Of a stretch of DNA of 64,000 nt, positions 1 through 64,000 are shown piece after piece (the stretch's first letter is position 1; each line of letters begins with the position of its first letter). The stretch covers positions 868,001 to 932,000 of the forward strand of contig NZ_JARUBN010000001.1 of the NCBI RefSeq assembly GCF_029626265.1, written 5' to 3'. The notes under the pieces are model-generated. The model did no database searches. It was not told where the DNA came from and worked only from the letters and a program-made list of their open reading frames with translations. The position numbers and the translations under genes were made by a program. Origin of the DNA: Micromonospora sp. WMMD1102 (GTDB lineage Bacteria; Actinomycetota; Actinomycetes; Mycobacteriales; Micromonosporaceae).

Positions 1-576
1 CCGGAGGGGATGGTGACTGACCAGCTCGGTGAGGTAGCCGACCAGGCCGTGGTGCGTGCCGAGCCGGAGCCGGACGTCGGTCCACTGTTCGACAGCGCCG
101 ACCAGTTCCTGGACCAGTCGGACGTCGACACCCTTGAGGATCCGGCTGTTGCCCGTGGTCAGCCCGTGTCCCCGCCAGAGTCCGGTGGCCGTCCGGAACA
201 GCTCGTCGGCCTCGGCGAGGCGGTGCTCGGCGACGGCCTGGTGGGCCCGCCGGGTCAGGTCGGCGAAGGCCAGGCTGTCGAGCTGGTCGGCGGGCACCCG
301 CGCCATGTATCCGTTGGACGTGGTGGAGATGACGTCCGGTGGCAGGCCGGCCTCGGTCAGCATCCGACGCAGCATCGATATGCAGATCTGCACCTGCGCC
401 TTCGCGGTGGCCGGTGGTGCGTCGTCCCAGACGGCCTCCATGAGCCGGTCCATTCCGACGCTCCGGTTCGCCTCGATCAGGGTCATCATGAGGATGATTT
501 GCTGACGTTGCGCGACGATCGGAAACTGACCGGACGGGCCGTGCACCTCCAACGATCCTAGTACTCGAAACCACAC
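1..576 (-). CDS. SARP-family transcriptional activator, N-terminal part (cut by window start)
   Basis: Reading leftward from a GTG at 576, the frame is open to the window edge (192 residues). It begins VWFRVLGSLEV, then shows the OmpR-type winged-helix DNA-binding segment (LMEAVWDDAPPATAKAQVQ) and the first part of a bacterial transcriptional activator domain (BTAD; DSLAFADLTRRAHQAVAEHRLAEA). A GAGGAGG ribosome site precedes the GTG. SARPs activate antibiotic operons by binding heptameric direct repeats next to the -35 region. The N-terminus closely resembles the full-length SARP at 29,550, so the two are probably paralogues serving the same cluster. Its C-terminal half lies outside the window, so I cannot tell whether it is a short SARP or a large NB-ARC/TPR one. 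It is divergent from the phosphopantetheinyl transferase gene. Confidence 0.88.
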   Translation of the reverse strand, partial: MWFRVLGSLEVHGPSGQFPIVAQRQQIILMMTLIEANRSVGMDRLMEAVWDDAPPATAKAQVQICISMLRRMLTEAGLPPDVISTTSNGYMARVPADQLDSLAFADLTRRAHQAVAEHRLAEADELFRTATGLWRGHGLTTGNSRILKGVDVRLVQELVGAVEQWTDVRLRLGTHHGLVGYLTELVSHHPLR

Positions 577-1010
577 CTCGCACGCCCTCCTCGCCCCCGT
601 GTGCACCGTCCATAGGTGCCAATGTGAATCGGCGTGTGCTTGTCGAAAGCGTACGTCCTGTTCGCCGCTCGTGGTAGCTCGTCGATGCGTACCCGCCCGT
701 CGCCCGACTGCCGTTGGCCGGGTCGTCACGGCGACGGCGTCGTTCCGGGACGCTTACCGCTCTTCTCGCCCGTCTCGGGCGGGGCGGCACGGGGCGGCCA
801 GAGCCAATCGAACTTATCGGATAACTAGGTCAATCATCATTATTAATCGACAAGAGGCTATTAGCCAGACGCTGTCACTCCGAGCTGTGGCGCGACTGCG
901 GAACGCCACGGGGGTGGTCCGAACCGCCGATATGGTCCGAACCACCAGAATGGTCCGAACCATCGGGATGGCCCGAACCACCAATACGCCGGCCTGACTA
1001 CGATGACCCG
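577..1010. other. Divergent intergenic region between SARP and PPTase
   Basis: No convincing gene is seen here: short open frames lack family signatures and ribosome sites. The stretch around 815-850 is unusually AT-rich for this genome (GATAACTAGGTCAATC and following bases), a likely promoter region. Four 18-bp direct repeats lie at 915-986 and are listed separately. Confidence 0.6.
915..986. repeat. Four tandem 18-bp repeats, each holding an imperfect palindrome
   Basis: Four back-to-back units start at 915, 933, 951 and 969. Each opens with TGGTCCGAACC or TGGCCCGAACC and then carries a more variable tail. The core TGGTCCGAACCA is a near-perfect inverted repeat. The array ends 24 bp before the GTG of the PPTase gene, so it overlaps that gene's probable promoter and could be a multimeric operator. 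The 18-bp period is not a whole number of helical turns, so it does not match the 11/22-bp spacing of SARP sites. Confidence 0.75.
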
Positions 1011-1793
1011 GTGGATCTCCAGGTGTGGGTTCTGGCGGCGCGGGCCGTGGCGACGGACGAGGCCGCGGCACTGTTGACCGCCGACGAGACCGCCCGCGCC
1101 GGACAGTTCGCCGTCCCGGGTGCCAGGGACCTGTTCGTGGCGTCCCGGGCGGTGCAGCGGACGCTGGGCAGTGCGCTGCTCGGCGTCGCTCCCCAGCAGG
1201 TGCCGATCGGCCGCACCTGCCTGCACTGTGGCCACCGCGACCACGGCAAGCCCAGGTTCCTGGCGCGGCAGGCGCCCGAGTACTCCGTCTCGCACAGCGG
1301 CGCGCTCGTCCTGGTGGGATACGCCCGGACCGGCCGGATCGGGCTCGACATCGAGGCCGACGACCGACGCACCGACCTGGCCGGGCTGATCCCCCGGATC
1401 GCCTCCCCGGCCGAACGGCGACGGCTCGGCCGCGTCCCGCCACCGGACCTCCGGCGCGCCTGCCTGCGGCTGTGGACCCGCAAGGAGGCGGTGGTCAAAC
1501 TGACCGGACACGGCTTGGCACTGCCGTTCACCCGGTTCTCCGTGGACGAGGCGGTGGCCAGCGCCGACGAGCCGGTGCCGGACTGGCCGGACGAGCCGGT
1601 GTGGCTGCGCGACCTGCCGGTGGAGCCGGGCTACACCGCCGCCCTGGCGACCAGCCCGGCGCCGGCCGAGGTGACCGTGGCCCGCCTGACGTCCCTGGCG
1701 GAGCTGCGGGTACGGCGGGCGACGGCCGGCCACCCCCGCCCGGAGCAGTCACCGCTCCGACCGGCCGGTCTCGACCGTGCGGGCGATCCGTAG
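1011..1793 (+). CDS. 4'-phosphopantetheinyl transferase, Sfp type
   Basis: The 260-residue protein is predicted to transfer the phosphopantetheine arm of CoA to a serine of carrier proteins; the likely client here is the free ACP at 5,331. Family signatures are present: the metal-binding GLDIEADDRR segment (near residue 105) and the downstream RLWTRKEAVVKLTG (WxxKEA) motif. A KPRF segment followed by YSVSHSG matches the usual substrate/CoA-binding stretch. The GTG at 1,011 is the start in this frame; the ATG eight bases upstream is in another frame. The 3' end overlaps the convergent acyl-CoA dehydrogenase gene by 45 bp. An activator of carrier proteins next to a SARP fits a cluster border. 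Confidence 0.92.
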   Translation: MDLQVWVLAARAVATDEAAALLTADETARAGQFAVPGARDLFVASRAVQRTLGSALLGVAPQQVPIGRTCLHCGHRDHGKPRFLARQAPEYSVSHSGALVLVGYARTGRIGLDIEADDRRTDLAGLIPRIASPAERRRLGRVPPPDLRRACLRLWTRKEAVVKLTGHGLALPFTRFSVDEAVASADEPVPDWPDEPVWLRDLPVEPGYTAALATSPAPAEVTVARLTSLAELRVRRATAGHPRPEQSPLRPAGLDRAGDP

Positions 1794-2900
1794 CCGCTGC
1801 ACGTTCGTCGTGCCGTCCATGAACTCGAAGGCGTACGCGTCCCGCCGCCACTTCTCCAACAGCGGATGCGCCAGCAGCGAGCCCGGCCCGAGCGCGACGA
1901 CAGCCCAGCGCACCACCCCGATCGCCAGCGCGGTGCAGTGCAGTTTCGCCACCGACGGGCGGTACGCGTCGTCCGGGTCGTGGTCCGCACCGGCGGCCGC
2001 GTCGTACAACAGTTGCCGGGCGGCGTCCAACCGCGCGGCCTGCCGGCGATGACCGGGCGCACCGGGAAGGTGCGAGGCGACGTAGTCGTACGCGGCGTAC
2101 GCCAGCCCGATCGCCATGGCGCCGATGTGCACGCGCATGATGTTGAAGGTCCGGGCGATTCCCCACGTCCCGCGCCGGGACAGTGGCAGGTGCGAGCCCA
2201 GCACCATGCCGGCCGGCACCCGCACCTCCTCGAACCGCAGCTCGCTGAGGTACGCACCGCGCAGGCCCAGCATCTCCAGCGGGCGGGTGCTGAGCCCGGG
2301 AGCGGGCTGCCGGATCAGTGCCGCGCGCAGCGACAGCGGGGACGGCCCGGTGCGGGCGAACACCACGCCGATCGCCCCCCGGGCACCGTTGCTGATGTAC
2401 CGCTTCGCCCCGCTGAGCAGGTAGTCACCTGACCCGCACTTCGTCAGGGTGGTCTCCACGGCGGTCCCGTCGGTGCCCCGGTCCGGCTCGGTCATCCCGA
2501 AGAACGTCCAGAGTGGGCCCTCGGCGACCGCCCGGTAGAAGAACTCGCGCTGCTCCTCGCTGCCCAACGCGTCGACCACCACCCCGGCCAGCGAGGGCCC
2601 CGGGCTGGCGGTCAGCACCCCCGGGTCGCCCCGGGACAGTTCGACGGTGGCGACGATCCGGGCCAGGTAGGACTCGGTCTCGACGTCGTCGAAGACGGTC
2701 GGCCCGGTCCGGAAACGCTTCGGCACCGTCGCCTCGCAGATCGCCCGGAACGCCGGTGAACCCAGGTGCGGCGCCATGTCGGCCGGCGCGGCGTCGATCG
2801 CCAGGGCCCGCCGCCGCAGGTCGGGTGCGATCTCGCCGATGGTCTCGCGCAACGCCAGCAGCGGCGGCTCCAGCCCGGCCGTCGGCCCCGGCCCGGTCAC
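1749..2900 (-). CDS. Acyl-CoA dehydrogenase family flavoprotein (large partner)
   Basis: The 383-residue protein has the layout of FAD-dependent acyl-CoA dehydrogenases: a helical N-domain, a middle beta domain with WTFFGMTEPDRGTD and the substrate/FAD stretch GDYLLSGAKRYISNGARGA, and a C-terminal helical domain ending FEFMDGTTNVQRLRIAR. Where classical enzymes carry the catalytic Glu (EGT), this one has DGT. The start is taken as the GTG at 2,900, because GTGA overlaps the stop of the upstream partner gene (2,897-3,472), a typical coupled junction. Family members act on CoA or carrier-bound acyl groups, and in clusters often desaturate or oxidise aminoacyl-ACPs. With a free ACP and condensation protein next door, a carrier-bound substrate is plausible but unproven. 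Confidence 0.85.
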   Translation of the reverse strand: MTGPGPTAGLEPPLLALRETIGEIAPDLRRRALAIDAAPADMAPHLGSPAFRAICEATVPKRFRTGPTVFDDVETESYLARIVATVELSRGDPGVLTASPGPSLAGVVVDALGSEEQREFFYRAVAEGPLWTFFGMTEPDRGTDGTAVETTLTKCGSGDYLLSGAKRYISNGARGAIGVVFARTGPSPLSLRAALIRQPAPGLSTRPLEMLGLRGAYLSELRFEEVRVPAGMVLGSHLPLSRRGTWGIARTFNIMRVHIGAMAIGLAYAAYDYVASHLPGAPGHRRQAARLDAARQLLYDAAAGADHDPDDAYRPSVAKLHCTALAIGVVRWAVVALGPGSLLAHPLLEKWRRDAYAFEFMDGTTNVQRLRIARTVETGRSER

Positions 2901-3472
2901 TGCGTCACCCAGCAGTTCGCGACCAGCTCGGAGACGTGGCAACTGCGTCCCGGGTTGTCGGCCAGATATCCGCTGGCGCCGAGCAACTTCGCCGCCTCCC
3001 AGTCCAGGTCGGTGATCCGGTCGTGCACGTCCGCGACCGCCTCGGCGGTGGCGGCGGAGAGGGTCAGTTGCACACGTAACGCCTCCACCTCGGTGAGCAG
3101 GTCGGCGAGAGTGCCGAGGACCAGCTGCTTGCGGATCGTCGGCTCGCCGCCGGACGTACGCCCGGAGAGGTGGGCGACCGCGTGGTCGGCGAGCCGGCGG
3201 GTGGCACCCAGCCGCGCCGCGGCCAGCAGTACGCCGAGATCGGTGAGCGTGTCGGTGGGCTCCGCGGCGGTCGGCACCCGGACGAAGGCGATGCCCTCGC
3301 GGGCGGCCACACTGTGCGGGATGGTCTCGACGTCGCTGGTCCAGTCGGCCGGGACCGCGGCCGTGCCGCCGGGTGCGGCGACGATCTCGACCCCGGTCAG
3401 TGCCCTGGCCAGGCCCGCGGCCAGACCTTCGAGGTAAGCCGCCTGCTCGCAGGCGGCGATGCTGTTCATCAT
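2897..3472 (-). CDS. Acyl-CoA dehydrogenase-like small partner
   Basis: The 191-residue protein begins MMNSIAACEQAAYLEGLAAGL. The start at 3,472 is preceded by GGGGGAACTG, whereas the 64-residue upstream extension of the frame looks noncoding. The sequence is alpha-helical and resembles the C-terminal helical half of acyl-CoA dehydrogenases, for example RLADHAVAHLSGRTSGG and the tail DLDWEAAKLLGASGYL. No complete FAD-binding domain is present. Its GTGA junction with the larger dehydrogenase suggests an obligate two-subunit enzyme, as seen in some steroid and antibiotic pathways. The family assignment is by pattern only and the substrate is unknown. Confidence 0.65.
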   Translation of the reverse strand: MMNSIAACEQAAYLEGLAAGLARALTGVEIVAAPGGTAAVPADWTSDVETIPHSVAAREGIAFVRVPTAAEPTDTLTDLGVLLAAARLGATRRLADHAVAHLSGRTSGGEPTIRKQLVLGTLADLLTEVEALRVQLTLSAATAEAVADVHDRITDLDWEAAKLLGASGYLADNPGRSCHVSELVANCWVTQ

Positions 3473-3648
3473 CAGTTCCCCCACGGCCAGCGTGGCTTTC
3501 GGCGGACGGTGCGTCGCATGGATGGAACGACTGTCGCCAGCGGGCCGGCGAGCGTCAACCAGCGCACCGGTGGCAGCTTCCGGCCGTCCGGTAGCTGCCG
3601 ACGCCGGGCACTGGCGCCGGGCCCGGAGGGGTACCGACGATCGAGGAC

Positions 3649-5307
3649 GTGACGACGGCGGCAAAGATCGCGGACATCTGCTGGGGGCAGCGCTACTTCT
3701 GGCTGCACCGGCACTGGATCCCGTCCGACGCCCGGCACGACGAGCACATCGTGCTCCGGCACGACCTGCCGGAAGGGGTCGGCACTGGGCGGCTCAGGAT
3801 GGTCCTCAACCAGCTGGTCCGCCGGCACGAGGCGCTGCGGACGACGTTCCGGATCGGACCCGACGGCGGGCCGCGACAGGTCGTGCACCCGCCGGCACCG
3901 GTCGCGGTCACCGTGGTCGACGCCGGTCCGCACGCCCCGGAACCGCCGGCCGAGGTGATCCGGCAACACACCGAGGCCGACTTCGACCTCACCGTGGAGC
4001 CGCCGCTACGCGCCGTCGTGGTGACCGTCGGCGACGTACCACGGCAACTCGTGCTCGTCTTCGCGCACATCGCGATGGACGACTGGAGCGTGGCGACGCT
4101 CTACGGCGAGCTCACCGCGATGCTGGCCGCTACCGGCCGGCCCGCGGCGCTCGCCCCGGTCCGCGACCAGCCGGCCGACCTCGCGGCCCGGGAGGCCGTG
4201 CTGGACGGCCCCCGACGGGAGACCGACCTCGGGTACTGGCGCACCCAGGTGGCCGCCCTGCCCGCCGACGTCTACGCGCACCGGCGCCGCACCGGCGTCA
4301 CCGAGTCGCACAGCGCCGCCCTGACCTCGCCGGACCTGCTCGGTGCGGTCCGCCAGGCCGCCGCCCGGCACCAGGTGTGGCCCTCCGTGGTGCACCTGTC
4401 GACGTACGCGGTCCTGATGGCCGCCTACACCGGCGTGCACCGGGTGCCGTACTGGCTGTTCACCAGCCGCCGCGAGACGTCGGCCGACGCTGCCGTGCTG
4501 ACCAGCATGTTCGCGCCGATGCTGATGAACGTGGACCTCTCCGGCGATCCGCCGCTGTCCGCCGTGATCCGCCAGGTGGCCGAGTTGCTCGACCGGGGCA
4601 AGCAGCACCTGACCACGCCGTACGACGAGCTGGTCGAGCTGATGGCGCTGGAGGGCGCACGGCGCGGGCAGGCCGTCCGGGTCGAGGCGGAGGTCAACTT
4701 CCTCAGCTACACGCCGCGGAGCTGCGATGCCCGGCGATCCCGGTTCACCTGGAACCGTGCGCCGCGGGCCTGGGCCCGCTCCGGTGCGGACTCGTACTTC
4801 CGGATCTACGAGTGGCAGGACGGCGTCACCGTCGCGCTCCGGTCCAGCGGCGAGGTGCTGGACCGGGCGGCCACCGAGCGTTTCCTCCGGGCTTACCAGG
4901 AGATCGTCACCGCGCACGCCGGCCCGGACACCGACCTGACCGTCGGCGAGATCGCCCGGCACCTCGACTTCGGCACGGTCGCCCGGCACCTCGACCTCGG
5001 CACGGTCGCCGGATCCCGGGTACGTCCGACCGGCCGGCACGACGAACCGGCGGCCGGTCCGGCCGCCGGCGAGGCCGACCTGGTCACGGCGGTGGCCGCG
5101 ATGAACGGTCTGGCCGAGGTGGACCCGCTACGCAGCTACGTGGTCGCCGGGGGCCGCGCGATGCGCGCCCCGGCGGTCCTCGCCGCGTTGGCCGAGCGCG
5201 GCTGGCGCGGACTGCGGGTCCCCGACCTGTTCGACACCCGGCCGCTGCGGGCGATCGCCGGGCAGCTCACTCCCGCCGGCCCGGACCGCCCGGCGGACTG
5301 GTCATGA
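3649..5307 (+). CDS. Stand-alone condensation-domain protein with a serine-less carrier-like tail
   Basis: The protein has 552 residues. Residues about 1-440 look like an NRPS condensation domain: WGQRYFWLHRHW at the N-terminus, RRHEALRTTF, and a catalytic segment reading AHIAMDDW in place of HHxxxDG. The second His and the Asp are kept; the first His is Ala and the Gly is Asp. After a short internal repeat (ARHLDFGTV/ARHLDLGTV) comes a carrier-like domain (about 475-545: DPLRSYVVAGGRAM...VPDLFDTRPLRAIAGQL). The usual GGDS reads GGRA, so there is no serine to carry phosphopantetheine. GTG start. The gene is followed by the functional ACP, which may replace the dead carrier. It probably joins an ACP- or AmCP-linked acyl group to an amine or hydroxyl. 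Confidence 0.82.
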   Translation: MTTAAKIADICWGQRYFWLHRHWIPSDARHDEHIVLRHDLPEGVGTGRLRMVLNQLVRRHEALRTTFRIGPDGGPRQVVHPPAPVAVTVVDAGPHAPEPPAEVIRQHTEADFDLTVEPPLRAVVVTVGDVPRQLVLVFAHIAMDDWSVATLYGELTAMLAATGRPAALAPVRDQPADLAAREAVLDGPRRETDLGYWRTQVAALPADVYAHRRRTGVTESHSAALTSPDLLGAVRQAAARHQVWPSVVHLSTYAVLMAAYTGVHRVPYWLFTSRRETSADAAVLTSMFAPMLMNVDLSGDPPLSAVIRQVAELLDRGKQHLTTPYDELVELMALEGARRGQAVRVEAEVNFLSYTPRSCDARRSRFTWNRAPRAWARSGADSYFRIYEWQDGVTVALRSSGEVLDRAATERFLRAYQEIVTAHAGPDTDLTVGEIARHLDFGTVARHLDLGTVAGSRVRPTGRHDEPAAGPAAGEADLVTAVAAMNGLAEVDPLRSYVVAGGRAMRAPAVLAALAERGWRGLRVPDLFDTRPLRAIAGQLTPAGPDRPADWS

Positions 5308-5330
5308 CGCAACCGGAACACGGAGGGCCC

Positions 5331-5591
5331 ATGGAACGCGCACAGGCTGTGGAACACATCCGGGTCTCCCTGGAGGCCGTGCTCAACCAGCACCTGCCGG
5401 AGGTCGACGAACGGACCCGGCTCTTCGAGGACCTCGCGATCGACTCGATGAGCGTCCTCGAACTGCTGATCGGTCTCGAGGACTCCATCGACCTGGAGAT
5501 CGACCCGACCGAGCTGAACGCGGACGTCTTCCAGACGGTGGGTACCCTCACCGACTACGTCTGCGGACAGCTCGCCAAGGCACCGGCCTGA
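5331..5591 (+). CDS. Free acyl carrier protein
   Basis: The 86-residue acidic helical protein carries DLAIDSMSVLELLIGLED; the Ser of the DSM (usually DSL) motif is the phosphopantetheine site. Two starts are possible. An ATG at 5,304 forms ATGA with the upstream stop. The ATG at 5,331 has a clear GGAGG site four bases upstream and gives a normal ACP N-terminus (MERAQAVEHIRVSLEAVL), so it is preferred. It lies between the condensation-like protein and the KASIII-like enzyme, both of which are candidate partners, and would be activated by the PPTase at 1,011. Confidence 0.93.
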   Translation: MERAQAVEHIRVSLEAVLNQHLPEVDERTRLFEDLAIDSMSVLELLIGLEDSIDLEIDPTELNADVFQTVGTLTDYVCGQLAKAPA

Positions 5592-5596
5592 CCGCG

Positions 5597-6559
5597 ATGA
5601 CGGTCACGCTGTCCCGGGTCGCCACCCGGCTGCCGAGCCGGCTCGACCCGGTCGACGAGATCCTCGAACGCAGCGGCCGTCCGCGCACGGAGCGGCGGTT
5701 GATGACCCGGGTGTACGGGATGCGCAGCAGTCCCACCCTCGACACCGGTGAGCGGCTGCTGGACCTGCTGGTCGACGCCGGCCGGGCCGCGCTGCGCGGG
5801 CGGCCGGCCGGCATGGTCCTGTACGGGCACACGTTGCTGGTCCAGCCGTTCGGTCAGGACGGCACCTTCGCCGCCGCCCTGCGGACCGGTCTCGGCCTGC
5901 CCGGCGCCGACGTGTACGGCGTCTCGGGAATCGCCTGCACCTCGGTGCTGCGCAGCATCGAGCTGGCCGCCCGCTACCTGGACCGTCCGGGCGTCGACGC
6001 CGACGAGACCGTGCTGGTCCTCGGCGGTGACCAGGGCAGCCTGGGCGGTGCCTCCCGGGTCATCCCGGGCTTCGTGGTCTGCGGCGACGGCGCGGCGGCC
6101 CTCACCGTGCGGCGAGGGCGCGGCCGGTACCGCTACCTGGCCGGTGCCGCCGTGCGCGACACCCGGTTCCACCACAACCTGCGGATGTCCGACGAGGACG
6201 CCCGGGAGTTCGGCACGAGCAGCGTGCACGGTGTGGTGCGGGCGATCCGGGAGGCCCTGGCGGGCGGTGGACTCGAGTTGTCCGACGTGGACTGGGTTCT
6301 GCCGGCCCGGTGCAACCGCTTCGTCTGGCAGGCCATCTGCCGGGAGCTGGGTCTGGGAATCGACCGTGTGCACCTCGACCTGCTGGCCGACCAGGGGCAC
6401 GTCTTCGGCCTGGACGCGCTGCTGTCGCTGGCGCACCTCGACGGCGCCGGCCGGCTGCGGCCGGGCGCCCGCTGCGTGCTGGTCGCGATCGGCCAGGGCG
6501 CCTACTTCCAGGCCTCGGTGGTCGAGGTGATCCGAGAGGAGGGTACGGCGGATGGCTGA
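5597..6559 (+). CDS. KASIII-like thiolase-fold acyltransferase with altered active-site triad
   Basis: The 320-residue protein has the FabH/KASIII layout, with the nucleophilic Cys114 in YGVSGIACTS, GDGAAALTV in the middle, and a C-terminal GAYFQASVVEV. Classical KASIII uses Cys-His-Asn. Here the His motif region reads LPARCNRF and the Asn motif region reads DQGHVFGLD, so the decarboxylating His and Asn appear lost or moved. Comparable changes occur in KASIII relatives that move acyl groups onto O or N nucleophiles rather than making C-C bonds. The gene starts five bases after the ACP stop, so the ACP is its likely acyl donor or acceptor. The alignment of the missing residues is by eye. Confidence 0.8.
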   Translation: MTVTLSRVATRLPSRLDPVDEILERSGRPRTERRLMTRVYGMRSSPTLDTGERLLDLLVDAGRAALRGRPAGMVLYGHTLLVQPFGQDGTFAAALRTGLGLPGADVYGVSGIACTSVLRSIELAARYLDRPGVDADETVLVLGGDQGSLGGASRVIPGFVVCGDGAAALTVRRGRGRYRYLAGAAVRDTRFHHNLRMSDEDAREFGTSSVHGVVRAIREALAGGGLELSDVDWVLPARCNRFVWQAICRELGLGIDRVHLDLLADQGHVFGLDALLSLAHLDGAGRLRPGARCVLVAIGQGAYFQASVVEVIREEGTADG

Positions 6560-7313
6560 GCTGTTCGTCCAGTCCATGGCGGTGGCGGTCGAACCCGACC
6601 CGCCGTACGTCGACGGACTGCCGGAGCTGGCCGGGATGTTCGACGATTCCGTCGACGTCGAGGCCATGGCGGCGCAGTTGCGCACGGTGGCCGAGGTCGC
6701 CGGGATCCCGCCGCACCGGCTGCGCCGGCTGGCCGCCCCGCGCGACGGCGCCGAACCCGTCGACCGGGTGCTGCACGCCATCGGGGCGCCGGCGGCACCG
6801 CAACCGGTGCTGCTGGTCCAGGAGGGTCCCGACCGCGACCCGTTCGCCACCACGCTGCCCCGGTTGATCCACCAGGCGCCGTGGCCGGTGACCGAGGAGT
6901 TGACCCTGACCCACCTCGGCGCGGATGCCGGGTGTGAGCTGCTGGACTTCCTGTCCTGGTGGCTGGAGCCGGCGGTCGGTGCCACCGTTCTCCTCTCCCA
7001 CCAGCCCGTCTTCGTCGACGCCGCCCGGTTGCCGGCCCGGCTCACCGCGGTCGCGCTGCGCTTCGGCGACACCGGGCCGCTGGCGGTCCTCGACTGGCGG
7101 GCGACGGGCCAACCGTCCGCGACCGCCTGCGAGGGCTGGCCGGAGGTGTACGCCCTGTTGACGGGGGACTGGCTGTCCCCGGGGGACACCTTCGAGATCC
7201 AGTCCGGCGGCGCCCTGATCCGCCTCAAGTACGTCGGCGACGAGGACCCGGCGGACCCGCGCTCGCCCGCACCGGCTCCGCTCGTGCTCGCGGAGCTGGG
7301 AGGTACGCCCTGA
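6552..7313 (+). CDS. Unknown protein coupled to the KASIII-like gene
   Basis: I do not recognise this 253-residue protein. The ATG at 6,552 lies eight bases inside the end of the KASIII-like gene, so the two are translationally coupled. The N-terminus (MAELFVQSMAVAVEPDPPYVDGLPEL) and alternating hydrophobic strands look globular and cytosolic. There is no signal peptide, membrane span, zinc site or nucleotide-binding loop. The middle part (ELLDFLSWWLEPAVGATVLLSHQPVFVD) vaguely recalls thiolase-fold accessory subunits, which may dimerise with KAS enzymes, but that is speculation. Codon use matches its neighbours. It is the last gene before a 247-bp gap. Confidence 0.7.
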   Translation: MAELFVQSMAVAVEPDPPYVDGLPELAGMFDDSVDVEAMAAQLRTVAEVAGIPPHRLRRLAAPRDGAEPVDRVLHAIGAPAAPQPVLLVQEGPDRDPFATTLPRLIHQAPWPVTEELTLTHLGADAGCELLDFLSWWLEPAVGATVLLSHQPVFVDAARLPARLTAVALRFGDTGPLAVLDWRATGQPSATACEGWPEVYALLTGDWLSPGDTFEIQSGGALIRLKYVGDEDPADPRSPAPAPLVLAELGGTP

Positions 7314-7522
7314 CGGCCGGCACCGGCCCGTCCGCCGGTCGCGTCGACCTTCCGCGCGCTTTCTCGTCAGGGCCGGCGCGTCCCGTCGCAGCAGCCACCG
7401 TCAGGCACGAAACTGGTTGCGATAGCGTCTGCTGCGACCCGGCGACGCCGGGAATCGATCTAACAGACAGTGCGGTCGACGGAGTTCGGCTCGAATGCCG
7501 CTCGAAGAAGAAGCATCCTCAC

Positions 7523-7552
7523 GCTACCGCTGATGGAGTTGTAGGTGGTAGC
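7523..7552. promoter_or_regulatory. GCTACC/GGTAGC inverted repeat just upstream of the CGNR regulator
   Basis: GCTACC (7,523-7,528) and GGTAGC (7,547-7,552) form an inverted repeat with an 18-bp gap, ending nine bases before the ATG at 7,561. The position suggests an operator, possibly for autoregulation. The GGTAGC half-site is close to the GTAGC core of the direct repeats found ahead of the other operons. The rest of 7,314-7,560 shows no gene. Confidence 0.4.
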
Positions 7553-7560
7553 CTTCATCC

Positions 7561-8259
7561 ATGCCACTCGACGTGTGCCAACTGCCGCTGGTCGGCGGGC
7601 ACCCCGCACTCGATCTGGTCAACACGCTCGAGCGTGGGGCGCCGCCGGTGGACGGCTACCAGCCCCACGACTTCCTTTCCGACACCTCCGCACTGCTGCG
7701 TTGGACGACCCGGGTGGGTCTGGTCAGCGACGCGGAGGCCGATCGGGTGGGCCGAGCGTGGCGCGACGATCCGGGGGCGGCACACGCGGGTCTGACTGCC
7801 GTGCGGAACATCCGGGAAGAGCTGCACCTGGTGCTGCTCGCGACGATCCCGGACGCCGACGGCGGTGCAGCGGGTGCGCAGGGCGGCCCCGGTTGGGGTG
7901 ATCCGATCGCGGCGGGTGCCGCCCTGGTCGGATTGCAGGAGCGGTGGTCCGGGGCCGCCGCCCGCGCGACGCTGGTGCTCGACCGAGGTGACCCGCCGGA
8001 GGTGCGCCTCGCCTACGGCAGCGTGGCGGCCATGCTGGTGGCCGACCGGATCGTCGAGAGTGTCCTCGACGTGCTGCTGACGACAGACCTGACCCGGGTG
8101 CGTCGATGTCCGCTGGCCGAGGGCGGCTGCGGCTGGCTCTTCCTCGACCAGAGCCGCAACGGCTCCCGCCGCTGGTGCCGGATGGCCGACTGCGGCAGCA
8201 CGGTCAAGTCGCGACGGCTCACCGAGCGCCGCCGCGCCGCACGGGCCGGCACCCGGTAG
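7561..8259 (+). CDS. ABATE/CGNR zinc-finger regulator
   Basis: The 232-residue protein has the N-terminal ABATE-type domain (LVGGHPALDLVNTL...) and a C-terminal CGNR-type zinc finger: CPLAEGGCGWLFLDQSRNGSRRWCRMADCGS, followed by a basic tail VKSRRLTERRRAARA. The fourth ligand region reads CGS rather than CGN. Proteins of this family are presumed DNA-binding stress or ligand-response regulators of actinobacteria. The gene stands alone with its own upstream inverted repeat and sits between the ACP/KAS operon and the carrier-protein operon, so it may regulate either. A strong hairpin follows about 200 bp downstream. Confidence 0.85.
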   Translation: MPLDVCQLPLVGGHPALDLVNTLERGAPPVDGYQPHDFLSDTSALLRWTTRVGLVSDAEADRVGRAWRDDPGAAHAGLTAVRNIREELHLVLLATIPDADGGAAGAQGGPGWGDPIAAGAALVGLQERWSGAAARATLVLDRGDPPEVRLAYGSVAAMLVADRIVESVLDVLLTTDLTRVRRCPLAEGGCGWLFLDQSRNGSRRWCRMADCGSTVKSRRLTERRRAARAGTR

Positions 8260-8454
8260 CTCGCCCGGCGGGTGGATCGCCGCCCGAGAATGTCACCGAC
8301 GGCACCCCACCCGACGCCGGTTCCGCCGACCCTGCCGGTCCTGCCGGAGCACGCGGTGCCGCCCGCCGTCGTCCCCGCCCTCCGCCCTCCGCCCCACACC
8401 CACCCCCGGTGACCTCCGACCGAGGCGCCGCCGACGTGGCTGCCGGCAGCTCGA

Positions 8455-8505
8455 CCTGGACAGCAGAGGCGTTACCGAAGGGTGGTAACGCCTCTGCTGT
8501 CCAGG
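8455..8505. terminator. Perfect 22-bp stem hairpin
   Basis: The left arm (8,455-8,476) and right arm (8,484-8,505) pair perfectly over 22 bp around a seven-base GAAGGGT loop. There is no T-tract, as is common for actinobacterial terminators. It separates the CGNR gene from the carrier-protein operon. A perfectly matched stem of this length is unusually strong and could also act on either strand. Confidence 0.8.
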
Positions 8506-8713
8506 CCGGTGGCCGGGCGGCGGTGTGGGGCCGGGCGGGGTGTGGGGCCGGTGGTGTCGGCAGCGTTGCCGTGATGACGGCCGTCTTCGCTGCCCGGTGC
8601 ACGGGCTCCCGTTGGGTCACAGGCTGCTTCCGGGCCGCTTCCACCGGACTGACCAGCATCGATAACGGCTAGGCAGTCGGCACCGGTAGATAGGTGCATC
8701 TTCCGGGGGCATT

Positions 8714-8743
8714 GAGTAGTGCGCGACTGGCCATCGGAGTACC
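8714..8743 (+). promoter_or_regulatory. GAGTAGC-type heptamer pair ahead of the core operon (putative SARP site)
   Basis: GAGTAGT at 8,714 (within TTGAGTAGT) and GAGTACC at 8,737 are 23 bp apart. TAGCTT begins ten bases after the second copy, and the operon's first ATG is at 8,789. SARP activators are known to bind direct heptamers spaced 11 or 22 bp, a few bases upstream of the -10 box. The same heptamer recurs ahead of 22,857, 43,197 and 45,876. Confidence 0.5.
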
Positions 8744-8788
8744 GCCTCCCGACTAGCTTCATATCTGGCCGATAAGGGAGGTTCGGCA

Positions 8789-9493
8789 ATGCGCACAGAG
8801 GATGCTGTCCTGCCGCGATCGCAAGATATCGCGGAAAAGGGATGGAGTCACGGACGACTACCGGTATCCGCGAACGCCGATTGGCGGGAATTCGCGAGTG
8901 CCTGGGACGATCTGCCGATCGACCCGTACGTCAGACCGAGTCACCGCACGTCACGGTACCGCCGTCTGGGGCGGCTGCTGGCGCGCGGCGACGGCTCGGT
9001 GGAGCGCCTGCCGACCGGGGCGTTCGTCCAGGGTAGGGACGTCAACCGGGTCTACGGCGGGCAGGTCAGGGTGTTCGAGCCACTGCTGGGGAAGACGCAT
9101 GACAACGCGACTTTCCAGGCGACGATCGCCCACGACCTCGATCTGGTACGGCAGGTGGAGGAGAAGGAGACGGAGTGGGTCATCACGGTGCACGCGATTC
9201 GTGTGATAGCCACCGGTGACGCTGCTTCGGCGCCGGCGCCGGAGGGGCGTCACAGTGACGGTCACGACTACGTGATCATGCACCTCGTCGGTCGGGAGAA
9301 CTGCCTCGGCGGGCTGAGTCGGCTGTTCCGGAAAGGCGAGGACGTGCCGCTGTTCGAGCACACGCTCCTGGCCCCGATGGAAACGCTGGTGCTGAACGAC
9401 CGGACGATGGAGCACGAGGTTACGCCCATCGTCCCGGGCGGTTCGTCGACCGCCATTCGGGACATGATGATTGTCGATTTCGAGCGGGCCTGA
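8789..9493 (+). CDS. 2-oxoglutarate/Fe(II) dioxygenase, isoleucine-dioxygenase-like family
   Basis: The 234-residue protein matches the family of small 2OG-Fe dioxygenases that hydroxylate free amino acids (the IDO type). The iron ligands are visible as the HxD motif in PEGRHSDGHDYVIMHLVGREN and a distal His in TMEHEVTPIV. The C-terminal IRDMMIVDFE segment, with its Arg, is the usual 2-oxoglutarate-binding end. GGGAGGTTCGGCA precedes the ATG. It is the first gene of an eleven-gene coupled operon containing the amino-group carrier protein. The likely role is hydroxylation of an amino acid before or after carrier loading. The substrate cannot be read from sequence. Confidence 0.88.
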   Translation: MRTEDAVLPRSQDIAEKGWSHGRLPVSANADWREFASAWDDLPIDPYVRPSHRTSRYRRLGRLLARGDGSVERLPTGAFVQGRDVNRVYGGQVRVFEPLLGKTHDNATFQATIAHDLDLVRQVEEKETEWVITVHAIRVIATGDAASAPAPEGRHSDGHDYVIMHLVGRENCLGGLSRLFRKGEDVPLFEHTLLAPMETLVLNDRTMEHEVTPIVPGGSSTAIRDMMIVDFERA

Positions 9494-9512
9494 GAAATCC
9501 GGAGGGATCCCC

Positions 9513-9698
9513 ATGGTGAATGTGACGACGGCACCCGCCTGCGTGGCGTGCGACACCGACATCGCCGTACCGGACGAGACCGAACTGGGCGACATCCTGT
9601 CCTGCCGCGGTTGCGGGCAGGAGCACGAGGTCATCGACCTGGACCCGGCGGTCCGGCTCGACCGCGCGCCCGAGGTGGAGGAGGACTGGGGTGAATGA
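9513..9698 (+). CDS. LysW-type amino-group carrier protein (AmCP)
   Basis: The 61-residue acidic protein has two zinc-binding pairs, Cys10-x-x-Cys13 and Cys31-x-x-Cys34, and the hallmark C-terminus EEDWGE. In this family the gamma-carboxyl of the last Glu is joined to the alpha-amino group of the substrate, which stays protected while its side chain is modified. The ATG at 9,513 has GGAGGG eight bases upstream. The next gene, the matching ligase, overlaps the stop by eight bases. AmCPs act in lysine/arginine synthesis of some bacteria and archaea and, in actinomycetes, in secondary pathways such as vazabitide A. The transketolase and sulfotransferase in the same operon mark this as a secondary-metabolism copy. 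Confidence 0.96.
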   Translation: MVNVTTAPACVACDTDIAVPDETELGDILSCRGCGQEHEVIDLDPAVRLDRAPEVEEDWGE

Positions 9699-10572
9699 GA
9701 CGGCCGATGTGCTGGTCTCGGTCACCATCGTGCGTCCGGAGGAGCGGCTGCTCCTCCGGGCGCTCCGGGCGACCGGACTGACCGCGCGGTCGGTGACGCC
9801 TCGGCACACCGCCGCGATCCTCAACGGCGCCGTGCCACGACCGCGAGCGGTGCTGCTGCGCAACGTCTCGCACCGGGAACTGGCCGCGATGTCGGACCGG
9901 TTCGAGCAGGCCGGCATCGAGACGCTCAACACGCCGGGGGCGGTACGCCTCTGCCTCTCCAAGGACCTGCAGGCGATCGCGTTCGCCCGCTCCGGCGTAC
10001 CGCACCCGACGACACACGTGGCGTTCTCCGTCGAGCAGGTCGGCGAGTACGTCGCCGCGCTCGGCGGGGACGCGGTGCTCAAACCGATCAGCGGGTCGTG
10101 GGGTCGGGGCGTGGTTCGCGTCTCCGACGACGCCCAGTTGGACGCCTGGGCCGGTGGCCGGGAGGGGCTGGACCCCAGGGGCACGAACTTCCCGGTGGTG
10201 GTGCAGCAGTACGTGCCGAAGCCCGGCTACAACCTGCGGGTACACGTCGTCGGCCACCGGCCGGTGGTGGCGTACCGGCAGATCAGTCCCGGGCTGTGCA
10301 CCAACACCCACCAGGGCGGCCTGGTGGAGCCGGTGCCGGTGACGGACCGGGCGCGCGAACTCTGCGACCGGGTCGTCGACTGCTTCGGTCCGGGCTTCTA
10401 CGGCATCGACCTGGTGGAGTCGGTGGAGACCGGCGAGATGTGGGTGCTGGAGGTCAACACCAACCCCGACTTCGCCCGCTCCTCCGAGATCCACGGGGTG
10501 GACATCCCCGGCCACGTCGCCGAGTACGTCCGGGACCGGGTGTTCGCCACTATACCGAGCGGGGTGGCCTGA
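9691..10572 (+). CDS. AmCP-amino acid ligase (LysX/RimK-type ATP-grasp)
   Basis: The 293-residue protein has the ATP-grasp order: LCLSKDLQAIAFARSGVPHPTT (hinge), DAVLKPISGSWGRGVVRV (nucleotide lid with catalytic Lys and Gly-rich loop), VVQQYVPKPGYNLRVHVVG, and the metal-binding end GFYGIDLVE...WVLEVNTNPDF. It should join the alpha-amino group of glutamate, or a related acid, to the C-terminal Glu of the carrier protein using ATP. The GTG start at 9,691 lies inside the end of the carrier gene after a GGTGGAGGAGGA site, ensuring coupled synthesis. Whether the substrate is Glu or alpha-aminoadipate cannot be settled here; the transketolase route favours Glu. Confidence 0.93.
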   Translation: MNETADVLVSVTIVRPEERLLLRALRATGLTARSVTPRHTAAILNGAVPRPRAVLLRNVSHRELAAMSDRFEQAGIETLNTPGAVRLCLSKDLQAIAFARSGVPHPTTHVAFSVEQVGEYVAALGGDAVLKPISGSWGRGVVRVSDDAQLDAWAGGREGLDPRGTNFPVVVQQYVPKPGYNLRVHVVGHRPVVAYRQISPGLCTNTHQGGLVEPVPVTDRARELCDRVVDCFGPGFYGIDLVESVETGEMWVLEVNTNPDFARSSEIHGVDIPGHVAEYVRDRVFATIPSGVA

Positions 10573-11603
10573 TGGGCGACGACCGGATTACCGTGGCGGT
10601 CCTCGGCGGCAGCGGGTTCATCGGTGCCGAGCTGATGCGGCTGCTGGCCGCGCACCCGCAGGTGGAGCCGAAGTTCGTCTCCTCGGCCCGGCACGCCGGA
10701 CAGCGGGTCGGGCAGGTGGTGCCGGGGCTGCGGAACTCCCCGGTGGGCGAGCACCGGATGCGTGGGCTGGACGAGATGTCCAAGGTGGACGTGGCGGTGG
10801 CGTGCCTGCCCAACGGGACGCTGCCGACCGTGCTGGAGGAGGTCTCGGCAAACGCCGACCTTGTGGTCAACGTGGCCGGGGACTACCGGCTGCGCCAACC
10901 CGACGAGATCGCCAAGCACTATCCCGAGTCGGCCGGCGGCTGGCGGCACCCGATCCCGTACTGGGTGCCGGAGTTCTGCGCCAAGCCGACCGAGCCGGTG
11001 CTGAACCTGCCCGGCTGCATGGCGGCCTCGACGCTTTACGCGATCTATCCGCTGTTCCAGGCCGGGGTGGCCGCACCACAGGTGGTGGTGGACGCCAAGA
11101 CCGGGTCCAGCGGGAGCGGCAGCGGCAGCGTCGAGCACCCGGCGATCCGGGACGGGAACGTGCGGGTGCACCGGCTGCACGGGCACCGGCACGCCCCCGA
11201 GGTGCGGCAGGCGATCACCGACCTGACCGGGAACACCCCGGACATCCAGTTCTCCACGTTCAGCCTGCCGGTCGCCCGGGGCGTCATGGTCAGCGCGTAC
11301 GGGCGGCTGAACCCGGGTGCCGGGATCGGCGACGTACGGCGGGCGTTCGCGCGGGCGTACGCGGACACGCCGTTCGTTCGGATGGCGAACGGGCGTACCC
11401 CGATGGCGCTGCCGATGCTCAAGACCGTCGTCGGCTCCAACGTCGCCGAGGTCGGCGTGGCGGTCGAGGACGACCGCTGGGTGTCGGTCTGCACGCTCGA
11501 CAACCTGATCAAGGGCGGTGCGGGGCAGGCGGTGCAGGCCCTGAACCGCGTCTACGGCCTGGACGAACGACTGGGACTTCCGGAGGCAGGGGGATGGCCG
11601 TGA
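10572..11603 (+). CDS. AmCP-gamma-glutamyl phosphate reductase (LysY/ArgC type)
   Basis: The 343-residue NADPH-dependent reductase starts with GDDRITVAVLGGSGFIGAELMRLL (Rossmann GxxGxxG). The nucleophilic Cys is in LNLPGCMAASTLYA, followed by DAKTGSSGSG and the catalytic His region HRHAPEV, all typical of N-acetyl-glutamyl-phosphate reductases. It would reduce the carrier-bound acyl phosphate to a semialdehyde, the acceptor for the transketolase. The ATG overlaps the preceding TGA by one base (TGATG). Compared with housekeeping ArgC, its placement beside the carrier and kinase assigns it to the carrier-bound pathway. Confidence 0.93.
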   Translation: MGDDRITVAVLGGSGFIGAELMRLLAAHPQVEPKFVSSARHAGQRVGQVVPGLRNSPVGEHRMRGLDEMSKVDVAVACLPNGTLPTVLEEVSANADLVVNVAGDYRLRQPDEIAKHYPESAGGWRHPIPYWVPEFCAKPTEPVLNLPGCMAASTLYAIYPLFQAGVAAPQVVVDAKTGSSGSGSGSVEHPAIRDGNVRVHRLHGHRHAPEVRQAITDLTGNTPDIQFSTFSLPVARGVMVSAYGRLNPGAGIGDVRRAFARAYADTPFVRMANGRTPMALPMLKTVVGSNVAEVGVAVEDDRWVSVCTLDNLIKGGAGQAVQALNRVYGLDERLGLPEAGGWP

Positions 11604-13441
11604 TGAACAACGCCGCTCTGTCGGCCGTCTCCCCGTACTCGCCGCTCTACGTGGTGAAGGTGGGGAGCGCGAGCCTGCGCTATCCGGCGATCTACGACGA
11701 ACTCGCCGTCCTGCGGGACGGCGGTGCCCGAATCCTGCTGGTCTGCGGCGGTGCCGCCGACATCGCCGACTACTACGCCAGCCTGGACCGTCCGATGCGG
11801 ACGGTGACGCTGGCCGGCGGAGACGAGGTCCGGTACTGCCCGCCCGACGAGATGCCGTACATCGTCGCGGCCTACGAGCGGCTGACGCTGCCCCGGGTAC
11901 GCGACGAACTGGGCAGCCGCGGCCTGACCGTCTTCGGCGGAACCGCCAGCGCCGAGGCGCTGGTCAGCGGCACCCCGAACCGTCCGCTGCGGGTGGTCGA
12001 CGGTGGCCGGCAGCGGCTGGTCCGGGACCACCGGGCCGGGGTGGTCTGCGAGGTGGCGGTGTCCCGGCTGGCGGCGCTGCTCACCGCGTTCGACGTGGTC
12101 TGCGTCTCGCCGCCGGTCGCCGCCGACGACGGGGGCGCGCCGATAAACGTCGACGCCGACGTGCTCGCCGCCGAACTCGCCCGCGCACTCGACGCCGACC
12201 ACCTGCGACTGGTGACGGGTACGCCGGGACTGCTGGCCGATCCGGCGGACCGGTCCAGCACGCTGCCACACCTGGGCCGGGGCGACGGCATGACGTACGC
12301 CAAGGGGCGGATGCGGCAGAAGGTCCGCGCCGCCGAACTGGCCCTTTCCGGTACGCCCGACGTGGCGATCACCGGCCCGCACACCGTCAACGCGTACCGG
12401 GCCACCCGGTTCTGGCGGGCCCCGGCGCCGGAGCCGGACCTGGACCTGCTGGCCCGGATGGTGGAGATCTCCTCGGTCTCCGGCGACGAGCGGGAGCTGG
12501 GGCTGTTCCTGCTCGACTGGCTCACCGAGCGGAAGGTGCCGGCGATGCTGGACGGGGCCGGCAACCTGGTCGCGACCCGCGGCTCCGGCCCGCGCACCCT
12601 GCTGATGATCGGGCACATGGACACGGTGCCGTACCGCTGGCCGGCGGCCTGGGACGGTGACACGCTCACCGGCCGGGGCTGCGTCGACGCCAAGGCGAGC
12701 CTGGCGGTCTTCCTGGAGACCCTGGCCGAGCTGGACGTACCCGAGGACGTGACGGTGCGGGTCGTCGGCACGGTGGAGGAGGAACGCACCGCGGCCGGTG
12801 CGCTCTTCGCCCGGGACCACTACCCGGCCGACGCGGTGGTCGTCGGCGAGCCGAGCGGTGCCGGCGCGGTCACCATCGGCTACCACGGGGTCTGCAAGGT
12901 CCGGGTCCGGGTCGAGCAGTCCGCCGGGCACACCGCCGGGCAGGGCCGGCGCACCGCCGGCAGCCGGCTCGTCGACGTGATCGGCGAGGCGGAGACCGAG
13001 GTCGGCAAGCGCAGCCCGGAGGCACTCTTCGCGGTGCTGGGCCTGGCCGCGGGCGGCTCCGGCGCGACCCAGACCGCCTCGGCGGTCCTGGACGTGCGGG
13101 TGCCGCCACAGGTCGAGGTGGACGAACTGCTGCCCGCCTTCGGCGACGCGGAACTCCTGCTGGCCACCCCGGCGGTCAGCACCCCCCGGACCGACCCGCT
13201 GGTGCGCGCCTTCACCCGCGCCCTGCGGGCGGTCACCGGGGGTCCACCCCGGCTGCTGGCCAAGAAGGGCAGCAGCGACATGAACACCCTCGCCACCACC
13301 TGGCGGGGCGTGCCGATGGTGGCGTACGGGCCGGGCGACGCCAGCCTCGACCACACGCCGGACGAGCGGATCTCGGCCGGCGAGTACCGGCAGGCCAGGG
13401 CGGTGCTGTCCGCAGCGGTACGGGATTGGTGTGAGCGCTGA
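11594..13441 (+). CDS. Fusion of AmCP-glutamate kinase (LysZ/ArgB) and M20 releasing hydrolase (LysK)
   Basis: This is a single uninterrupted 615-residue frame. Residues 1-275 are an amino-acid kinase domain (YVVKVGSASL, ILLVCGGAADI, INVDADVLAAELA, GRMRQKVRAAELAL). After a roughly 10-residue linker, residues 285-615 are an M20 metallopeptidase with all expected metal ligands: His341 and Asp343 (GHMDTV), Asp365, Glu395/Glu396, Glu419 and His587 (LDHTPDE). The first domain would phosphorylate the carrier-bound side-chain carboxylate. The second would hydrolyse the finished amino acid off the carrier Glu. These activities are normally on separate proteins and act at opposite ends of the pathway. 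The ATG at 11,594 overlaps the reductase gene by ten bases. Confidence 0.92.
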   Translation: MAVMNNAALSAVSPYSPLYVVKVGSASLRYPAIYDELAVLRDGGARILLVCGGAADIADYYASLDRPMRTVTLAGGDEVRYCPPDEMPYIVAAYERLTLPRVRDELGSRGLTVFGGTASAEALVSGTPNRPLRVVDGGRQRLVRDHRAGVVCEVAVSRLAALLTAFDVVCVSPPVAADDGGAPINVDADVLAAELARALDADHLRLVTGTPGLLADPADRSSTLPHLGRGDGMTYAKGRMRQKVRAAELALSGTPDVAITGPHTVNAYRATRFWRAPAPEPDLDLLARMVEISSVSGDERELGLFLLDWLTERKVPAMLDGAGNLVATRGSGPRTLLMIGHMDTVPYRWPAAWDGDTLTGRGCVDAKASLAVFLETLAELDVPEDVTVRVVGTVEEERTAAGALFARDHYPADAVVVGEPSGAGAVTIGYHGVCKVRVRVEQSAGHTAGQGRRTAGSRLVDVIGEAETEVGKRSPEALFAVLGLAAGGSGATQTASAVLDVRVPPQVEVDELLPAFGDAELLLATPAVSTPRTDPLVRAFTRALRAVTGGPPRLLAKKGSSDMNTLATTWRGVPMVAYGPGDASLDHTPDERISAGEYRQARAVLSAAVRDWCER

Positions 13442-14217
13442 TGAACGAGACCGATCTGCTCAACGAACAGGCTGCCCGAGCCCGCCGGCTGGTGGTCGAG
13501 ATGGCCGGCAGCCCGGTCGGCTGCCACCTCGGCGGCAGCCTCTCCGTGCTGGACATCCTGGTGGCCGCCTACGCGGTCGCCCGGTCCCGGCCCGGCACCG
13601 AGGTGGTGCTGAGCAAGGGACACGCCGCCGCCGCGCTCTACGCGGTACTGCACGAGAACGGTGTCATCCCGGAGAACCCGGCGCCGCGCTACGGCCAGGC
13701 GGGGTCGCCGTACACCGGTCATCCAGGTCCGAAGGTCCCCGGGGTGCGGTTCCCGACCGGCAGTCTCGGGCACGGGCTCGCCTACGCCGTCGGCTGGGCG
13801 CTCTCCCGGCAGCTGCTCGGGCAGCCCGGCGGCGCCATCGCGGTGGTCGGCGACGGTGAGCTCCAGGAGGGCCTGGTCTGGGAGGCGCTCCAGGTCGCCC
13901 ACGCGAAGCGGGTGACCGGACTGACCGTGGTGGTGGACGTGAACGGTGGCCAGAACGACGGCTACGTCGCGGACATCTCGCCGCTGACCGATCTGCCGGC
14001 CCGGCTGACCGCGTTCGGCTTCGACGTGATCGAGGTGGACGGCCACGACATCGACAAGCTGATGGCGGCGATGGCGCCCACCGACCGGCCGAAGGCGGTG
14101 CTGGCCGCCACGGTCAAGGGCAAGGGCGTGCCGGCGACCGAGGGCAAGGCGGGCTCGCACTACGTCAAGGTGAGCCCGGCCCGGGCCAGACAGTGGAAGG
14201 CGGCGATCCGGCCATGA
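13441..14217 (+). CDS. Transketolase, N-terminal (TPP-binding) subunit
   Basis: The 258-residue protein contains the thiamine diphosphate motif GDGELQEGLVWEALQVA...VVVDVNGGQNDG and earlier TPP/substrate residues in LSKGHAAAALYAVL and PTGSLGHGLAYAVG. It covers only the first third of a standard transketolase; the partner gene follows with an ATGA overlap. With the next subunit it would move a two-carbon ketol unit from a sugar phosphate onto the carrier-bound aldehyde. In known AmCP clusters this makes a seven-carbon hydroxy-keto amino acid. The start is a TGATG overlap with the kinase-hydrolase fusion. Confidence 0.95.
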   Translation: MNETDLLNEQAARARRLVVEMAGSPVGCHLGGSLSVLDILVAAYAVARSRPGTEVVLSKGHAAAALYAVLHENGVIPENPAPRYGQAGSPYTGHPGPKVPGVRFPTGSLGHGLAYAVGWALSRQLLGQPGGAIAVVGDGELQEGLVWEALQVAHAKRVTGLTVVVDVNGGQNDGYVADISPLTDLPARLTAFGFDVIEVDGHDIDKLMAAMAPTDRPKAVLAATVKGKGVPATEGKAGSHYVKVSPARARQWKAAIRP

Positions 14218-15098
14218 TGTCGGCACGAGACGCGTACAAGGCCGAGCTGACCGAGCTGGCCGAGGCCGACCCGCGGATCGTCTGCCTGGAGGCCGACCTC
14301 GGCGGTGCCAAGCACGGCTTCCAGGAGCGGATCCCGGACCGGTTCCTCAACCTGGGCATCGCCGAGGCGTCCGCGGTGGACATCGCCGTCGGGCTCGCCT
14401 CGGCCGGGCTGCGCCCGTTCCTCAGCACCTTCGCCACCTTCGCGATGTTCCGGGCCGCCGAGAGCGTCAAGCTGGGGCTCGGCTACCTCGGTGCGCCGGT
14501 GGTGCTGGTCTGCCCGTACGGCGGGGTGTCCGGAGCCTGGTTCGGGCCCACCCACCACTGCCTGGAGGACCTGGCCGTGGCGCAGAGCCTGCCGGGGCTG
14601 CGGATCGCCGTACCGGCCGGCGAGGCCGAGACCCGGGAGGTGATCCGCACGGCGGCGGCCGGCGACCGGCCGTGCTACGTGCGGCTGGCCCGCAACGACG
14701 TCTTCGACGTCCCGCTGGTGCCGGCCGCCCGGGGCACGGTCAGCTGGCTCAACCCGATCACCGAGGGGACCTGCCTGGTCTCGATCGGGGAGAAGCCGAC
14801 CGAACTCTGTGCCGCCGCCACCGAGCAGCGGCCCGAGCTGGGCCACGCCCACCTGTGCTGGGTGGACGCCGAGAGCCTCGCCGAGGTCGTACCGCAGCTG
14901 GCCGGCGCCCGCCGACTGGTGGTGGTGGAGGAGCACCGCGGGGCCGGCAGCGTCGCCGCCACGCTGGCGCTGATGCTGCCCGGCCGGGACGTACGCGGGG
15001 TGAACGCCGGCACCGACTGGCCGACCGAGGGCGGCAGCCACGACGAGACCCTCGCCGCGCTCGGCCTGACCGTGTCCGCCGTACTGCAAGCCGCCTAA
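14214..15098 (+). CDS. Transketolase, pyrimidine-binding/C-terminal subunit
   Basis: The 294-residue protein corresponds to the second and third transketolase domains. The cofactor-activating Glu is in RFLNLGIAEASAVDIAVGLASAG, followed by the FLSTFATFAMFRAAE helix and a C-terminal domain (CLVSIGEKPTELCAAA...). The ATG at 14,214 overlaps the preceding TGA (ATGATG), and the MMSARDAYKAELTEL start fits the family better than the longer upstream frame. Split transketolases of this kind recur in actinobacterial secondary clusters. Its stop lies within a strong ribosome site for the HK97-fold gene. Confidence 0.95.
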   Translation: MMSARDAYKAELTELAEADPRIVCLEADLGGAKHGFQERIPDRFLNLGIAEASAVDIAVGLASAGLRPFLSTFATFAMFRAAESVKLGLGYLGAPVVLVCPYGGVSGAWFGPTHHCLEDLAVAQSLPGLRIAVPAGEAETREVIRTAAAGDRPCYVRLARNDVFDVPLVPAARGTVSWLNPITEGTCLVSIGEKPTELCAAATEQRPELGHAHLCWVDAESLAEVVPQLAGARRLVVVEEHRGAGSVAATLALMLPGRDVRGVNAGTDWPTEGGSHDETLAALGLTVSAVLQAA

Positions 15099-15103
15099 GG
15101 AGA
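15097..15103 (+). promoter_or_regulatory. Near-ideal ribosome binding site before the HK97-fold gene
   Basis: AAGGAGA lies five bases before the ATG at 15,109. Most other genes of this operon rely on stop/start overlaps. A stand-alone strong site at this one gene would raise its output relative to its neighbours, as expected for a shell protein needed in many copies. Confidence 0.7.
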
Positions 15104-15108
15104 TCCAG

Positions 15109-15990
15109 ATGGCCACAACCATGCAGCCCAGCGCCACCGCGCTGGAGGTCACCCGCCAGACGCTGGCCGACCCGGCACTGACCCGGCGCAGTCCGGGTGA
15201 GGAGTTCGCCTGGGCGGTCGCGCAGGAGAAGGACGGCGCGGACCTCGTCGTGCCGATCCGTGCCCACCTGACCGCGTCGTTCCCGCTCTTCGCGACCCGG
15301 CCCCGCTACACGGTCCGCCACCTGCTGAAGGTGGCCTCCGTCTCCGACCGTACCCTCGCGTTCGTCCGGGAGGCGCCGAAGGCCGGGTACGGCGCCGCCG
15401 GCAACACCTACGCGACCACGCCCGAGTCCGGCTTCCGGCCCAGTGTCGAGTACGCCGAGCTGACCGAGATGACCGTCACGGTGCCGGTACCCGACGGTCT
15501 GCGCCACGACCCGGCCCTGCTCGCCGCGTTCGTCGACTACCGGGTGCTGGTCCGGCTCGGTGTGGTGGAGAACCAGGCGCTGCTGCACGGCACCGCCGAC
15601 CACCGGATCGAGGGCCTGCTCAACCTGCCCGAGATCCGCCGGGCGCCGTTGCGCGGCGACCTCGGTGCGGCGCTGACCGAGGCGGCCGGCACGGTCGAGG
15701 AGACCGGCGGCTCCTGCGACGGGATCGTGGTGCATCCGGCGCACTACTGGGAGCTGGTCCGGGACGGCTACCTCGGCCGACTCGGCGAGGCGGGCATCAA
15801 GGTGTCCCGTACCCGGATGATGCCGCGCGGTCAGGCGCTGCTCGGCGACTTCCGGGCGGCGGTCACGCTGCTCGACCCGGGCAACTCGTCGCTGGCGATC
15901 GTCGGCGACGCGATCGAGGCCCGCACCTGGGCCGGCCTCGCCGTGCACCTGCCGCAGCACTTCCTCCTGTTGGGAGGTGACCGGGAATGA
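15109..15990 (+). CDS. HK97-fold capsid/encapsulin-like protein (natural-product encapsulin type)
   Basis: The 293-residue protein follows the pattern of HK97-fold major capsid proteins: an N-arm/E-loop region (residues 60-115), the strand EYAELTEMTVTVPVPDGLRHD (114-134), the long helix with VVENQALLHGT and GLLN (152-172), the P-domain segment DGIVVHPAHYWELVRDGYLG (204-223), and MPRGQALLGDFRAAVTLLD (238-256). It lacks the roughly 100-residue scaffold (delta) domain of phage capsids. No portal, protease, terminase or tail gene lies nearby. A computational survey has described encapsulins embedded in natural-product clusters, and this gene fits that group. Its place between transketolase and sulfotransferase suggests it encloses or organises pathway enzymes. 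No cargo-loading peptide is obvious on its neighbours. Confidence 0.85.
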   Translation: MATTMQPSATALEVTRQTLADPALTRRSPGEEFAWAVAQEKDGADLVVPIRAHLTASFPLFATRPRYTVRHLLKVASVSDRTLAFVREAPKAGYGAAGNTYATTPESGFRPSVEYAELTEMTVTVPVPDGLRHDPALLAAFVDYRVLVRLGVVENQALLHGTADHRIEGLLNLPEIRRAPLRGDLGAALTEAAGTVEETGGSCDGIVVHPAHYWELVRDGYLGRLGEAGIKVSRTRMMPRGQALLGDFRAAVTLLDPGNSSLAIVGDAIEARTWAGLAVHLPQHFLLLGGDRE

Positions 15991-16889
15991 AGGTCGTCTA
16001 CATCACCGGGTGGCTGCGCAGCGGCAGCACCATCCTGGGCAACGTGCTCAACGAGCTGCCGGGGGTGCTGCACGTCGGCGAGCTGCACTACCTGTGGCAG
16101 AACGGGGTGCTGCGGCACGGCACCAACTCGCTCTGCGGCTGCGGCGAGCAGGTCGAGACGTGCCCGCTCTGGTCGTCGGTGGTGGCCACCCTCGACGCGC
16201 CGGACCTGTCCCGGCTGGCCACCCAGATGATGCGGTGGCAGCGCGGCGCCCTGCGTACCCGGCACACCCGGGCCCGGCTGGCGAACACCCCCGAGCAGGC
16301 CCGTGCGGTGGTGGACCGGACGGTCGCGCTCTACCGGGCCCTGGCGGAGCGGGGGGCGTCGCGGGCGATCGTGGACAGCTCCAAGTACCCGGCCGAGGCG
16401 GCGGCCCTGCTCAACCGGCCGGACGTCGACCTGCGCCTGGTGCACATCGTGCGCGACCCGCGCGCCACCGCGTACTCGTACCTGCGGGCGAAGCGCTACA
16501 TCGACCCGATGAGCCCGGCGGCCAGCACCTCGAACTGGGTCGGCTTCAACCTCGCCTCCGAGCTGGTCGGCAACGCCTCCAACGGGCGCTACCTGCGGGT
16601 GCGCCACGAGGACCTGACCCGGGAGCCGCGCCGGGTGGTCGCCGAGGTGCTCCGGTTCGCCGGGCTGGACGACGAGTCGCCGGTCGACGACGACGGCAAG
16701 GTCACCCTGGGGGTCAACCACACGGTCACCGGCAACCCGGACCGGCTCGGCCAGGGCACCGTGGCGATCCGGCCGGACGAGCGGTGGCGTACCGAGCTGC
16801 CGGCCGGGCACGCCGCGGTGAGCACCGCGCTCGCGTTGCCGCTGCTGCGCCGCTACCGGTATCCGCTGCGGGCGAAGGGAGCGGCGTGA
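15987..16889 (+). CDS. PAPS-dependent sulfotransferase
   Basis: The 300-residue protein has the 5'-phosphosulfate loop ITGWLRSGSTILGNVLNEL at its N-terminus and the 3'-phosphate segment VHIVRDPRATAYSYLRAKR near residue 155, both standard for sulfotransferases. It would sulfate a hydroxyl of a pathway intermediate. In vazabitide/azinomycin-type chemistry a sulfate ester acts as a leaving group for ring closure to an aziridine, so sulfate here may be transient rather than part of the product. That is inference. The ATGA overlaps the HK97-fold stop, and the two sulfate-activating genes close the operon. Confidence 0.93.
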   Translation: MKVVYITGWLRSGSTILGNVLNELPGVLHVGELHYLWQNGVLRHGTNSLCGCGEQVETCPLWSSVVATLDAPDLSRLATQMMRWQRGALRTRHTRARLANTPEQARAVVDRTVALYRALAERGASRAIVDSSKYPAEAAALLNRPDVDLRLVHIVRDPRATAYSYLRAKRYIDPMSPAASTSNWVGFNLASELVGNASNGRYLRVRHEDLTREPRRVVAEVLRFAGLDDESPVDDDGKVTLGVNHTVTGNPDRLGQGTVAIRPDERWRTELPAGHAAVSTALALPLLRRYRYPLRAKGAA

Positions 16890-17680
16890 TGGACCTCGGT
16901 CTGACCGGCCGGGTGGCCCTGGTCGCCGCCGCGAGCAGCGGGCTCGGCCTGGCGGTCGCCCGGGCGCTGGCCGCCGAGGGCGCGGACGTCTCCATCTCCG
17001 CCCGCGACCCGGAGCGGCTGGCCCGGGCACACGAGGAGGTCGACCGGGCCGGCCCGGGACGGGTGCTCAGCACGGTCGTCGACGTCACCGACGAGGCGGC
17101 CGCGGCCGGCTGGGTGCGGCGTACCGCCGAGGAGCTGGGTGCGCTGCACGTGGTGGTCACCAACTCGCCCGGCGTACCGCACGGCAGGGCCGACGCCTTC
17201 GCGGTGGACGACTACCGCCAGGCGTTCGACGGCTCCACGCTGCCGCACGTCGCGCTCACCCTGGCCGCCCTGCCGTACCTGCGGCAGGCCGGCTGGGGCC
17301 GGGTGCTGATGATCACCTCCGAGGCGGTACGCCAGCCGCTGCCGGGCACCGCCATGTCGGCGGTCGCCCGGCTCGGCGTGCTCGGCTTCGCCAAGGGGCT
17401 GGTGCACTCGCTGGGCGCCAGCGGCGTCACGGTGAACGTCCTCGCCCCCGGGGTGCACCAGACCCCGGCGTTCGAGGGGTTCGTCGCGGCGCACTCGCAG
17501 CGGTCCGGAGTGGACCGGGAGACCGCGCTGAAGGAGATCGCCGCCGAGGTGCCGCTCGGCCGGATCGGCCAGCCCGCCGACTTCGGCGCGCTCGCCGCGT
17601 TCCTGGCCAGCCGGCACGCCGGCTTCGTGACCGGCACGGTGCTGCTGGTCGACGGCGGAAACACCAGGGGGATCGGATGA
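16889..17680 (+). CDS. SDR-fold protein lacking the catalytic Tyr-x-x-x-Lys
   Basis: The 263-residue Rossmann protein is clearly of the classical short-chain dehydrogenase family: VALVAAASSGLGLAVARAL nucleotide loop, VVTNSPG in place of NNAG, MITSEAV with the catalytic Ser, and a C-terminal VTGTVLLVDGGNT. The active-site YxxxK is replaced by a segment reading MSAVARLG. Aligned on the following GFAKGL helix, Tyr and Lys correspond to Ser and Arg. It is therefore either a non-redox catalyst (for example elimination or cyclisation), a structural partner or an unusual reductase. TGATG coupling to the sulfotransferase suggests that they act in succession. Confidence 0.85.
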   Translation: MDLGLTGRVALVAAASSGLGLAVARALAAEGADVSISARDPERLARAHEEVDRAGPGRVLSTVVDVTDEAAAAGWVRRTAEELGALHVVVTNSPGVPHGRADAFAVDDYRQAFDGSTLPHVALTLAALPYLRQAGWGRVLMITSEAVRQPLPGTAMSAVARLGVLGFAKGLVHSLGASGVTVNVLAPGVHQTPAFEGFVAAHSQRSGVDRETALKEIAAEVPLGRIGQPADFGALAAFLASRHAGFVTGTVLLVDGGNTRGIG

Positions 17681-18567
17681 GCGTCGAGGTACTGGAGGCG
17701 GAGGCCGTCCACATCATCCGGGAGGTGGCGGCCGAGTTCGAGCGGCCGGTGCTGCTCTTCTCCGGTGGCAAGGACTCGATCGTCATGCTCCGGCTAGCCG
17801 AGAAGGCGTTCCGGCCGGCGCCGATCCCGTTCCCGGTGCTGCACGTCGACACCGGGCACAACTTCCCCGAGGTGCTCGACTACCGGGACAGGCGGGTCGC
17901 CGAGCTGGGGGTGCAGCTGATCTGCGCCTCGGTGCAGGAGTCGATCGACACCGGCCGGGTGGTCGAGGAGACCGGGCCGCGGGCCAGCCGCAACCGGTTG
18001 CAGACCACCACCCTGCTGGACGCCCTCGACAAGTACGGCTTCGACGCCGCGTTCGGCGGGGCCCGCCGGGACGAGGAGAAGGCCCGGGCCAAGGAGCGGA
18101 TCTTCTCCTTCCGGGACGAGTTCGGCCAGTGGGACCCGAAGAACCAGCGGCCCGAGCTGTGGAACCTGTTCAACACCCGGATCCGGCGCGGGGAGCACAT
18201 CCGGGTCTTCCCGCTCTCCAACTGGACCGAGCTGGACGTCTGGCGGTACATCGAGCGGGACGGGCTGGAGGTGCCGTCGATCTACTTTGCGCACCGCCGC
18301 CGGGTCTTCGAGCGGGACGGCATGCTGCTGGCCGAGAACCCGTACCAGGCGCCCGGTCCGGGCGCGGAGGTGGTCGAGGCCACCGTCCGGTACCGCACGG
18401 TCGGCGACATGACCTGCACCGGGGCCGTCGAGTCCGGGGCGCGCACCGTCGCCGACATCGTCAGGGAGGTCGCGTCGACCCGGATCACCGAGCGCGGGGC
18501 GACCCGGGCCGACGACCGGGTCAGCGAGGCCGCCATGGAAGACCGCAAGCGGGAGGGGTACTTCTGA
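17677..18567 (+). CDS. cysD: Sulfate adenylyltransferase subunit 2
   Basis: The 296-residue PP-loop ATPase has LLFSGGKDSIVMLRL near residue 26, HVDTGHNFPEVLDYRD, FGGARRDEEKARAKERIFSFRD and the C-terminal TVGDMTCTGAVES, all standard CysD sequences. With CysN it makes adenosine phosphosulfate (APS) from sulfate and ATP. ATGA overlap with the SDR gene. The copy in this operon presumably supplies activated sulfate to the neighbouring sulfotransferase rather than to cysteine synthesis. Confidence 0.97.
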   Translation: MSVEVLEAEAVHIIREVAAEFERPVLLFSGGKDSIVMLRLAEKAFRPAPIPFPVLHVDTGHNFPEVLDYRDRRVAELGVQLICASVQESIDTGRVVEETGPRASRNRLQTTTLLDALDKYGFDAAFGGARRDEEKARAKERIFSFRDEFGQWDPKNQRPELWNLFNTRIRRGEHIRVFPLSNWTELDVWRYIERDGLEVPSIYFAHRRRVFERDGMLLAENPYQAPGPGAEVVEATVRYRTVGDMTCTGAVESGARTVADIVREVASTRITERGATRADDRVSEAAMEDRKREGYF

Positions 18568-18569
18568 CC

Positions 18570-19811
18570 ATGGACATCCTCCGGTTCGCCACCGCCGGCT
18601 CGGTCGACGACGGCAAGAGCACCCTCATCGGCCGTCTGCTCTACGACTCCAAGTCCACCTTCACCGACCAGTTGGCGGCGGTGGAGCGGGCCAGCCGGGA
18701 CCGTGGCGACGAGTACACGAACCTGGCCCTGCTCACCGACGGCCTGCGGGCCGAGCGGGAGCAGGGCATCACCATCGACGTGGCGTACGGCTACTTCGCC
18801 ACGCCCAAGCGGAAGTTCATCATCGCCGACACCCCCGGGCACGCCCAGTACACCCGGAACATGGTGACCGGGGCCTCCACGGCGGATCTGGCGATCATCC
18901 TGGTCGACGCGACCAAGGGGCTGGTCGAGCAGAGCCGCCGGCACGCCTTCCTGGTCAGCCTGCTCGGCGTGCCGCACCTGGTGGTCTGCGTCAACAAGAT
19001 GGACCTGGTCGGCTACGACGAGGCGGTCTTCGAGCGGATCCGGGCGGAGTTCTCGGCGTTCACCTCGAAGCTCTCGGCCCGGGACGTGACATTCGTGCCG
19101 ATCTCCGCGCTGCGCGGCGACAACGTGGTCAGCCGCTCCTACGAGATGGGCTGGTACGGCGGCGCCCCGCTGCTGCACCACCTGGAGAACGTGCACATCG
19201 CGTCGGACCGGAACCTGGTCGACGCCCGCTTCCCGGTGCAGTACGTCATCCGGCCGCAGTCGCACGCCTACCGCGACTACCGGGGCTACGCCGGCCAGGT
19301 CGCCGGCGGCGTGCTGCGCCCCGGCGACGAGGTGCTGCACCTGCCCACCGGGCTGACCACCCGGATCGCCGGGATCGACGGCCCGGACGGCCCGGTGGAC
19401 GAGGCCGCCCCGCCGATGTCGGTGGTGCTGCGGCTCGCCGACGACCTCGACATCTCCCGGGGCGACATGATCTGCCGGCCGCACAACGCCCCGACCCCGA
19501 CCCAGGACCTCGACTCCCTGGTGGTCTGGATGACCGACCGGCCGCTCCGGCCGGGCCAGCGGCTGCTGGTCAAGCACACCACCCGGACCGCCCGGGCGGT
19601 GGTGAAGGACCTGCGCTACCGGCTGGACGTGAACACCCTGCACCGGGACGAGGACGCCGCCGAGCTGCGGTGCAACGAGATCGGCCGGTTGCACCTGCGG
19701 GTCACCCAGCCGCTCTTCTGCGACCCGTACTCCCGCAACCGGCTGACCGGCGCGTTCATCCTGATCGACGAGGCGACGAACCTGACGGTCGGCGCGGGGG
19801 TCGTCAACTGA
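18570..19811 (+). CDS. cysN: Sulfate adenylyltransferase subunit 1 (GTPase), without APS-kinase domain
   Basis: The 413-residue GTPase shows AGSVDDGKSTLIGRLL (G1), DTPGHAQYTRNM (G3) and VNKMD (G4), followed by EF-Tu-like beta-barrel domains. It ends VGAGVVN, without the fused CysC kinase domain found in longer actinobacterial CysNC proteins. No separate APS kinase is seen in the window, so PAPS for the sulfotransferase must be completed by a kinase encoded elsewhere. The ATG lies two bases after the cysD stop. It is the last gene of the core operon, followed by a hairpin. Confidence 0.97.
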   Translation: MDILRFATAGSVDDGKSTLIGRLLYDSKSTFTDQLAAVERASRDRGDEYTNLALLTDGLRAEREQGITIDVAYGYFATPKRKFIIADTPGHAQYTRNMVTGASTADLAIILVDATKGLVEQSRRHAFLVSLLGVPHLVVCVNKMDLVGYDEAVFERIRAEFSAFTSKLSARDVTFVPISALRGDNVVSRSYEMGWYGGAPLLHHLENVHIASDRNLVDARFPVQYVIRPQSHAYRDYRGYAGQVAGGVLRPGDEVLHLPTGLTTRIAGIDGPDGPVDEAAPPMSVVLRLADDLDISRGDMICRPHNAPTPTQDLDSLVVWMTDRPLRPGQRLLVKHTTRTARAVVKDLRYRLDVNTLHRDEDAAELRCNEIGRLHLRVTQPLFCDPYSRNRLTGAFILIDEATNLTVGAGVVN

Positions 19812-19825
19812 CCCGGACCGACACC

Positions 19826-19853
19826 GGCGCCGCTCCCGCGAGGGGGCGGCGCC
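19826..19853. terminator. Hairpin terminator between convergent cysN and LAL regulator
   Basis: A 12-bp stem (one G-T pair) of GGCGCCGCTCCC and GGGGGCGGCGCC closes a GCGA tetraloop 15 bases after the cysN stop. It can serve both the rightward operon and the leftward regulator gene. Confidence 0.8.
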
Positions 19854-19936
19854 GCTGTCGTTCTGGGCTGGTCCGGGGGTTCGGCTCGGGTCCGGCCGGC
19901 TTCGTTGTGGTCCGGCCCGGGGCCGGGCGGATTCGT

Positions 19937-22549
19937 TCAGCTGACGGTCTCGGTGAGCAGCACCCGCAGGTCGCCCAGCTCCGCCCGGGTGCTGATGCCG
20001 AGCTTGCGGTACACCCGGTGCAGGTGGTTCTCCACGGTGCGTACCGACAGCACCAGGCGGCGCCCGATTTCCTTGCTGGACAGGCCGTGCGAGGCGAGTT
20101 CGGCGATCTCGCTCTCCCGGGGCGTGATGTGCGGTGCCTCCAGGATGGACAGTGCCGGGCAGCGCGGCACGTCCTCGCAGCGGCGGATCAGGGTGAGCGC
20201 CCGGGCGGTCGCCGCGGACGCCAGGGCGAGCTGGCCGCCGTTGCGGTGCCGGATCGACTCCTCGGCGGCGGCCTCGGCGGCGAGCAGCGAACTGCCCAGC
20301 TCCGCGAAGCCGGCCGAGACCTCGGCCAGCGTGCCGGCGTCGCCGTCGGCCACCGCACGGGCGTGGCTGGCGTACAGCCCGGCGAGGCGGTGGCCGGAGT
20401 CGTCGGCGAGTACCCGCAGCCGGTCCGCGGCCCGTTCCGCCGCACCCAGCCGGACCACGTCGTGCAGGGCGAGCGCCTCGAACCCGACCGCGCCGGCGGA
20501 CCGGGCGAGCCGCGCGGCGCGCTGGGCGAGCGGTACGCCGTCACCGTGCTGCGCGGCGGCGACCCAGGTGCGGGCCAGCTCGATCCACGGAGTCAGCACC
20601 CGCATCGAGGCGGCGGGCAGCCGGTCCACCTCGGCCAGGTTCTCCCCGGCGGCGTCCGTGTCGCCGGTCAGGGCGTGACCGTGCGCCATCAACCCGAGCA
20701 GGAGGGCCAGCATGCTGCTGGGACCGTACTGGCGGGCGATCGAGACGCCCTCCCGGGACCAGGAGATCTCCTCGCGCAGCCGGCCCCGCATCCGGGCGAC
20801 CAGGCCGCGCAGCAGGCACGCCATCGCCAGGCCGAACGGCCAGTTGCCGGCCAGCGCCCGGTCGTAGCTCTCCCGGGCCCGCTGCTCGGCCGCCTCGAAC
20901 TGGCCGGTCCACAACTGGCCGTGCACCACGCCGAGGTCGGCGAGGACCGCCAGCCAGGGCGCGTCGGCCGGCCACTCGCCGTCGAGTTCCGCCACCCCTT
21001 CGCCGGCCCGGCCGGCGAAGACCATCGACAGGCCGGCCGCGACCCGGGCCTCGGGTTCGCCCGGCACGGTGCCGGCGAGTTCCAGGGCGGACTCGGCGGA
21101 GCCGGCGAGGGCGCGCAGCAGCGCCTGCCGGGCGACCAGCCGGGCGCGGGCCGCCCCGCTGGTCAGCTCGGCGGCGGTGACCCGCAACAGCGCTTCGGCC
21201 TGGACCGGACGGTCCAGGCCGAAGAAGAGGATGAAGGCGCGCACCGCAACCACCCGGGCCCGGTCGTCGTCGTCCTCCGGTATCCCGAGCTGGGCCAGCG
21301 CGGCATCGGCCTCCACCGGCCGGCCGGTGAAGAGCAGGCTGTAGCCGAGCGGTTCCGCGGCCGGCGCACCGCCACCGGCGGCGAGCGCGCGCCGGCCGAG
21401 CAGCTCGGCCAGCTCCAGGTCCATCGCCACCCAGGCACCCCGGGCGGCCGTCACCGTGCTTCCGCCGTCCTCCGGTCCGGGCCGCCGGCCGCTCTCCATC
21501 CGCCACCGGGCGGCCCGGGCCAGCTCCACCGGATGCTGGCTGGTCGCCTCGACGAGGCCGGCGCAGCGGTCCAGCCAGCGCTGGGCGCGCAGCCGGGGGG
21601 TGACGGCACGCAGCACCTCGCCGTAGATGGGGTACGCCAGCCGCGCCTGGTCCTGACCGTCACATTGCTCGATCCGGACCACGCCGTGCGCCTCGGCGGC
21701 CTCCAGCACGTCGGGTGCGATCAGCTCACCCACCACGAGCGGGTCGATCGGCTCGGTGAAGGCGAGCAGCTCCAGAGCGGGCCGGCACTCCGCCGGTGCC
21801 GCCGCCAGCCGCTCGTCGACCAGGTCCGCCAGCCAGGACGGCACGGCGAAGTGGCCGGTCAGCCGCCACATTCCGGCCGCCGGGTCGGCGACCAGCCGGC
21901 CGGCCGCGAGCTGGGCGGTGAGCAGTTCGCGTACCCAGAGCGCGTTGCCGGCGGTGGCCTCCCAGAAGCGCTGCACCAGCGCCCCGTCCACCTGGCCGTG
22001 CAGCGCCTCGGTGAGGATCTGCTGCACCTCGTCGCGGGTCAGCGCAGCTACCTCGATCCACTCGGCCAGCCCGTCGGTCCACAGCTCGACGATCGGCCGC
22101 GGCAGCCGGCGGCCCTGGCGCACGGTGGTCAGGATGAACAGTTCGCCGCGCCGTGCCATCCGGACCGCCAGCGCGGCCGAGGCCTCGTCCAGCAGGTGGG
22201 CGTCGTCGGCGACCAGCACCAGGCGGCGCCGGCCGGCGTGCTTGCGCAGCGACTCGGCGGCCAGCCGCAGCGAGTCGCCGGTGAACGGGGCGCTGAGCAG
22301 CGCGGAGGGTAGGTGTTCGGCGAGCGCGCCGAACGGTACGTTGGCGGTGGCCGACGTGGTGGCGGCGTGGATGACCCGGTGGGTCGCCGGGTCGGCGCGG
22401 CCGGCCGCCTCGACCTGCAGGCGGCTCTTGCCGACGCCCTCGGTGCCGGTGAGTGCCACCCCGGCGATGTCGTCGTTTGCCATCGCGGTCGCGATCCGGG
22501 CCAGCTCGGCGTGTCGGCCGGCGAACACCTGCCGCAGCCGGTCCCCCAT
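19937..22549 (-). CDS. LuxR-family LAL-type regulator
   Basis: The 870-residue protein has the layout of large ATP-binding LuxR regulators: an N-terminal AAA/NB domain with Walker A (ALTGTEGVGKSRL) and Walker B (LVLVADDAHLLD), a long helical repeat region, and a C-terminal LuxR helix-turn-helix (TPRESEIAELASHGLSSKEIGRRLVLSVRTVENHLHRVYRKLG). The ATG at 22,549 is preferred over a GTG five codons upstream because GAGGAA lies seven bases before it. LAL regulators commonly activate macrolide and other clusters. It is divergent from the glycosyltransferase operon, and triple GTAGC repeats lie in the intervening DNA. Confidence 0.93.
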   Translation of the reverse strand: MGDRLRQVFAGRHAELARIATAMANDDIAGVALTGTEGVGKSRLQVEAAGRADPATHRVIHAATTSATANVPFGALAEHLPSALLSAPFTGDSLRLAAESLRKHAGRRRLVLVADDAHLLDEASAALAVRMARRGELFILTTVRQGRRLPRPIVELWTDGLAEWIEVAALTRDEVQQILTEALHGQVDGALVQRFWEATAGNALWVRELLTAQLAAGRLVADPAAGMWRLTGHFAVPSWLADLVDERLAAAPAECRPALELLAFTEPIDPLVVGELIAPDVLEAAEAHGVVRIEQCDGQDQARLAYPIYGEVLRAVTPRLRAQRWLDRCAGLVEATSQHPVELARAARWRMESGRRPGPEDGGSTVTAARGAWVAMDLELAELLGRRALAAGGGAPAAEPLGYSLLFTGRPVEADAALAQLGIPEDDDDRARVVAVRAFILFFGLDRPVQAEALLRVTAAELTSGAARARLVARQALLRALAGSAESALELAGTVPGEPEARVAAGLSMVFAGRAGEGVAELDGEWPADAPWLAVLADLGVVHGQLWTGQFEAAEQRARESYDRALAGNWPFGLAMACLLRGLVARMRGRLREEISWSREGVSIARQYGPSSMLALLLGLMAHGHALTGDTDAAGENLAEVDRLPAASMRVLTPWIELARTWVAAAQHGDGVPLAQRAARLARSAGAVGFEALALHDVVRLGAAERAADRLRVLADDSGHRLAGLYASHARAVADGDAGTLAEVSAGFAELGSSLLAAEAAAEESIRHRNGGQLALASAATARALTLIRRCEDVPRCPALSILEAPHITPRESEIAELASHGLSSKEIGRRLVLSVRTVENHLHRVYRKLGISTRAELGDLRVLLTETVS

Positions 22550-22856
22550 GGTCGTATTCCTCACCGCGTCAGCGTCAGCTCGGCGGCTATCGACTCACTT
22601 TCGATCCGCCATGCGGTGCACGCTGGCGCTGGTGGCGGCGGTCGGCACCGCGCCGCGCGCCGGCTGAAGCTCGCGGACCCCCGTGCACCGCAGTACGGCC
22701 CGCTGCGCTGAGTAGCGGCCGTCGGAGCGGTTGAGTAGCCCTCGTTCGCAAGCGGGGTAGCCGCGGACCTGCCACTTCAGCAGTGCTGCCCTCGTATCGT
22801 CGCCGGTGCCGGCAAGCTTGCTCACCGAATTCCAGCTCTCGTGAAGAGGGGCGCAG
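22550..22856. other. Divergent promoter region between LAL regulator and GT2 operon
   Basis: There is no gene here. The main visible structure is the phased heptamer array at 22,708-22,762. A GAAGAGGGG stretch lies about ten bases before the ATG at 22,857 and probably serves as its ribosome site. Confidence 0.6.
22708..22762 (+). promoter_or_regulatory. Three phased GTAGC repeats (putative SARP site)
   Basis: CTGAGTAGC starts at 22,708, TTGAGTAGC at 22,731 and CGGGGTAGC at 22,753. The 23- and 22-bp steps put all three on the same face of the helix. The array lies about 100-150 bp upstream of the GT2 start. This is the best example of the heptamer repeated across the cluster. Confidence 0.55.
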
Positions 22857-24056
22857 ATGTCGTACACGAAGCCTACCGATCCCGCGGTGCTGGCGACGGC
22901 GGTCACCGACAACCTCGTCGTCGCGGTCGACCCTGACGCACCGGCCTCCGGCCTCTACTACTGGGAAATCTCCCGGCCCTGGCGCGACAAGGTCGTCGAC
23001 GCGGTCCGGGCCTGCACCGACCCGACCATCCGGACGCTCGGCGAGGGCCTGCTGGCCGAGCCGACGGACCACCGCCGCTACTGGGAGCTGCACGCGGCGC
23101 TGCTGGAGCGGCAGGGGAAGCAGCCCGAGATCGACGAGCTGCTGCACCTCGGCTGGCGGGCCGAGTGCAACTCGCGGCTCGGCCACGTGCTCAACAAGGG
23201 CTACGACCGGGACTCGACACCGGTGACGGTGGAGGAGATGAAGGCGTTCGACCCGGGTACGCCGCTGCCCGCCGGCGCCAAGCCCGAGGTCCTGGTCGTG
23301 ATCCCGTTCCACAGCCGGCTGGAGGGCGGCGGAGACCGGCTGCGCAACCTGCTGGCCTGCCTGCGCTCGCTGCGCGACCAGTCCTTCCCGCGCGAGCACT
23401 ACCAGGTCACCGTCGTGGAGAGCGACGAGCAGTCGCGCTGGCGCGACGTGATCAGCCCGTTCGCCGACAACTACCTCTTCGCCCGCAAGGACGGGGTGTT
23501 CAACAAGTCCTGGGCGATGAACGCGGGTGTGGTGCACAGCCCCGGCCCCACCGAGATCATCTGCCACATGGACGCCGACGTGCTGGCCGACCGGGACTTC
23601 CTGGCCCGCAACGTGGAACGGATGCTCGGGCCCGGCACGATGGGGCACCTGCCGTACCGGGACATGCTGGCGATGGACTTCCCGTCCACCTGGCGGGCGA
23701 TCCGGGAGCGGCTGCACGGCGGGGCGGCGGCGGCCGACATGAACCGGGTGCGCGGGTTCACCCTGCGTCGGGGGCCGGGCCTCTGCTTCTTCGCCCGCGC
23801 CGAGCTGTACCACCGGGTCGGCGGGATGGACGAGCGCTACCAGGGCTGGGGCGGCGAGGACATCGAGTTCAACTACCGCTTCGGTTTCGACGCGGCGTAC
23901 GACGCGTACGAGGAGCCGCTGCTGCACATGCGGCACCCGTCGTACTCGGTGCTGCGCTCGGACGGGAAGTTGATCAACGCGCACCTGGTGCCGGGTACCT
24001 GGCGGCCGGAGCGCCCGATCGGTCAACTCGACCAGTTCACCCCGGTCGGGGTCTAG
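22857..24056 (+). CDS. Family 2 glycosyltransferase with C-terminal galactosyltransferase-like domain
   Basis: The 399-residue protein has a roughly 140-residue N-terminal extension of unknown role. It is followed by a GT-A nucleotide-sugar domain (VLVVIPFHSRLEGGGDR, ICHMDADVLADRDF with the metal-binding DxD) and the acceptor-side motif GMDERYQGWGGEDIEFNYR seen in chondroitin-synthase/galactosyltransferase families. It is soluble, with no membrane span. It should transfer a sugar from a UDP donor, for which the window encodes UDP-glucuronate, UDP-xylose and a further uronic or amino sugar. It starts the operon that continues with the AMP ligase 15 bases downstream. Confidence 0.9.
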   Translation: MSYTKPTDPAVLATAVTDNLVVAVDPDAPASGLYYWEISRPWRDKVVDAVRACTDPTIRTLGEGLLAEPTDHRRYWELHAALLERQGKQPEIDELLHLGWRAECNSRLGHVLNKGYDRDSTPVTVEEMKAFDPGTPLPAGAKPEVLVVIPFHSRLEGGGDRLRNLLACLRSLRDQSFPREHYQVTVVESDEQSRWRDVISPFADNYLFARKDGVFNKSWAMNAGVVHSPGPTEIICHMDADVLADRDFLARNVERMLGPGTMGHLPYRDMLAMDFPSTWRAIRERLHGGAAAADMNRVRGFTLRRGPGLCFFARAELYHRVGGMDERYQGWGGEDIEFNYRFGFDAAYDAYEEPLLHMRHPSYSVLRSDGKLINAHLVPGTWRPERPIGQLDQFTPVGV

Positions 24057-24071
24057 CGCGGGAGGGGCGTC

Positions 24072-25712
24072 ATGTCCGTAGTGGAAAGCTCGGCACCCGC
24101 CTCGCGGGCCGGCACCGGCCTGCGGGACGGCCGGACCGTACTCGACCACCTGCGGGAGGCCGTGCACCGGTACCCGGACCGGTCGGCGACGATCTGCTGG
24201 TACGCCGACGGCCGACCGGCCGAGCGGCGCAGCTACGCCGAGCTGTCCGCCACGGTCGAGCGCCTCGCCGCGGCACTGGCGCGGCTGGGCGTACGGCGGG
24301 GCGACGTGGTGACCCTGCAACTGCCGAACTCGTGGCAGCTGGTCGCACTGAGCCTCGCCTGCGCCCGGATCGGTGCCGCCGCCGGACCGGTGGCACCGAT
24401 CATGCGCCGACGGGAGCTGGAGTTCATGACCCGGCTCACCGAGAGCCCCGTCTACGTCGGAGTGACGAGTCTGCGGGGCTACTCGTACGACGAGATGAGC
24501 GCGGAGGTGGCGCGGGCGGTGCCCACGCTGCGCCACCGGATCCTGCTCGGTGGCCCGACCACCGAGGGCGCGCTCGACTTCGACACCTTCCTGCTCGGCC
24601 GGGCCTGGGAGGACGAGCTGGCCCCGGGTGAGCTGGACGACCGGGAGGCGGGACCGGACGACCTGGCCCAGGTGATGTTCACCTCCGGCACCACCGGCGA
24701 GCCGAAGGGGGTGATGCACAGCCACCGCACGCTCTACGCGATCAACCGGCGGCAGATCGAGGTGCTGGGGCTCACCCCGGACGAGATCACCGCGATGGGG
24801 TCACCGACGACCCTGCAGGGCGGGTACACCTGGAACTTCGTCATGCCGGTCATGCTCGGCGCCAGCGCGGTCCAGGTGGACGCCTGGGATCCGACACTGA
24901 TGCTGCGGATCTTCGAGGCGGAACGGGTGACGTTCTTCTACGGCGCGCCGACGTTCCTGATGGACCTGATCCGCGAGCAGCGGCAGTGGCCCCGGGACAT
25001 CAGCGCGCTGCGGGCCTTCGGCACCGGCAGCGCACCGGTACCGCCGGTCCTGGTGGAGCAGGCCCGCGACGTGCTCGGCTGCCGGGTGTATGCGGTCTGG
25101 GGCATGACCGAGAACGGCTGTGTCACGGTCACCCGGCCGGAGGACCCGCTGATGCGGGCGGCGGAGAGCGACGGCACGCCGGTGCCCGGGATGCGGGTGC
25201 GGATCGTCGACGAGTCGACCGGCGAACCGGTCACCGCCGGGGCGGTCGGCCTGCTCCAGGTGCGCGGCGAGAACCAGTGCCTGGGCTACTACCGCCGGCC
25301 GGAGCTGTACCGGCAGTCGCTGACCCCGGACGGCTGGTTCGACACCGGCGACCTGGCCCGGGACGACGGCTACGGCGGGATCCGCATCGCCGGGCGGGTC
25401 AAGGACATCATCGCCCGGGGCGCCGAGAAGGTGCCGGTGGCCGAGGTGGAGGCCGCACTGCTGCGGCACCCGGCGATCCGCGACGTGGCGGTCGTCGGCT
25501 ATCCGGACCCGCGGCTCGGCGAGCGGGCGTGTGCGGTGATCGTCCCGGAGGGGCCGGCGCCGACCCTGGACGACCTGCGCACGCACCTGACCACGCTGGG
25601 CATGGCGAAGCCGTACTGGCCGGAGCGGATCAGCGTCGTCGACGAGCTGCCGAAGACACCCTCCGGCAAGGTGCAGAAGTTCATCCTCCGTGACCAGCTT
25701 AAGGCGGCATGA
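24072..25712 (+). CDS. AMP-dependent acyl-CoA/ACP ligase
   Basis: The 546-residue ANL-family enzyme shows the P-loop MFTSGTTGEPKGVMHSH, YAVWGMTENG, GWFDTGDLARDDGYGGIRIAGRVKDII and the catalytic Lys near the end in PKTPSGKVQKF. The N-terminal domain starts with TVLDHLREAVHRYPDR, like cyclohexanecarboxylate/benzoate-type and medium-chain acyl-CoA ligases. It should activate a carboxylic acid as adenylate and load it on CoA or an ACP. The dehydrogenase that follows by ATGA overlap would oxidise the product. The acid cannot be named from sequence. Confidence 0.93.
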   Translation: MSVVESSAPASRAGTGLRDGRTVLDHLREAVHRYPDRSATICWYADGRPAERRSYAELSATVERLAAALARLGVRRGDVVTLQLPNSWQLVALSLACARIGAAAGPVAPIMRRRELEFMTRLTESPVYVGVTSLRGYSYDEMSAEVARAVPTLRHRILLGGPTTEGALDFDTFLLGRAWEDELAPGELDDREAGPDDLAQVMFTSGTTGEPKGVMHSHRTLYAINRRQIEVLGLTPDEITAMGSPTTLQGGYTWNFVMPVMLGASAVQVDAWDPTLMLRIFEAERVTFFYGAPTFLMDLIREQRQWPRDISALRAFGTGSAPVPPVLVEQARDVLGCRVYAVWGMTENGCVTVTRPEDPLMRAAESDGTPVPGMRVRIVDESTGEPVTAGAVGLLQVRGENQCLGYYRRPELYRQSLTPDGWFDTGDLARDDGYGGIRIAGRVKDIIARGAEKVPVAEVEAALLRHPAIRDVAVVGYPDPRLGERACAVIVPEGPAPTLDDLRTHLTTLGMAKPYWPERISVVDELPKTPSGKVQKFILRDQLKAA

Positions 25713-26860
25713 TGGATTTTCTACTCAGCGACGAGCAACGCGCGCTCGGCGAGAAGGTGCGGGCGTTCACCAAGGAGCGGATCGCACCGTACTACCAGGA
25801 CAGCGACCGCACCGGACGGTTCCGCGACTCGCTCGTCACCGAGCTGGCCGCGGCCGGGCTGTTCGCGCTGCGCGTCCCGGAGGAGTACGGCGGGCTCGGG
25901 CTGGACGCGGTCAGCACCGGCGTGGCACTGGAGGAGCTGGCCGCCGGTGACCTGACGGCCTGCTGGCCGGTGCTCAACGCCGCCCTGGTCTCCGGCATCC
26001 TGGCCGCGAACGGCAGTGCCGAGCAGCGGGAACGCTGGCTGCCGCCGATCGCCCGGGGTGACGCGCTGGTCGCCTTCTGCATGACCGAGCCGGGCCACGG
26101 CACCGACGCGGCCGCGGTCGAGTTGCGGGCCGAGCGGCGTGGCGACGGCTGGCGGCTCAGCGGCGAGAAGACCTCGATCATGCTGGGCGGCTACGCCACG
26201 CACGGGATGATCTTCGCCCGGACCAGCGAGGCGCCCCGGGCCCGTGGGGTCACCGCCTTCTACGCCCGGCTCGACGACCGCTACGTGGCCCGCTCGACCC
26301 TGCGCGACCTCGGTAACCGCTCCGGCGGCCGGGCCACCCTGGTCTTCGACGGCCTGCCGGTGAAGCCGTTCGACGCGGTGGGCGGGGCGGGCCTCGGCTT
26401 CGCCCAGGGGATGCGCGGCTTCGACTACTCGCGGGCGCTCATCGCGCTGATGTGTGTCAGCGTGGCCAGCCTGTCGCTGTCGGACGCGGTGTCGCACGCC
26501 CGGCACCGGGAGGCGTTCGACCAGCCGCTCGGCCGGTTCCAGGGCGTCGCCTTCCCGCTCGCCGAGCACGCCACCTACCTGCACGCGGCCCGGCTGCTGG
26601 CCTACGAGGCGCTGTGGCGCAACGACGCCGGGCTGGACCACCGGGTGGAGGCGAACATGGCGAAGTGGTGGGCGCCGAAGGTGGCCGTCGAGGCGGCGCA
26701 CCAGGCGCTGCTGACCCTCGGCCACTACGGGTACTCCGAGGAGCGCCCGCTGGCGCAGCGACTGCGCGACCTGATCGGTACCCAGCTCGCCGACGGCACC
26801 GCGAACGCCACCAAGCTGGTCGTGGCGCGCTCGATGCTGGGCAGGGAGTACGCGCCATGA
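25709..26860 (+). CDS. Acyl-CoA dehydrogenase
   Basis: The 383-residue FAD enzyme has LSDEQRALGEKVRAF at the start, the AFCMTEPGHGTDAA and WRLSGEKTSIMLGG motifs of the middle domain, and a C-terminal helical domain ending LADGTANATKLVVAR. At the usual catalytic Glu position (EGT) it has Asp (DGT). Asp-type dehydrogenases of this family are known for cyclic acyl-CoA substrates, which would fit the cyclohexanecarboxylate-like ligase upstream, but this link is tentative. ATGA overlaps on both sides tie it to the ligase and the aldehyde dehydrogenase. Confidence 0.9.
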   Translation: MMDFLLSDEQRALGEKVRAFTKERIAPYYQDSDRTGRFRDSLVTELAAAGLFALRVPEEYGGLGLDAVSTGVALEELAAGDLTACWPVLNAALVSGILAANGSAEQRERWLPPIARGDALVAFCMTEPGHGTDAAAVELRAERRGDGWRLSGEKTSIMLGGYATHGMIFARTSEAPRARGVTAFYARLDDRYVARSTLRDLGNRSGGRATLVFDGLPVKPFDAVGGAGLGFAQGMRGFDYSRALIALMCVSVASLSLSDAVSHARHREAFDQPLGRFQGVAFPLAEHATYLHAARLLAYEALWRNDAGLDHRVEANMAKWWAPKVAVEAAHQALLTLGHYGYSEERPLAQRLRDLIGTQLADGTANATKLVVARSMLGREYAP

Positions 26861-28410
26861 GGCACTATCCGTCCCTGATCGGGGGCAAGGACGTCGATTC
26901 GGACCGGCACGTCTACGGGATCACCGCCCGGGCGCTGCTCACCGACACCTTCGACGGTCTCGCGCTCAAGCGCCGGCTGGAGTCGGGGCAGGGCGCGCCG
27001 GAGGACGACCCCCGGGTCGCCGGCCGCTGCGCCCTGGCCGACCGGGAGACGAGCCGGCAGGCGCTGGCCGCCGCGGCTGCCGCCGTACCGGAGTGGCGGG
27101 CCACCCCGCTGCGCACCCGGCTGCGGTTCGGCGACGCGATCCACCGGCGGCTGGTCGAGACCCGTGACGAGTTCGTCGAGGTGATGGTGGCCGAGGGCCG
27201 GCCGCGTACGGCGGCCGGCGGCGAGGTCGACGGGCTGCTCGACATCTTCAGCGAGCAGACCCTCGCCTGGTGCGGCGAGCTGCTGCACCGCGAGTTCAGC
27301 CACGGCGGCAAGCGGATCGTGTTGCGCCGCCGGCCGGACGGAGTGGTCTGCGTGGCCCCGCCGCAGAACGCGCCGCACTCCAACGCGATATACGGCGCGG
27401 CCAGCCTGCTCGCCGGCAACGCGGTGGTGGTACGCGCACCGCGCAGCCTCCCGCTCGGCGTCATGTACGCGATCCGGGAGATCGTCGCGCCCGCCCTGGA
27501 CGAGGTCGGCGCACCGCCCGGCACGGTGAACGTGGTGTGCGGGCCGCCGATGTTCGACGACTGGCTGGCCAGCCCGCACGTCGACGACGTCATCTACTTC
27601 GGCGGCAGCGCCAAGGGGCTGGCGTTGCAGAACGACTGTGTGGCCGCCGGCAAGAAGCCGATCCTGGAACTCGCCGGCAACGACTGCGCGGTGGTCTGGC
27701 GGGACGCCGACCTCGACCTGGCGGTCGGGGCGCTGACCGAGGCGTTCAACGCCTCCGGGCAGATCTGCAACATCCCCAACCAGGTGGTGGTGCATCCGGC
27801 GATCGCCGACGAGCTGCTGGAGCGGTTGCGGGCCGCCGCCGGGCGGGTCCGGCCCGGATTCCCGGACGACGAGGGCGTGGAGCTGACTCCGGTGCTCGCC
27901 GCCGAGGCGTACTTCGCGACGCTGCACGACGCGCTGGAGCGGGGCGCCCGGCTGGTCTGCGGCGGGCGCCGGCTGGAGGTGGACGGATCCCCCTCGGAGA
28001 CCGGCTACTTCGTGGAGCCGACCGTGCTGCGGGTGGACGGGTTGGTCCGCAGCCGGGAGGTGGCCGCGGTGCGTGAGGAGACCTTCTTCCCGCTGCTGCC
28101 GGTGGTGGTGCCGGAAGCGGGGCGCGACGACGACGCGCTGCTGGCCGACGTCGTCGACTTCGTCAACGGCAACGCGTACGGGCTGCGCAACTCGTTCTGG
28201 TCGACCGACGACGCGGTGGTGGACCGGTTCCTGGCCGGGGTGGTGAACGGCGGTGTCATCAAGGTCAACGACGAGTCGCACTGCGGGTTCTACCCCTATC
28301 TGCCCTCGCACGGCGGCACCGGGCTGACCGGGGGAGTCTTCGGCGAGGCGAGTTACATGGCGGTGCGGACCACCCATCTACAGGCCGTGTCGAGAAGGGG
28401 GATGCGATGA
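26857..28410 (+). CDS. Aldehyde dehydrogenase family oxidoreductase
   Basis: The 517-residue NAD(P)-dependent enzyme has the expected catalytic residues: Asn171 in PPQNAPHSN (PWN in most), Glu271 in LELAGND and Cys304 in NASGQICNIPNQ. It also has FGGSAKG for cofactor binding and a C-terminal VNDESHCGFYPYLPSHGG. It should oxidise an aldehyde to acid or thioester. The N-terminal 70 residues are longer and more divergent than in standard members. It is the fourth gene of the 22,857-28,754 operon and is coupled to the SRPBCC gene by ATGA. Confidence 0.9.
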   Translation: MRHYPSLIGGKDVDSDRHVYGITARALLTDTFDGLALKRRLESGQGAPEDDPRVAGRCALADRETSRQALAAAAAAVPEWRATPLRTRLRFGDAIHRRLVETRDEFVEVMVAEGRPRTAAGGEVDGLLDIFSEQTLAWCGELLHREFSHGGKRIVLRRRPDGVVCVAPPQNAPHSNAIYGAASLLAGNAVVVRAPRSLPLGVMYAIREIVAPALDEVGAPPGTVNVVCGPPMFDDWLASPHVDDVIYFGGSAKGLALQNDCVAAGKKPILELAGNDCAVVWRDADLDLAVGALTEAFNASGQICNIPNQVVVHPAIADELLERLRAAAGRVRPGFPDDEGVELTPVLAAEAYFATLHDALERGARLVCGGRRLEVDGSPSETGYFVEPTVLRVDGLVRSREVAAVREETFFPLLPVVVPEAGRDDDALLADVVDFVNGNAYGLRNSFWSTDDAVVDRFLAGVVNGGVIKVNDESHCGFYPYLPSHGGTGLTGGVFGEASYMAVRTTHLQAVSRRGMR

Positions 28411-28754
28411 GGACGGTGCGGGTTCGGGAGAGCATCGCGACCAGCCCCGACGGGGCGTACGAGGCGCTGCTGGGGTTGGGCACCGACTGGCGGGTGCCGT
28501 TCCGGGGCCACGCTGTCCGGTGGACGCAGCGCTGGGAGCCGGCACCGGACCGGCGTACGGTCAGCTTCGCGCAGGTCGACGGCGACTTCCGCGAGTTCAC
28601 CGGGCGGTGGCGGATCTCGCCGGTCGACGGCGGCTGCGAGGTGTCGTTCGAGGCCAGCTACGACGTGGGGGTGCCGATCTACGACCGGATTCTCGACCCG
28701 ATCGTCGAGAAGGTGTTGGCCTCCTACGTTCGTTCCGTCATCGTGAAGCTTTGA
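28407..28754 (+). CDS. SRPBCC/polyketide-cyclase-like protein
   Basis: The 115-residue protein has the helix-grip pattern of the START/SRPBCC superfamily: VRVRESIATSPDGAYEALLG, RWEPAPDRRTVSFAQVDGDFREFTGRWRI, and the long C-terminal helix YDRILDPIVEKVLASYVRSVIVKL. Members bind hydrophobic small molecules and act as cyclases, dehydratases or lipid/quinone carriers. As the last gene of an operon with acyl ligase, dehydrogenase and aldehyde dehydrogenase, it may bind or cyclise their product. A hairpin follows 34 bases after the stop. Confidence 0.8.
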   Translation: MRTVRVRESIATSPDGAYEALLGLGTDWRVPFRGHAVRWTQRWEPAPDRRTVSFAQVDGDFREFTGRWRISPVDGGCEVSFEASYDVGVPIYDRILDPIVEKVLASYVRSVIVKL

Positions 28755-28788
28755 TTTCTCGACGGCTAAGGGCTTTTCCGGCATGAAA

Positions 28789-28826
28789 AAGGCGTCCCGC
28801 CAACATGTAATGTTGGGGGACGCCTT
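28789..28826 (+). terminator. Hairpin terminator after the 22,857-28,754 operon
   Basis: A 17-bp stem pairs AAGGCGTCCCGCCAACAT with ATGTTGGGGGACGCCTT (one bulged G) around a three-base loop. No long T-tract follows. The remaining DNA to 29,037 is relatively AT-rich and appears to hold the promoter of the next gene. Confidence 0.85.
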
Positions 28827-29037
28827 GACGGCTGTGGTGTGGGCTAGCCCCAGTTCGTGTCCCGCATCGTAATCTCCGCCTTCCCGGGTTTGTTTTGTGT
28901 GAGGACAGTTCACCGGCGCTCACTGTCGGCCCGCCTTTCGCTCGCTTTCGTCGCTTGTTGCCGATCATTTAGCGGTTCGATAACGCATCGACAGTGCAGG
29001 GTGGAATACTTCACCTCTACAATTCTGAGAGGCAGTA

Positions 29038-29376
29038 ATGGCTACAATTTCCCTTCGCGTGCTCGATGGCATGTGCGGTCGCCCGGCCCCCGGTGTTCTG
29101 CTGCGGCTCGAGTTCCGCGACGATCGGGGTTGGCGACCGGTGGTCTCCGGGACGACCGTCAACGACGGCCGGCTGCCCGCGATGGAGACACACGAGGTGG
29201 AGTACGGCGCACATCTGCTGACCGTCGACGCGTCGGGCTATTTCGCCGGGCTCGGTGCGCTGGCCCCGTACCGCGATTTCGCGGTGGCCATCCATGTGCG
29301 CGATACCGCGACCGAGGTGCGCCTGGTGGTGTATCTGAGTACGGCCAGCTTCTCGATGTATTGGGAGCACGCCTAG
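29038..29376 (+). CDS. Transthyretin/5-hydroxyisourate hydrolase-like protein
   Basis: The 112-residue protein matches the transthyretin fold: ISLRVLDGMCGRPAPGVLLRLEFRD at the start and a beta-rich body to VVYLSTASFSMYWEHA. HIU hydrolases carry a His in the N-terminal motif (HVLD) and end in YRGS. Here these read RVLD and YWEHA, so purine catabolism is unlikely and the protein is probably a repurposed member. GAGAGGCAGTA precedes the ATG. It stands alone between the terminator and the SARP gene, without other purine genes. Confidence 0.75.
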   Translation: MATISLRVLDGMCGRPAPGVLLRLEFRDDRGWRPVVSGTTVNDGRLPAMETHEVEYGAHLLTVDASGYFAGLGALAPYRDFAVAIHVRDTATEVRLVVYLSTASFSMYWEHA

Positions 29377-29428
29377 GGGTTCTGCGGGCAATGACATCGA
29401 CACTCTTCTGGCCGTCCATGAGCACCTT

Positions 29429-29443
29429 CGCTACGATGTAGCG
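29429..29443. promoter_or_regulatory. Perfect palindrome CGCTACGATGTAGCG ahead of the SARP gene
   Basis: Two six-base arms (CGCTAC/GTAGCG) flank GAT, 106 bases before the SARP GTG. Each arm contains the GTAGC core of the cluster-wide heptamer but in inverted order, so it may bind a different, dimeric regulator. Confidence 0.4.
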
Positions 29444-29549
29444 GTGTCCGTGCGGGACGTTGTCGATCTTTCTGACCAGCTGGAGACGATCTTCTGACAG
29501 CTAGAAAGTGGGCGGGCGGGCTCGGTCGTGTCGTGACGGGGGGGGAATT

Positions 29550-32483
29550 GTGCACGTCTTTCGCGTCCTGGGGCCGCTCCACGTCGTGGATGCCCACATC
29601 ACCGCGTCCCGCCAGCAGACCGTACTCGCGATGCTCCTCCTGGAGGCCAACCAGGTGGTTCCGGTCGGTCGGCTCATCGACGCGGTCTGGGAGGACGCAC
29701 CGCCGGCCACGGCCAAGGGTCAGATCCAGATCTGTATCTCGACGATCCGGCGGGCGCTCGGCCAGGCCGGTCTCGGCGACCGGATCGTCACCTCGCCGGC
29801 CGGCTACCTGATCCGGGTCGCCGACGGCGAACTGGACCTGCGGGCCTTCAACGACCTGCTCGCCGAGGGGCGGGCCGCGGTCCGGGAGCACCGGCTGGAG
29901 GCGGCCGCCTCGGCGTTCCGGCGGGCCCTCTCGCTGCACCAGGGCGAGCCACTGAGCGGTGTGGAGGGTCGGCTGGTGCGGGCGGCGGCGGCCCGGCTCG
30001 CCGAACGGCGGCTGGTCGCGGCCGAGGAGTACCTCGAACTGGAGTTGCGGCTCGGCCGGCACCGCGAACTCGTCGACGAGCTGATGGCCCTGGTCACCGA
30101 GTACCCGTTGCGGGAGCGGCTGTGGCACCAGCTGATGACCGCGCTCTACCGGTCCGGCCGGCAGGCCGACGCGCTGGCGGCGTACCAGTCGGCCCGCCAG
30201 GCGTCGGTGGACGACCTGGGCCTGGAGCCGAGCGAGTCGCTGCGCTCGCTGGAACGCGCCATCCTGACCGGCAACGCCGATCCCGCGCTGGCCGCGGACG
30301 TGGCACCGGCGGAGGTCGAGGAGAGCCTGATCCCGGCGCCCCGGATGACGCCGGCGGCGGTGCCGGACTTCACCGGTCATCGCGAACTCGTCGACGAGCT
30401 CTGCGACTTCCTGCGAAGACCTGGGACCCGGGCGGACAGCGACGCGGTACCGGTGGTGACGATCACCGGTCGGGGCGGGGTCGGCAAGACCACCCTGGCG
30501 GTACACCTCGCGCACGCGCTGGCCGGCGACTTCCCGGACGGGCAGCTCTTCGTCCAGTTGGGTGGCGGGCGGGGCAACGGCGACGGGCTGGCCCAGATCC
30601 TGGACCGCTTCCTCCGCGCGTTGAACATCCCGGGCTCGGCCGTACCGGAGGGCCTGGAAGCCCGGGCGGCGACCTTTCGCAGCCGGGTCGCCGGGTCCCG
30701 GGTGCTCGTGGTTCTGGACGACGCGGTGGACGAGCGGCAGGTGCGGGCGTTGCTGCCCGGCGCATCGACCTGCGGGGTGATCGTGACCAGCCGGCGCCGG
30801 CTGGCCGGCGTCCCGGGCTCCCGGCTGGTCGAGGTCGGGGTGCTCGACGAGCGCCACGCGGTCGAGCTGCTGGCCCGGATGGTCGGCGAGGAGCGGGTCG
30901 CCGCCGAGCCGACCGAGGCGCAGCGGCTGGTCCAGCTCTGTGGCCGGCTGCCGCTGGCGCTGCGGATCGCGGCGGCCCGGCTGATCGCCCGTCCGCACTG
31001 GACGGTCTCCCAGCTGACCAGCCGACTGGCGGACGAGAGTCGGCGGCTGGACGAGCTGGCCCACGGCGGCCTGGACGTGCGGACCAGCATCACCTTCAGC
31101 TACGAGGCCCTGGACCACGACGCGCAGTGCCTGCTGCGCCGGCTCGGTCTCCTCGACGCCCAGGACTTCCAGGGCTGGGTGGCCGCCCCGCTGCTCGGTG
31201 TGGAGCTGACGGCCGCGACCGACGCGCTGGACATCCTGGTGGACGCCCGGCTGGTCGACGTCGTCGGTGGTTCCGGCGCCGCCACCCGCTACCGGCTGCA
31301 CGACCTGGTCCGGGTGTACGCCCGGGAACGGCTCGGCGCCGACGAGGGGGCCGGCGAGCGACTCGACGCGCTGAACCGCTTCCTCGGCGCCTGGCTGTTC
31401 CTGGTGGAGTCCGGGCACCGGGCGCTCTACGGCGGCGACTACACCGTGATCCACGGTGCGGCGTCCCGCTGGGAGCTGCCCGAGCGCCTCGTGCAGGAGT
31501 TGTTGCAGGACCCGCTGAGCTGGTTCGAGAGCGAGCGGGTGGCGGCGGTCGCGGCGGTCGGCCTGGCATCGCGGGCCGGGATCGCCGACTACTGCTGGGA
31601 CCTGGCCATCACCATGGTGGCGTTCTTCGAGAGTCGCAGCTATCTCGACGACTGGCGCAGCACGCACGAGTTGGCCCTGCACACTGCGCAACAGGCGGGC
31701 GACCGCCGGGGCGAGGCGGTGATGCTCTACTCCCTGGGCGCGCTGAACATCGTCGAGCAGCGGTTCGGCGACGCGTCGTCGCGGCTCATGCTGGCGTTGA
31801 GCATGTTCGAGCGGATCGGCGAGGCGCACGGCCGCTCACTCGCGCTGCGGCACCTCGCCTTTCTCGACCGGGTCCGCGGCGACCTGGACAGCGCCTGGCG
31901 CCGCTACCAGGAAGCGCTTTCCGTGCTCCGGCCGCTCGGCGACCGGGCGGCGGAGGCGCACATCCTCACCGGGATGGCCAGCACCAGGCTGGAGGCGGGC
32001 GACTGGGAGCGGGCCGCGGAGATGCTGGAGGAGGCGCTGCGTACCGCCACCGCCGCGAACAGCACCCGGGTGCACGCGATGGTGCTGCACCGGCTCGGTG
32101 AGCTGCGCCTCGACAACGGCGACCTCGCGCAGGCCGAGGAGGAGCTGGTCAAGGCCCTGAAGCTGGTCCAGGAGGGGCGGGACCGGGCCGGCGAGGCGCA
32201 CGTGCTGCACGGGCTCGGCATGCTCCGGCTGCGCCAGGGCCTGCACCACCGGGCCGCCGCCACCCTCGACCACGGGTACGCGATCGCGTCCCGCAACGGC
32301 GACCGGCTGGCGACCGCCCGGTTCTGCCTCGCGCTCGCCCGGCTGCACCGCGCGCAGCGGCAGTACCCGTCGGCGATGGAGTGGGCCTCGCAGGCCATCA
32401 CGCTCTTCGACCAGCTCCAGGCCTCCTCGGGGCGGGTGGTCGCGCACGAACTGCTCGAACAGATCCGCCAAGAGGCCGCCTGA
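29550..32483 (+). CDS. Large SARP-family activator (wHTH-BTAD-NB-ARC-TPR)
   Basis: The 977-residue protein has an OmpR-type DNA-binding domain (VHVFRVLGPLHVV...AVWEDAPPATAKGQIQ) and a BTAD domain to about residue 250. An NB-ARC ATPase (VVTITGRGGVGKTTLAVHLAHAL; VLVVLDDAVDE) and a helical TPR region follow to the end. The start is set at the GTG 29,550 by comparison with the partial SARP at 1-576, which begins the same way; a GGGGGGGAATT site precedes it. Large SARPs are pathway activators whose DNA contact is controlled by their sensor region. It is the obvious candidate for the GAGTAGC direct repeats. Confidence 0.93.
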   Translation: MHVFRVLGPLHVVDAHITASRQQTVLAMLLLEANQVVPVGRLIDAVWEDAPPATAKGQIQICISTIRRALGQAGLGDRIVTSPAGYLIRVADGELDLRAFNDLLAEGRAAVREHRLEAAASAFRRALSLHQGEPLSGVEGRLVRAAAARLAERRLVAAEEYLELELRLGRHRELVDELMALVTEYPLRERLWHQLMTALYRSGRQADALAAYQSARQASVDDLGLEPSESLRSLERAILTGNADPALAADVAPAEVEESLIPAPRMTPAAVPDFTGHRELVDELCDFLRRPGTRADSDAVPVVTITGRGGVGKTTLAVHLAHALAGDFPDGQLFVQLGGGRGNGDGLAQILDRFLRALNIPGSAVPEGLEARAATFRSRVAGSRVLVVLDDAVDERQVRALLPGASTCGVIVTSRRRLAGVPGSRLVEVGVLDERHAVELLARMVGEERVAAEPTEAQRLVQLCGRLPLALRIAAARLIARPHWTVSQLTSRLADESRRLDELAHGGLDVRTSITFSYEALDHDAQCLLRRLGLLDAQDFQGWVAAPLLGVELTAATDALDILVDARLVDVVGGSGAATRYRLHDLVRVYARERLGADEGAGERLDALNRFLGAWLFLVESGHRALYGGDYTVIHGAASRWELPERLVQELLQDPLSWFESERVAAVAAVGLASRAGIADYCWDLAITMVAFFESRSYLDDWRSTHELALHTAQQAGDRRGEAVMLYSLGALNIVEQRFGDASSRLMLALSMFERIGEAHGRSLALRHLAFLDRVRGDLDSAWRRYQEALSVLRPLGDRAAEAHILTGMASTRLEAGDWERAAEMLEEALRTATAANSTRVHAMVLHRLGELRLDNGDLAQAEEELVKALKLVQEGRDRAGEAHVLHGLGMLRLRQGLHHRAAATLDHGYAIASRNGDRLATARFCLALARLHRAQRQYPSAMEWASQAITLFDQLQASSGRVVAHELLEQIRQEAA

Positions 32484-33174
32484 ACCCCGACCGGTCACCG
32501 GGCCGGCGCGGCCCGGCCGGCGTGTTCCGGTGCCCCGGCAGTCCACCCCGGGTGCGGCGATCGGCGTGAAAGCCGCCGGATTCACGTTCACTCCACCGCT
32601 GGCGGGATCCTTCCGGTTCCCTCGCCGGATCGGGTGCCGAAGGCGTCCGTGGGGCGGTCGGTCGTCGTCGGGCTCCACCCGTCGACGCCGCCGGCTCCGG
32701 ATCTGTCCCGGGGTGCCGGCCGCCCGGTACCGGGCTCTCTCGAGGTGTGACCGCCCGGCGCCTTCCGAGCCGGAGATGAATTGGCAGGGGCCCGGTTAGG
32801 TAGGCCCGGAGGGTCGATCGAGTGGTGGTCGGCCGGCAGAGAGAGTATCGCCGCCGGAGTACGTTCTTTGCAGCGGGACAGACGGCTCGGACTATGTGAA
32901 TCGCGGCGCGTCCTGTCACACGGGCGCCGCGTGACAAGGGCCTCCCCGTCGCCGCCGGAATGGGCGGAAGGACGTGGGAGGAGGCGGCGGTGGGGACGAA
33001 TTCGTCGTCGGTGTCGTGCCGCGTCGCCCCCGTCCCGACCGCTCGACCCGGAAACTCAGTGCTCCTTTTCGGACGGTGACACCGAAACAATTTCCCCCAG
33101 AGGGTCCAGGTCGATGCCAACGGAATCCCGCCGCACCTTCCTAGCCCGCACCCGATGCAGTTGAGGAGGTTCAC
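32484..33174. other. Long intergenic region upstream of the UXS-UGDH operon
   Basis: I see no gene here; antisense frames lack family features. At 32,841-32,868 it carries GAGAGTATC and then a block almost identical to one at 45,530. The segment before the ATG at 33,175 contains GAGGAGGTTCAC, a strong ribosome site. Confidence 0.6.
32846..32868. repeat. 23-bp promoter-region element, copy 1
   Basis: The block TATCGCCGCCGGAGTACG and the next five bases match 45,530-45,552 at 22 of 23 positions. Both copies lie in long noncoding regions upstream of sugar-nucleotide operons (UXS/UGDH here, the second dehydrogenase there). It contains two GTA-centred half-sites 14 bp apart. Confidence 0.7.
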
Positions 33175-34181
<1,007 letters not shown>

Positions 34182-34185
<4 letters not shown>

Positions 34186-35525
34186 GCACGATCTCCGTAG
34201 TGGGCTGCGGCTACCTCGGTGTCACGCACGCGGCCGGCATGGCGGAGTTGGGCCACCGGGTCATCGGCGTCGACGTCGACGCGGCCAAGATCGCCACGCT
34301 GGCCGGCGGGCGGTCGCCGTTCTTCGAGCCCGGTCTGGACGAGTTGATCGCCCGGCACCTGGCGAACGGGCGGCTGCGGTTCACCACGTCGTACGAGGAG
34401 GCGGCCACCGCCGACGTGCACTTCATCTGCGTCGGCACGCCGCAGCTCGGTGACGGTACCGCCGCCGACATGCGCTACCTGGACGCCGTGGTGGAGACGC
34501 TGGCGCCGTACCTGGTGAAGGAGTGCCTGGTCGTCGGCAAGTCCACGGTCCCGGCCGGCACCGCGGCCCGGATCACCTCGATGCTGCGCGTCCTGGCCCC
34601 GGCCGGCGAGAGCATCTCGGTGGCCTGGAATCCGGAGTTCCTCTGCGAGGGCAAGGCGGTGTCGGACACGCTGCACCCGGACCGGCTGGTGCTCGGGGTG
34701 CCGGACGAGCAGGCCGAGAAGGTGTTGCGCGAGGTGTACGCCCCGATCATCGACGCCGGGGTGCCGGTGGTGGTGGCCGACCTGCCCACCGCCGAGGTGA
34801 TCAAGACGGCCGCGAACTCGTTCACGGCCACCAAGATCTCGTTCATCAACGCGATCGCCGAGTTCTGCGAGGCGAGCGGTGCCGACGTGACGGTCGTCTC
34901 CGACGCGCTCGGCTACGACGCCCGGATCGGCCGCCAGTTCCTCAACTCCGGGCTCGGCTTCGGCGGCGGCTGCCTGCCGAAGGACATCCGGGCGTTCCAG
35001 GCCCGCGCGCACGAGCTGGGTGTGGGCCAGTCGCTGGCCTTCCTGGCCGAGGTCGACGCGGTGAACCTGCGCTGCCGGGAGCGGGTGGTGGAGTACCTCC
35101 GCAAGCAGTGCGGCGGGGCGTTCACCGGCCGCCGGATAGCGGTACTCGGTGCCGCCTTCAAGGGCGGCACGGACGACGTCCGGGACTCGCCCGCGCTGTA
35201 CGTCGCGAACCTGATCAGCCAGCAGGAGGGCGAGGTCGCGGTCTACGACCCGCAGGCGATCGAGAACGCCCGGCGGGCCTTCCCGAACCTGGTGTACGAG
35301 CGCGGCGTGCTGGAGGCGGCGAACGGTGCCGACGCGGTGGCGGTGCTCACCGACTGGCCGGAGTTCGGCACCGTCGACCCGGACGTGCTCGGCGAGGTGG
35401 TCCGGAGCCGGAACATCGTGGACGCCCGGCACGCGCTCGACCCGGCGCGGTGGCTCCGCGCGGGGTGGAACTACATCGCTCCCGGCCGCCCCGCGCTGCA
35501 ACCGGCGCTTGTCGGCACCGTGTGA
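34182..35525 (+). CDS. UDP-glucose 6-dehydrogenase
   Basis: The 447-residue NAD enzyme has ISVVGCGYLGVTHAAGMAELG, the VGTPQ and WNPEFLCEGKAV segments, and catalytic Cys264 in GLGFGGGCLPKD. This is the UGDH signature, distinct from the GVGGHCIPVDP type at 45,876. It oxidises UDP-glucose to UDP-glucuronate, the substrate of the upstream decarboxylase. The ATG at 34,182 forms ATGA with the UXS stop. A hairpin lies about 90 bp downstream. Confidence 0.95.
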
Positions 35526-36155
35526 GGCAGCGCGGTCCGCTGCCCGAGGCGTACCCCGGAGCACGCCCCGGGGTCGTGACAGCCGTAACCCCCCGGTGCC
35601 CCCGCCGGTGGTCGAGGCGCCCCTGTAGCAGCTCCGGCTGCGGCGGGGGCGCCTCGTCCGCGTGGCCGTGCGGGCGGTGTCCCGACACCGGTGTCCAGCC
35701 GTCGACCGCCGACGTTGTTTGAATCAGTGCAGTTCAATGGCCATCGGGATGGGCAATGGGGCGCGCCTGGCCGTCCTCAATGGACCACTGTCGTTGTCGC
35801 GCCCTTGACACGGTGGATAAGGTGTAGGCAGCCCAGAGAAACTCGATCAACGGAAGAGAGCATCTGAGGCGACACACGGGGATCCATCGGTGGTCAAGCA
35901 GGCGCTCTACAAACGCGCCCTGACCTGCCCGGTGCGCCATTTCCTCGTGCGTCGGTTCGGTGCCTGGCCCGACGACGTACGCAAATCGAGGCGCTGCCGA
36001 TGTCATCCTGTCGAAATCGTCCTTGACCAGCGAGAACGGGGTGGCGGCGGGTCAGCGACGTGGTCACCACAATGGCCAGCACCTGACGCCGTGGGTCAAA
36101 CCGTGTCGTGAATCGGGTAATCACGGTTCCAGATGAGAGGGGGCTCGGGAATACC
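35526..36155. other. Intergenic region with terminator and promoter of the oxoamine-synthase operon
   Basis: There is no supported gene here; a 90-codon antisense frame (35,734-36,006) lacks features. It contains the hairpin at 35,614-35,655 and a consensus -35 hexamer TTGACA at 35,805 without a well-spaced -10. The DNA from 35,700 to 36,110 is less GC-rich than its surroundings. Confidence 0.55.
35614..35655 (+). terminator. Hairpin after the UXS-UGDH operon
   Basis: Arms GAGGCGCCCC (35,614-35,623) and GGGGCGCCTC (35,646-35,655) pair perfectly. The interior GCAG/CTGC segment extends the stem with mismatches. Confidence 0.7.
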
Positions 36156-37385
36156 GTGGTGAGAACGGACATCTTTGAGCGATGCCGATCCTATGCAGAA
36201 GCGCGGGTGGCGCAGGCGGCAGGAATTTACCCATACTTTACCGTCTTCGAGGGCTCGGATACCACGGTTGCCCGGACGTCGGCCGGTGACGTGCTGATGT
36301 GTGGCTCCAACAACTACCTCGGACTGACCTCCGATCCACGGGTGACCGCCGCCGCGCAGGCGGCCATCGAGGAGTACGGCTCGTCGCGTACCGGTTCACG
36401 ACTGCTCAACGGCAACACCCCGCTGCACGAGGAACTGGAGCGGGAGTTGGCCGACTTCGTCGGCATGCCGGCCGCGCTGGTCTTCCCGACCGGCTACCAG
36501 GCGAACCTCGGGGCGATCGCGGCACTGCTCTCCCGGCACGACGTCGTCATCATCGACCGCGAGGCGCACGCCTCGGTCTACGACGGTTGCGGCCTCAGCG
36601 CGGCAAAGGTGCGCCGGTTCGCCCACAACGACATGGCCGACCTGGAGCGGCGGCTGGCCGCCTGCCCGCCCGACGCCGGCCGGCTGGTCGTGGTCGACGG
36701 GGTGTACTCGATGGCCGGCGACCTCTGCCCACTGCCCGAGACGGTGCGGCTCTGCCAGAAGTACGGCGCCCGCCTGCTCGTCGACGACGCACACGGCCTC
36801 GGCGTACTGGCCGACGGCCGGGGCACCGCCGCGCACTTCGGCGTGACGGAGCAGGTCGACCTGGTCACCGTGACCTTCAGCAAGTCGCTGGCGTCGATCG
36901 GGGGAGCGGTGCTCGGCCCGGTGGACGTGATCGAGTACCTGCGGCACCACGCGCGCAGTCTGATCTTCAGCGCCGCCGCCCCGCCGGCCAGCCTGGCCGC
37001 CGCCCAGGCCGCCCTGCGCATCCTGCGGGCCGAGCCGTGGCGGTGCCGGCAGGCGCTGGAGAACGCGTCCTACGTGCACCGTGAGCTGGCCGCCCTGGGC
37101 TACGAGCCGCTGCCGAGCGAGACGCCGATCGTCTGCGTACCCATCGACGGGGTCGTCCCGACCGTCTTCACCTGGCGGGGCCTGCTGGACCGGGGCGTCT
37201 ACGTGAACGCGGTGATTCCTCCGGCGGCGTCGCCCCGGGTCCGGGCCAGCTTCACCGCGACACACACCCCGGAGCAGCTCAAGCGGGCCGTCGCCGCGTT
37301 CGCCGAGGTCCGCGAGCTGACGCCGCCGGACTGGTCGCTGGCGGACCTGTCGCTCGCGGAGCACGTCGGGCAGGGCGTCCGGTGA
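36156..37385 (+). CDS. PLP-dependent alpha-oxoamine synthase (KBL/AONS/serine palmitoyltransferase family)
   Basis: The protein has about 409 residues. It shows the family pattern: GIYPYFTVFEGSD near the start, SNNYLGLTSDPRV, RLLNGNTPLHEELERELADF, the PLP-contact DDAHGLG and the Schiff-base Lys243 in VTFSKSLASIGG. Such enzymes condense an amino acid with an acyl thioester with loss of CO2. The GTG pair at 36,156/36,159 gives a normal N-terminus (TDIFERCRSYAEARV); a GTG at 36,108 would add 16 atypical residues. It heads an operon with membrane, kinase and reductase genes, so a lipid-like or sphingoid-like amino ketone is one possible product. This is not an aminotransferase. Confidence 0.88.
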   Translation: MVRTDIFERCRSYAEARVAQAAGIYPYFTVFEGSDTTVARTSAGDVLMCGSNNYLGLTSDPRVTAAAQAAIEEYGSSRTGSRLLNGNTPLHEELERELADFVGMPAALVFPTGYQANLGAIAALLSRHDVVIIDREAHASVYDGCGLSAAKVRRFAHNDMADLERRLAACPPDAGRLVVVDGVYSMAGDLCPLPETVRLCQKYGARLLVDDAHGLGVLADGRGTAAHFGVTEQVDLVTVTFSKSLASIGGAVLGPVDVIEYLRHHARSLIFSAAAPPASLAAAQAALRILRAEPWRCRQALENASYVHRELAALGYEPLPSETPIVCVPIDGVVPTVFTWRGLLDRGVYVNAVIPPAASPRVRASFTATHTPEQLKRAVAAFAEVRELTPPDWSLADLSLAEHVGQGVR

Positions 37386-37479
37386 GCGTGCCGGGGACCG
37401 GGTGCCCGACCCCGGCGACGGACCATCCGCGCTACCCGACCAGGCACGGCGGTGTGCCAGCCACGCTAACGGAGGCCAG

Positions 37480-38463
37480 ATGAGCGTCACCCAGATCCAG
37501 CCCGAGATCCGGCCGCGTGACCGAGCGGTCGCGTGGGCCAGGATGTGGCGGTTCCACTTCGTACCCCTGTCGCTCTCGGCCGGGCTGGTCGGCATGACGG
37601 CGCCGTCGGCCGGGGCCACCACCACCACCGTGGTGATCGGGCTGCTCTTCTGCATCTTCGGCTACGGCGTGGGTGTGGTGATCAACGACTGGTTCGACCG
37701 CAAGGCCGACGCCGTCAACGCGCCGGACCGGCCGTTCGTCGCCGGGCTGATCAACCCGCACGTCGGGCTCGGCCTGACGCTGCTGCTCTCCGGGTCCCTC
37801 CTGGTGGTGGCCGTCGTCGTCGCGCCGGCACTGGCGATCTGGAGTGCCATCGCGATCGCCGGGCACCTGGTCTACACCTGGACCAAGGGCATCCCGATGG
37901 CCGGCAACCTGGCCAACGGCGTCGACATGGCGCTGTTCACCGTGCTCGGCGCGGTGGCCGTCCGGCCGGACGCCGGCTGGCTCGACATCCCGGCGACGAC
38001 CTGGTATCAGACGGCGCTGGTCGCGGTGGTGCTGGCCGGCTTCTGCCTGGTCGGCTACTTCAAGGACATCGACGGGGACCGGATCGCCGGCTACCGCACC
38101 CTGCCGGTGGCGGTCGGCACCCGGGTCGCCGGCCGGGTCGCGGTGGTCTTCCCGGTGGTGGCCGTGCTCGGCGCGTTGGCCGCCGTGCTGGCGAACGCGG
38201 ACCGGGGCGGCTATCCGGTGGCGGCCTCCCTGCTGCTGCTCGCCGCTGCAACCCTGGCCTTCGCCCGCAGCCTGACCTCGGTCCTCCGGGCACCCGAGGA
38301 GCGGGCGTACGAGGCGCTGCTCTGGTTCACCCGGGCGACCACGCTCTTCACCCTCTCCCTCGGCGCCCTGCACAGGCCGACGTTCTTCCTGGTCGCAGCC
38401 GTGCCGATGATGCTCTACCTGGAGCTGACGCTGCGCGCGACGACCTCCTCCCGGCAGGCCTGA
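37480..38463 (+). CDS. UbiA-family membrane prenyltransferase
   Basis: The 327-residue protein has about eight or nine hydrophobic spans and both Asp-rich motifs of the UbiA superfamily: NDWFDRKADAVNAPDRP near residue 75 and YFKDIDGDRIAGYRTLPV near residue 190. These bind the Mg-diphosphate of a prenyl donor. GGAGG precedes the ATG by four bases. Family members prenylate aromatic rings, glycerol phosphates or sugars in the membrane. The acceptor is unknown; neighbouring lipid-kinase-like and oxoamine-synthase genes point to a lipid-like molecule. Confidence 0.9.
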   Translation: MSVTQIQPEIRPRDRAVAWARMWRFHFVPLSLSAGLVGMTAPSAGATTTTVVIGLLFCIFGYGVGVVINDWFDRKADAVNAPDRPFVAGLINPHVGLGLTLLLSGSLLVVAVVVAPALAIWSAIAIAGHLVYTWTKGIPMAGNLANGVDMALFTVLGAVAVRPDAGWLDIPATTWYQTALVAVVLAGFCLVGYFKDIDGDRIAGYRTLPVAVGTRVAGRVAVVFPVVAVLGALAAVLANADRGGYPVAASLLLLAAATLAFARSLTSVLRAPEERAYEALLWFTRATTLFTLSLGALHRPTFFLVAAVPMMLYLELTLRATTSSRQA

Positions 38464-38466
38464 GGC

Positions 38467-39516
38467 GTGACCTCCGTCGACTGGGCCCGGCTCTACCTGG
38501 ACGCCGCCGAGGGCAGCCTGATCACCGCCATGCGCGAGGGGATGACCCGGTCCCCGCGCCAGCTCAACGCCGCCTTCGAGGCCGACGCCGAACTGCTCGA
38601 CCTCGGCCCCGCCGGGCTGCTGGCGGTGACCGTCGACACGCTGAACGGCGGAGCCGAGCTGGCCACCGCGCCCACCCCGTACGCCAAGGGCTGGCTGACC
38701 ACCACGGTCAGCGTGAGTGACCTCGCGGCCGTCGCCGCCGACCCGGTGGCCGTGCTGATCTCCTGCTCGCTGCCCCGGGACGGCTGGACCAACGACCAGG
38801 CCCGCGAGTTCGGGCGCGGCGCGTCCGACGCCGCCGAGCGGTACGGCTGCCACATCGTCGGCGGCGACACCAACTGGGCGGCGGAGGAGAGCTTCACCTC
38901 CTGCGCGATCGGCACGCTGCAACGTGGCCGGTTCCTCAGCCGGGTGGGTGCCCGGGCCGGTGACGCGCTCTACGTGACGGGCCCGGTCGGCGCCGGCAAC
39001 TCCGCCGGGTTCCGCCAGCTCGCCCTCGGCTCCGTCGGTGACGAGGAGCCGTGGCTGCCCGAGGCGCGGGTGGTCGCCGCCGAGGTGCTCCGCGGGTACG
39101 CCCGGGCGTGCATCGACACCAGCGACGGGCTGTTGAACGCGGCGGTCGGCCTCGCCGAGATCAACGGGCTGGGGGTCGAGGTCGGGCTGCACGCCGAGGC
39201 GTACGATCCGGCGACGATGGCGCTGGCCGACTCCTTCGGACTGCCCCGCTGGCTGATGGCGGCCGGGGAGTGGGGCGAGTTCGAGCTGCTGTACGCGGTC
39301 GCCGCCGCCGACGGCGAGCGCAGCGCGCGGGCGCTGGCCGAACAGGGCCTGACCGCGATCCGGGTCGGCCAACTGACCGCCGGCCCGGAGCTGCTGCTCG
39401 CCGACGAGTCCGGCACCCGCCGGGACCTGCGGGAACTGCTGCCGCGGGTCCGGGCCATCGACCCCTCCGGGGGACTCCTCACCGACCTGCTCGACCTGCT
39501 GTCGAAAGGGGTGTGA
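38467..39516 (+). CDS. ThiL/PurM-superfamily ATP-dependent kinase-like protein
   Basis: The 349-residue protein has the fold pattern of thiamine-monophosphate kinase/AIR-synthase relatives: LLAVTVDTLN, TTTVSVSDLAAVAADPVAV, HIVGGDTNWA, GARAGDALYVTGPVG and the C-terminal half beginning CIDTSDGLLNA. The Asp-rich motifs that bind Mg-ATP are kept. It is unlikely to serve thiamine synthesis, because no thi genes are present and it is coupled in an operon with UbiA and an SDR; a substrate-specific kinase or ATP-dependent dehydratase is possible. GTG start four bases after the UbiA stop. Confidence 0.8.
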   Translation: MTSVDWARLYLDAAEGSLITAMREGMTRSPRQLNAAFEADAELLDLGPAGLLAVTVDTLNGGAELATAPTPYAKGWLTTTVSVSDLAAVAADPVAVLISCSLPRDGWTNDQAREFGRGASDAAERYGCHIVGGDTNWAAEESFTSCAIGTLQRGRFLSRVGARAGDALYVTGPVGAGNSAGFRQLALGSVGDEEPWLPEARVVAAEVLRGYARACIDTSDGLLNAAVGLAEINGLGVEVGLHAEAYDPATMALADSFGLPRWLMAAGEWGEFELLYAVAAADGERSARALAEQGLTAIRVGQLTAGPELLLADESGTRRDLRELLPRVRAIDPSGGLLTDLLDLLSKGV

Positions 39517-40517
39517 TGGCGCGGGGCGTGGCGCTGGTGACCGGGGTCACCGGCTGCGTCGGCCGGGCGGTCGCCGCCGCACTGCGGGAGCAGGGCTGGC
39601 CGGTACGCGGGCTGGTCCGCACGCCCTCGCCGGAAGCCGCCGGATACACCGAACATCTCGGTGACCTGACCGACCCGGCGTCGCTGCGCGGCGCCTGCGA
39701 GGGTGTCGAGCTGGTGGTGCACGCGGCAGCCGACCTGAGCGACTGGCGGCCCGGACGCCGGATCTGGCAGGTGAACCGGGACGGCACCCGGGCGGTGCTG
39801 GACGAGGCGCTGCGCTGCGGCGTGCGCCGCTTCGTCTACCTGAGCACCGTCGACGTCTTCGGCTTCGACGCCCGCGACGTCATCGACGAGACGTCGCCGA
39901 AGCGGGTGCCGCCGTACGCGTACTCCCGGTCGAAGCTGGCCGGCGAGGAGATCGCCTGGTCGTATCAGCCGCGCGGGCTGGAGGTCACCGTCGTCTACCC
40001 GACCTGGATCTTCGGGCCGGGCGACCGGCACTTCGTGCCGGAACTGGTGCGCGGGCTGCGCGACGGCAAGCTGGTGCAGATCGACCGGGGTGCCGCCCCG
40101 ATCGAACTCACCTTCAGCGAGAACCTGGCCGACGCGATCGTGCTGGCCGGCACCAGGCCCGAAGCGGCCGGCGGGCGGTTCATCGTCGGGGACTCGTACG
40201 GCCTCACCGTGGGGCAGCTCTTCGACCGGCTCGCCGAGCGGGTCGGGGCGGTGCCGCCGGCCCGCTCGGTCCCGATGCGAGGTGCGCTGACGGTGGCGGC
40301 GCTCTCCGAGCTGGCCGGGCTGGCCGGGATCGGCACCAGCTCCGGGCGGCCGATGCTCACCCGATACGCGGTGCGGTCCGTGGCCGGCGGGATGCGCTAC
40401 CAGCTCGACCGGATCAGGTCGATCGGCTACACGCCCCGGGTGGACCTGGCGGAGGCGCTGCGCCGCACCCTCGCCGGGCTGGGGCGGGAACCGGAGGGGG
40501 CGCATGGCCGCGGATGA
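39516..40517 (+). CDS. NAD-dependent epimerase/3-beta-HSD-like reductase
   Basis: The 333-residue extended SDR has VALVTGVTGCVGRAVAAAL, a catalytic YSRSK (preceded by LSTVDVFGFDA) and a C-terminal substrate domain. It resembles NAD(P)-dependent steroid-dehydrogenase and dihydroflavonol-reductase relatives that reduce ketones or oxidise alcohols of hydrophobic substrates. TGATG overlap with the upstream gene. In this operon it is a candidate for reducing the ketone made by the oxoamine synthase, as 3-ketosphinganine reductase does in sphingolipid synthesis; that analogy is inference. Confidence 0.85.
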   Translation: MARGVALVTGVTGCVGRAVAAALREQGWPVRGLVRTPSPEAAGYTEHLGDLTDPASLRGACEGVELVVHAAADLSDWRPGRRIWQVNRDGTRAVLDEALRCGVRRFVYLSTVDVFGFDARDVIDETSPKRVPPYAYSRSKLAGEEIAWSYQPRGLEVTVVYPTWIFGPGDRHFVPELVRGLRDGKLVQIDRGAAPIELTFSENLADAIVLAGTRPEAAGGRFIVGDSYGLTVGQLFDRLAERVGAVPPARSVPMRGALTVAALSELAGLAGIGTSSGRPMLTRYAVRSVAGGMRYQLDRIRSIGYTPRVDLAEALRRTLAGLGREPEGAHGRG

Positions 40518-41424
40518 CGGCGAACGGGTCGTCTGCATCGTCAACCCGACCTCCGGGGTCCAGCGCCGGCGGCTGATCGAGCAGCGGCTCGCCGTCGAGC
40601 TGCCCGGTGCCGACCGCTGGCAGACCCGGCATCCCGGGCACGCCGTCGAACTCGGCCGGCAGGCCGTCGCGGACGGTTACCGCACGGTGGTCGCGATCGG
40701 CGGGGACGGCACCCTCTCCGACGTCGCCAACGGGATACTCGCGGCCGGCGACGAGAAGGTGCGGCTGGCGTACGTACCCGCCGGCACCTGCAACGACTTC
40801 GTCCGCGGCCTGGACCCGGTCACCGACCTCGGCCAGCTGCTCGACAGTGGCCGCGACCGGGCCACCGACGTCGGCGCGGTGACCTTCACCCGTGCCGACG
40901 GCAGCTCCGGGCACCGCTACTTCCTGGTCAACTGCACAGTCGGGCTGATCAGCACCATCGGGCTGCGGTTCACCGAGAAGACGCCGGTGAACCGGGTGCT
41001 CAAGCGGGTCAACCTGCAACTCGCCGAGGTGGCGTCCGGGGCCCGGACGCTGGCCGGCTGGAAACCGGTCGAGGCGCGGCTGGAGCTGGACGGGGAACCG
41101 TCCCGGCATCCGCTCAGCAACCTCGCGGTCCTCAAGGTGCCGTACTTCGCCGGCGGTCTGACCTTCGGCTCGACGCGGCCGGCCGAGCCCGGGCAGCTGG
41201 ACGCGGTGGCGGTGCTCGGGCTGGGCCGGGCCGGGGTACTCGGCCTGATGTGGCGGGTGTTGCGGGGCAGCGCGGCAGGGCATCCGGCGATCCGGCGCCG
41301 GCAGGTCCGCACCGTCGCGGTCGACGCGGACATCCCGCTGCCGGTGGAGGTGGACGGCGAGATCGTCGGGTACACCCCGGCCACCTTCTCGGTACACCCG
41401 GCGCAGCTCACCACAGTGGTCTGA
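40504..41424 (+). CDS. Diacylglycerol/sphingosine kinase-family lipid kinase
   Basis: The 306-residue protein has VVCIVNPTSGVQRRR at the start, the ATP-binding VVAIGGDGTLSDVANGIL (GGDGT) and YVPAGTCNDFVRGL, with a C-terminal beta-rich domain ending VEVDGEIVGYTPATFSVHP. The family phosphorylates diacylglycerol, sphingosine or related lipid alcohols. It starts 14 bases inside the preceding SDR gene. Its presence strengthens the idea that the 36,156-42,750 operon handles a lipid-like alcohol. Confidence 0.9.
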   Translation: MAADDGERVVCIVNPTSGVQRRRLIEQRLAVELPGADRWQTRHPGHAVELGRQAVADGYRTVVAIGGDGTLSDVANGILAAGDEKVRLAYVPAGTCNDFVRGLDPVTDLGQLLDSGRDRATDVGAVTFTRADGSSGHRYFLVNCTVGLISTIGLRFTEKTPVNRVLKRVNLQLAEVASGARTLAGWKPVEARLELDGEPSRHPLSNLAVLKVPYFAGGLTFGSTRPAEPGQLDAVAVLGLGRAGVLGLMWRVLRGSAAGHPAIRRRQVRTVAVDADIPLPVEVDGEIVGYTPATFSVHPAQLTTVV

Positions 41425-41448
41425 GCGAAGCAGGAGAGGAAGAGTCCC

Positions 41449-42750
41449 GTGCACATCGGCATCGTCTGCCCGGACTACACCGGCCACCTCAGTCCGATGT
41501 CGACGCTGGGCCGCGAGCTGGTCCGGCGGGGGCACCGGGTGACCCTCTTCTCCCTGCCGGACGCCGCGCCGAAGCCGTACGTCGCCGAATTCGAGTTCGT
41601 GCCGCTGGGCGAGCGGGAGTTCCCGGTCGGTGCCCTGGCCCGCTTCTCGGAGGAGATGGGCCGGCTGCGCGGCCTCGCGGCGATCCGCTTCATGGTCCGC
41701 ACGTACGTCCGCGAGGTCGAGGTGCTGCTGCGCGACCTGCCGCCGCTGCTGGAGACCTCCGGGCTGGACGGGCTGTTGGTGGACCAGGTCTACGGGGCGG
41801 CGAACAGCGTCGCCGAGCGGCTCGACCTGCCAGCCGTGACGGTCTGCAACGCGCTGGCCCTGAACACCGAGGAGGGCGTACCGCCCTTCATGACCGCCTG
41901 GCCGTACCATGACTCGGCGGCGGCCCGGCTGCGCAACAGGCTCGGCTACCGGGTGATGGACCGGGTGATCGGGCCGGTGGTGGAGCTGACCAACCGGCGT
42001 CGGGTCGAGTGGGGCCTGCCGAGGGCGCGCGGATTGAACGACGGTGGCTCGAAGCTGGCCCAGATCACCCAGCAGCCGGACTTCTTCGACTTCCCGCGCC
42101 GGGATTTGCCGGACTGCTTCCACTACACCGGGCCGTTCCACGACTCCGGCAGCGGCGAGCCGGCCTCGTTCCCGTGGGAGCTGCTGGACGGCCGCCCGCT
42201 GATCTACGCCTCGATGGGCACCCTGCAGAACCGGGTACCCCGGACCTTCGAGGCGATCGCGGCGGCCTGCGCCGGTCTCGACGCGCAGTTGGTGATCGCC
42301 CTGGGCAGCCGGGAGACGGCACTGCCGACCGGGCTGTCGGGTGATCCGGTGGTCGTCGGGTACGCGCCGCAACTGGAACTGCTCGCCCGGGCATCCCTGG
42401 TGGTCACGCACGCCGGGATCAACACGGCGCTGGAGTCGCTGGCCCACGGCGTACCGATGGTCGCCCTGCCGGTGGCGAACGACCAGCCCGGCGTGGCCGC
42501 CCGGGTCAGGCATCTCGGGGTGGGGGAGTTCGTCCCGGCGCACCGGGCGAACGCGGCGAGGCTGCGCGCCGCGATCGAGAAGGTGCGCGGCAACCCGGCC
42601 TACCGGAGCAGGGCCCTGGAGTACCAGCGTCGGATCGCGGAACTGGACGGCACCGGGCGGGCCGCCGACATCGTCGAGACGGCACTTCGGACGCGTCGAC
42701 CGGTACGCCGGGGCGAGGCGTCCACGGTCGCCGACGGTGGCCCCCGGTGA
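41449..42750 (+). CDS. GT1 (UGT/MGT-type) glycosyltransferase
   Basis: The 433-residue GT-B enzyme begins MHIGIVCPDYTGHLSPMSTLGRELVRRGHRVTL, with the acceptor-side His in the GHLSP segment. It has the donor-binding C-domain motif VVTHAGINTALESLAHGVPMVALPVANDQPGVAARV. It resembles macrolide and carotenoid (zeaxanthin) glucosyltransferases, which glycosylate hydrophobic acceptors. GTG start with CAGGAGAGGAAGAG upstream. It is the last gene of the oxoamine-synthase operon and presumably sugar-decorates its lipid-like product. Confidence 0.93.
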   Translation: MHIGIVCPDYTGHLSPMSTLGRELVRRGHRVTLFSLPDAAPKPYVAEFEFVPLGEREFPVGALARFSEEMGRLRGLAAIRFMVRTYVREVEVLLRDLPPLLETSGLDGLLVDQVYGAANSVAERLDLPAVTVCNALALNTEEGVPPFMTAWPYHDSAAARLRNRLGYRVMDRVIGPVVELTNRRRVEWGLPRARGLNDGGSKLAQITQQPDFFDFPRRDLPDCFHYTGPFHDSGSGEPASFPWELLDGRPLIYASMGTLQNRVPRTFEAIAAACAGLDAQLVIALGSRETALPTGLSGDPVVVGYAPQLELLARASLVVTHAGINTALESLAHGVPMVALPVANDQPGVAARVRHLGVGEFVPAHRANAARLRAAIEKVRGNPAYRSRALEYQRRIAELDGTGRAADIVETALRTRRPVRRGEASTVADGGPR

Positions 42751-42779
42751 CCGGGCAGCCGACGTCGAGCTAGCGGAGC

Positions 42780-42788
42780 GTGAGTAGC
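42780..42788 (+). promoter_or_regulatory. Single GTGAGTAGC heptamer site
   Basis: This matches the core of the cluster-wide repeat, 30 bases after the GT1 stop and 417 bases before the MFS start. No partner at 22-23 bp is evident, so this copy alone is weak evidence. Confidence 0.3.
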
Positions 42789-43101
42789 CGCCGCTGACGG
42801 ACACCCGCCCACCCTCAGACGGGCGGCTTCCGTCGTATCGTATATAGCCGGTAGCAAACAGCCGTCAACGGTCGTGCGCGCTCTGTGGCGGCGACCGAGC
42901 CTGCGCGCGTTCCCGCCGGTCGACACGCGCGGTGTCGACGTGGTGGTCCGGCCGATATCCCAGCTCTGAGCAGTTAAGACTCCGCGCTGTCCAGGGTCGG
43001 AGCCGGTCTGTCGGGTGTCGATCGGTGACATCGGGCGGCACATGACCTAAGCTACCATCAAACGTCAGTTAGCCGGTTGCACCACCTGACGCGCGCAGCG
43101 A

Positions 43102-43132
43102 TTGAGTAGCGCCGTCGAGATGGTCGAGTATC
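43102..43132 (+). promoter_or_regulatory. GAGTAGC/GAGTATC heptamer pair upstream of the MFS exporter
   Basis: TTGAGTAGC at 43,102 and TCGAGTATC at 43,124 are exactly 22 bp apart, 95 and 73 bases before the exporter ATG. Spacing and orientation match the pair ahead of the core operon. Confidence 0.5.
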
Positions 43133-43196
43133 GATTCGCTACCGACTGGGTGACGGTCGGTTGCTACACATTGTCCAGGACTGGAGGAGGTAGCTC

Positions 43197-44417
43197 ATGA
43201 GGGAGCAACGACGGGCGGTCTATGCCCTCGCCGCGTTGTCCGTCGCCACCTTTTGTTACGTCACCACCGAAGTGCTCCCCATCGGGCTGCTCACCCTGAT
43301 CGCGCCGGACCTCGACCGGTCCCGGTCCGAAACGGGCCTGCTGGTGACCGGGTACGCCCTGGTGGTCATGATCGTCGCGGTCCCGCTGACCCGGATCACC
43401 CGGCGGGTGCCCCGGCGCCCGCTGCTGGCCGGTGCCCTCGGCGTGTTCACCGCGGCGACGGTGGTGTCGGCGTTGTCGACCTCCTACGAGATGCTGCTCG
43501 CCGCCCGGCTGATCTCGGCGGCCACCAACGGCGTCTTCTGGTCGGTGGTGTTCCCGGTGGCGATCTCGATGTTCCCGGCGAACATCCGGGGCCGCATCGT
43601 GGCGCGACTGTCCATCGGCAACGCCCTCGGCCCGGTCCTCGGCGTACCGCTCGGCACCTGGGTGGGTGGGCTGGCCGGGTGGCGGTCCGCCTTCGTCGCG
43701 ATGGCGGTACTCAGCCTCGTCACCTGCGTCGCAGTGGCCGTGCTGCTGCCGAACACCAGGCCGCAGGAGGATTCGGGCGACGTCGGGGCGCTGCCGGACC
43801 GGCAACGCTTCGTGGTGCTGCTCGTCGCCACCGTGCTCGCGGTCACCGGCGCCATGGGGGCCTTCACCTACATGACGGTCTTCCTGCTCGACGTGAGCGG
43901 GTTCGCCGCGGCGTCGCTCGGGGCGTTGCTCTTCGTCCAGGGCTCCTTCGGGGTCGCCGGCACCTGGGCGGTCGGCCGGGTGCTGGACCGGTATCCCCTC
44001 GGTGTGGTGCTGGGACTGCTCGGGTTGATCAGCGCCGCGATGATCGGCCTGTACGCGCTGGGCACCAGCAAGCTGTTGACGATTCCGCTGCTGGCCGTGG
44101 CGGGGATGTCGTTCAGCTCGGTGATGGCCGGCATCCAGCACCGCATCATGCAGGTGGCTCCCTCGACCACCGACATCGCCTCGGCGAGTCTCAGCGTCGC
44201 GTTCAACCTCGGCCTCGCGTCCGGCTCGTTCGTCGGGGCGGGCCTGCTGGCGGCGACCGGGGTCCGGGTCATCCCGTTGGTCGGCGGACTGCTGACGGCG
44301 GCGGCCTTCACGTTGTTGATCTGCCACGAATCGATCGTCAAGAGAAGGAGAAGCCATGAAGTGCTCCGTCGTGATCCCGACCTACAACCGGTCGGACATT
44401 CTGCGGCTCACGCTTGA
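43197..44417 (+). CDS. Major facilitator superfamily exporter
   Basis: The 406-residue protein has about twelve hydrophobic spans. The DHA1-type motifs include a VTGYALVVMIVAVPLTRITRRVPRRPLL loop (a motif A variant) and NALGPVLGVPLGTWVGGLAGWR (motif C-like region). It resembles AraJ/chloramphenicol-resistance efflux proteins. A GGAGGAGG site precedes the ATG. It is the probable export or self-resistance pump for the cluster product, and its promoter carries the cluster heptamers. The last 20 residues run into the next gene in another frame. Confidence 0.93.
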   Translation: MREQRRAVYALAALSVATFCYVTTEVLPIGLLTLIAPDLDRSRSETGLLVTGYALVVMIVAVPLTRITRRVPRRPLLAGALGVFTAATVVSALSTSYEMLLAARLISAATNGVFWSVVFPVAISMFPANIRGRIVARLSIGNALGPVLGVPLGTWVGGLAGWRSAFVAMAVLSLVTCVAVAVLLPNTRPQEDSGDVGALPDRQRFVVLLVATVLAVTGAMGAFTYMTVFLLDVSGFAAASLGALLFVQGSFGVAGTWAVGRVLDRYPLGVVLGLLGLISAAMIGLYALGTSKLLTIPLLAVAGMSFSSVMAGIQHRIMQVAPSTTDIASASLSVAFNLGLASGSFVGAGLLAATGVRVIPLVGGLLTAAAFTLLICHESIVKRRRSHEVLRRDPDLQPVGHSAAHA

Positions 44418-45225
44418 GTCCCTCGTCCGCCAGGACCTGAATCACGATGACTTCGAGGTTCTGGTGGCCGACGACGGATCGTCCGACGACACCTCGGACG
44501 TGGTCAAGAAGTACATGGACCTGATGAACGTTCGCTACTTCTTCCAGGAGGACGAGGGCTACCGGGCCGCCGGGGCGCGCAACCTCGGGATCGGCAACGT
44601 CAAGTCCGACATCACCGTCTTCATGGACGCCGGGGTGATGGCGCACTCCGGCTGCCTCCGGGCCCACCTCGCCAGCCACGAGGCGGTCGAGGGACCGGCC
44701 GCCGTCTGCGGGTACGTCTTCGGCTACACGCTGAACAACGAGACCGCCGAGGGGGTCATCTCCGAGGCCGACCTGGCCGACGTGGACGGGACGATCGAGC
44801 TGTGGCGGAAGAAGGGGCTGTACCGCGACATCCGGGAGGACTTCTTCGAGCGCGAGGGCGACGACTTCGCCACGGCGCCGGCACCCTGGCTGATGTACTG
44901 GACCTTCAACGCCTCGGTACGCACCGACCAGCTCCGCCGGGTCGGCGGCTTCGACGACGCGTTCCGGAACTGGGGCGGCGAGGATGTCGACCTCGGCTAC
45001 CGGCTGCACCGCGACGGGGCCCGGATGTTCCTCAACCGGGACGCGATGGCCCTGCACTGGCCGCACCCGCGGGACTGGGACGAGCTGCACGGCGACGCCA
45101 TCGCCAACTACAAGTACATGGCCCAGAAGTACGACACGCCGATCACCCGGCTGCTGGAGATCGTGCCGACCATCAACTTCTTCGTCTTCAACGACGTCAT
45201 CCGGGGTCGGAAGTTGACCCACTGA
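44356..45225 (+). CDS. Family 2 glycosyltransferase
   Basis: The 289-residue GT-A protein begins MKCSVVIPTYNRSDILRLTLESL, has VADDGSSDDT, FMDAGVMAHSGC at the metal/nucleotide site (DAG rather than DxD), and FRNWGGEDVDLGYRLHRDG on the acceptor side. It shares the GGED motif with the GT2 at 22,857 but lacks that protein's N-terminal extension. AAGGAGAAGCC lies just before the ATG, so this start is secure even though it lies 62 bases inside the MFS gene. A perfect hairpin follows 75 bases after the stop. Confidence 0.92.
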   Translation: MKCSVVIPTYNRSDILRLTLESLVRQDLNHDDFEVLVADDGSSDDTSDVVKKYMDLMNVRYFFQEDEGYRAAGARNLGIGNVKSDITVFMDAGVMAHSGCLRAHLASHEAVEGPAAVCGYVFGYTLNNETAEGVISEADLADVDGTIELWRKKGLYRDIREDFFEREGDDFATAPAPWLMYWTFNASVRTDQLRRVGGFDDAFRNWGGEDVDLGYRLHRDGARMFLNRDAMALHWPHPRDWDELHGDAIANYKYMAQKYDTPITRLLEIVPTINFFVFNDVIRGRKLTH

Positions 45226-45300
45226 ACGATCGCGGCGCCGATGGTGCGCGGCTGGTCCGACTCCTGGCCGCCCACCAGCTCCGCCGCCGGTCACCCCCGA

Positions 45301-45334
45301 CCGAACCCCCCGGCAACGGCGCCGGGGGGTTCGG
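45301..45334 (+). terminator. Perfect 14-bp stem terminator
   Basis: CCGAACCCCCCGGC (45,301-45,314) pairs perfectly with GCCGGGGGGTTCGG (45,321-45,334) around a six-base loop, 75 bases after the GT2 stop. Confidence 0.85.
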
Positions 45335-45340
45335 CATGCC

Positions 45341-45400
45341 CGGCGGCCCGCATCCCGGCGGCCCGCATCCCGGCGGCCCGCATCCCGGCGGCCCGCATCC
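45341..45400. repeat. Four perfect copies of a 15-bp tandem repeat
   Basis: CGGCGGCCCGCATCC occurs four times head-to-tail from 45,341 and begins a fifth time at 45,401. It is noncoding, lies right after the terminator, and is probably a slippage-prone minisatellite. Confidence 0.85.
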
Positions 45401-45503
45401 CGGCGGTTCGCCGACCGACTCGGCGACCGCTGGCGTATGTCCGTCCCGAGGGCCGGGTGACAGTAGTGGGTCACGAGTCCAATGAGCAGCTCTCCGAAGC
45501 CTC

Positions 45504-45512
45504 TTGAGTAGC
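45504..45512 (+). promoter_or_regulatory. TTGAGTAGC heptamer site
   Basis: An exact match to the cluster-wide element, 372 bases before the dehydrogenase ATG and 18 bases before the 23-bp element with its GTA half-sites. Confidence 0.4.
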
Positions 45513-45529
45513 CGGATCATCGGAACAGG

Positions 45530-45552
45530 TACCGCCGCCGGAGTACGTTCTT
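45530..45552. repeat. 23-bp promoter-region element, copy 2
   Basis: This matches 32,846-32,868 at 22 of 23 positions (TACCGCCGCCGGAGTACG plus five bases). A possible -10 element, TACGAAT, follows at 45,555. Confidence 0.7.
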
Positions 45553-45611
45553 GCTACGAATAAAACGATATCGCGGAAGGGTCGGGATCGCATTGCGTCC
45601 GCCTGGAGAGC

Positions 45612-45655
45612 CGATTCGGATTAGCGCTCTCCGAATCGTCGACTTATCGAGTAGC
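45612..45655. promoter_or_regulatory. 9-bp inverted repeat and adjacent TCGAGTAGC
   Basis: CGATTCGGA (45,612-45,620) and TCCGAATCG (45,630-45,638) form a perfect inverted repeat with a nine-base loop. TCGAGTAGC follows at 45,647. They could form a leader hairpin or an operator in the long upstream region of the dehydrogenase gene. Confidence 0.4.
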
Positions 45656-45875
45656 GACGATAGATGAAGTGGACGGATGAGACATGGTTCGACGGCCCGC
45701 CAGGGGTGCCGAGCCCCCGGCAGGCCACGCAAGGGAGGTCGGCGCCTGGCCGTGGGCTGCTGTCGAGGCAGGTCCGGTACGTGCGCCAGGATCTCGGGCG
45801 CCGCCGGCGCACGGCCGGGTCGCGGGTACGCGGGCCGCCGGACGGGAAACAAAGTCTGGTCGAGATGGGGCGGTC

Positions 45876-47252
45876 ATGGGACAAGAGTCCACTATTTCCA
45901 TGGTATTGAACGGTGTGGGCACGCATCGGTCGGTCGGGGAGGCCTACTCACCTGCTTCCGTATTGACCGAATCGACGGAGGAAAGCTTCCGGGTGACGTA
46001 CGACCTGGCGGTCGTCGGGCTCGGATACGTCGGCATGCCGCTGTTGCGGGAGGCGGTCGGTGCCGGACTGCGGATTGTCGGGATCGATACCGACGCCGCC
46101 CGGGTCGAGTTGTTGAACAGCGGACGGTCGTACATCGACGACATTTCCAAGGACGACCTCGGCGAGATGCTCGCCGCCGGCTTCACGGCGACGACGGATC
46201 CGTCACTGCTCGCCCGGAGCGCGGCGATCGTCATCTGCGTGCCGACGCCGCTCAACGACGACCACGCTCCGGACCTGTCGGCGGTGCGCAGCGCGGCCCG
46301 CATGGTGGCCAGCTATCTGATGCCGGGCACCCTGGTCGCGCTGGAGTCGACGACGTACCCGGGGACCACCGAGGAGGTCGTCCGGCCGATCCTGGAGGAG
46401 TCGGGCCTCGTCGCGGGACGCGACTTCAGCCTGGTGTACTCGCCCGAGCGCATCGACCCGGGCAACGACGAGTTCGGACTGCGGAACACCCCGAAGATCG
46501 TCGGCGGGCTCACCGAGAGCTGCCGGGACCGGGCCGCAGCCCTCTACGGGAAGATCGTCTCCAAGGTGGTGCTCACCTCCGGGCTGCGCGAGGCCGAGAT
46601 GGCGAAGCTGCTGGAGAACACCTACCGCAACGTGAACATCGCACTGGTCAACGAGATGGCCATCTTCTGCGACGAGCTGGGCATCGACCTGTGGGAGACC
46701 ATCGAGGCCGCTGCCACCAAGCCGTTCGGCTTCCACAAGTTCCTCCCCGGGCCGGGCGTGGGCGGGCACTGCATCCCGGTCGACCCCTCCTACCTGTCGC
46801 ACACGGTCCGCAAGCTGGGCTACGCCTTCCGGCTGGCCGAGACCGCGCAGGAGATCAACGGGCGGATGCCGAAGTACGTCGTCAGCCGCCTGCAACGGGC
46901 CCTCAACCGGGAGCGGAAGTCGGTGAACGGCGCCCGGGTGATGCTGCTCGGGGTGACCTACAAGTCGGACATCGCCGACGACCGGGAGACCCCGGCCCTG
47001 CCGCTCGCCCGCGAGCTGCGCAAACTCGGTGCCGAGCTGTGCTTCGCGGACCCCTACGTGCGCAGCTGGGCCGTCGACGGGGTGCCTGTTCCCGCGGTCG
47101 AGGCTCCGCTGCACGCGGTCGGCGACTGCGACGCCGTGGTGCTGCTCCAGGCGCACTCGGCGTTCGACCTCAAGGCCATCGCGCAGCGGGCCCGGCTGGT
47201 GCTGGACACCCGGGGGCTGATGGCACGGCACCAGAACGTCGAGCGGCTCTGA
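45876..47252 (+). CDS. Nucleotide-sugar dehydrogenase (UDP-Glc/UDP-HexNAc 6-dehydrogenase, WecC type)
   Basis: The 458-residue protein has YDLAVVGLGYVGMPLLREAVGAG, VPTPLNDDHAPDLS, YSPERIDPGNDEFGLRNTPKIVGG and the catalytic Cys in GPGVGGHCIPVDPSYLS, followed by GVTYKSDIADDRETPAL. This signature belongs to dehydrogenases acting on UDP-ManNAc, UDP-GlcNAc or UDP-Glc. The ATG at 45,876 after GATGGGGCGGTC is preferred; the long upstream frame extension is compositionally unlike protein. The first 35 residues form a tail before the Rossmann fold. It pairs with the deacetylase and epimerase downstream. Confidence 0.92.
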   Translation: MGQESTISMVLNGVGTHRSVGEAYSPASVLTESTEESFRVTYDLAVVGLGYVGMPLLREAVGAGLRIVGIDTDAARVELLNSGRSYIDDISKDDLGEMLAAGFTATTDPSLLARSAAIVICVPTPLNDDHAPDLSAVRSAARMVASYLMPGTLVALESTTYPGTTEEVVRPILEESGLVAGRDFSLVYSPERIDPGNDEFGLRNTPKIVGGLTESCRDRAAALYGKIVSKVVLTSGLREAEMAKLLENTYRNVNIALVNEMAIFCDELGIDLWETIEAAATKPFGFHKFLPGPGVGGHCIPVDPSYLSHTVRKLGYAFRLAETAQEINGRMPKYVVSRLQRALNRERKSVNGARVMLLGVTYKSDIADDRETPALPLARELRKLGAELCFADPYVRSWAVDGVPVPAVEAPLHAVGDCDAVVLLQAHSAFDLKAIAQRARLVLDTRGLMARHQNVERL

Positions 47253-47295
47253 GCCGTCGACGCCGTACCCGCGGCGGACAGCTGGTCCCCGCAAC

Positions 47296-47340
47296 CTTCC
47301 CTGCACACCACTCACGGAACTTCCCTGCACACCACTCACG
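47296..47340. repeat. 21-bp direct repeat at 24-bp period
   Basis: CTTCCCTGCACACCACTCAC plus one base occurs at 47,296 and again at 47,320, in the 104-bp gap between the dehydrogenase and the PIG-L gene. It looks like a recent short tandem duplication. It adds spacing between the two genes and pushes the deacetylase ATG (47,357) away from its neighbour. Confidence 0.8.
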
Positions 47341-47356
47341 AAAGACGAGCGAGACG

Positions 47357-48070
47357 ATGACGGTCACCTGGTCACAGCAGCGCATCCTGGTCCTCGCGCC
47401 ACATCCCGACGACGAGATCCTCGGCTGTGGTGGACTGATCCACAAGGCGAAGATCGCCGGCGCCGAGGTCTTCGTCCAGTTCCTCACCGTCGGGCACACC
47501 ACCGACCGGTCCTCGTCGGTGAGCACCACGCCGGAGCAACGCAACGTCGAGATCGAGCGGGTCGCGGACCACCAGAAGTGGGACGACTGGCACATCGCCT
47601 TCCCGGGCGACGAATACCACCTGCGGCTCGACCGGATCCCGCGGGTCGAACTCGCGAACATGATCGAGCAGCGGAGCCCGCTCTCCATCGCCGAGCTGCG
47701 CCCGACGGTGGTGATCGCACCGCACCGGACCAGTTACAACCAGGACCACCAGGCCGTGGCGGAGGCCGCGCACACGGCGATGCGGCCGTCCAACGGCCGG
47801 GTCCGGCACCACCCCGCGCTGGTCCTCGGCTACGAGGAGGCGGCGGACCAGTGGCGGTACGATCCGGCTCCGATGCCCAACCTGCTGGTCGAGCTCGCCG
47901 AGGAGAACCTGGAGAGCAAGCTGGAGGCGCTGCGGCTGTACGCCACCCAGATCCACGAACACCCGCACACCCGCTCGGAGCAGACGCTGCGCAGCCTCGC
48001 CGTACTGCGCGGCATGCAGGCCGGCGTAGCGCTGGCCGAGGGCTACCACATCATGCGCAACCTGGCCTGA
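47357..48070 (+). CDS. PIG-L/LmbE-family N-deacetylase
   Basis: The 237-residue zinc hydrolase has the hallmark ILVLAPHPDDEILGCGGLI (HPDDE) at the start and further metal/catalytic residues in PHRTSYNQDHQAVAEAAHTA. The family removes N-acetyl groups from GlcNAc-type sugars in mycothiol, glycopeptide and aminoglycoside pathways. Between a HexNAc-type dehydrogenase and an epimerase, it suggests that an N-acetyl sugar is used and later freed to an amino sugar, either on the nucleotide or after transfer. Confidence 0.93.
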   Translation: MTVTWSQQRILVLAPHPDDEILGCGGLIHKAKIAGAEVFVQFLTVGHTTDRSSSVSTTPEQRNVEIERVADHQKWDDWHIAFPGDEYHLRLDRIPRVELANMIEQRSPLSIAELRPTVVIAPHRTSYNQDHQAVAEAAHTAMRPSNGRVRHHPALVLGYEEAADQWRYDPAPMPNLLVELAEENLESKLEALRLYATQIHEHPHTRSEQTLRSLAVLRGMQAGVALAEGYHIMRNLA

Positions 48071-48120
48071 CGGCCTGCCGGACCGGCACGCCGTCCTTCC
48101 CGCACCGTCGAAAGGAACCC

Positions 48121-49104
48121 ATGAAAACTCTCGTCACCGGGGGCGCCGGGTTCATCGGCTCCCACCTATGTGAATTCCTGATCGGCCAGGGCCACGAGGT
48201 CACCGTGCTCGACGACCTCTCCACCGGTTCGGCGGCGAACATCGCCGGCCTGGTGGAGGCCGGGGCGGTACGCCTCGTGCAGGGGTCGATCCTCGACCCG
48301 GCCGTGGTGGGCGAGTGTGTCCGGGGCAAGGACGCGGTCTTCCACCTCGCCGCCGCCGTCGGCGTACAGACCATCATCGACAGCCCGCTGCACTCGCTGC
48401 GGGTCAACCTGCACGGCACCGAGAACGTCGTCGAGGCGGCGGTGGCGCACGGGGTGCCGTTCAGCGTCGCCTCGACAAGTGAGGTGTACGGCAAGAACGA
48501 CGCCGACGGGCTCACCGAGGACTCGGACCGGATCCTCGGCTCGCCGCTGCTCAGCCGCTGGTCGTACGCGGCGGCCAAGGGCCTCGACGAGCTGGTGGCG
48601 CACACCCGGGCGGCCGAGACCGGCACCCCGTGCGTGACCTACCGGCTGTTCAACGTCGTCGGCCCCCGACAGACCGGCCGGTACGGCATGGTGCTGCCCC
48701 GGTTCGTCGCGCAGGCGCTCGCCGACGAGCCGATCACGGTGTACGGCGACGGCACGCAGCGCCGCTGTTTCGGTGCGGTGCAGGACGTGGTACCCGCGAT
48801 GGTGAAGCTGCTGCACACCCCGGCGGCGTACGGCAGGGCGGTGAACCTCGGCGGCCGCCAGGAGATCACCATCAGCGGGCTGGCGGAGCTGGTGAAGGAA
48901 CTCACCGGCTCGACCAGCGAGATCAGCCTGGTGCCCTACGACCTCGCCTACGGGGCCGGCTTCGAGGACATGCGCCGGCGCATGCCGGACCTGTCGCTGG
49001 CCCGGGAACTCATCGGGTACACGCCCCGGTACGACCTCACCGACATCGTGCGGTCGATCACCGACGACATCGCGCAGCGGCAGCGGGTCAGGCAGCCGGT
49101 CTGA
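48121..49104 (+). CDS. NAD-dependent nucleotide-sugar epimerase/dehydratase
   Basis: The 327-residue extended SDR begins MKTLVTGGAGFIGSHLCEFLIGQGHEVTVLDDLSTG. The catalytic region is VASTSEVYGKN...WSYAAAKGLDELVA (YxxxK) and the sugar-binding stretch is YRLFNVVGPRQTGRYGMVLPRF. It resembles UDP-glucose/UDP-GlcNAc 4-epimerases. AAAGGAACC precedes the ATG. It is the last gene that clearly belongs to the biosynthetic cluster; a bidirectional hairpin then separates it from the convergent sigma-factor locus. Confidence 0.92.
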   Translation: MKTLVTGGAGFIGSHLCEFLIGQGHEVTVLDDLSTGSAANIAGLVEAGAVRLVQGSILDPAVVGECVRGKDAVFHLAAAVGVQTIIDSPLHSLRVNLHGTENVVEAAVAHGVPFSVASTSEVYGKNDADGLTEDSDRILGSPLLSRWSYAAAKGLDELVAHTRAAETGTPCVTYRLFNVVGPRQTGRYGMVLPRFVAQALADEPITVYGDGTQRRCFGAVQDVVPAMVKLLHTPAAYGRAVNLGGRQEITISGLAELVKELTGSTSEISLVPYDLAYGAGFEDMRRRMPDLSLARELIGYTPRYDLTDIVRSITDDIAQRQRVRQPV

Positions 49105-49134
49105 CCGGAGAGGACGGTGCCGGCGGGCAACGGG

Positions 49135-49166
49135 CCGGGCGGGCCGCGCGGTGGCGGCCCGCCCGG
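49135..49166. terminator. Bidirectional hairpin terminator at the cluster's right edge
   Basis: CCGGGCGGGCCGC (49,135-49,147) and GCGGCCCGCCCGG (49,154-49,166) form a perfect 13-bp stem between two convergent genes. Confidence 0.85.
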
Positions 49167-49198
49167 TCGGTGGTCAGCCGGTGTGGCCGGGCCGGCGG

Positions 49199-50176
49199 TC
49201 AGCCGGTCTGGCCGACCCTGTCGACCACGGCGACGGCCAGCACCGCCGAGGTTTCCGACATCCCGAGGAAGGCGTAGGTCTCCGGGTGGAAGACCAGGAC
49301 GATCTCGCCCGCCCCTGCGGTCGACGGCCAGGCGATCCCGACGCCCGTCCGGCCCGCGCCGTCCGTGACGCCCTCGACGGCACGCAGGCCCGGCACCGTG
49401 GCGGCCGCCTCGTAGAGCGCCGCCCGGGACTGCGGTCGCAGGTAGCTGTCGGCGAGATCGAGCACGTCCTTGCCGGCGGCGTTCACCGAGCCGGGTTCAC
49501 CGCTGCCGTGCTCGGCCAGGTAGCTCCGCATCCCGGCGACGTCGGTGGGCAGGTCCGCAAGGTACCCGGGCTGCGGGGTGCACTTCTCCGTCTGGCCGGC
49601 GACCACCTCGTTGCCCTTCATCACGGCGGCCCGCCCGTTCCGGCAGCCCGGCAGGATTGCATCCGTGCGCTTGCCGGCGGACGTCTCTCTCGACAGGCCG
49701 TCCCGGGTGCCGTCCACCGACAGCCAGCTCTCCGAGGTGGCCGGGCCGTCCTGGGCGCGCCGGTAGATGAACTGGTCGGGCCGGGGGGCGACGTCGGGCA
49801 GTCGGAGCGCCGCCGCCGCCGCGTTCCGCAGCACCTGGGTGGCGTCGGCCCGGGCGGCCGGCACGTCGCCGCCGAGCCGGTCGGGAGCGAGCACGAGTAC
49901 CGCCGCGACCGCCGCGGCGACCCCTGCCGCCATCACCGAGCCGAGCGCGAGCCGCCAGTTCCGCCAGGTCGAGCGCCGGTTCCTCGCCGTGACGGGGGAG
50001 GATTCCCTCGACGCGGCCGGTGACGTGTTCTCCCGGCGGACGGGCGGCGGTTCCGACAGAGCCGGCGATGCGGCGGTCGCCATGGCCATCAGCCGGTTAC
50101 GGGCCGGCGCCAACTGTTCGGGCGACGCCGGCGGGATCTCGGCGTCCAGCTGTTGGACCAGTCGCAGTTCATCCAT
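49199..50176 (-). CDS. CU044_5270-family membrane protein, ECF sigma partner
   Basis: The 325-residue protein has a roughly 75-residue cytoplasmic N-terminus (MDELRLVQQLDAEIPPASPEQL), one membrane span (LALGSVMAAGVAAAVAAVLVL) and an extracytoplasmic domain with two Cys, which could be disulfide-bonded. Proteins of this family are routinely encoded next to ECF sigma factors in Streptomyces and relatives and may act as anti-sigma or sensor partners. The gene overlaps the sigma gene by eight bases. No zinc-binding anti-sigma motif is seen. Confidence 0.85.
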   Translation of the reverse strand: MDELRLVQQLDAEIPPASPEQLAPARNRLMAMATAASPALSEPPPVRRENTSPAASRESSPVTARNRRSTWRNWRLALGSVMAAGVAAAVAAVLVLAPDRLGGDVPAARADATQVLRNAAAAALRLPDVAPRPDQFIYRRAQDGPATSESWLSVDGTRDGLSRETSAGKRTDAILPGCRNGRAAVMKGNEVVAGQTEKCTPQPGYLADLPTDVAGMRSYLAEHGSGEPGSVNAAGKDVLDLADSYLRPQSRAALYEAAATVPGLRAVEGVTDGAGRTGVGIAWPSTAGAGEIVLVFHPETYAFLGMSETSAVLAVAVVDRVGQTG

Positions 50177-50783
50177 TGTGGCGGGTCTCCTCGATGGTGT
50201 TCGTGGGGTCGCTGCCGAGCACCTCGCGGAGCAGCTTCCGGGCGCGGTTGAGCCGGGACCGCACGGTGCCGACCGGGATCGCCAGCGCGGCGGCCACCTC
50301 CTCGTAGCTCAGGTCCGCCCAGGCGGTCAGCAGCAGCACGTCGCGGTCGCCGGTGGAGAGCGTGGCCAGGGCACCGAACAACAGGTGGCGTAGCGACTGC
50401 GCGGTCACCGCCGTACTGACCCGGTCGGCGTGCGACGCCTCCGACGGCGCCGGCCGGTACGCCTGGCGCAGCCGGTACTCGCGCTCCTCGTCGCGGCGGT
50501 ACTGCCCGACGAGGTTGGTGGCGATCCCGTACAGCCATGGCCGGGCGTCCGGGTGGGCGGTGTCGAACCGCTCCCGTCGGCGGAACGCCGCGAGGAACGT
50601 CTCGCCGACCAGGTCGTCCGCGATCCCGGCACCGAGTCGCCTCGCCAGGTACCGGTGGACGTACGGTGCGTGCCGGTCGAAGATCACCGCGAAGCTCTCG
50701 GGATCCCGGACGGAGCGTTCGATGACCGCTGCGTCGGTGAGCGCGTCGACGCCGGCATGCTCGGCTTGTCTTGAGTGGTTCAT
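50169..50783 (-). CDS. ECF-type RNA polymerase sigma factor
   Basis: The 204-residue protein has sigma region 2 (FAVIFDRHAPYVHRYLARRLGAGIADDLVGETFLAAFRRRERFD...RPWLYGIATNLVGQYRR) and region 4 (LSTGDRDVLLLTAWADLSYEEVAAALAIPVGTVRSRLNRARKLLREVL). Region 3 is absent, as in ECF sigmas. The membrane partner gene follows by overlap. The pair is probably a cell-envelope or stress regulon unrelated to the biosynthetic cluster. Confidence 0.95.
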   Translation of the reverse strand: MNHSRQAEHAGVDALTDAAVIERSVRDPESFAVIFDRHAPYVHRYLARRLGAGIADDLVGETFLAAFRRRERFDTAHPDARPWLYGIATNLVGQYRRDEEREYRLRQAYRPAPSEASHADRVSTAVTAQSLRHLLFGALATLSTGDRDVLLLTAWADLSYEEVAAALAIPVGTVRSRLNRARKLLREVLGSDPTNTIEETRHNG

Positions 50784-50902
50784 GCACGACCTTTCGCGGA
50801 GCGGGAACCGTCATCTGTTATCCGCATGCCGCGGGGAAACGGTTCACGCGCTCACGCTGCCGTCGACGAACCTGTCCGGCGTCCGGCGCCTGGCGCCTGG
50901 CC

Positions 50903-51304
50903 TCAGGGGAGGGCGCGGGTGCAGACGACCTCGGGGATGGCGGGGTGCCCGGTTCCGTTGTAACCCCACCGGTAGCTCTGCCTGGGGGCGATGAACTCGC
51001 CGTACCGCTCCGGCACGATCGTGTGCCTGCCGTTGGCGTAGCTGGTGGTCACACCCCAGGCGGTGCTGAGGGTCCCGTTCGTCAGCGTCAGCGTCGCCCG
51101 CCAGGTGATGGTCACGTCGCTGGTGTTCTCGATGGTGACGCTCACCGTGAAGCCGCCGGCCCAGGCGTTGGTCGTGGTGGTGACGTCGCAGAGCGACGGA
51201 TCGGCCGACGCGGTGCTCGACGCCGCGTGCGCCGGTGCGGCACCGATCGCCACGGTGAACACGACCAGTACGAATATTACTGCGGAGCGTATCCGGGCGG
51301 TCAT
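50903..51304 (-). CDS. Small secreted CBM2-like protein without catalytic domain
   Basis: The 133-residue protein starts MTARIRSAVIFVLVVFTVAIGAAPAHAAS, a clear Sec signal peptide with an AHA-A cleavage site. It is followed by one beta-sandwich domain with the carbohydrate-binding family 2 pattern (AWAGGFTVSVTIENTSDVTITWRATLTL...SYRWGYNGTGHPAIPEVVCT). Two Cys near the ends probably form the CBM2 disulfide. It has no linked hydrolase domain. It lies upstream of the sigma gene on the same strand, and a CBM2-GH5 cellulase is encoded nearby at 54,922. Confidence 0.8.
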   Translation of the reverse strand: MTARIRSAVIFVLVVFTVAIGAAPAHAASSTASADPSLCDVTTTTNAWAGGFTVSVTIENTSDVTITWRATLTLTNGTLSTAWGVTTSYANGRHTIVPERYGEFIAPRQSYRWGYNGTGHPAIPEVVCTRALP

Positions 51305-51460
51305 GGAGGCAATATACCGCCATCGATAACCTGATGGTCCGGTCCGGCGGGAAAACCTCGGCGTCCGCGGGTAGGGCCGACCGGCCCCGGGTTCGGGACC
51401 GACTCCTCTGACCGGTGCCCGCCCCGGACCGTAGTTTCGGGTCAGTGGAGGTGGTTGGCG

Positions 51461-51937
51461 ATGTCGCTTCTGACCGTGACCCATCTGTCCGACGACGCGT
51501 TCCGGGTCGACGTGCGGGGCCACACCCTGTTGGTGGACCAGCCGAACCGTACCGGCGACGAGGCCGGCGTCACGCCGGTGGAACTCTTCGTGGCGAGCCT
51601 CGCCAGTTGTGTCGGCTTCTACGCCGAGCGCTTCCTGCGCCGGCACGGCCTGCCGTTCGAGGGGCTCCGGGTCGAGTGTGACTGGATGATGCGGGCCGGT
51701 GAGCCTGCCCGGGTCGGCCGGATCGCTGTCCGGGTCACCCCGCCCGGCTGGGTGCCGCCCGAGCTGCGCGCCCCGCTGGCGGCGGCGGTCGACCGCTGTA
51801 CGGTGCACAACTCGCTGCGCCAGCCGCCGCAGGTCGACGTCACGGTGGCGCCGATGCCGCTGGCTCCGGCGGTGTCCCCGGCCGGTTCGGCGTCGGGTCC
51901 GGGCTCGTCACCGCCCGCTGGCGCGGTCCCGGTCTGA
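51461..51937 (+). CDS. OsmC-family peroxiredoxin-like protein
   Basis: The 158-residue protein has the OsmC fold pattern GVTPVELFVASLASCVGFYAERFLRR (first redox Cys) and a second Cys in DRCTVHNSLRQPP. The family reduces organic hydroperoxides through two cysteines. The C-terminal 25 residues are a Pro/Ala/Gly-rich tail. GGAGGTGG lies before the ATG at 51,461. It stands alone, divergent from the CBM2 gene. Confidence 0.88.
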   Translation: MSLLTVTHLSDDAFRVDVRGHTLLVDQPNRTGDEAGVTPVELFVASLASCVGFYAERFLRRHGLPFEGLRVECDWMMRAGEPARVGRIAVRVTPPGWVPPELRAPLAAAVDRCTVHNSLRQPPQVDVTVAPMPLAPAVSPAGSASGPGSSPPAGAVPV

Positions 51938-52056
51938 CCCGCCCGATCCGGGGCCGGGCCCGGCCGAGCCGGACCGGAGCCTCCCGCGGCACGGTGCTGC
52001 GGCGGCCCGGCGCGGCTTCGGGTGCTCCGGCGGCGCGACTTAGGGTGCTCCGGCGG

Positions 52057-52644
52057 CTACTCGACGCCGGCCGGTGTCGCACCGGGCCCGCCCGCCGGGT
52101 CCGGCCGGTGGGGGCGTCGCGAACGGTTCCGCGGGGGTGTCGGTGCGCCGGCCCGGAGCTCGTCCCGGTGTTCCCGGGTGGTCTCCACCATCGAGCTGAG
52201 GAACCGCTGGACGAGTTCGAGTTCCTGGTCGCTGAAGTTCCGCATCACCTGCTCGGTGCGCCGGGCCAGCGGGGCGAAGAAGTCCCTGGCGACGGCGGCG
52301 CCGGGTTCGGCGTACCGGAGGAAGATCTTGCGGCGGTCGGCGGTGTCGCGGTCCCGGTAGACGTGCCCGGCGGCTTCCAGGCGGTCGACGACCCCGGTCA
52401 CCGAGCCGGAGGAGAAGTTGAGTTCGGCACGCAGGTCGCCGGGGGTGACCGGCTGACCGGCGAGTTCGGCCTCCATCACCACCAGCAGCGCGTGCAGGTC
52501 GGCGTGGCCCAGTGCGTTGTGGGCGGCGAAGGATTCGCCGATGTGCTGGGCGTGCGAGACGTAGCGGCGCAGTTGGCTCACGATCGAGCTGATCAGCCGG
52601 GCGCGGGGCTGGTCAGGCCGCTGGAAGACGCTCTCGGCCAACAC
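52057..52644 (-). CDS. MarR-family repressor
   Basis: The 195-residue protein has a winged-helix core (VTPGDLRAELNFSSGSVTGVVDRLEAAGHVYRDRDTADRRKIFLRY) flanked by dimerisation helices, and a Pro/Arg-rich tail. It is divergent from the MMPL exporter gene. TATCTC/GAGATA arms lie in the gap, so it probably represses the exporter and itself in response to a small molecule. GTG start at 52,644. Confidence 0.9.
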   Translation of the reverse strand: MLAESVFQRPDQPRARLISSIVSQLRRYVSHAQHIGESFAAHNALGHADLHALLVVMEAELAGQPVTPGDLRAELNFSSGSVTGVVDRLEAAGHVYRDRDTADRRKIFLRYAEPGAAVARDFFAPLARRTEQVMRNFSDQELELVQRFLSSMVETTREHRDELRAGAPTPPRNRSRRPHRPDPAGGPGATPAGVE

Positions 52645-52702
52645 CTGCCCCCTCTCCGGCCGCCGACACTATACCGCCGGCCCAATCGCCTCGTCGGCAG
52701 AC

Positions 52703-52721
52703 TATCTCTGCAACCGAGATA
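52703..52721. promoter_or_regulatory. Putative MarR operator
   Basis: TATCTC-N7-GAGATA, a perfect six-base inverted repeat, lies between the divergent marR and mmpL starts in an otherwise GC-rich background. Size and position suit a MarR dimer site. Confidence 0.5.
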
Positions 52722-52770
52722 ATTGTGTGCCAAGATGCTTCCCTGTCGAGGCTATAGGTCGGGAGGGCTC

Positions 52771-54843
52771 GTGGGTGTCGGACGGTTGGTCAGCGCGATC
52801 CTGAGAACGATCACCGGCCGGGTGGGTGCCTGGCTGGTGCTGCCCGTGGTGGTGGCCGCCGCTGCCGCGTTGATCGTGGTCGGCGGCAGTGCCAGCACCG
52901 ACGACGACCCGGCCGGCGGGCTGCCCGCCGACGTCGAGTCCGCCCGGGTCGAGGCGCTGCGCGACCGGTTGCCGAGCGGGCAGCTCAACCCCGCCCTCGT
53001 CGTCTACGCCCGGAAGGGCAGCCCGCTGACCGAGGCGGACCGGCAGGTGATCGCCGACCAGTCGGCCCGGTTCGCGGCACTCGCCGAGGGTGGCCGGGTC
53101 GGCCCGCAGGTGCCGGCCGAGGACGGGCGGGCGGTGCTGGTCCCCATCCCGATGCCGGCCGAGCGGCCGATCGAGGAGACCGTCGACCAGGTCACCGAGG
53201 TACGCGAGATCGCCTCCGCCGGGCTGCCGGCCGGGTTGACCGCACAGGTCACCGGCGGTGCCGGGTTCCGGACCGACATCGCCTCCTCCTTCTCCGGGGC
53301 GAACGTCACACTGCTGGTGATCACCGTGCTGGTGGTGGCGGCGCTGCTGCTGGTCACCTACCGCAGCCCGTGGCTCTGGCTCGTCCCGCTCGCCGTCGTC
53401 GGCCTGGCCGACCTGACCACCAACTCGCTGCTCGCGCTGCTCAGCCGGGAAGCCGGGCTCCGGCTGGACCCGTCCACGATCGGCATCGTCGACGTACTCG
53501 TCTTCGGCGCCGGCACCAACTACGCGCTGCTGCTCATCGCCCGCTACCGGGAGGAGCTGCGCCGGCACGACGACCTGCGCGAGGCGATGCGCCGCAGCCT
53601 GCGCTCGGCCGGGCCGGCCATCGCGGCCAGCGCGATGACCGTGGCGCTGAGCCTGCTGACCCTGCTCGCCGCCCCGCTGACCACCAACCGCAGCCTCGGC
53701 GTCGCCGGGGCGGTCGGGATCACCGTCGCCGCCCTGTTCGGGCTGGTCCTGCTGCCCGCCGCCCTGGTCGTCTGCGGTCGCGGGCTCTTCTGGCCCTTCG
53801 TGCCGCGGCCGGGCGAGCCGGTCCGGCACCAGGGAGTGTGGGCCCGGGCCGGTGCCCTGGTCGCCCGCCGACCCCGGACCATCACCGCGCTCTCGCTGGT
53901 CTTCCTCGCCATCCTCGCGGCCGGGGTCGCCGACGCGCGGCTCGGGCTCAGCCGGACCGAGCAGTTCCGGGTGCAGGCCGAGTCGATCGAGGCGCTGGAA
54001 ACCCTGAGCCGGCACTACCCGGCCGGCGCCGCCGACCCGACCGTCGTGGTCGCCCGGGCGGACCGGCAGGCGGAGGTGCTGGCCGCCGTCACCGGTACGC
54101 CGGGCGTCGCCCAGGCCCGTCCGGCCGAGCAGGGCGACGGGCTGGTAGCCGTCGACGTCGTACTCGAAGCCGAGCCGGACAGCCGGGCGAGCTACGACAC
54201 GATCGAGGCGCTGCGTACGGCGGTGCACGCCGTACCGGACGCCGAGGCGCTGGTGGGCGGGGCGGTCGCCGCGAACCTGGACAACCGCACGGCGGCGATC
54301 GACGGGCTGCGCCGGGTGGTGCCGCTGGTCATCGGCGTGGTGACGGTGATCCTGGTACTCCTGCTGCGCGCCGTGGTCGCCCCGCTCGTGCTGGTCGGCA
54401 CGGTGGTCGCCACCTACTTCGCGGCGCTCGGCGTCGGCAACCTGCTCTTCGTGCACGTACTCGACTACGCGGCGCTGGACACCGGGGTACCGCTGCTCTC
54501 CTTCCTCTTCCTGGTCGCCCTCGGCGTCGACTACAACATCTTCCTCTCCACCCGGGCCCGGGAGGAGGCGGTGGACCAGGGCACCCGCCGGGGAGTGCTG
54601 ACCGCGCTCGCGGCCACCGGTGGCGTGATCACCAGTGCCGGGATCCTGCTCGCCGCGGTCTTCGGCGTGCTGGGCGTACTGCCGCTGGTCACCCTCACCG
54701 AGATCGGCATCATCGTCGGGGTGGGCGTACTGCTGGACACGCTGCTGGTGCGTACCCTGCTCGTCCCGGCGATCGCGACGCTGTGCGGCGAGCGGTTCTG
54801 GTGGCCGGGCCGACCGCACCGTTCTGTTGCGGCGGACAGTTAG
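52771..54843 (+). CDS. MMPL-family RND transporter
   Basis: The 690-residue membrane protein has two homologous halves. Each has an N-terminal span, an extracytoplasmic loop and a five-to-six-span bundle; FGAGTNYALLLIARYREELRR and FLVALGVDYNIFLSTRAREE are the paired MMPL/SSD signatures. Family members export lipids or drugs using the proton gradient. The start is set at the GTG 52,771 behind GGGAGGGCTC; the 16 upstream codons look noncoding. It is controlled most likely by the divergent MarR protein. Confidence 0.93.
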   Translation: MGVGRLVSAILRTITGRVGAWLVLPVVVAAAAALIVVGGSASTDDDPAGGLPADVESARVEALRDRLPSGQLNPALVVYARKGSPLTEADRQVIADQSARFAALAEGGRVGPQVPAEDGRAVLVPIPMPAERPIEETVDQVTEVREIASAGLPAGLTAQVTGGAGFRTDIASSFSGANVTLLVITVLVVAALLLVTYRSPWLWLVPLAVVGLADLTTNSLLALLSREAGLRLDPSTIGIVDVLVFGAGTNYALLLIARYREELRRHDDLREAMRRSLRSAGPAIAASAMTVALSLLTLLAAPLTTNRSLGVAGAVGITVAALFGLVLLPAALVVCGRGLFWPFVPRPGEPVRHQGVWARAGALVARRPRTITALSLVFLAILAAGVADARLGLSRTEQFRVQAESIEALETLSRHYPAGAADPTVVVARADRQAEVLAAVTGTPGVAQARPAEQGDGLVAVDVVLEAEPDSRASYDTIEALRTAVHAVPDAEALVGGAVAANLDNRTAAIDGLRRVVPLVIGVVTVILVLLLRAVVAPLVLVGTVVATYFAALGVGNLLFVHVLDYAALDTGVPLLSFLFLVALGVDYNIFLSTRAREEAVDQGTRRGVLTALAATGGVITSAGILLAAVFGVLGVLPLVTLTEIGIIVGVGVLLDTLLVRTLLVPAIATLCGERFWWPGRPHRSVAADS

Positions 54844-54921
54844 TCCTCCTTATAGTTCGACGGAAGTTGATGGCTCGCCGGGTGCCGGTCGGGCCGCCGC
54901 CGTCGAGTGCCCGGAGGAATC

Positions 54922-56328
54922 GTGAGGCGTACCCGCAGATCGCTGCTGCTGGCCGGGCTCGTCGCGGCGGTCGCCGCCGCGCCCGTCACGGTGGTCGCCC
55001 AGGCGGCGGTGACCGCCGCCGCGACCCCGACCGCCTCGTTCGCCAAGGTCTCCGACTGGGGGTCGGGCTGGGAGGGCCGCTACACCATCACGAACGGCGG
55101 CAGCAGCGCGATCACCTCCTGGCAGGTGCAGTTCGAGCTGCCGGCCGGCACGACTGTCGGCTCCTACTGGAACGCGACGCTTGCCAGCAGCGGCCAGCGG
55201 CACACCTTCGGCAACGTCCCGTGGAACGGCCGGATCGCCCCGGGCGCCTCGGTGAGCTTCGGCTTCATCGGCTCCGGCTCCGGAGCGCCGAACGGCTGCC
55301 TGCTCAACGGCCAGCCCTGCGGCGGCGGCACCGCACCGACCCCGACCCCGACGGCGACGCCGACCGGTGTCCCGCCGACGGTCCCGCCGGGCGGCAGCAC
55401 CCCGGTGGCGGCGAACGGGCAACTGCGGGTCTGCGGCCGGCAGCTCTGCAACGCCGCCGGCAAGGCGATCCAGTTGCGCGGGATGAGCACGCACGGTCTC
55501 CAGTGGTACGCCAACTGCGCCACCCCGGCCTCGCTGGACGTACTCGCCCGGGAGTGGCAGGCGGACGTACTGCGGATCTCGATGTACATCCAGGAGGACG
55601 GGTACGAGACCGACCCGCGCCGGTTCACCGACATGGTGCACAACTACATCGAGCTGGCCACCGCCCGGGGCATGTACGCCATCGTCGACTGGCACATGCT
55701 GACCCCCGGCGACCCGAACCACAACCTGGAGCGGGCGCGTACCTTCTTCGCCGAGATCGCCGACCGGCACCGGGCGAAGACCAACGTCATCTACGAGATC
55801 GCCAACGAGCCGAACGGGGTGGCCTGGAGCGCCATCAAGAGCTACGCCGACCAGGTCATCCCGGTGATCCGCAGCCGGGACGCCGACGCGGTGGTGCTGG
55901 TCGGCACCCCCGACTGGTCCTCGCTGGGCGCATCCGGCAGCGGCGGCGGTGCGGACGTGATCGCGGCCAACCCGGTCGACGCGGGCAACGTCATGTACGT
56001 CTTCCACTTCTACGCCGCCTCGCACGACGACTACTACCTCGACACGGTCCGCAGCGCCTCGGACCGGCTGCCGCTCTTCGTCACCGAGTTCGGCACCCAG
56101 GACTACTCCGGGGACGGCCCGAACGACTTCGTGATGGCCCAGCGCTATCTGGACCTCTTCGCCAGCCGGAAGATCAGCTGGGTGAACTGGAACTTCTCCG
56201 ACGACTTCCGCTCGGGCGCGGTCTTCACCACCGGCACCTGCGCGGCCGGCGCGTTCGGCGGCACCGCCCGGTTGAAGGAGGCGGGGGTATGGATCCGGGA
56301 CCGGATCCGCACCCCGGACGACTTCTGA
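54922..56328 (+). CDS. Secreted CBM2-GH5 cellulase (endoglucanase)
   Basis: The 468-residue protein starts with a signal peptide (VRRTRRSLLLAGLVAAVAAAPVTVVAQAAV, a twin-Arg-like basic start). An N-terminal CBM2 domain (about 35-135), a Thr/Pro linker with PTPTPTATPTG, and a GH5 TIM barrel follow. The catalytic acid is in VIYEIANEPNG and the nucleophile in LFVTEFGTQD. The GTG at 54,922 has GGAGGAATC directly upstream. It hydrolyses beta-1,4-glucans outside the cell and is a typical plant-biomass enzyme of soil actinomycetes. Confidence 0.95.
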   Translation: MRRTRRSLLLAGLVAAVAAAPVTVVAQAAVTAAATPTASFAKVSDWGSGWEGRYTITNGGSSAITSWQVQFELPAGTTVGSYWNATLASSGQRHTFGNVPWNGRIAPGASVSFGFIGSGSGAPNGCLLNGQPCGGGTAPTPTPTATPTGVPPTVPPGGSTPVAANGQLRVCGRQLCNAAGKAIQLRGMSTHGLQWYANCATPASLDVLAREWQADVLRISMYIQEDGYETDPRRFTDMVHNYIELATARGMYAIVDWHMLTPGDPNHNLERARTFFAEIADRHRAKTNVIYEIANEPNGVAWSAIKSYADQVIPVIRSRDADAVVLVGTPDWSSLGASGSGGGADVIAANPVDAGNVMYVFHFYAASHDDYYLDTVRSASDRLPLFVTEFGTQDYSGDGPNDFVMAQRYLDLFASRKISWVNWNFSDDFRSGAVFTTGTCAAGAFGGTARLKEAGVWIRDRIRTPDDF

Positions 56329-56349
56329 CACCCGGCACCCCAGCCCGAC

Positions 56350-56383
56350 CCGGGCCGTCGGCGGTACGCCGCCGACGGCCCGG
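56350..56383. terminator. 15-bp stem terminator between convergent genes
   Basis: CCGGGCCGTCGGCGG and CCGCCGACGGCCCGG pair perfectly around a TACG loop, 21 bases after the cellulase stop and 46 bases before the end of the convergent HExxH gene. Confidence 0.88.
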
Positions 56384-56428
56384 AGCCGCGCCGCGCAATG
56401 TCCACACGGCGCGCGGCCGTTCGTCGGG

Positions 56429-57847
56429 TCAGCGCGACGGGCCCTCGCCGTACTGCTCGGTCCACCGCAGCCGGTGCCGGGTCGCGATCTCCGCCGCCGC
56501 GCGCCGGGCCTGGTCGGAGACGACGTCCTGTCGACACCAGATGCCGAGTACGTCGGCGAGTTGCGCCACGATCCACTCGCCAGTCGGCGTCAACGCTGGC
56601 TCTCTGCGGAGTACGCCGGCGACCTGGCGACAGGCATCCCGCCAGCGCAGGTACTCCACCTCGGCCAAGGCTCGACCCTGTCCGGGGCGTTCGGCCCGCA
56701 GATGACGGCGCCAGAAGCCGGCGACCCCGAGATGGGCGTACAGGCCGTGCAGCAGGCCGGTCACCGGTCGCGGGTCGTCCCGCCACGGCGCGTAGAAGAG
56801 CCGTGCCTCGCCTGGCCGGACGAGCGGGACCAGGTCCATCAGCGCGGCGAGCTTGGCATGCTGTATCTCGTGGGCCAGAGTGACGGCGGCGGTGACGTCG
56901 TCCGGTGGCAGCGACAGGGCGAAACAGCCGAAGGCACCCCGGAAGGTCCCGCTGGACTGGCCGCTGGCCGGTGGCCGCAGCGGCGCGATCACGGTGATCG
57001 CAGCCGCCGTCTCCGCCGCCACCCGCCGGTGCTGGCGCACCAGCAGATCCCAGCCGCCGGCCAGCCGCTGGTGCCAGCGGTGCAGCGTCGCGCGGTCGGC
57101 CGCGTCCAGCCGCAGCAGATCTGCCCGGCTCGGCGGGTCAGTCTCGGCCCGGTCGTCATCCGGCCAGGCCAGCGCGGTGCCGTCGAACCGAACTCGCATC
57201 GCGAGGCCGGCGCTGGCGGTCTCGAAGCGCGGCAGGGTGGTCCACCCCGGAGTGTCGGACGCCAGCCCGGTCGGCAGCGACAGCAGGGCAGCGCCGTACG
57301 CCAACTCCACCCGCCCGCCGGGCTCGACCCGAGCCTGGATGGCGGAAAGGTGCTCGCCGGAGCGGGGCGGCGGCAGGTGGGCCCGGCCCAGCGTGGGCAG
57401 GTCCACGGCGTGTTGCCCCGGCACCGGGCCGGGCAGCGTGATCGACAGCGGTACGCCGGCTCGCGCCGCGGCGCTGACCGCGACCGAGGCCAAGTGGCCG
57501 GGCTGGCTGGTCAGGCTCGGTGCGCGATGCAGGCGCAGAGCGGTGCGCATTGCCCATGCCCCGATCATGGGGTCGCGCAGTGTCCGGTGCACCGCCTCGG
57601 GAGCCCTGCCTTCGAGCCGGGCGAGGGCGTCGAGCGCAGCCCGGGTCAGTGCCGCCTGCGGGTGCCCGACATCCTCGGCCAGTTCGGCGAGCCAGCGGAT
57701 CGCCAGTACGTTCTTGCTGTGTTGGGCGACGACCAGCCGGGTCACTGCCGCGACACCGCCGGCACCCCGGGCCAGTCCGCGCAGGATTCCGGCGGGAAGC
57801 CGGTGCCGGGGCAGCGCCGCCTGCGTCTCCTGGGTACCCGCTGTCAT
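56429..57847 (-). CDS. HExxH-motif putative peptide-modification protein
   Basis: The 472-residue protein carries TLAHEIQHAKLAAL with His326-Glu327-x-x-His330, the metal motif of the HExxH domain that in FxSxx-COOH peptide systems is usually fused C-terminal to the radical SAM maturase. Here it is a separate gene whose ATG (57,847) overlaps the radical SAM stop as ATGA. The rest is helical, with no signal peptide. A role in trimming or modifying the precursor peptide is the usual suggestion; its chemistry is not established. Confidence 0.85.
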   Translation of the reverse strand: MTAGTQETQAALPRHRLPAGILRGLARGAGGVAAVTRLVVAQHSKNVLAIRWLAELAEDVGHPQAALTRAALDALARLEGRAPEAVHRTLRDPMIGAWAMRTALRLHRAPSLTSQPGHLASVAVSAAARAGVPLSITLPGPVPGQHAVDLPTLGRAHLPPPRSGEHLSAIQARVEPGGRVELAYGAALLSLPTGLASDTPGWTTLPRFETASAGLAMRVRFDGTALAWPDDDRAETDPPSRADLLRLDAADRATLHRWHQRLAGGWDLLVRQHRRVAAETAAAITVIAPLRPPASGQSSGTFRGAFGCFALSLPPDDVTAAVTLAHEIQHAKLAALMDLVPLVRPGEARLFYAPWRDDPRPVTGLLHGLYAHLGVAGFWRRHLRAERPGQGRALAEVEYLRWRDACRQVAGVLRREPALTPTGEWIVAQLADVLGIWCRQDVVSDQARRAAAEIATRHRLRWTEQYGEGPSR

Positions 57848-59208
57848 CTGGGTCGGCCCTCGTCCGTTGCGCGGGTGGCCGTCCCGGCGGTCCGCGTGTC
57901 CGGAGGGCGAATTTCTCCGAGGGCTCCCGGTGCCGCCGACGGGACGGATTCCCCGGTCGTCGCCCAGTTGGCACCCTGCCCCGGCACACCGGGCCGACCC
58001 TGGAACGCCGCCGGGTTCCGGAGCGCGGCGACATCCCGGGCGAGCCGGCGGCCGATGTGCGTGATCAGCAGGCAGAGGTCGGCGCAGTAGACCGACGGGT
58101 TGTCGAATCCGGTCCCGGCCCGGTACCGGTGTGCGTGGTATCCGCCGCCGCAGATCCGCCGTAGCCGACACGGCCGGCAGGCCCGGGGCAGCCGGCCGGC
58201 AGCGTGTCTGCGTCGCTCGACCGACGGCAGTCGGAGTACCGCGTCGAACGACGAGGACAGCACGTCCAGACCGGTCGCGGCGGCGCCCGGATAGGTCGCG
58301 TTCAGCCGGTCTGAATCCTCGATGCTGCCGTCGGTCTCCACCACGACCGTACGGCTCGGGCCGCCGCCGATTCCCTCGGTCCGCGACCTGCCGCCGAGCC
58401 AGAGCGCCATGATCTCCTCGAAGAGACGTACCCGGGTCTGCCGGACGGGCGCCGCGTACCACTGGTCGAAGACGGCGACGAGCCAGCGACCGTACCGGGG
58501 GTCGCCCTGATCCGCTGGCCGGCCGGGCGGTGGGCTCTGCCAGTTGCCGTCGGGGAGAAGGAAGTCGACCGCGGGCGGCGAGAAATCGAGCAGCGCCCGG
58601 TACGCCGCCACCGGATCGCCGTCGAGGTCGATGGTGCAGAGCAGACCAGCGTAGATGTCCCGGTAGCGCGGCGCGGCCAACCGCCGCAGTGCCTGGCTGA
58701 CCCGGGCGTGGCTGCCCCGTCCGGCCCGGTCCACCCGGTGCCGGTCGTGCACCTGTCGGGTCCCGTCCAGACTGATCCCGACCCGCACGTCGAGGTCCCG
58801 GAAGAGTTCCAGGAAGCCGTGGTCGAGCAGTACGCCGTTGGTCTGTAGGGAGAAGCGCACCGACGCCGGTCCGTCGGCGTGGCCGTCCCGGAGCGCGGCG
58901 CGGATCGCGCGTACGCATCGGGTCATCGTCTCCGCTCCGGCCAGCAAGGGCTCGCCGCCGTGCAGGACGATGTCGACAGCGGGCAGCGCGTGCCCACGTA
59001 CGTGTTCGGCGAGCCGTTCGGCCGTCGCATCGACGATGCGCCGGGACATGACCCGGGGTCGCTCGCGCCAGCGCTGGTCCGCCATGGTGTAGACGTAGCA
59101 GTAGTCGCAGGCGAGATTGCAGCGGCTATGGATCTTGATAATGAACTGCCGTATCGGCAATGGGGCAGACGGGTCGGCCGGGCACCCATCCGCGACGCGA
59201 CCGTGCAT
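57844..59208 (-). CDS. Radical SAM/SPASM peptide maturase (FxsB-like)
   Basis: The 454-residue protein has the 4Fe-4S motif CNLACDYCYVY (Cys30, Cys34, Cys37), the SAM-binding VLHGGEPLLAG, a SLQTNG strand and a Cys-rich SPASM-type end (CRPCRLRRICGGGYHAHRY...YCADLC). FxsB relatives form cyclophane cross-links between an aromatic side chain and a nearby residue of a ribosomal peptide. The start is set at the ATG 59,208, which gives a normal 29-residue lead before the cluster motif; a TTG 129 bases upstream is unlikely. The Pro/Thr/Arg-rich C-terminal 60 residues look like a linker whose HExxH domain has become a separate gene. Confidence 0.88.
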   Translation of the reverse strand: MHGRVADGCPADPSAPLPIRQFIIKIHSRCNLACDYCYVYTMADQRWRERPRVMSRRIVDATAERLAEHVRGHALPAVDIVLHGGEPLLAGAETMTRCVRAIRAALRDGHADGPASVRFSLQTNGVLLDHGFLELFRDLDVRVGISLDGTRQVHDRHRVDRAGRGSHARVSQALRRLAAPRYRDIYAGLLCTIDLDGDPVAAYRALLDFSPPAVDFLLPDGNWQSPPPGRPADQGDPRYGRWLVAVFDQWYAAPVRQTRVRLFEEIMALWLGGRSRTEGIGGGPSRTVVVETDGSIEDSDRLNATYPGAAATGLDVLSSSFDAVLRLPSVERRRHAAGRLPRACRPCRLRRICGGGYHAHRYRAGTGFDNPSVYCADLCLLITHIGRRLARDVAALRNPAAFQGRPGVPGQGANWATTGESVPSAAPGALGEIRPPDTRTAGTATRATDEGRPR

Positions 59209-59405
59209 CTTTCCATCCTGCACCTTGATATCAGAACTGGGAAGGCATCCGTCCTGTGAGCTCGATCGATCCCCAGGGTCGTATATTTGACAGTGGACGG
59301 GGGTGCCGATATGCCAGGCAAAATACCGCTTGGTCAATGCTCGAACGTCGATCTTGCGCCGTCTGGATAACCGGCCGACGGCGCGGTGGGCGCTCGGTGA
59401 TTACC

Positions 59406-59681
59406 ATGGCAGTCTACGGACGTAACGGGGCAGACTTGTGTGTGGCACCCGCCTCCGGAAGGGTCGATGTGGAACGTGACGACGCGCGGCAGGCGTACGG
59501 CGACCAGGCCGACATCCACCATCCGGCGATCGAGTCGGACCTCATCGACGTGACGGGGATAGATCTCGACGGGCTCGCCGCGTTGCCCCGCTCCGCCCTA
59601 ATGGTGGCATTGCGCCGGATTGCCGACGAGGACCCGCTGGCCCTCGACTGGTACGCAGGGTTTGAAAGGGACATCAATTAG
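59406..59681 (+). CDS. FxsA-like RiPP precursor peptide with variant C-terminus
   Basis: The 91-residue protein has the helical leader typical of FxSxx-COOH precursors (ESDLIDVTGIDLDGLAALPRSALMVALRRIADEDP) and ends DWYAGFERDIN. Classical members end in Phe-x-Ser-x-x. Here Phe is six from the end and Ser is absent, so the candidate cross-linking residues are Trp82, Tyr83 and Phe86 with Glu, Arg or Asp. It is divergent from the radical SAM gene and directly upstream of the TPR protein. The start (ATG 59,406) is uncertain because the ribosome site is weak; later starts would shorten only the disordered head. Confidence 0.75.
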   Translation: MAVYGRNGADLCVAPASGRVDVERDDARQAYGDQADIHHPAIESDLIDVTGIDLDGLAALPRSALMVALRRIADEDPLALDWYAGFERDIN

Positions 59682-59745
59682 GACTCGCCAGGGTCCGATC
59701 TGTTGCCCAGCCCACCGAACATCGCCATTCCCGGCAGGAGGCACC

Positions 59746-62700
59746 ATGAACCTCAGGACGGGTGTCGCCGCACAGCCCCAGGTCGTCTCGTTTCTCGGTG
59801 CAGCCGACCCCGCGGGGCACGCCACGGCGATCGCGAACGTCGCGGTGCTGCTCGCACTGGCCGGCGAACGGGTTCTGGTGGTGACGCCCGGACAACTCGT
59901 AGTTCGGCGTCTTCACCCGTTTCCCGCCGTCGGGCCGCCGCCCGAGCGGGTGCACCCGCGTATCCGGCAGTGGCTGACTCGTCCTCCCAGCGCGGCCCGC
60001 GGTACGGGGTCGTCCGGGCAGAGCCACCTCGTCCGGTACGCGCTGCCCGACACCGACCTCCCGCTCGACGTGATCGCCCCGGGGGTTCCGACGCCCGCCC
60101 CGACGGCGTCGGTGGACGGCGCGCTGCCGCCGACCGACTACGACGTCGTGCTCGTGGACCGGCCCGCCGGATCGGCACCGCCGGGCGGCACCGGTCCGGA
60201 CGCCGATGTGGTGGTGCTCTGCGTGCCGACCGCCGGACGGACACACCGGGAGATCGGTGACCTGACGTGGTCGCTGTTGCGGGAGGCCGGACCCGCACCC
60301 CGGGTGGTCGTCGGCGCCCGGTCAGGCGGCCCGGACCACCGGCCTGCCGGTCAGTTGCGCGCGTCGATCGAGCGGACGGTCACCGCGTTCCGGTCCACCA
60401 ACGTGGACATCGTGGAGGTCGACCCCGACGGCTACCAGGTCGACGGGGACGGGTTGGTGGTTTACCTCGCCCCACCGCCCGGCTCCGGGCCGGACGACCC
60501 GACGGCAGCCGGGCCAGAGACCGGTCTCGGCCGCTACCAGGGGTACGACCGGCTGGCCGCTGCGGTGCGCGGCCGGACGACCGGGCTCGTGCCGGCGGTA
60601 CGTCCCCGGACGCCGGCGCGCTACCGGCGGGCACTTGGCATCGGGCCGGCGGCTCGCCGCGAGGTCGTCTACCTCGCGTACGCGGTCGCTGACCGGCCCT
60701 GGGCGGACCGGATATCCGATCAGCTCGGCCTGGCCGGTGCGCTGGTGCGCAGGCTTCCCGCCACCGGCGACTGGTGGCGGGAGGAGACCGACCCGGCCCT
60801 GGTGATGATTGGCGCCCCGGCAGGATATCCGGGGGAGATCGCCGCACAGGCACGGCGTGCCGAACCGGTGACGGACGTGGTCTACGTCGACCGACCGGGC
60901 GACCAACCGGATCCGCTGTCCCCACCGCCGCCCGGTGCCCGCTGGATGTCGCCGGCGCCCGATGACCCGACGTCCGTCGAACGGCTGCTGCTCGCACACT
61001 TCGGGCTGTCCCCGGCGCCGGGACCGCCCGCCCGGACCGCCGCCGCGATCCCGGTTCCCGGCCGCCCCACGAACGGCACATACGAGTTCCCTCAGCGCAA
61101 TGCGGGATTCGTCGGACGGGAGTCCGACCTGGAGGCGCTCCGCGACGAACTGCGGACGCCCGCCGACGGGCCGTCGCCGCTGCTGCGGGTCGGGGTGGCG
61201 GGCGTGGGCAAGAGCGAGCTTGTCCGAGAGTACGTCAATCGGTTCGCGTACGACTACGACGTGGTGTGGTGGGTCCCCGGTGACAATTCCGACGCGGTCC
61301 GGGCCAGTCTCTCCCGGCTCTCCGCCAGGATCGAGCCGAGGGTCCAGGCCGGTGACATCTCCCCAGCGGCGTCGGTCGCCCTCGAAAGGCTGACGGCGGA
61401 CCGGCCGACCGGCAGGTGGTTGCTGGTCTACGACAACGTCGACGACCTCGCCGCAATCGACGACCTACGCCCGACGGGCGGTTCCGGGCGGGTGGTGGTC
61501 ACCAGCCGCTCCGTCGCGCCGGACCCGGTGGACGGGGCCGTGCTGGAGCCGCTCGACCGGGCCGACAGTCTGACCCTGCTGAACCGGGACCTCGCCGGAC
61601 TCGCCCCGGACGACGCGGAGTGGCTCGCTGACTGGGCTGGGCACCTTCCGCTGTCGCTGCGCCTCGCCGCGAAGTGGCTGCGGCACCGTGCCCGGGCGCA
61701 CAGCGCCACCGGACTGCTGGAGTCGACCGCCACCGCTCGGGCGGTGACCGAGTACCGGCAGCGGATCAGCGAGGCGTCGGCCGCACTGGCACCGACAGCC
61801 GGCGCGGGGGGCCCGGCACCCGTCACGGCCGCGATCACCGTGACCGTCGGTGCGATGCGGTCCGACCCCGCTGGCCGACTGCCGGTGCAACTCGCCCAGG
61901 TGTGCGCGTTCCTCTCCCCGGAGGGTGCGTCCCTGGCACTGCTGCGATCCCGGCCGATGCTGGCTTCGCTGACCGCGCTGGCCAGCGCCGACGGCGCCCA
62001 ACTCGCCGCCGACTCCATCGAACTGGACCGGGTGCTCTGGACCGCCGCCCAGTTCGGGCTGGTCGAGGTCTCCTGGAGCGCCGATCTGGTCCGGATGCAC
62101 CGGCTGGTCGCGCACGCGCTGCGCGCCGCGATGGAAAGCGCCGAGCGGGACCTGGTCCGCGAGTACGTGCTCCGGGGCCTCGCCGAGTACGCGCCGAGCG
62201 ACGCCGAGGACCACGTCGCGACGGACCGGCACCGGCTGACCGAACTGCGCAGGCACCTGGAGCCGTCCGGCGCGCTGAACGCCGACGACCGGTCGGTCCG
62301 GCGCTGGGTGGTGGCCCAGGTCCAGCACACCGCCCGGTACGGCGACCGGCCGGCGTGGGAGGCCATGATCCGGCTTGCCGAGGAAACCCAGAAGCGTTGG
62401 TGGGAACAGCCACGCGGCGACGAGGACCTTCGGCTACGGCTCGGCGACCACATCGCCGACCTCTATCGCAAGTTGGGGCGTAGCACCGCTCCGACCGAGC
62501 GGGACCTGCGACGGGAACGGCGTGAGCAGGCCCGTCCTGACGACCTGCGGGTCCTGTTGGCCCGGCTCGGCCACGCCGCCGAGTTGCGCGAGCAGGGCTG
62601 GTTCCGGGACGCCCTGGTCGAGGACAACGCCGCACACGAGGCCTTCCTGCGGGTGGTCGGCGAGGAGCACCCGGACACCCTGATGGCCCGGCACGATCTC

Positions 62701-63480
62701 GCGCTGTCCTGGTTTCTCAACGGCGACGCGCGCACGGCGCGGGACCTCGAGGCCACGGTGCTGAAACTGCGTGAGGAGCAGTTCGGCTGGGCGGATCCGC
62801 GCACCTGGCGGGCAGCCGGCAGTCTCGGCGCGTACCAGCGGGAACTGGGTGATCCCGAGGCGCAGAGCCGGCTCGGCAAGGCCTGGGAGAAGGCCAGGGA
62901 GATCGGGAGTACGCCGAGCGTCGCGGCGGCGCTCACCATCCGTCGGAACCTCGCGGTGCTGCAGCGCAAGAGTGATCCGGCGCGCGCACTGGACATCACC
63001 AGGAGCGTGGTGGAGGAGTACGTCGACCTGCTCTCTACCGACCATCCGCAGACCTGGGCGGCAAGGTTGACGCTGGCGGCCGACCACAACGCGGTGAACC
63101 GGTCCGCGGAGGCGGCCAGGCAGGCCGACACGGTGCTGTCGGCGTTTCGGCAGTGCTATCCCGAAGGGCATCCGTTCATCGGCCTCTGCCTGGTGAACCT
63201 CGGGGTGTTCCTGTTCACGTCCGGGCGCGGCAGGGCCGCTCGGAAAGCAGTCCAGGAGGGACTGGATCTGCTCGAGGCGCGATTCGACGTCCCGCATCCG
63301 TGGACCCTCGCGGCCCGGATCAATCAGCTGCCGATGCGGACCGCCCTCGGCGAGTCGGTCGAGCCTGTCTGGGCGGAGCTGTCGGTAGCCTGCCGGGATT
63401 TCCTCCCGCAGGGACATCCGTACACGGCGGTTGCGGACAACCACGGGCCGTTCATCGTCATCGAGGTTCCACCGACCTAA
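59746..63480 (+). CDS. FxsT-like STAND protein (NTPase-like, TIR-like, NB-ARC, TPR)
   Basis: The 1,244-residue protein has four parts. A ParA/MinD-like N-domain (VVSFLGAADPAGHATAIANVAVLLAL) lacks the Walker Lys. A region near residues 320-430 recalls a TIR domain (REVVYLAYAVADRPWADRISDQL). An intact NB-ARC ATPase follows (LLRVGVAGVGKSELVREYV; WLLVYDNVDD). A long TPR array has repeated DALVEDNAAHEAFLRVVGEEHPDTL-type units. FxSxx-COOH loci regularly encode such TPR proteins; the domain mix (STAND plus TIR-like) also resembles immune sensors. GGAGGCACC precedes the ATG at 59,746. Confidence 0.88.
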   Translation: MNLRTGVAAQPQVVSFLGAADPAGHATAIANVAVLLALAGERVLVVTPGQLVVRRLHPFPAVGPPPERVHPRIRQWLTRPPSAARGTGSSGQSHLVRYALPDTDLPLDVIAPGVPTPAPTASVDGALPPTDYDVVLVDRPAGSAPPGGTGPDADVVVLCVPTAGRTHREIGDLTWSLLREAGPAPRVVVGARSGGPDHRPAGQLRASIERTVTAFRSTNVDIVEVDPDGYQVDGDGLVVYLAPPPGSGPDDPTAAGPETGLGRYQGYDRLAAAVRGRTTGLVPAVRPRTPARYRRALGIGPAARREVVYLAYAVADRPWADRISDQLGLAGALVRRLPATGDWWREETDPALVMIGAPAGYPGEIAAQARRAEPVTDVVYVDRPGDQPDPLSPPPPGARWMSPAPDDPTSVERLLLAHFGLSPAPGPPARTAAAIPVPGRPTNGTYEFPQRNAGFVGRESDLEALRDELRTPADGPSPLLRVGVAGVGKSELVREYVNRFAYDYDVVWWVPGDNSDAVRASLSRLSARIEPRVQAGDISPAASVALERLTADRPTGRWLLVYDNVDDLAAIDDLRPTGGSGRVVVTSRSVAPDPVDGAVLEPLDRADSLTLLNRDLAGLAPDDAEWLADWAGHLPLSLRLAAKWLRHRARAHSATGLLESTATARAVTEYRQRISEASAALAPTAGAGGPAPVTAAITVTVGAMRSDPAGRLPVQLAQVCAFLSPEGASLALLRSRPMLASLTALASADGAQLAADSIELDRVLWTAAQFGLVEVSWSADLVRMHRLVAHALRAAMESAERDLVREYVLRGLAEYAPSDAEDHVATDRHRLTELRRHLEPSGALNADDRSVRRWVVAQVQHTARYGDRPAWEAMIRLAEETQKRWWEQPRGDEDLRLRLGDHIADLYRKLGRSTAPTERDLRRERREQARPDDLRVLLARLGHAAELREQGWFRDALVEDNAAHEAFLRVVGEEHPDTLMARHDLALSWFLNGDARTARDLEATVLKLREEQFGWADPRTWRAAGSLGAYQRELGDPEAQSRLGKAWEKAREIGSTPSVAAALTIRRNLAVLQRKSDPARALDITRSVVEEYVDLLSTDHPQTWAARLTLAADHNAVNRSAEAARQADTVLSAFRQCYPEGHPFIGLCLVNLGVFLFTSGRGRAARKAVQEGLDLLEARFDVPHPWTLAARINQLPMRTALGESVEPVWAELSVACRDFLPQGHPYTAVADNHGPFIVIEVPPT

Positions 63481-63503
63481 GCCCGGGGCAGGGAGGGCAT
63501 GCC

Positions 63504-64000
63504 ATGACTCGTCCAGCGGAGTCTCCTGGTCCGGTCCGGCCACCGGAGCCGGCAGGTCCGTTCGAATACCTCGCACCTCGGATCGGGACGGGGTTCCACG
63601 AGCGGCGCGAGCGCTGCGCTGTGCGGGTCGGCGGCACCGGACCGCTGCACCACATCGCACAGTGCACCGACGGACAGCTCGATTTCTCGCTGGACGCGCT
63701 GGGTGACGACGCGCTCAAGCACGTCTACCCGGAGCTGTCGCTGGCACAGAAGCGGCGCACCGCGCACCGGACCGACGAACAGGTGAGCCTCAAGGCGACC
63801 CAGTTGGAGCGCCGCTTGCTGGGTGCGCGTACGGGACCGTTGATCCGGCTCGTCCTGCAGGGCGCACGAGGGGCGCTCATCTGCGACCGGCTCAAGTCGG
63901 GCACCTACCTGATCGGCGCGCTGCTCGGGCTCTCCGGCAGCTCCGGGCCGGAGCCGGGGCCGGCGGTCAGTCCGGCGGCACCCGGCGGTGCCGTGGTGGA
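63504..64000 (+). CDS. Unknown protein downstream of the FxsT-like gene (cut by window end)
   Basis: From the ATG at 63,504 (GGGAGGGCAT upstream) the frame stays open to the window end, about 165 codons. The translation begins MTRPAESPGPVRPPEPAGPF, continues EYLAPRIGTGFHERRERCAVRV and has a helical, basic middle (RRTAHRTDEQVSLKATQLERR). A short hydrophobic stretch (TYLIGALLGLSG) and a Pro/Gly-rich segment follow at the cut. I do not recognise a family. Only 23 bases separate it from the FxsT-like gene, so it is probably part of the same operon and system. Confidence 0.65.
   Translation, partial: MTRPAESPGPVRPPEPAGPFEYLAPRIGTGFHERRERCAVRVGGTGPLHHIAQCTDGQLDFSLDALGDDALKHVYPELSLAQKRRTAHRTDEQVSLKATQLERRLLGARTGPLIRLVLQGARGALICDRLKSGTYLIGALLGLSGSSGPEPGPAVSPAAPGGAVV

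Follow-up and report, generated by a model that had tools for sequence, protein, structure and literature searches.

Family 3 encapsulins have been described as "natural product encapsulins", encoded together with a sulfotransferase, an SDR, and a carrier protein, and passages of that report propose that their shells sequester reactive aldehydes or ketones (Andreas and Giessen 2021; PMC8346489). The role of the sole family 3 encapsulin studied is stated there to be unknown. The only studied product of such a system, chloromyxamide from Myxococcus, contains 6-chloromethyl-5-methoxypipecolic acid (Gorges et al. 2018, as described in PMC8346489). A second related system is the azinomycin pathway: according to passages of PMC9570651, a transketolase adds two carbons to protected glutamate semialdehyde, followed by an aminotransferase, later sulfation, and then attack by the neighbouring amine.

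We analysed 64,000 nucleotides from Micromonospora sp. WMMD1102 (the window), which contain an operon resembling the family 3 clusters of PMC8346489 both in its virus-derived shell, a member of the same curated family (NF041188), and in its partner genes. The novelty suggested by the preliminary description does not hold, since the combination of encapsulin, carrier, sulfotransferase, and SDR is already in that paper, as is the sequestration idea. Its main text has no mention of a transketolase, which its supplementary figures may show. The phrase 'family 3 encapsulin' was rare in the literature searched, where most subscription journals are missing. Gene clusters of this kind are already published, and our comparison points to the substrate of the shell-linked enzymes. 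What our analysis contributes is a kinase-hydrolase fusion, a 2OG oxygenase, non-overlapping supply routes, and an SDR without the Tyr/Lys pair. We read the locus, with a probability of about 0.7, as a two-module family 3 encapsulin operon (supply and core) making a carrier-bound C7 ketol that would then be released, cyclised, and sulfated.

Organization of the operon and extent of the cluster

Reading-frame and profile analysis resolved positions 8789-19811 into 12 genes on the same strand (Table 1). The coupled operon is therefore real, far beyond chance, but contains one gene more than the eleven of the preliminary description. The gene order is 2OG oxygenase, LysW-type carrier, LysX, LysY, fused LysZ-LysK, split transketolase (two genes), family 3 encapsulin, sulfotransferase, SDR, CysD, and CysN, and the 11 intergenic junctions measure 19, -8, -1, -10, -1, -4, 10, -4, -1, -4, and 2 nt. 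Kinase and hydrolase, previously listed as separate, are both present but fused in one protein; this fusion, the 2OG oxygenase as first gene, and the conserved tail (see below) had been missed. The genome-mining comparison suggested at that stage covered 61 other named family 3 loci, and 7 of them, from four genera and one MAG, have the identical 12-gene order; in one of the seven (L033), the carrier gene is a tblastn detection only.

The cluster continues past CysN to about 28.4 kb with a conserved tail of LuxR, GT2, AMP-ligase, acyl-CoA dehydrogenase, and ALDH genes. Its upstream border is probably the CGNR-type regulator, a class assigned through the counterpart in L110 (28% match to the c13 group). 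The class B loci contain a similar regulator, c13, which belongs to Pfam zf-CGNR/ABATE. L110 and L033 are apparently one and the same 44,480-base Rhizocola contig. For the C-domain, PCP, and KAS III genes at 3649-7313, no counterpart was detected in the fetched loci, few of which extend so far upstream, and we therefore kept these genes outside the cluster. A search of a plasmid collection gave no match.

Table 1. Features of the cluster, in window coordinates
Feature	Position	Strand	Profile matches, motifs, and distribution
CGNR zinc-finger-type regulator (putative)	7561..8259	+	77% identical gene in L033 and L110 (apparently one contig)
2OG-Fe(II) oxygenase	8789..9493	+	PF10014 179 bits; 7/7 window-type loci, 0/52 others examined
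LysW-like amino-group carrier protein	9513..9698	+	PF21344 zinc ribbon 45 bits, cut-off 27; C-terminus EDWGE
LysX-type ATP-grasp ligase	9691..10572	+	PF08443, PF22626; RimK/LysX
LysY/ArgC-type acyl-phosphate reductase	10572..11603	+	TIGR01850 246 bits, cut-off 233.6
Fused LysZ kinase (N) and LysK M20 hydrolase (C), 615 aa	11594..13441	+	PF00696 and PF01546 in one protein
Transketolase N-terminal subunit (TPP domain)	13441..14217	+	PF00456 Transketolase_N 83 bits
Transketolase pyrimidine-binding subunit	14214..15098	+	PF02779 Transket_pyr 107 bits
Family 3 encapsulin shell protein (predicted HK97 fold)	15109..15990	+	NF041188 351 bits, cut-off 180
PAPS-dependent-type sulfotransferase	15987..16889	+	PF13469; RSGST at 11, VRDPRATAYS at 155
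SDR without Tyr/Lys pair	16889..17680	+	MSAVAR at 156-161
CysD, sulfate adenylyltransferase small subunit	17677..18567	+	PF01507 158 bits
CysN, sulfate adenylyltransferase GTPase subunit	18570..19811	+	PF00009, PF22594; no CysC domain
Large LuxR-type regulator	19937..22549	-	43-78% identical genes in window-type loci
GT2-like glycosyltransferase	22857..24056	+	PF00535; 6/7 window-type loci, 0/52 others
AMP-dependent ligase	24072..25712	+	PF00501; 50/62 encapsulin loci
Acyl-CoA dehydrogenase	25709..26860	+	PF00441; 40/62 encapsulin loci
Aldehyde dehydrogenase	26857..28410	+	PF00171; L039 (1/7 window-type loci) and 6/6 aldolase-type loci

The supply genes

The supply genes include a LysW-type carrier with a C-terminal Glu and, adjoining it, LysX, kinase, reductase, and hydrolase, as found in amino-group carrier pathways. 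The carrier's C-terminal motif recurs in all 26 aligned carriers from encapsulin loci. The ligase, which is expected from its sequence to load the carrier, scored above the threshold of TIGR00768 (162 bits; 143.4) and below that of TIGR02144 (177.5 bits; 275.6). LysY contains PGC at 147-149 and HRHAPE at 205, and the transketolase N-terminal subunit GDGE at 137 and DVNGGQND at 166. The LysZ-LysK fusion occurs in 12 of 354 genomes of the window's family (E 1e-60). As in DADH-type clusters, there is a transketolase for two-carbon extension (PF00456 and PF02779); an in-cluster aminotransferase for the C6 ketone, sought as DegT family, was not found.

The LysW/X/Y/Z/K homologues would also be expected if the operon duplicated the primary carrier-protein biosynthesis of lysine/arginine. 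We rejected this explanation as almost certainly wrong: we recognised no aminotransferase among its genes, and such a pathway uses neither a transketolase nor a sulfotransferase nor a shell. In addition, a second, better argC match lies elsewhere in the genome, and the encapsulin was found in only one of seven genomes of the genus, the window's own.

The shell protein and the sulfotransferase-SDR core

An AlphaFold2 model of the shell protein (pLDDT 84.1, pTM 0.81) predicts an HK97 fold, with HK97 proheads as best Foldseek matches (8fqk; E 6.3e-16, TM 0.69/0.76). Together with the NF041188 score, this bears out the compartment protein of the preliminary description. Its best PDB structure and sequence matches being phage capsids, it could in principle derive from a stranded capsid gene outside the pathway. 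We consider this highly improbable and rejected it as well. The NF041188 score exceeds the cut-off, and the gene begins 10 nt past the preceding pathway gene and overlaps the following one by 4 nt. Counterparts with 64-84% identity occupy this position in 7 other loci. The family 3 partner genes (sulfotransferase, SDR, and carrier protein) all lie beside it, a sulfotransferase homologue is present in 61/61 named encapsulin loci, and no phage family was detected in 20 window proteins scanned. By eye, we recognised no cargo tag common to the termini of sulfotransferase, SDR, ligase, acyl-CoA dehydrogenase, LysZK, and CysD.

The sulfation step described before agrees with the presence of both a sulfotransferase and CysDN in the operon. 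At E 1e-4, the sulfotransferase has itself as sole homologue in the 8.9-Mb genome, and it is also the sole PF13469 match. The genome's only APS kinase match is located at C1:6334292. Outside the operon, the genome contains two further strong matches to PF01507, which represent CysD or PAPS reductase.

The SDR is indeed atypical, as had been noted: the Tyr-x3-Lys of classical SDRs is replaced by Ser-x3-Arg. [LM]S-x3-R was found in 62 of 63 aligned SDR rows (some loci appear twice), the exception being the distant L093. The closest solved SDRs (5vps, 5idx, 5va8, 2z1n) have Ser-x3-Arg, too; the motif is therefore typical of a broader SDR subgroup and does not indicate a new enzyme. Entry 6jh7 may be AerF, an alkenal reductase, and a literature search on YwfH gave no match. 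Halohydrin-dehalogenase-like chemistry was considered and dropped, because that family retains the Tyr, with Arg, whereas in the window SDR the Tyr is also gone.

Supply routes across encapsulin loci

All 62 loci were kept in a count of supply routes, which do not overlap: carrier plus transketolase (32), aminotransferase (18), BagB/FevI-like aldolase plus aspartokinase (6), and transaldolase (3), with 3 cut or unassigned, namely L052 (cut contig) and L051 and L056 (no supply genes; L056 begins at the shell gene). Several gene sets that are unrelated to each other feed one and the same shell-sulfotransferase core. The aldolase of the BagB/FevI/ADH-synthase type with aspartokinase would yield the same C7 amino-ketol skeleton as the carrier-transketolase route, and so would the transaldolase. 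Three of the routes would thus build this skeleton, and because two others would make it too, the shared core probably acts on it. The DegT aminotransferase loci (18/62) and those with an aldo-keto reductase (AKR) show no obvious C7 ketol, and the substrate of the core may thus be of a more general kind. In the window's family, where we inspected the best 30 of 55 over-cutoff genomes (the window's own among them), 17 of these 30 best-scoring loci fetched carry, beside the shell gene, an AKR and a sulfotransferase of another kind. A carboxylic-acid-reductase-like protein is encoded upstream in the six AKR-type loci viewed at length; this comparison omits L090, L108, and L110 (duplicates) and short rows.

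Gene content was compared across 59 loci: 7 of window type, 24 of class B, 6 aldolase, 16 aminotransferase, and 6 encapsulin-free; L051, L052, L056, L072, L086, L090, L092, L093, and the window itself stand outside this set. The six encapsulin-free operons (L112-L117), from the window's family, share the carrier and transketolase genes: AmCP, LysX, LysY, and the LysZK fusion in 6/6, transketolase in 5/6, with median identities of 50-66%. They differ by a DegT aminotransferase (6/6, tblastn) and by lacking the shell core, with homologues of encapsulin, sulfotransferase, CysD, AMP-ligase, and acyl-CoA dehydrogenase in 0/6; SDR-like genes adjoin two of the six (39% median). In contrast, tblastn with three DegT queries gave no hit in any of the other 31 encapsulin loci of the transketolase class; in the 64-kb window, one query gave a marginal partial match (109 residues, E 1e-4). 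Beside carrier genes, aminotransferase and encapsulin core therefore look like alternatives.

Overall, the operon is a mosaic of modules: its supply genes are closest to those of the encapsulin-free operons, and its core genes are common to other encapsulin classes. In a LysY tree with the ArgC of the same genome as root, the window type grouped with the encapsulin-free operons (100/99), and a clade of window type and class B was rejected by the AU test (p-AU 0.0235). For LysX, the same clade was not rejected (p 0.246). The LysX and TK-N trees separated window type and encapsulin-free operons from class B (100/100), a split for which these trees do not place the root, and the LysZK tree was ambiguous. 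These last three trees included 14 chosen class B loci.

The proposed pathway

From the gene content we infer the following chemistry and role of the shell. LysX would link the alpha-amine of glutamate to the carrier's C-terminal Glu. The side-chain carboxylate would be converted to an aldehyde by the LysZ domain and LysY, and the two-subunit transketolase would add a two-carbon ketol, giving carrier-bound 2-amino-5,7-dihydroxy-6-oxoheptanoate. We regard formation of this C7 ketol as likely. The route proposed in the preliminary description, from Glu via the semialdehyde to a seven-carbon ketol, has its full enzyme set here and a precedent in azinomycin and vazabitide (PMC9570651). Amine-protected glutamate, kinase, reductase, transketolase, and later sulfation are common to both, vazabitide being the carrier-protein version.

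The straight analogy drawn earlier does not carry over, since that pathway requires an aminotransferase before sulfation and none was found in the window operon; moreover, the passages of PMC9570651 considered here do not mention an encapsulin. A distant aminotransferase might still provide 2,6-diamino-5,7-dihydroxyheptanoate, which would be sulfated and closed to an aziridine by sulfate loss. The same carrier and transketolase logic, the order of sulfation and amine attack in PMC9570651, and the closeness of the supply genes to those of DegT-bearing operons speak for this. The absence concerns the DegT family, and DegT proteins encoded elsewhere in the genome, far from the operon, could aminate C6. 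Given the distribution of DegT described above, with all encapsulin-free operons on one side and none of the other transketolase-class encapsulin loci on the other, we nevertheless think this unlikely. The ring-forming enzyme of the vazabitide/azinomycin type is AziU3/U2. A literature search combining azabicycle, sulfotransferase, and aziridine biosynthesis gave no match, and encapsulin and aziridine did not occur together among the matches listed.

In the two-module reading that we prefer, C6 probably retains its oxygen, as the operon yielded no aminotransferase. The LysK domain would release the alpha-amine. Ring closure of this amine on C6 can give a six-membered cyclic imine, and the SDR would reduce this imine, or C6 directly. 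Cyclisation to a chloromyxamide-type 6-hydroxymethyl-5-hydroxypipecolate is a tentative proposal. Compared by product description and not by genes, the chloromyxamide pipecolate (PMC8346489) has the C7 skeleton expected of glutamate plus a C2 ketol, closed between N and C6. The sulfotransferase, supplied by CysDN, would sulfate a hydroxyl, most likely C7-OH. The shell may house or shield the SDR/sulfation stage, and AMP-ligase, acyl-CoA dehydrogenase, ALDH, GT2, and 2OG oxygenase would tailor the unit.

The sulfate may subsequently act as leaving group, which we put somewhat below even odds. It might also simply be kept as a stable decoration of an amino acid or conjugate, as Andreas and Giessen (PMC8346489) proposed for sulfotransferase-SDR pairs. 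Sulfotransferases often yield stable esters, and the presence of CysDN in the operon agrees with activated sulfate being needed in stoichiometric amounts. However, a kept ester gives little reason for a shell, and the chloromethyl group of chloromyxamide, judged from the structure, sits where the ketol route leaves CH2-OH, which suits an activated, displaced oxygen. We therefore treat a kept sulfate as a serious but doubtful explanation.

A more general and speculative idea, which we consider rather improbable, is that family 3 encapsulins serve to compartmentalise chemistry with sulfate as leaving group. The supply modules (carrier plus transketolase, aldolase, transaldolase, aminotransferase, or carboxylate reductase) would be interchangeable and deliver an amino alcohol or amino-ketol. 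The sulfotransferase would convert a hydroxyl adjacent to the nitrogen into a sulfate, and the nitrogen would displace this sulfate inside the shell in a Wenker-type aziridine formation. If so, the shell would keep an alkylating aziridine from the cell, the chloromethyl-pipecolate of chloromyxamide would be a ring-opened form, and the SDR would be an imine reductase or a ring-closing scaffold.

Taken together, the operon represents the family 3 clusters in a compact, complete, and conserved form. A shared core fed by several routes, three of which would give a C7 amino-ketol, yields a short list of testable shell substrates and links the question of the shell's contents to a known product skeleton.

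Organization of the operon

The window (C1:868001-932000) belongs to an 8.9-Mb high-GC genome, and the closest named relative with respect to the operon genes is Rhizocola hellebori (Micromonosporaceae). The preliminary description had reported an operon of eleven coupled genes, and this observation is correct, except that 12 same-strand genes are counted, with near-abutting junctions (19, -8, -1, -10, -1, -4, 10, -4, -1, -4, and 2 nt). Since all genes lie on one strand and are spaced by 19 to -10 nt, they are very probably co-transcribed.

Features of the operon and of other gene groups in the window
Feature	Position	Strand	Basis
PF10014 2OG-Fe oxygenase	operon, 8789-19811	+	Pfam
LysW-like carrier	operon	+	Pfam/NCBIfam
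LysX-like ATP-grasp ligase	operon	+	Pfam/NCBIfam
ArgC/LysY reductase	operon	+	Pfam/NCBIfam
AA_kinase + M20 hydrolase, single protein of 615 aa	operon	+	Pfam/NCBIfam
Transketolase halves (two genes)	operon	+	Pfam/NCBIfam
Family 3 encapsulin	operon	+	NCBIfam, 351 bits (cut-off 180); no Pfam match
Sulfotransferase	operon	+	Pfam/NCBIfam
SDR	operon	+	Pfam/NCBIfam
CysD and CysN	operon	+	Pfam/NCBIfam
Condensation domain, carrier domain, KAS III C-terminal-domain protein	3649-7313		PF00668 (condensation), PF00550 (carrier)
Serine palmitoyltransferase-like enzyme, UbiA-like prenyltransferase, ThiL-like kinase, in a row	36291-39516		407 bits (first enzyme); all three below NCBIfam cut-offs
FxSxx-type system	56429-63480		three components over cut-off
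aKG-HExxH peptide beta-hydroxylase	within 56429-63480		TIGR04267, 171 bits
FxsB cyclophane-forming radical SAM maturase	within 56429-63480		TIGR04269, 375 bits
FxSxx_TPR protein	within 56429-63480		NF040586, 583 bits

The operon CysN lacks a CysC domain, and the only APS kinase match found in this genome is located at a distance of 5.4 Mb. Two further strong PF01507 matches, which could be CysD or PAPS reductase, are encoded elsewhere in the genome. The CysDN pair of the operon is likely dedicated. No second homologue of the sulfotransferase was found in the whole genome.

A PDB sequence search with the encapsulin retrieved six sequences, all from phage capsids, with E-values between 1e-4 and 1e-3. 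Its AlphaFold2 model, built from 21 sequences, reached a pLDDT of 84.1 and a pTM of 0.81, with low confidence in the N-terminal 19 residues; a structure search with this model placed HK97 prohead chains on top and encapsulin shells lower in the same list. Inspection by eye of the termini of several operon and cluster proteins did not reveal a recognizable cargo tag.

Distribution of the encapsulin loci

In the window's family, 55 of 354 genomes encode a family 3 encapsulin that scores over cut-off. Within its genus, only one of seven genomes, the one studied here, encodes the protein, which suggests that it was acquired, or lost repeatedly. Scanning of named genomes yielded 61 encapsulin loci, which were subjected to local gene calling and clustering. 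The window-type operon recurs with identical gene order in seven of them, from R. hellebori, three Micromonospora, Sphaerisporangium melleum, Thermocatellispora tengchongensis, and one MAG; the carrier gene of one locus (L033) was overlooked by the gene caller and recovered by tblastn at 77%.

A shared core with variable, putative supply genes

Across all 62 loci, including the window, the clusters contained the encapsulin in 62, the sulfotransferase in 60, and the SDR in 56 cases, followed by an AMP-ligase (50), an acyl-CoA dehydrogenase (40), and CysD (33). By tblastn, homologues of the sulfotransferase and the SDR were present in 61 and 57 of the 61 named loci, respectively. The variable part is the putative supply genes, which fall into four sets: transketolase plus carrier set (32 loci), DegT aminotransferase (18), DhnA-type aldolase plus aspartokinase (6), and transaldolase (3). 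One locus carries the carrier set on a cut contig and two have no supply genes. As clustered, no locus combines two of the four sets. Of the 14 searched genomes with non-carrier loci, 11 gave no LysW match at E 1e-3; the remaining three have at least one match, which is over cut-off in two of them.

Aspartokinase and the DhnA-type aldolase adjoin the encapsulin core in L057, L064, L067, L069, L070, and L071. The aldolase scored 357 bits against BagB/FevI (cut-off 500), 315 bits against PRK07226 (cut-off 241), and 292.6 bits against TIGR01949 (cut-off 299.45), and is therefore of the 2-amino-3,7-dideoxyheptulosonate synthase kind, but not the assigned equivalog. Its best PDB relative is MJ0400. 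Aldolases of the BagB/FevI/GriI type join aspartate semialdehyde and dihydroxyacetone phosphate to a C7 amino-ketol. PF01959, the ring-forming partner in the aromatic aldolase pathway, was not detected in three of five aldolase-locus genomes, and the two sites in the others do not overlap with the encapsulin loci; none of the five (of six) aldolase loci checked contains this aromatizing partner. These six loci probably specify a non-aromatic C7 amino acid route. The transaldolase is a weak match (82 bits, far below the cut-off of 367); such an enzyme would add the same three carbons as the aldolase. Its three loci lack a clustered SDR, and the shell gene is adjoined by one for a protein with a weak, below-cutoff saccharopine dehydrogenase match, a faint hint of imine reduction.

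In a further large class in the window's family (17 of the 30 loci inspected), the shell gene directly adjoins genes for an aldo-keto reductase and for a sulfotransferase of the PF19798 type. The six loci viewed at length (L097-L101, L105) encode an A-T-R carboxylate reductase, aldo-keto reductase, sulfotransferase, encapsulin, and MFS protein; the preceding carboxylic-acid-reductase-like A-T-R protein was recognized in L097 from Pfam matches and in the other five from an identity of 52-60%.

Of 63 aligned SDR rows, among which some loci appear twice, 62 have [LM]S-x3-R in place of the motif Y-x3-K; the exception is the distant L093 row. Because solved SDR relatives share this Tyr/Lys replacement, the proteins represent an SDR subgroup. 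Loss of the Tyr would be more compatible with hydride transfer to a C=N or C=C bond than with reduction of a ketone.

Probable mosaic origin of the operon

We compared the window genes with the window-type loci, with the other carrier-plus-transketolase encapsulin loci (class B), and with six encapsulin-free carrier-type operons (L112-L117). LysZK fusions occur in 12 genomes of the family, and these six are the ones that have no adjoining encapsulin.

Median identity (%) to the window genes
Gene	Window type	Class B	Encapsulin-free
Carrier	72	40	50
LysX	78	31	52
LysY	77	35	53
Transketolase N	87	45	66
Transketolase C	80	36	57
Encapsulin	80	59	0/6 loci
Sulfotransferase	74	62	0/6 loci
SDR	80	64	weak matches in 2/6 loci

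The pattern of the supply genes is reversed for the core genes (encapsulin, sulfotransferase, and SDR), which are 52-60% identical to those of the aldolase and aminotransferase classes. All six encapsulin-free operons encode a DegT aminotransferase (PF01041, 224 bits in L112; 72-79% identity to it in the other five, with L116, which has no gene calls, assigned by tblastn). By tblastn, three DegT queries found nothing in the other 31 encapsulin loci of the transketolase class, and gave one marginal partial match in the 64-kb window (109 residues, E 1e-4).

In the LysY tree, rooted with the genome's own ArgC, the window type groups with the encapsulin-free operons (100/99), and a grouping with class B was rejected (p-AU 0.0235). 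The unrooted LysX and transketolase N trees show the same split (100/100); for LysX, the alternative grouping with class B was not rejected (p 0.246), and the LysZK tree does not decide between the two. In the encapsulin tree, a node with 91 SH-aLRT (not starred) unites the window type with class B and some further loci. Taken together, identities, DegT distribution, and trees make a good but not overwhelming case that the encapsulin core joined a carrier/transketolase module in the place of the aminotransferase, independently of class B.

Other gene clusters

The 3649-7313 region also encodes a 253-aa protein that matches neither Pfam nor NCBIfam models, and the gene set of this region has no match in the fetched loci, few of which extend that far upstream. 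The genes at 36291-39516 are possibly a sphingolipid- or meroterpenoid-like cluster. In the Actinomadura loci L074-L082, described from scans of the representatives L076 and L079, a LanM-like DUF4135/LANC protein adjoins the encapsulin gene; farther from it lie genes for a protein resembling cyanuric acid amidohydrolase (NF052395, 478 bits) and for an alpha-beta fusion of glycyl-tRNA synthetase.

Relation to published systems and proposed pathway

Family 3 "natural product encapsulins" were defined by Andreas & Giessen 2021 with 132 systems in six classes, usually accompanied by sulfotransferases, SDRs, PKS, NRPS, and carrier proteins (PMC8346489). The sole studied cluster is described there as directing synthesis of chloromyxamides, which contain 6-chloromethyl-5-methoxypipecolic acid. 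The authors state that the function of its encapsulin is unknown and propose that aldehydes or ketones are sequestered. The central idea of the preliminary description, a shell sequestering a reactive intermediate, was therefore already in print, and its claim of novelty does not hold, the operon being a new member of this published class. In the literature searched, which lies outside most subscription journals, just two articles use the term "family 3 encapsulin", and only the same article mentions an encapsulin together with an amino-group carrier protein.

The predicted route from glutamate via a carrier-bound semialdehyde is largely right up to the C7 ketol, which would be formed on the carrier as in azinomycin/vazabitide logic (PMC9570651). 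There, however, an aminotransferase acts after the ketol, whereas none was found in the window operon or its relatives; DegT proteins are encoded elsewhere in the genome, away from the operon. The LysK domain would free the alpha-amine, which could then reach C6. This N-C6 closure would give the 6-substituted, 5-oxygenated pipecolate skeleton that the chloromyxamide unit also has. The remaining hydroxyl would be the target of the sulfotransferase, with the sulfate then kept or lost, and the shell would shield the ketol, an imine, or an alkylating species. The part of these results that merits follow-up is the comparative pattern across the loci.
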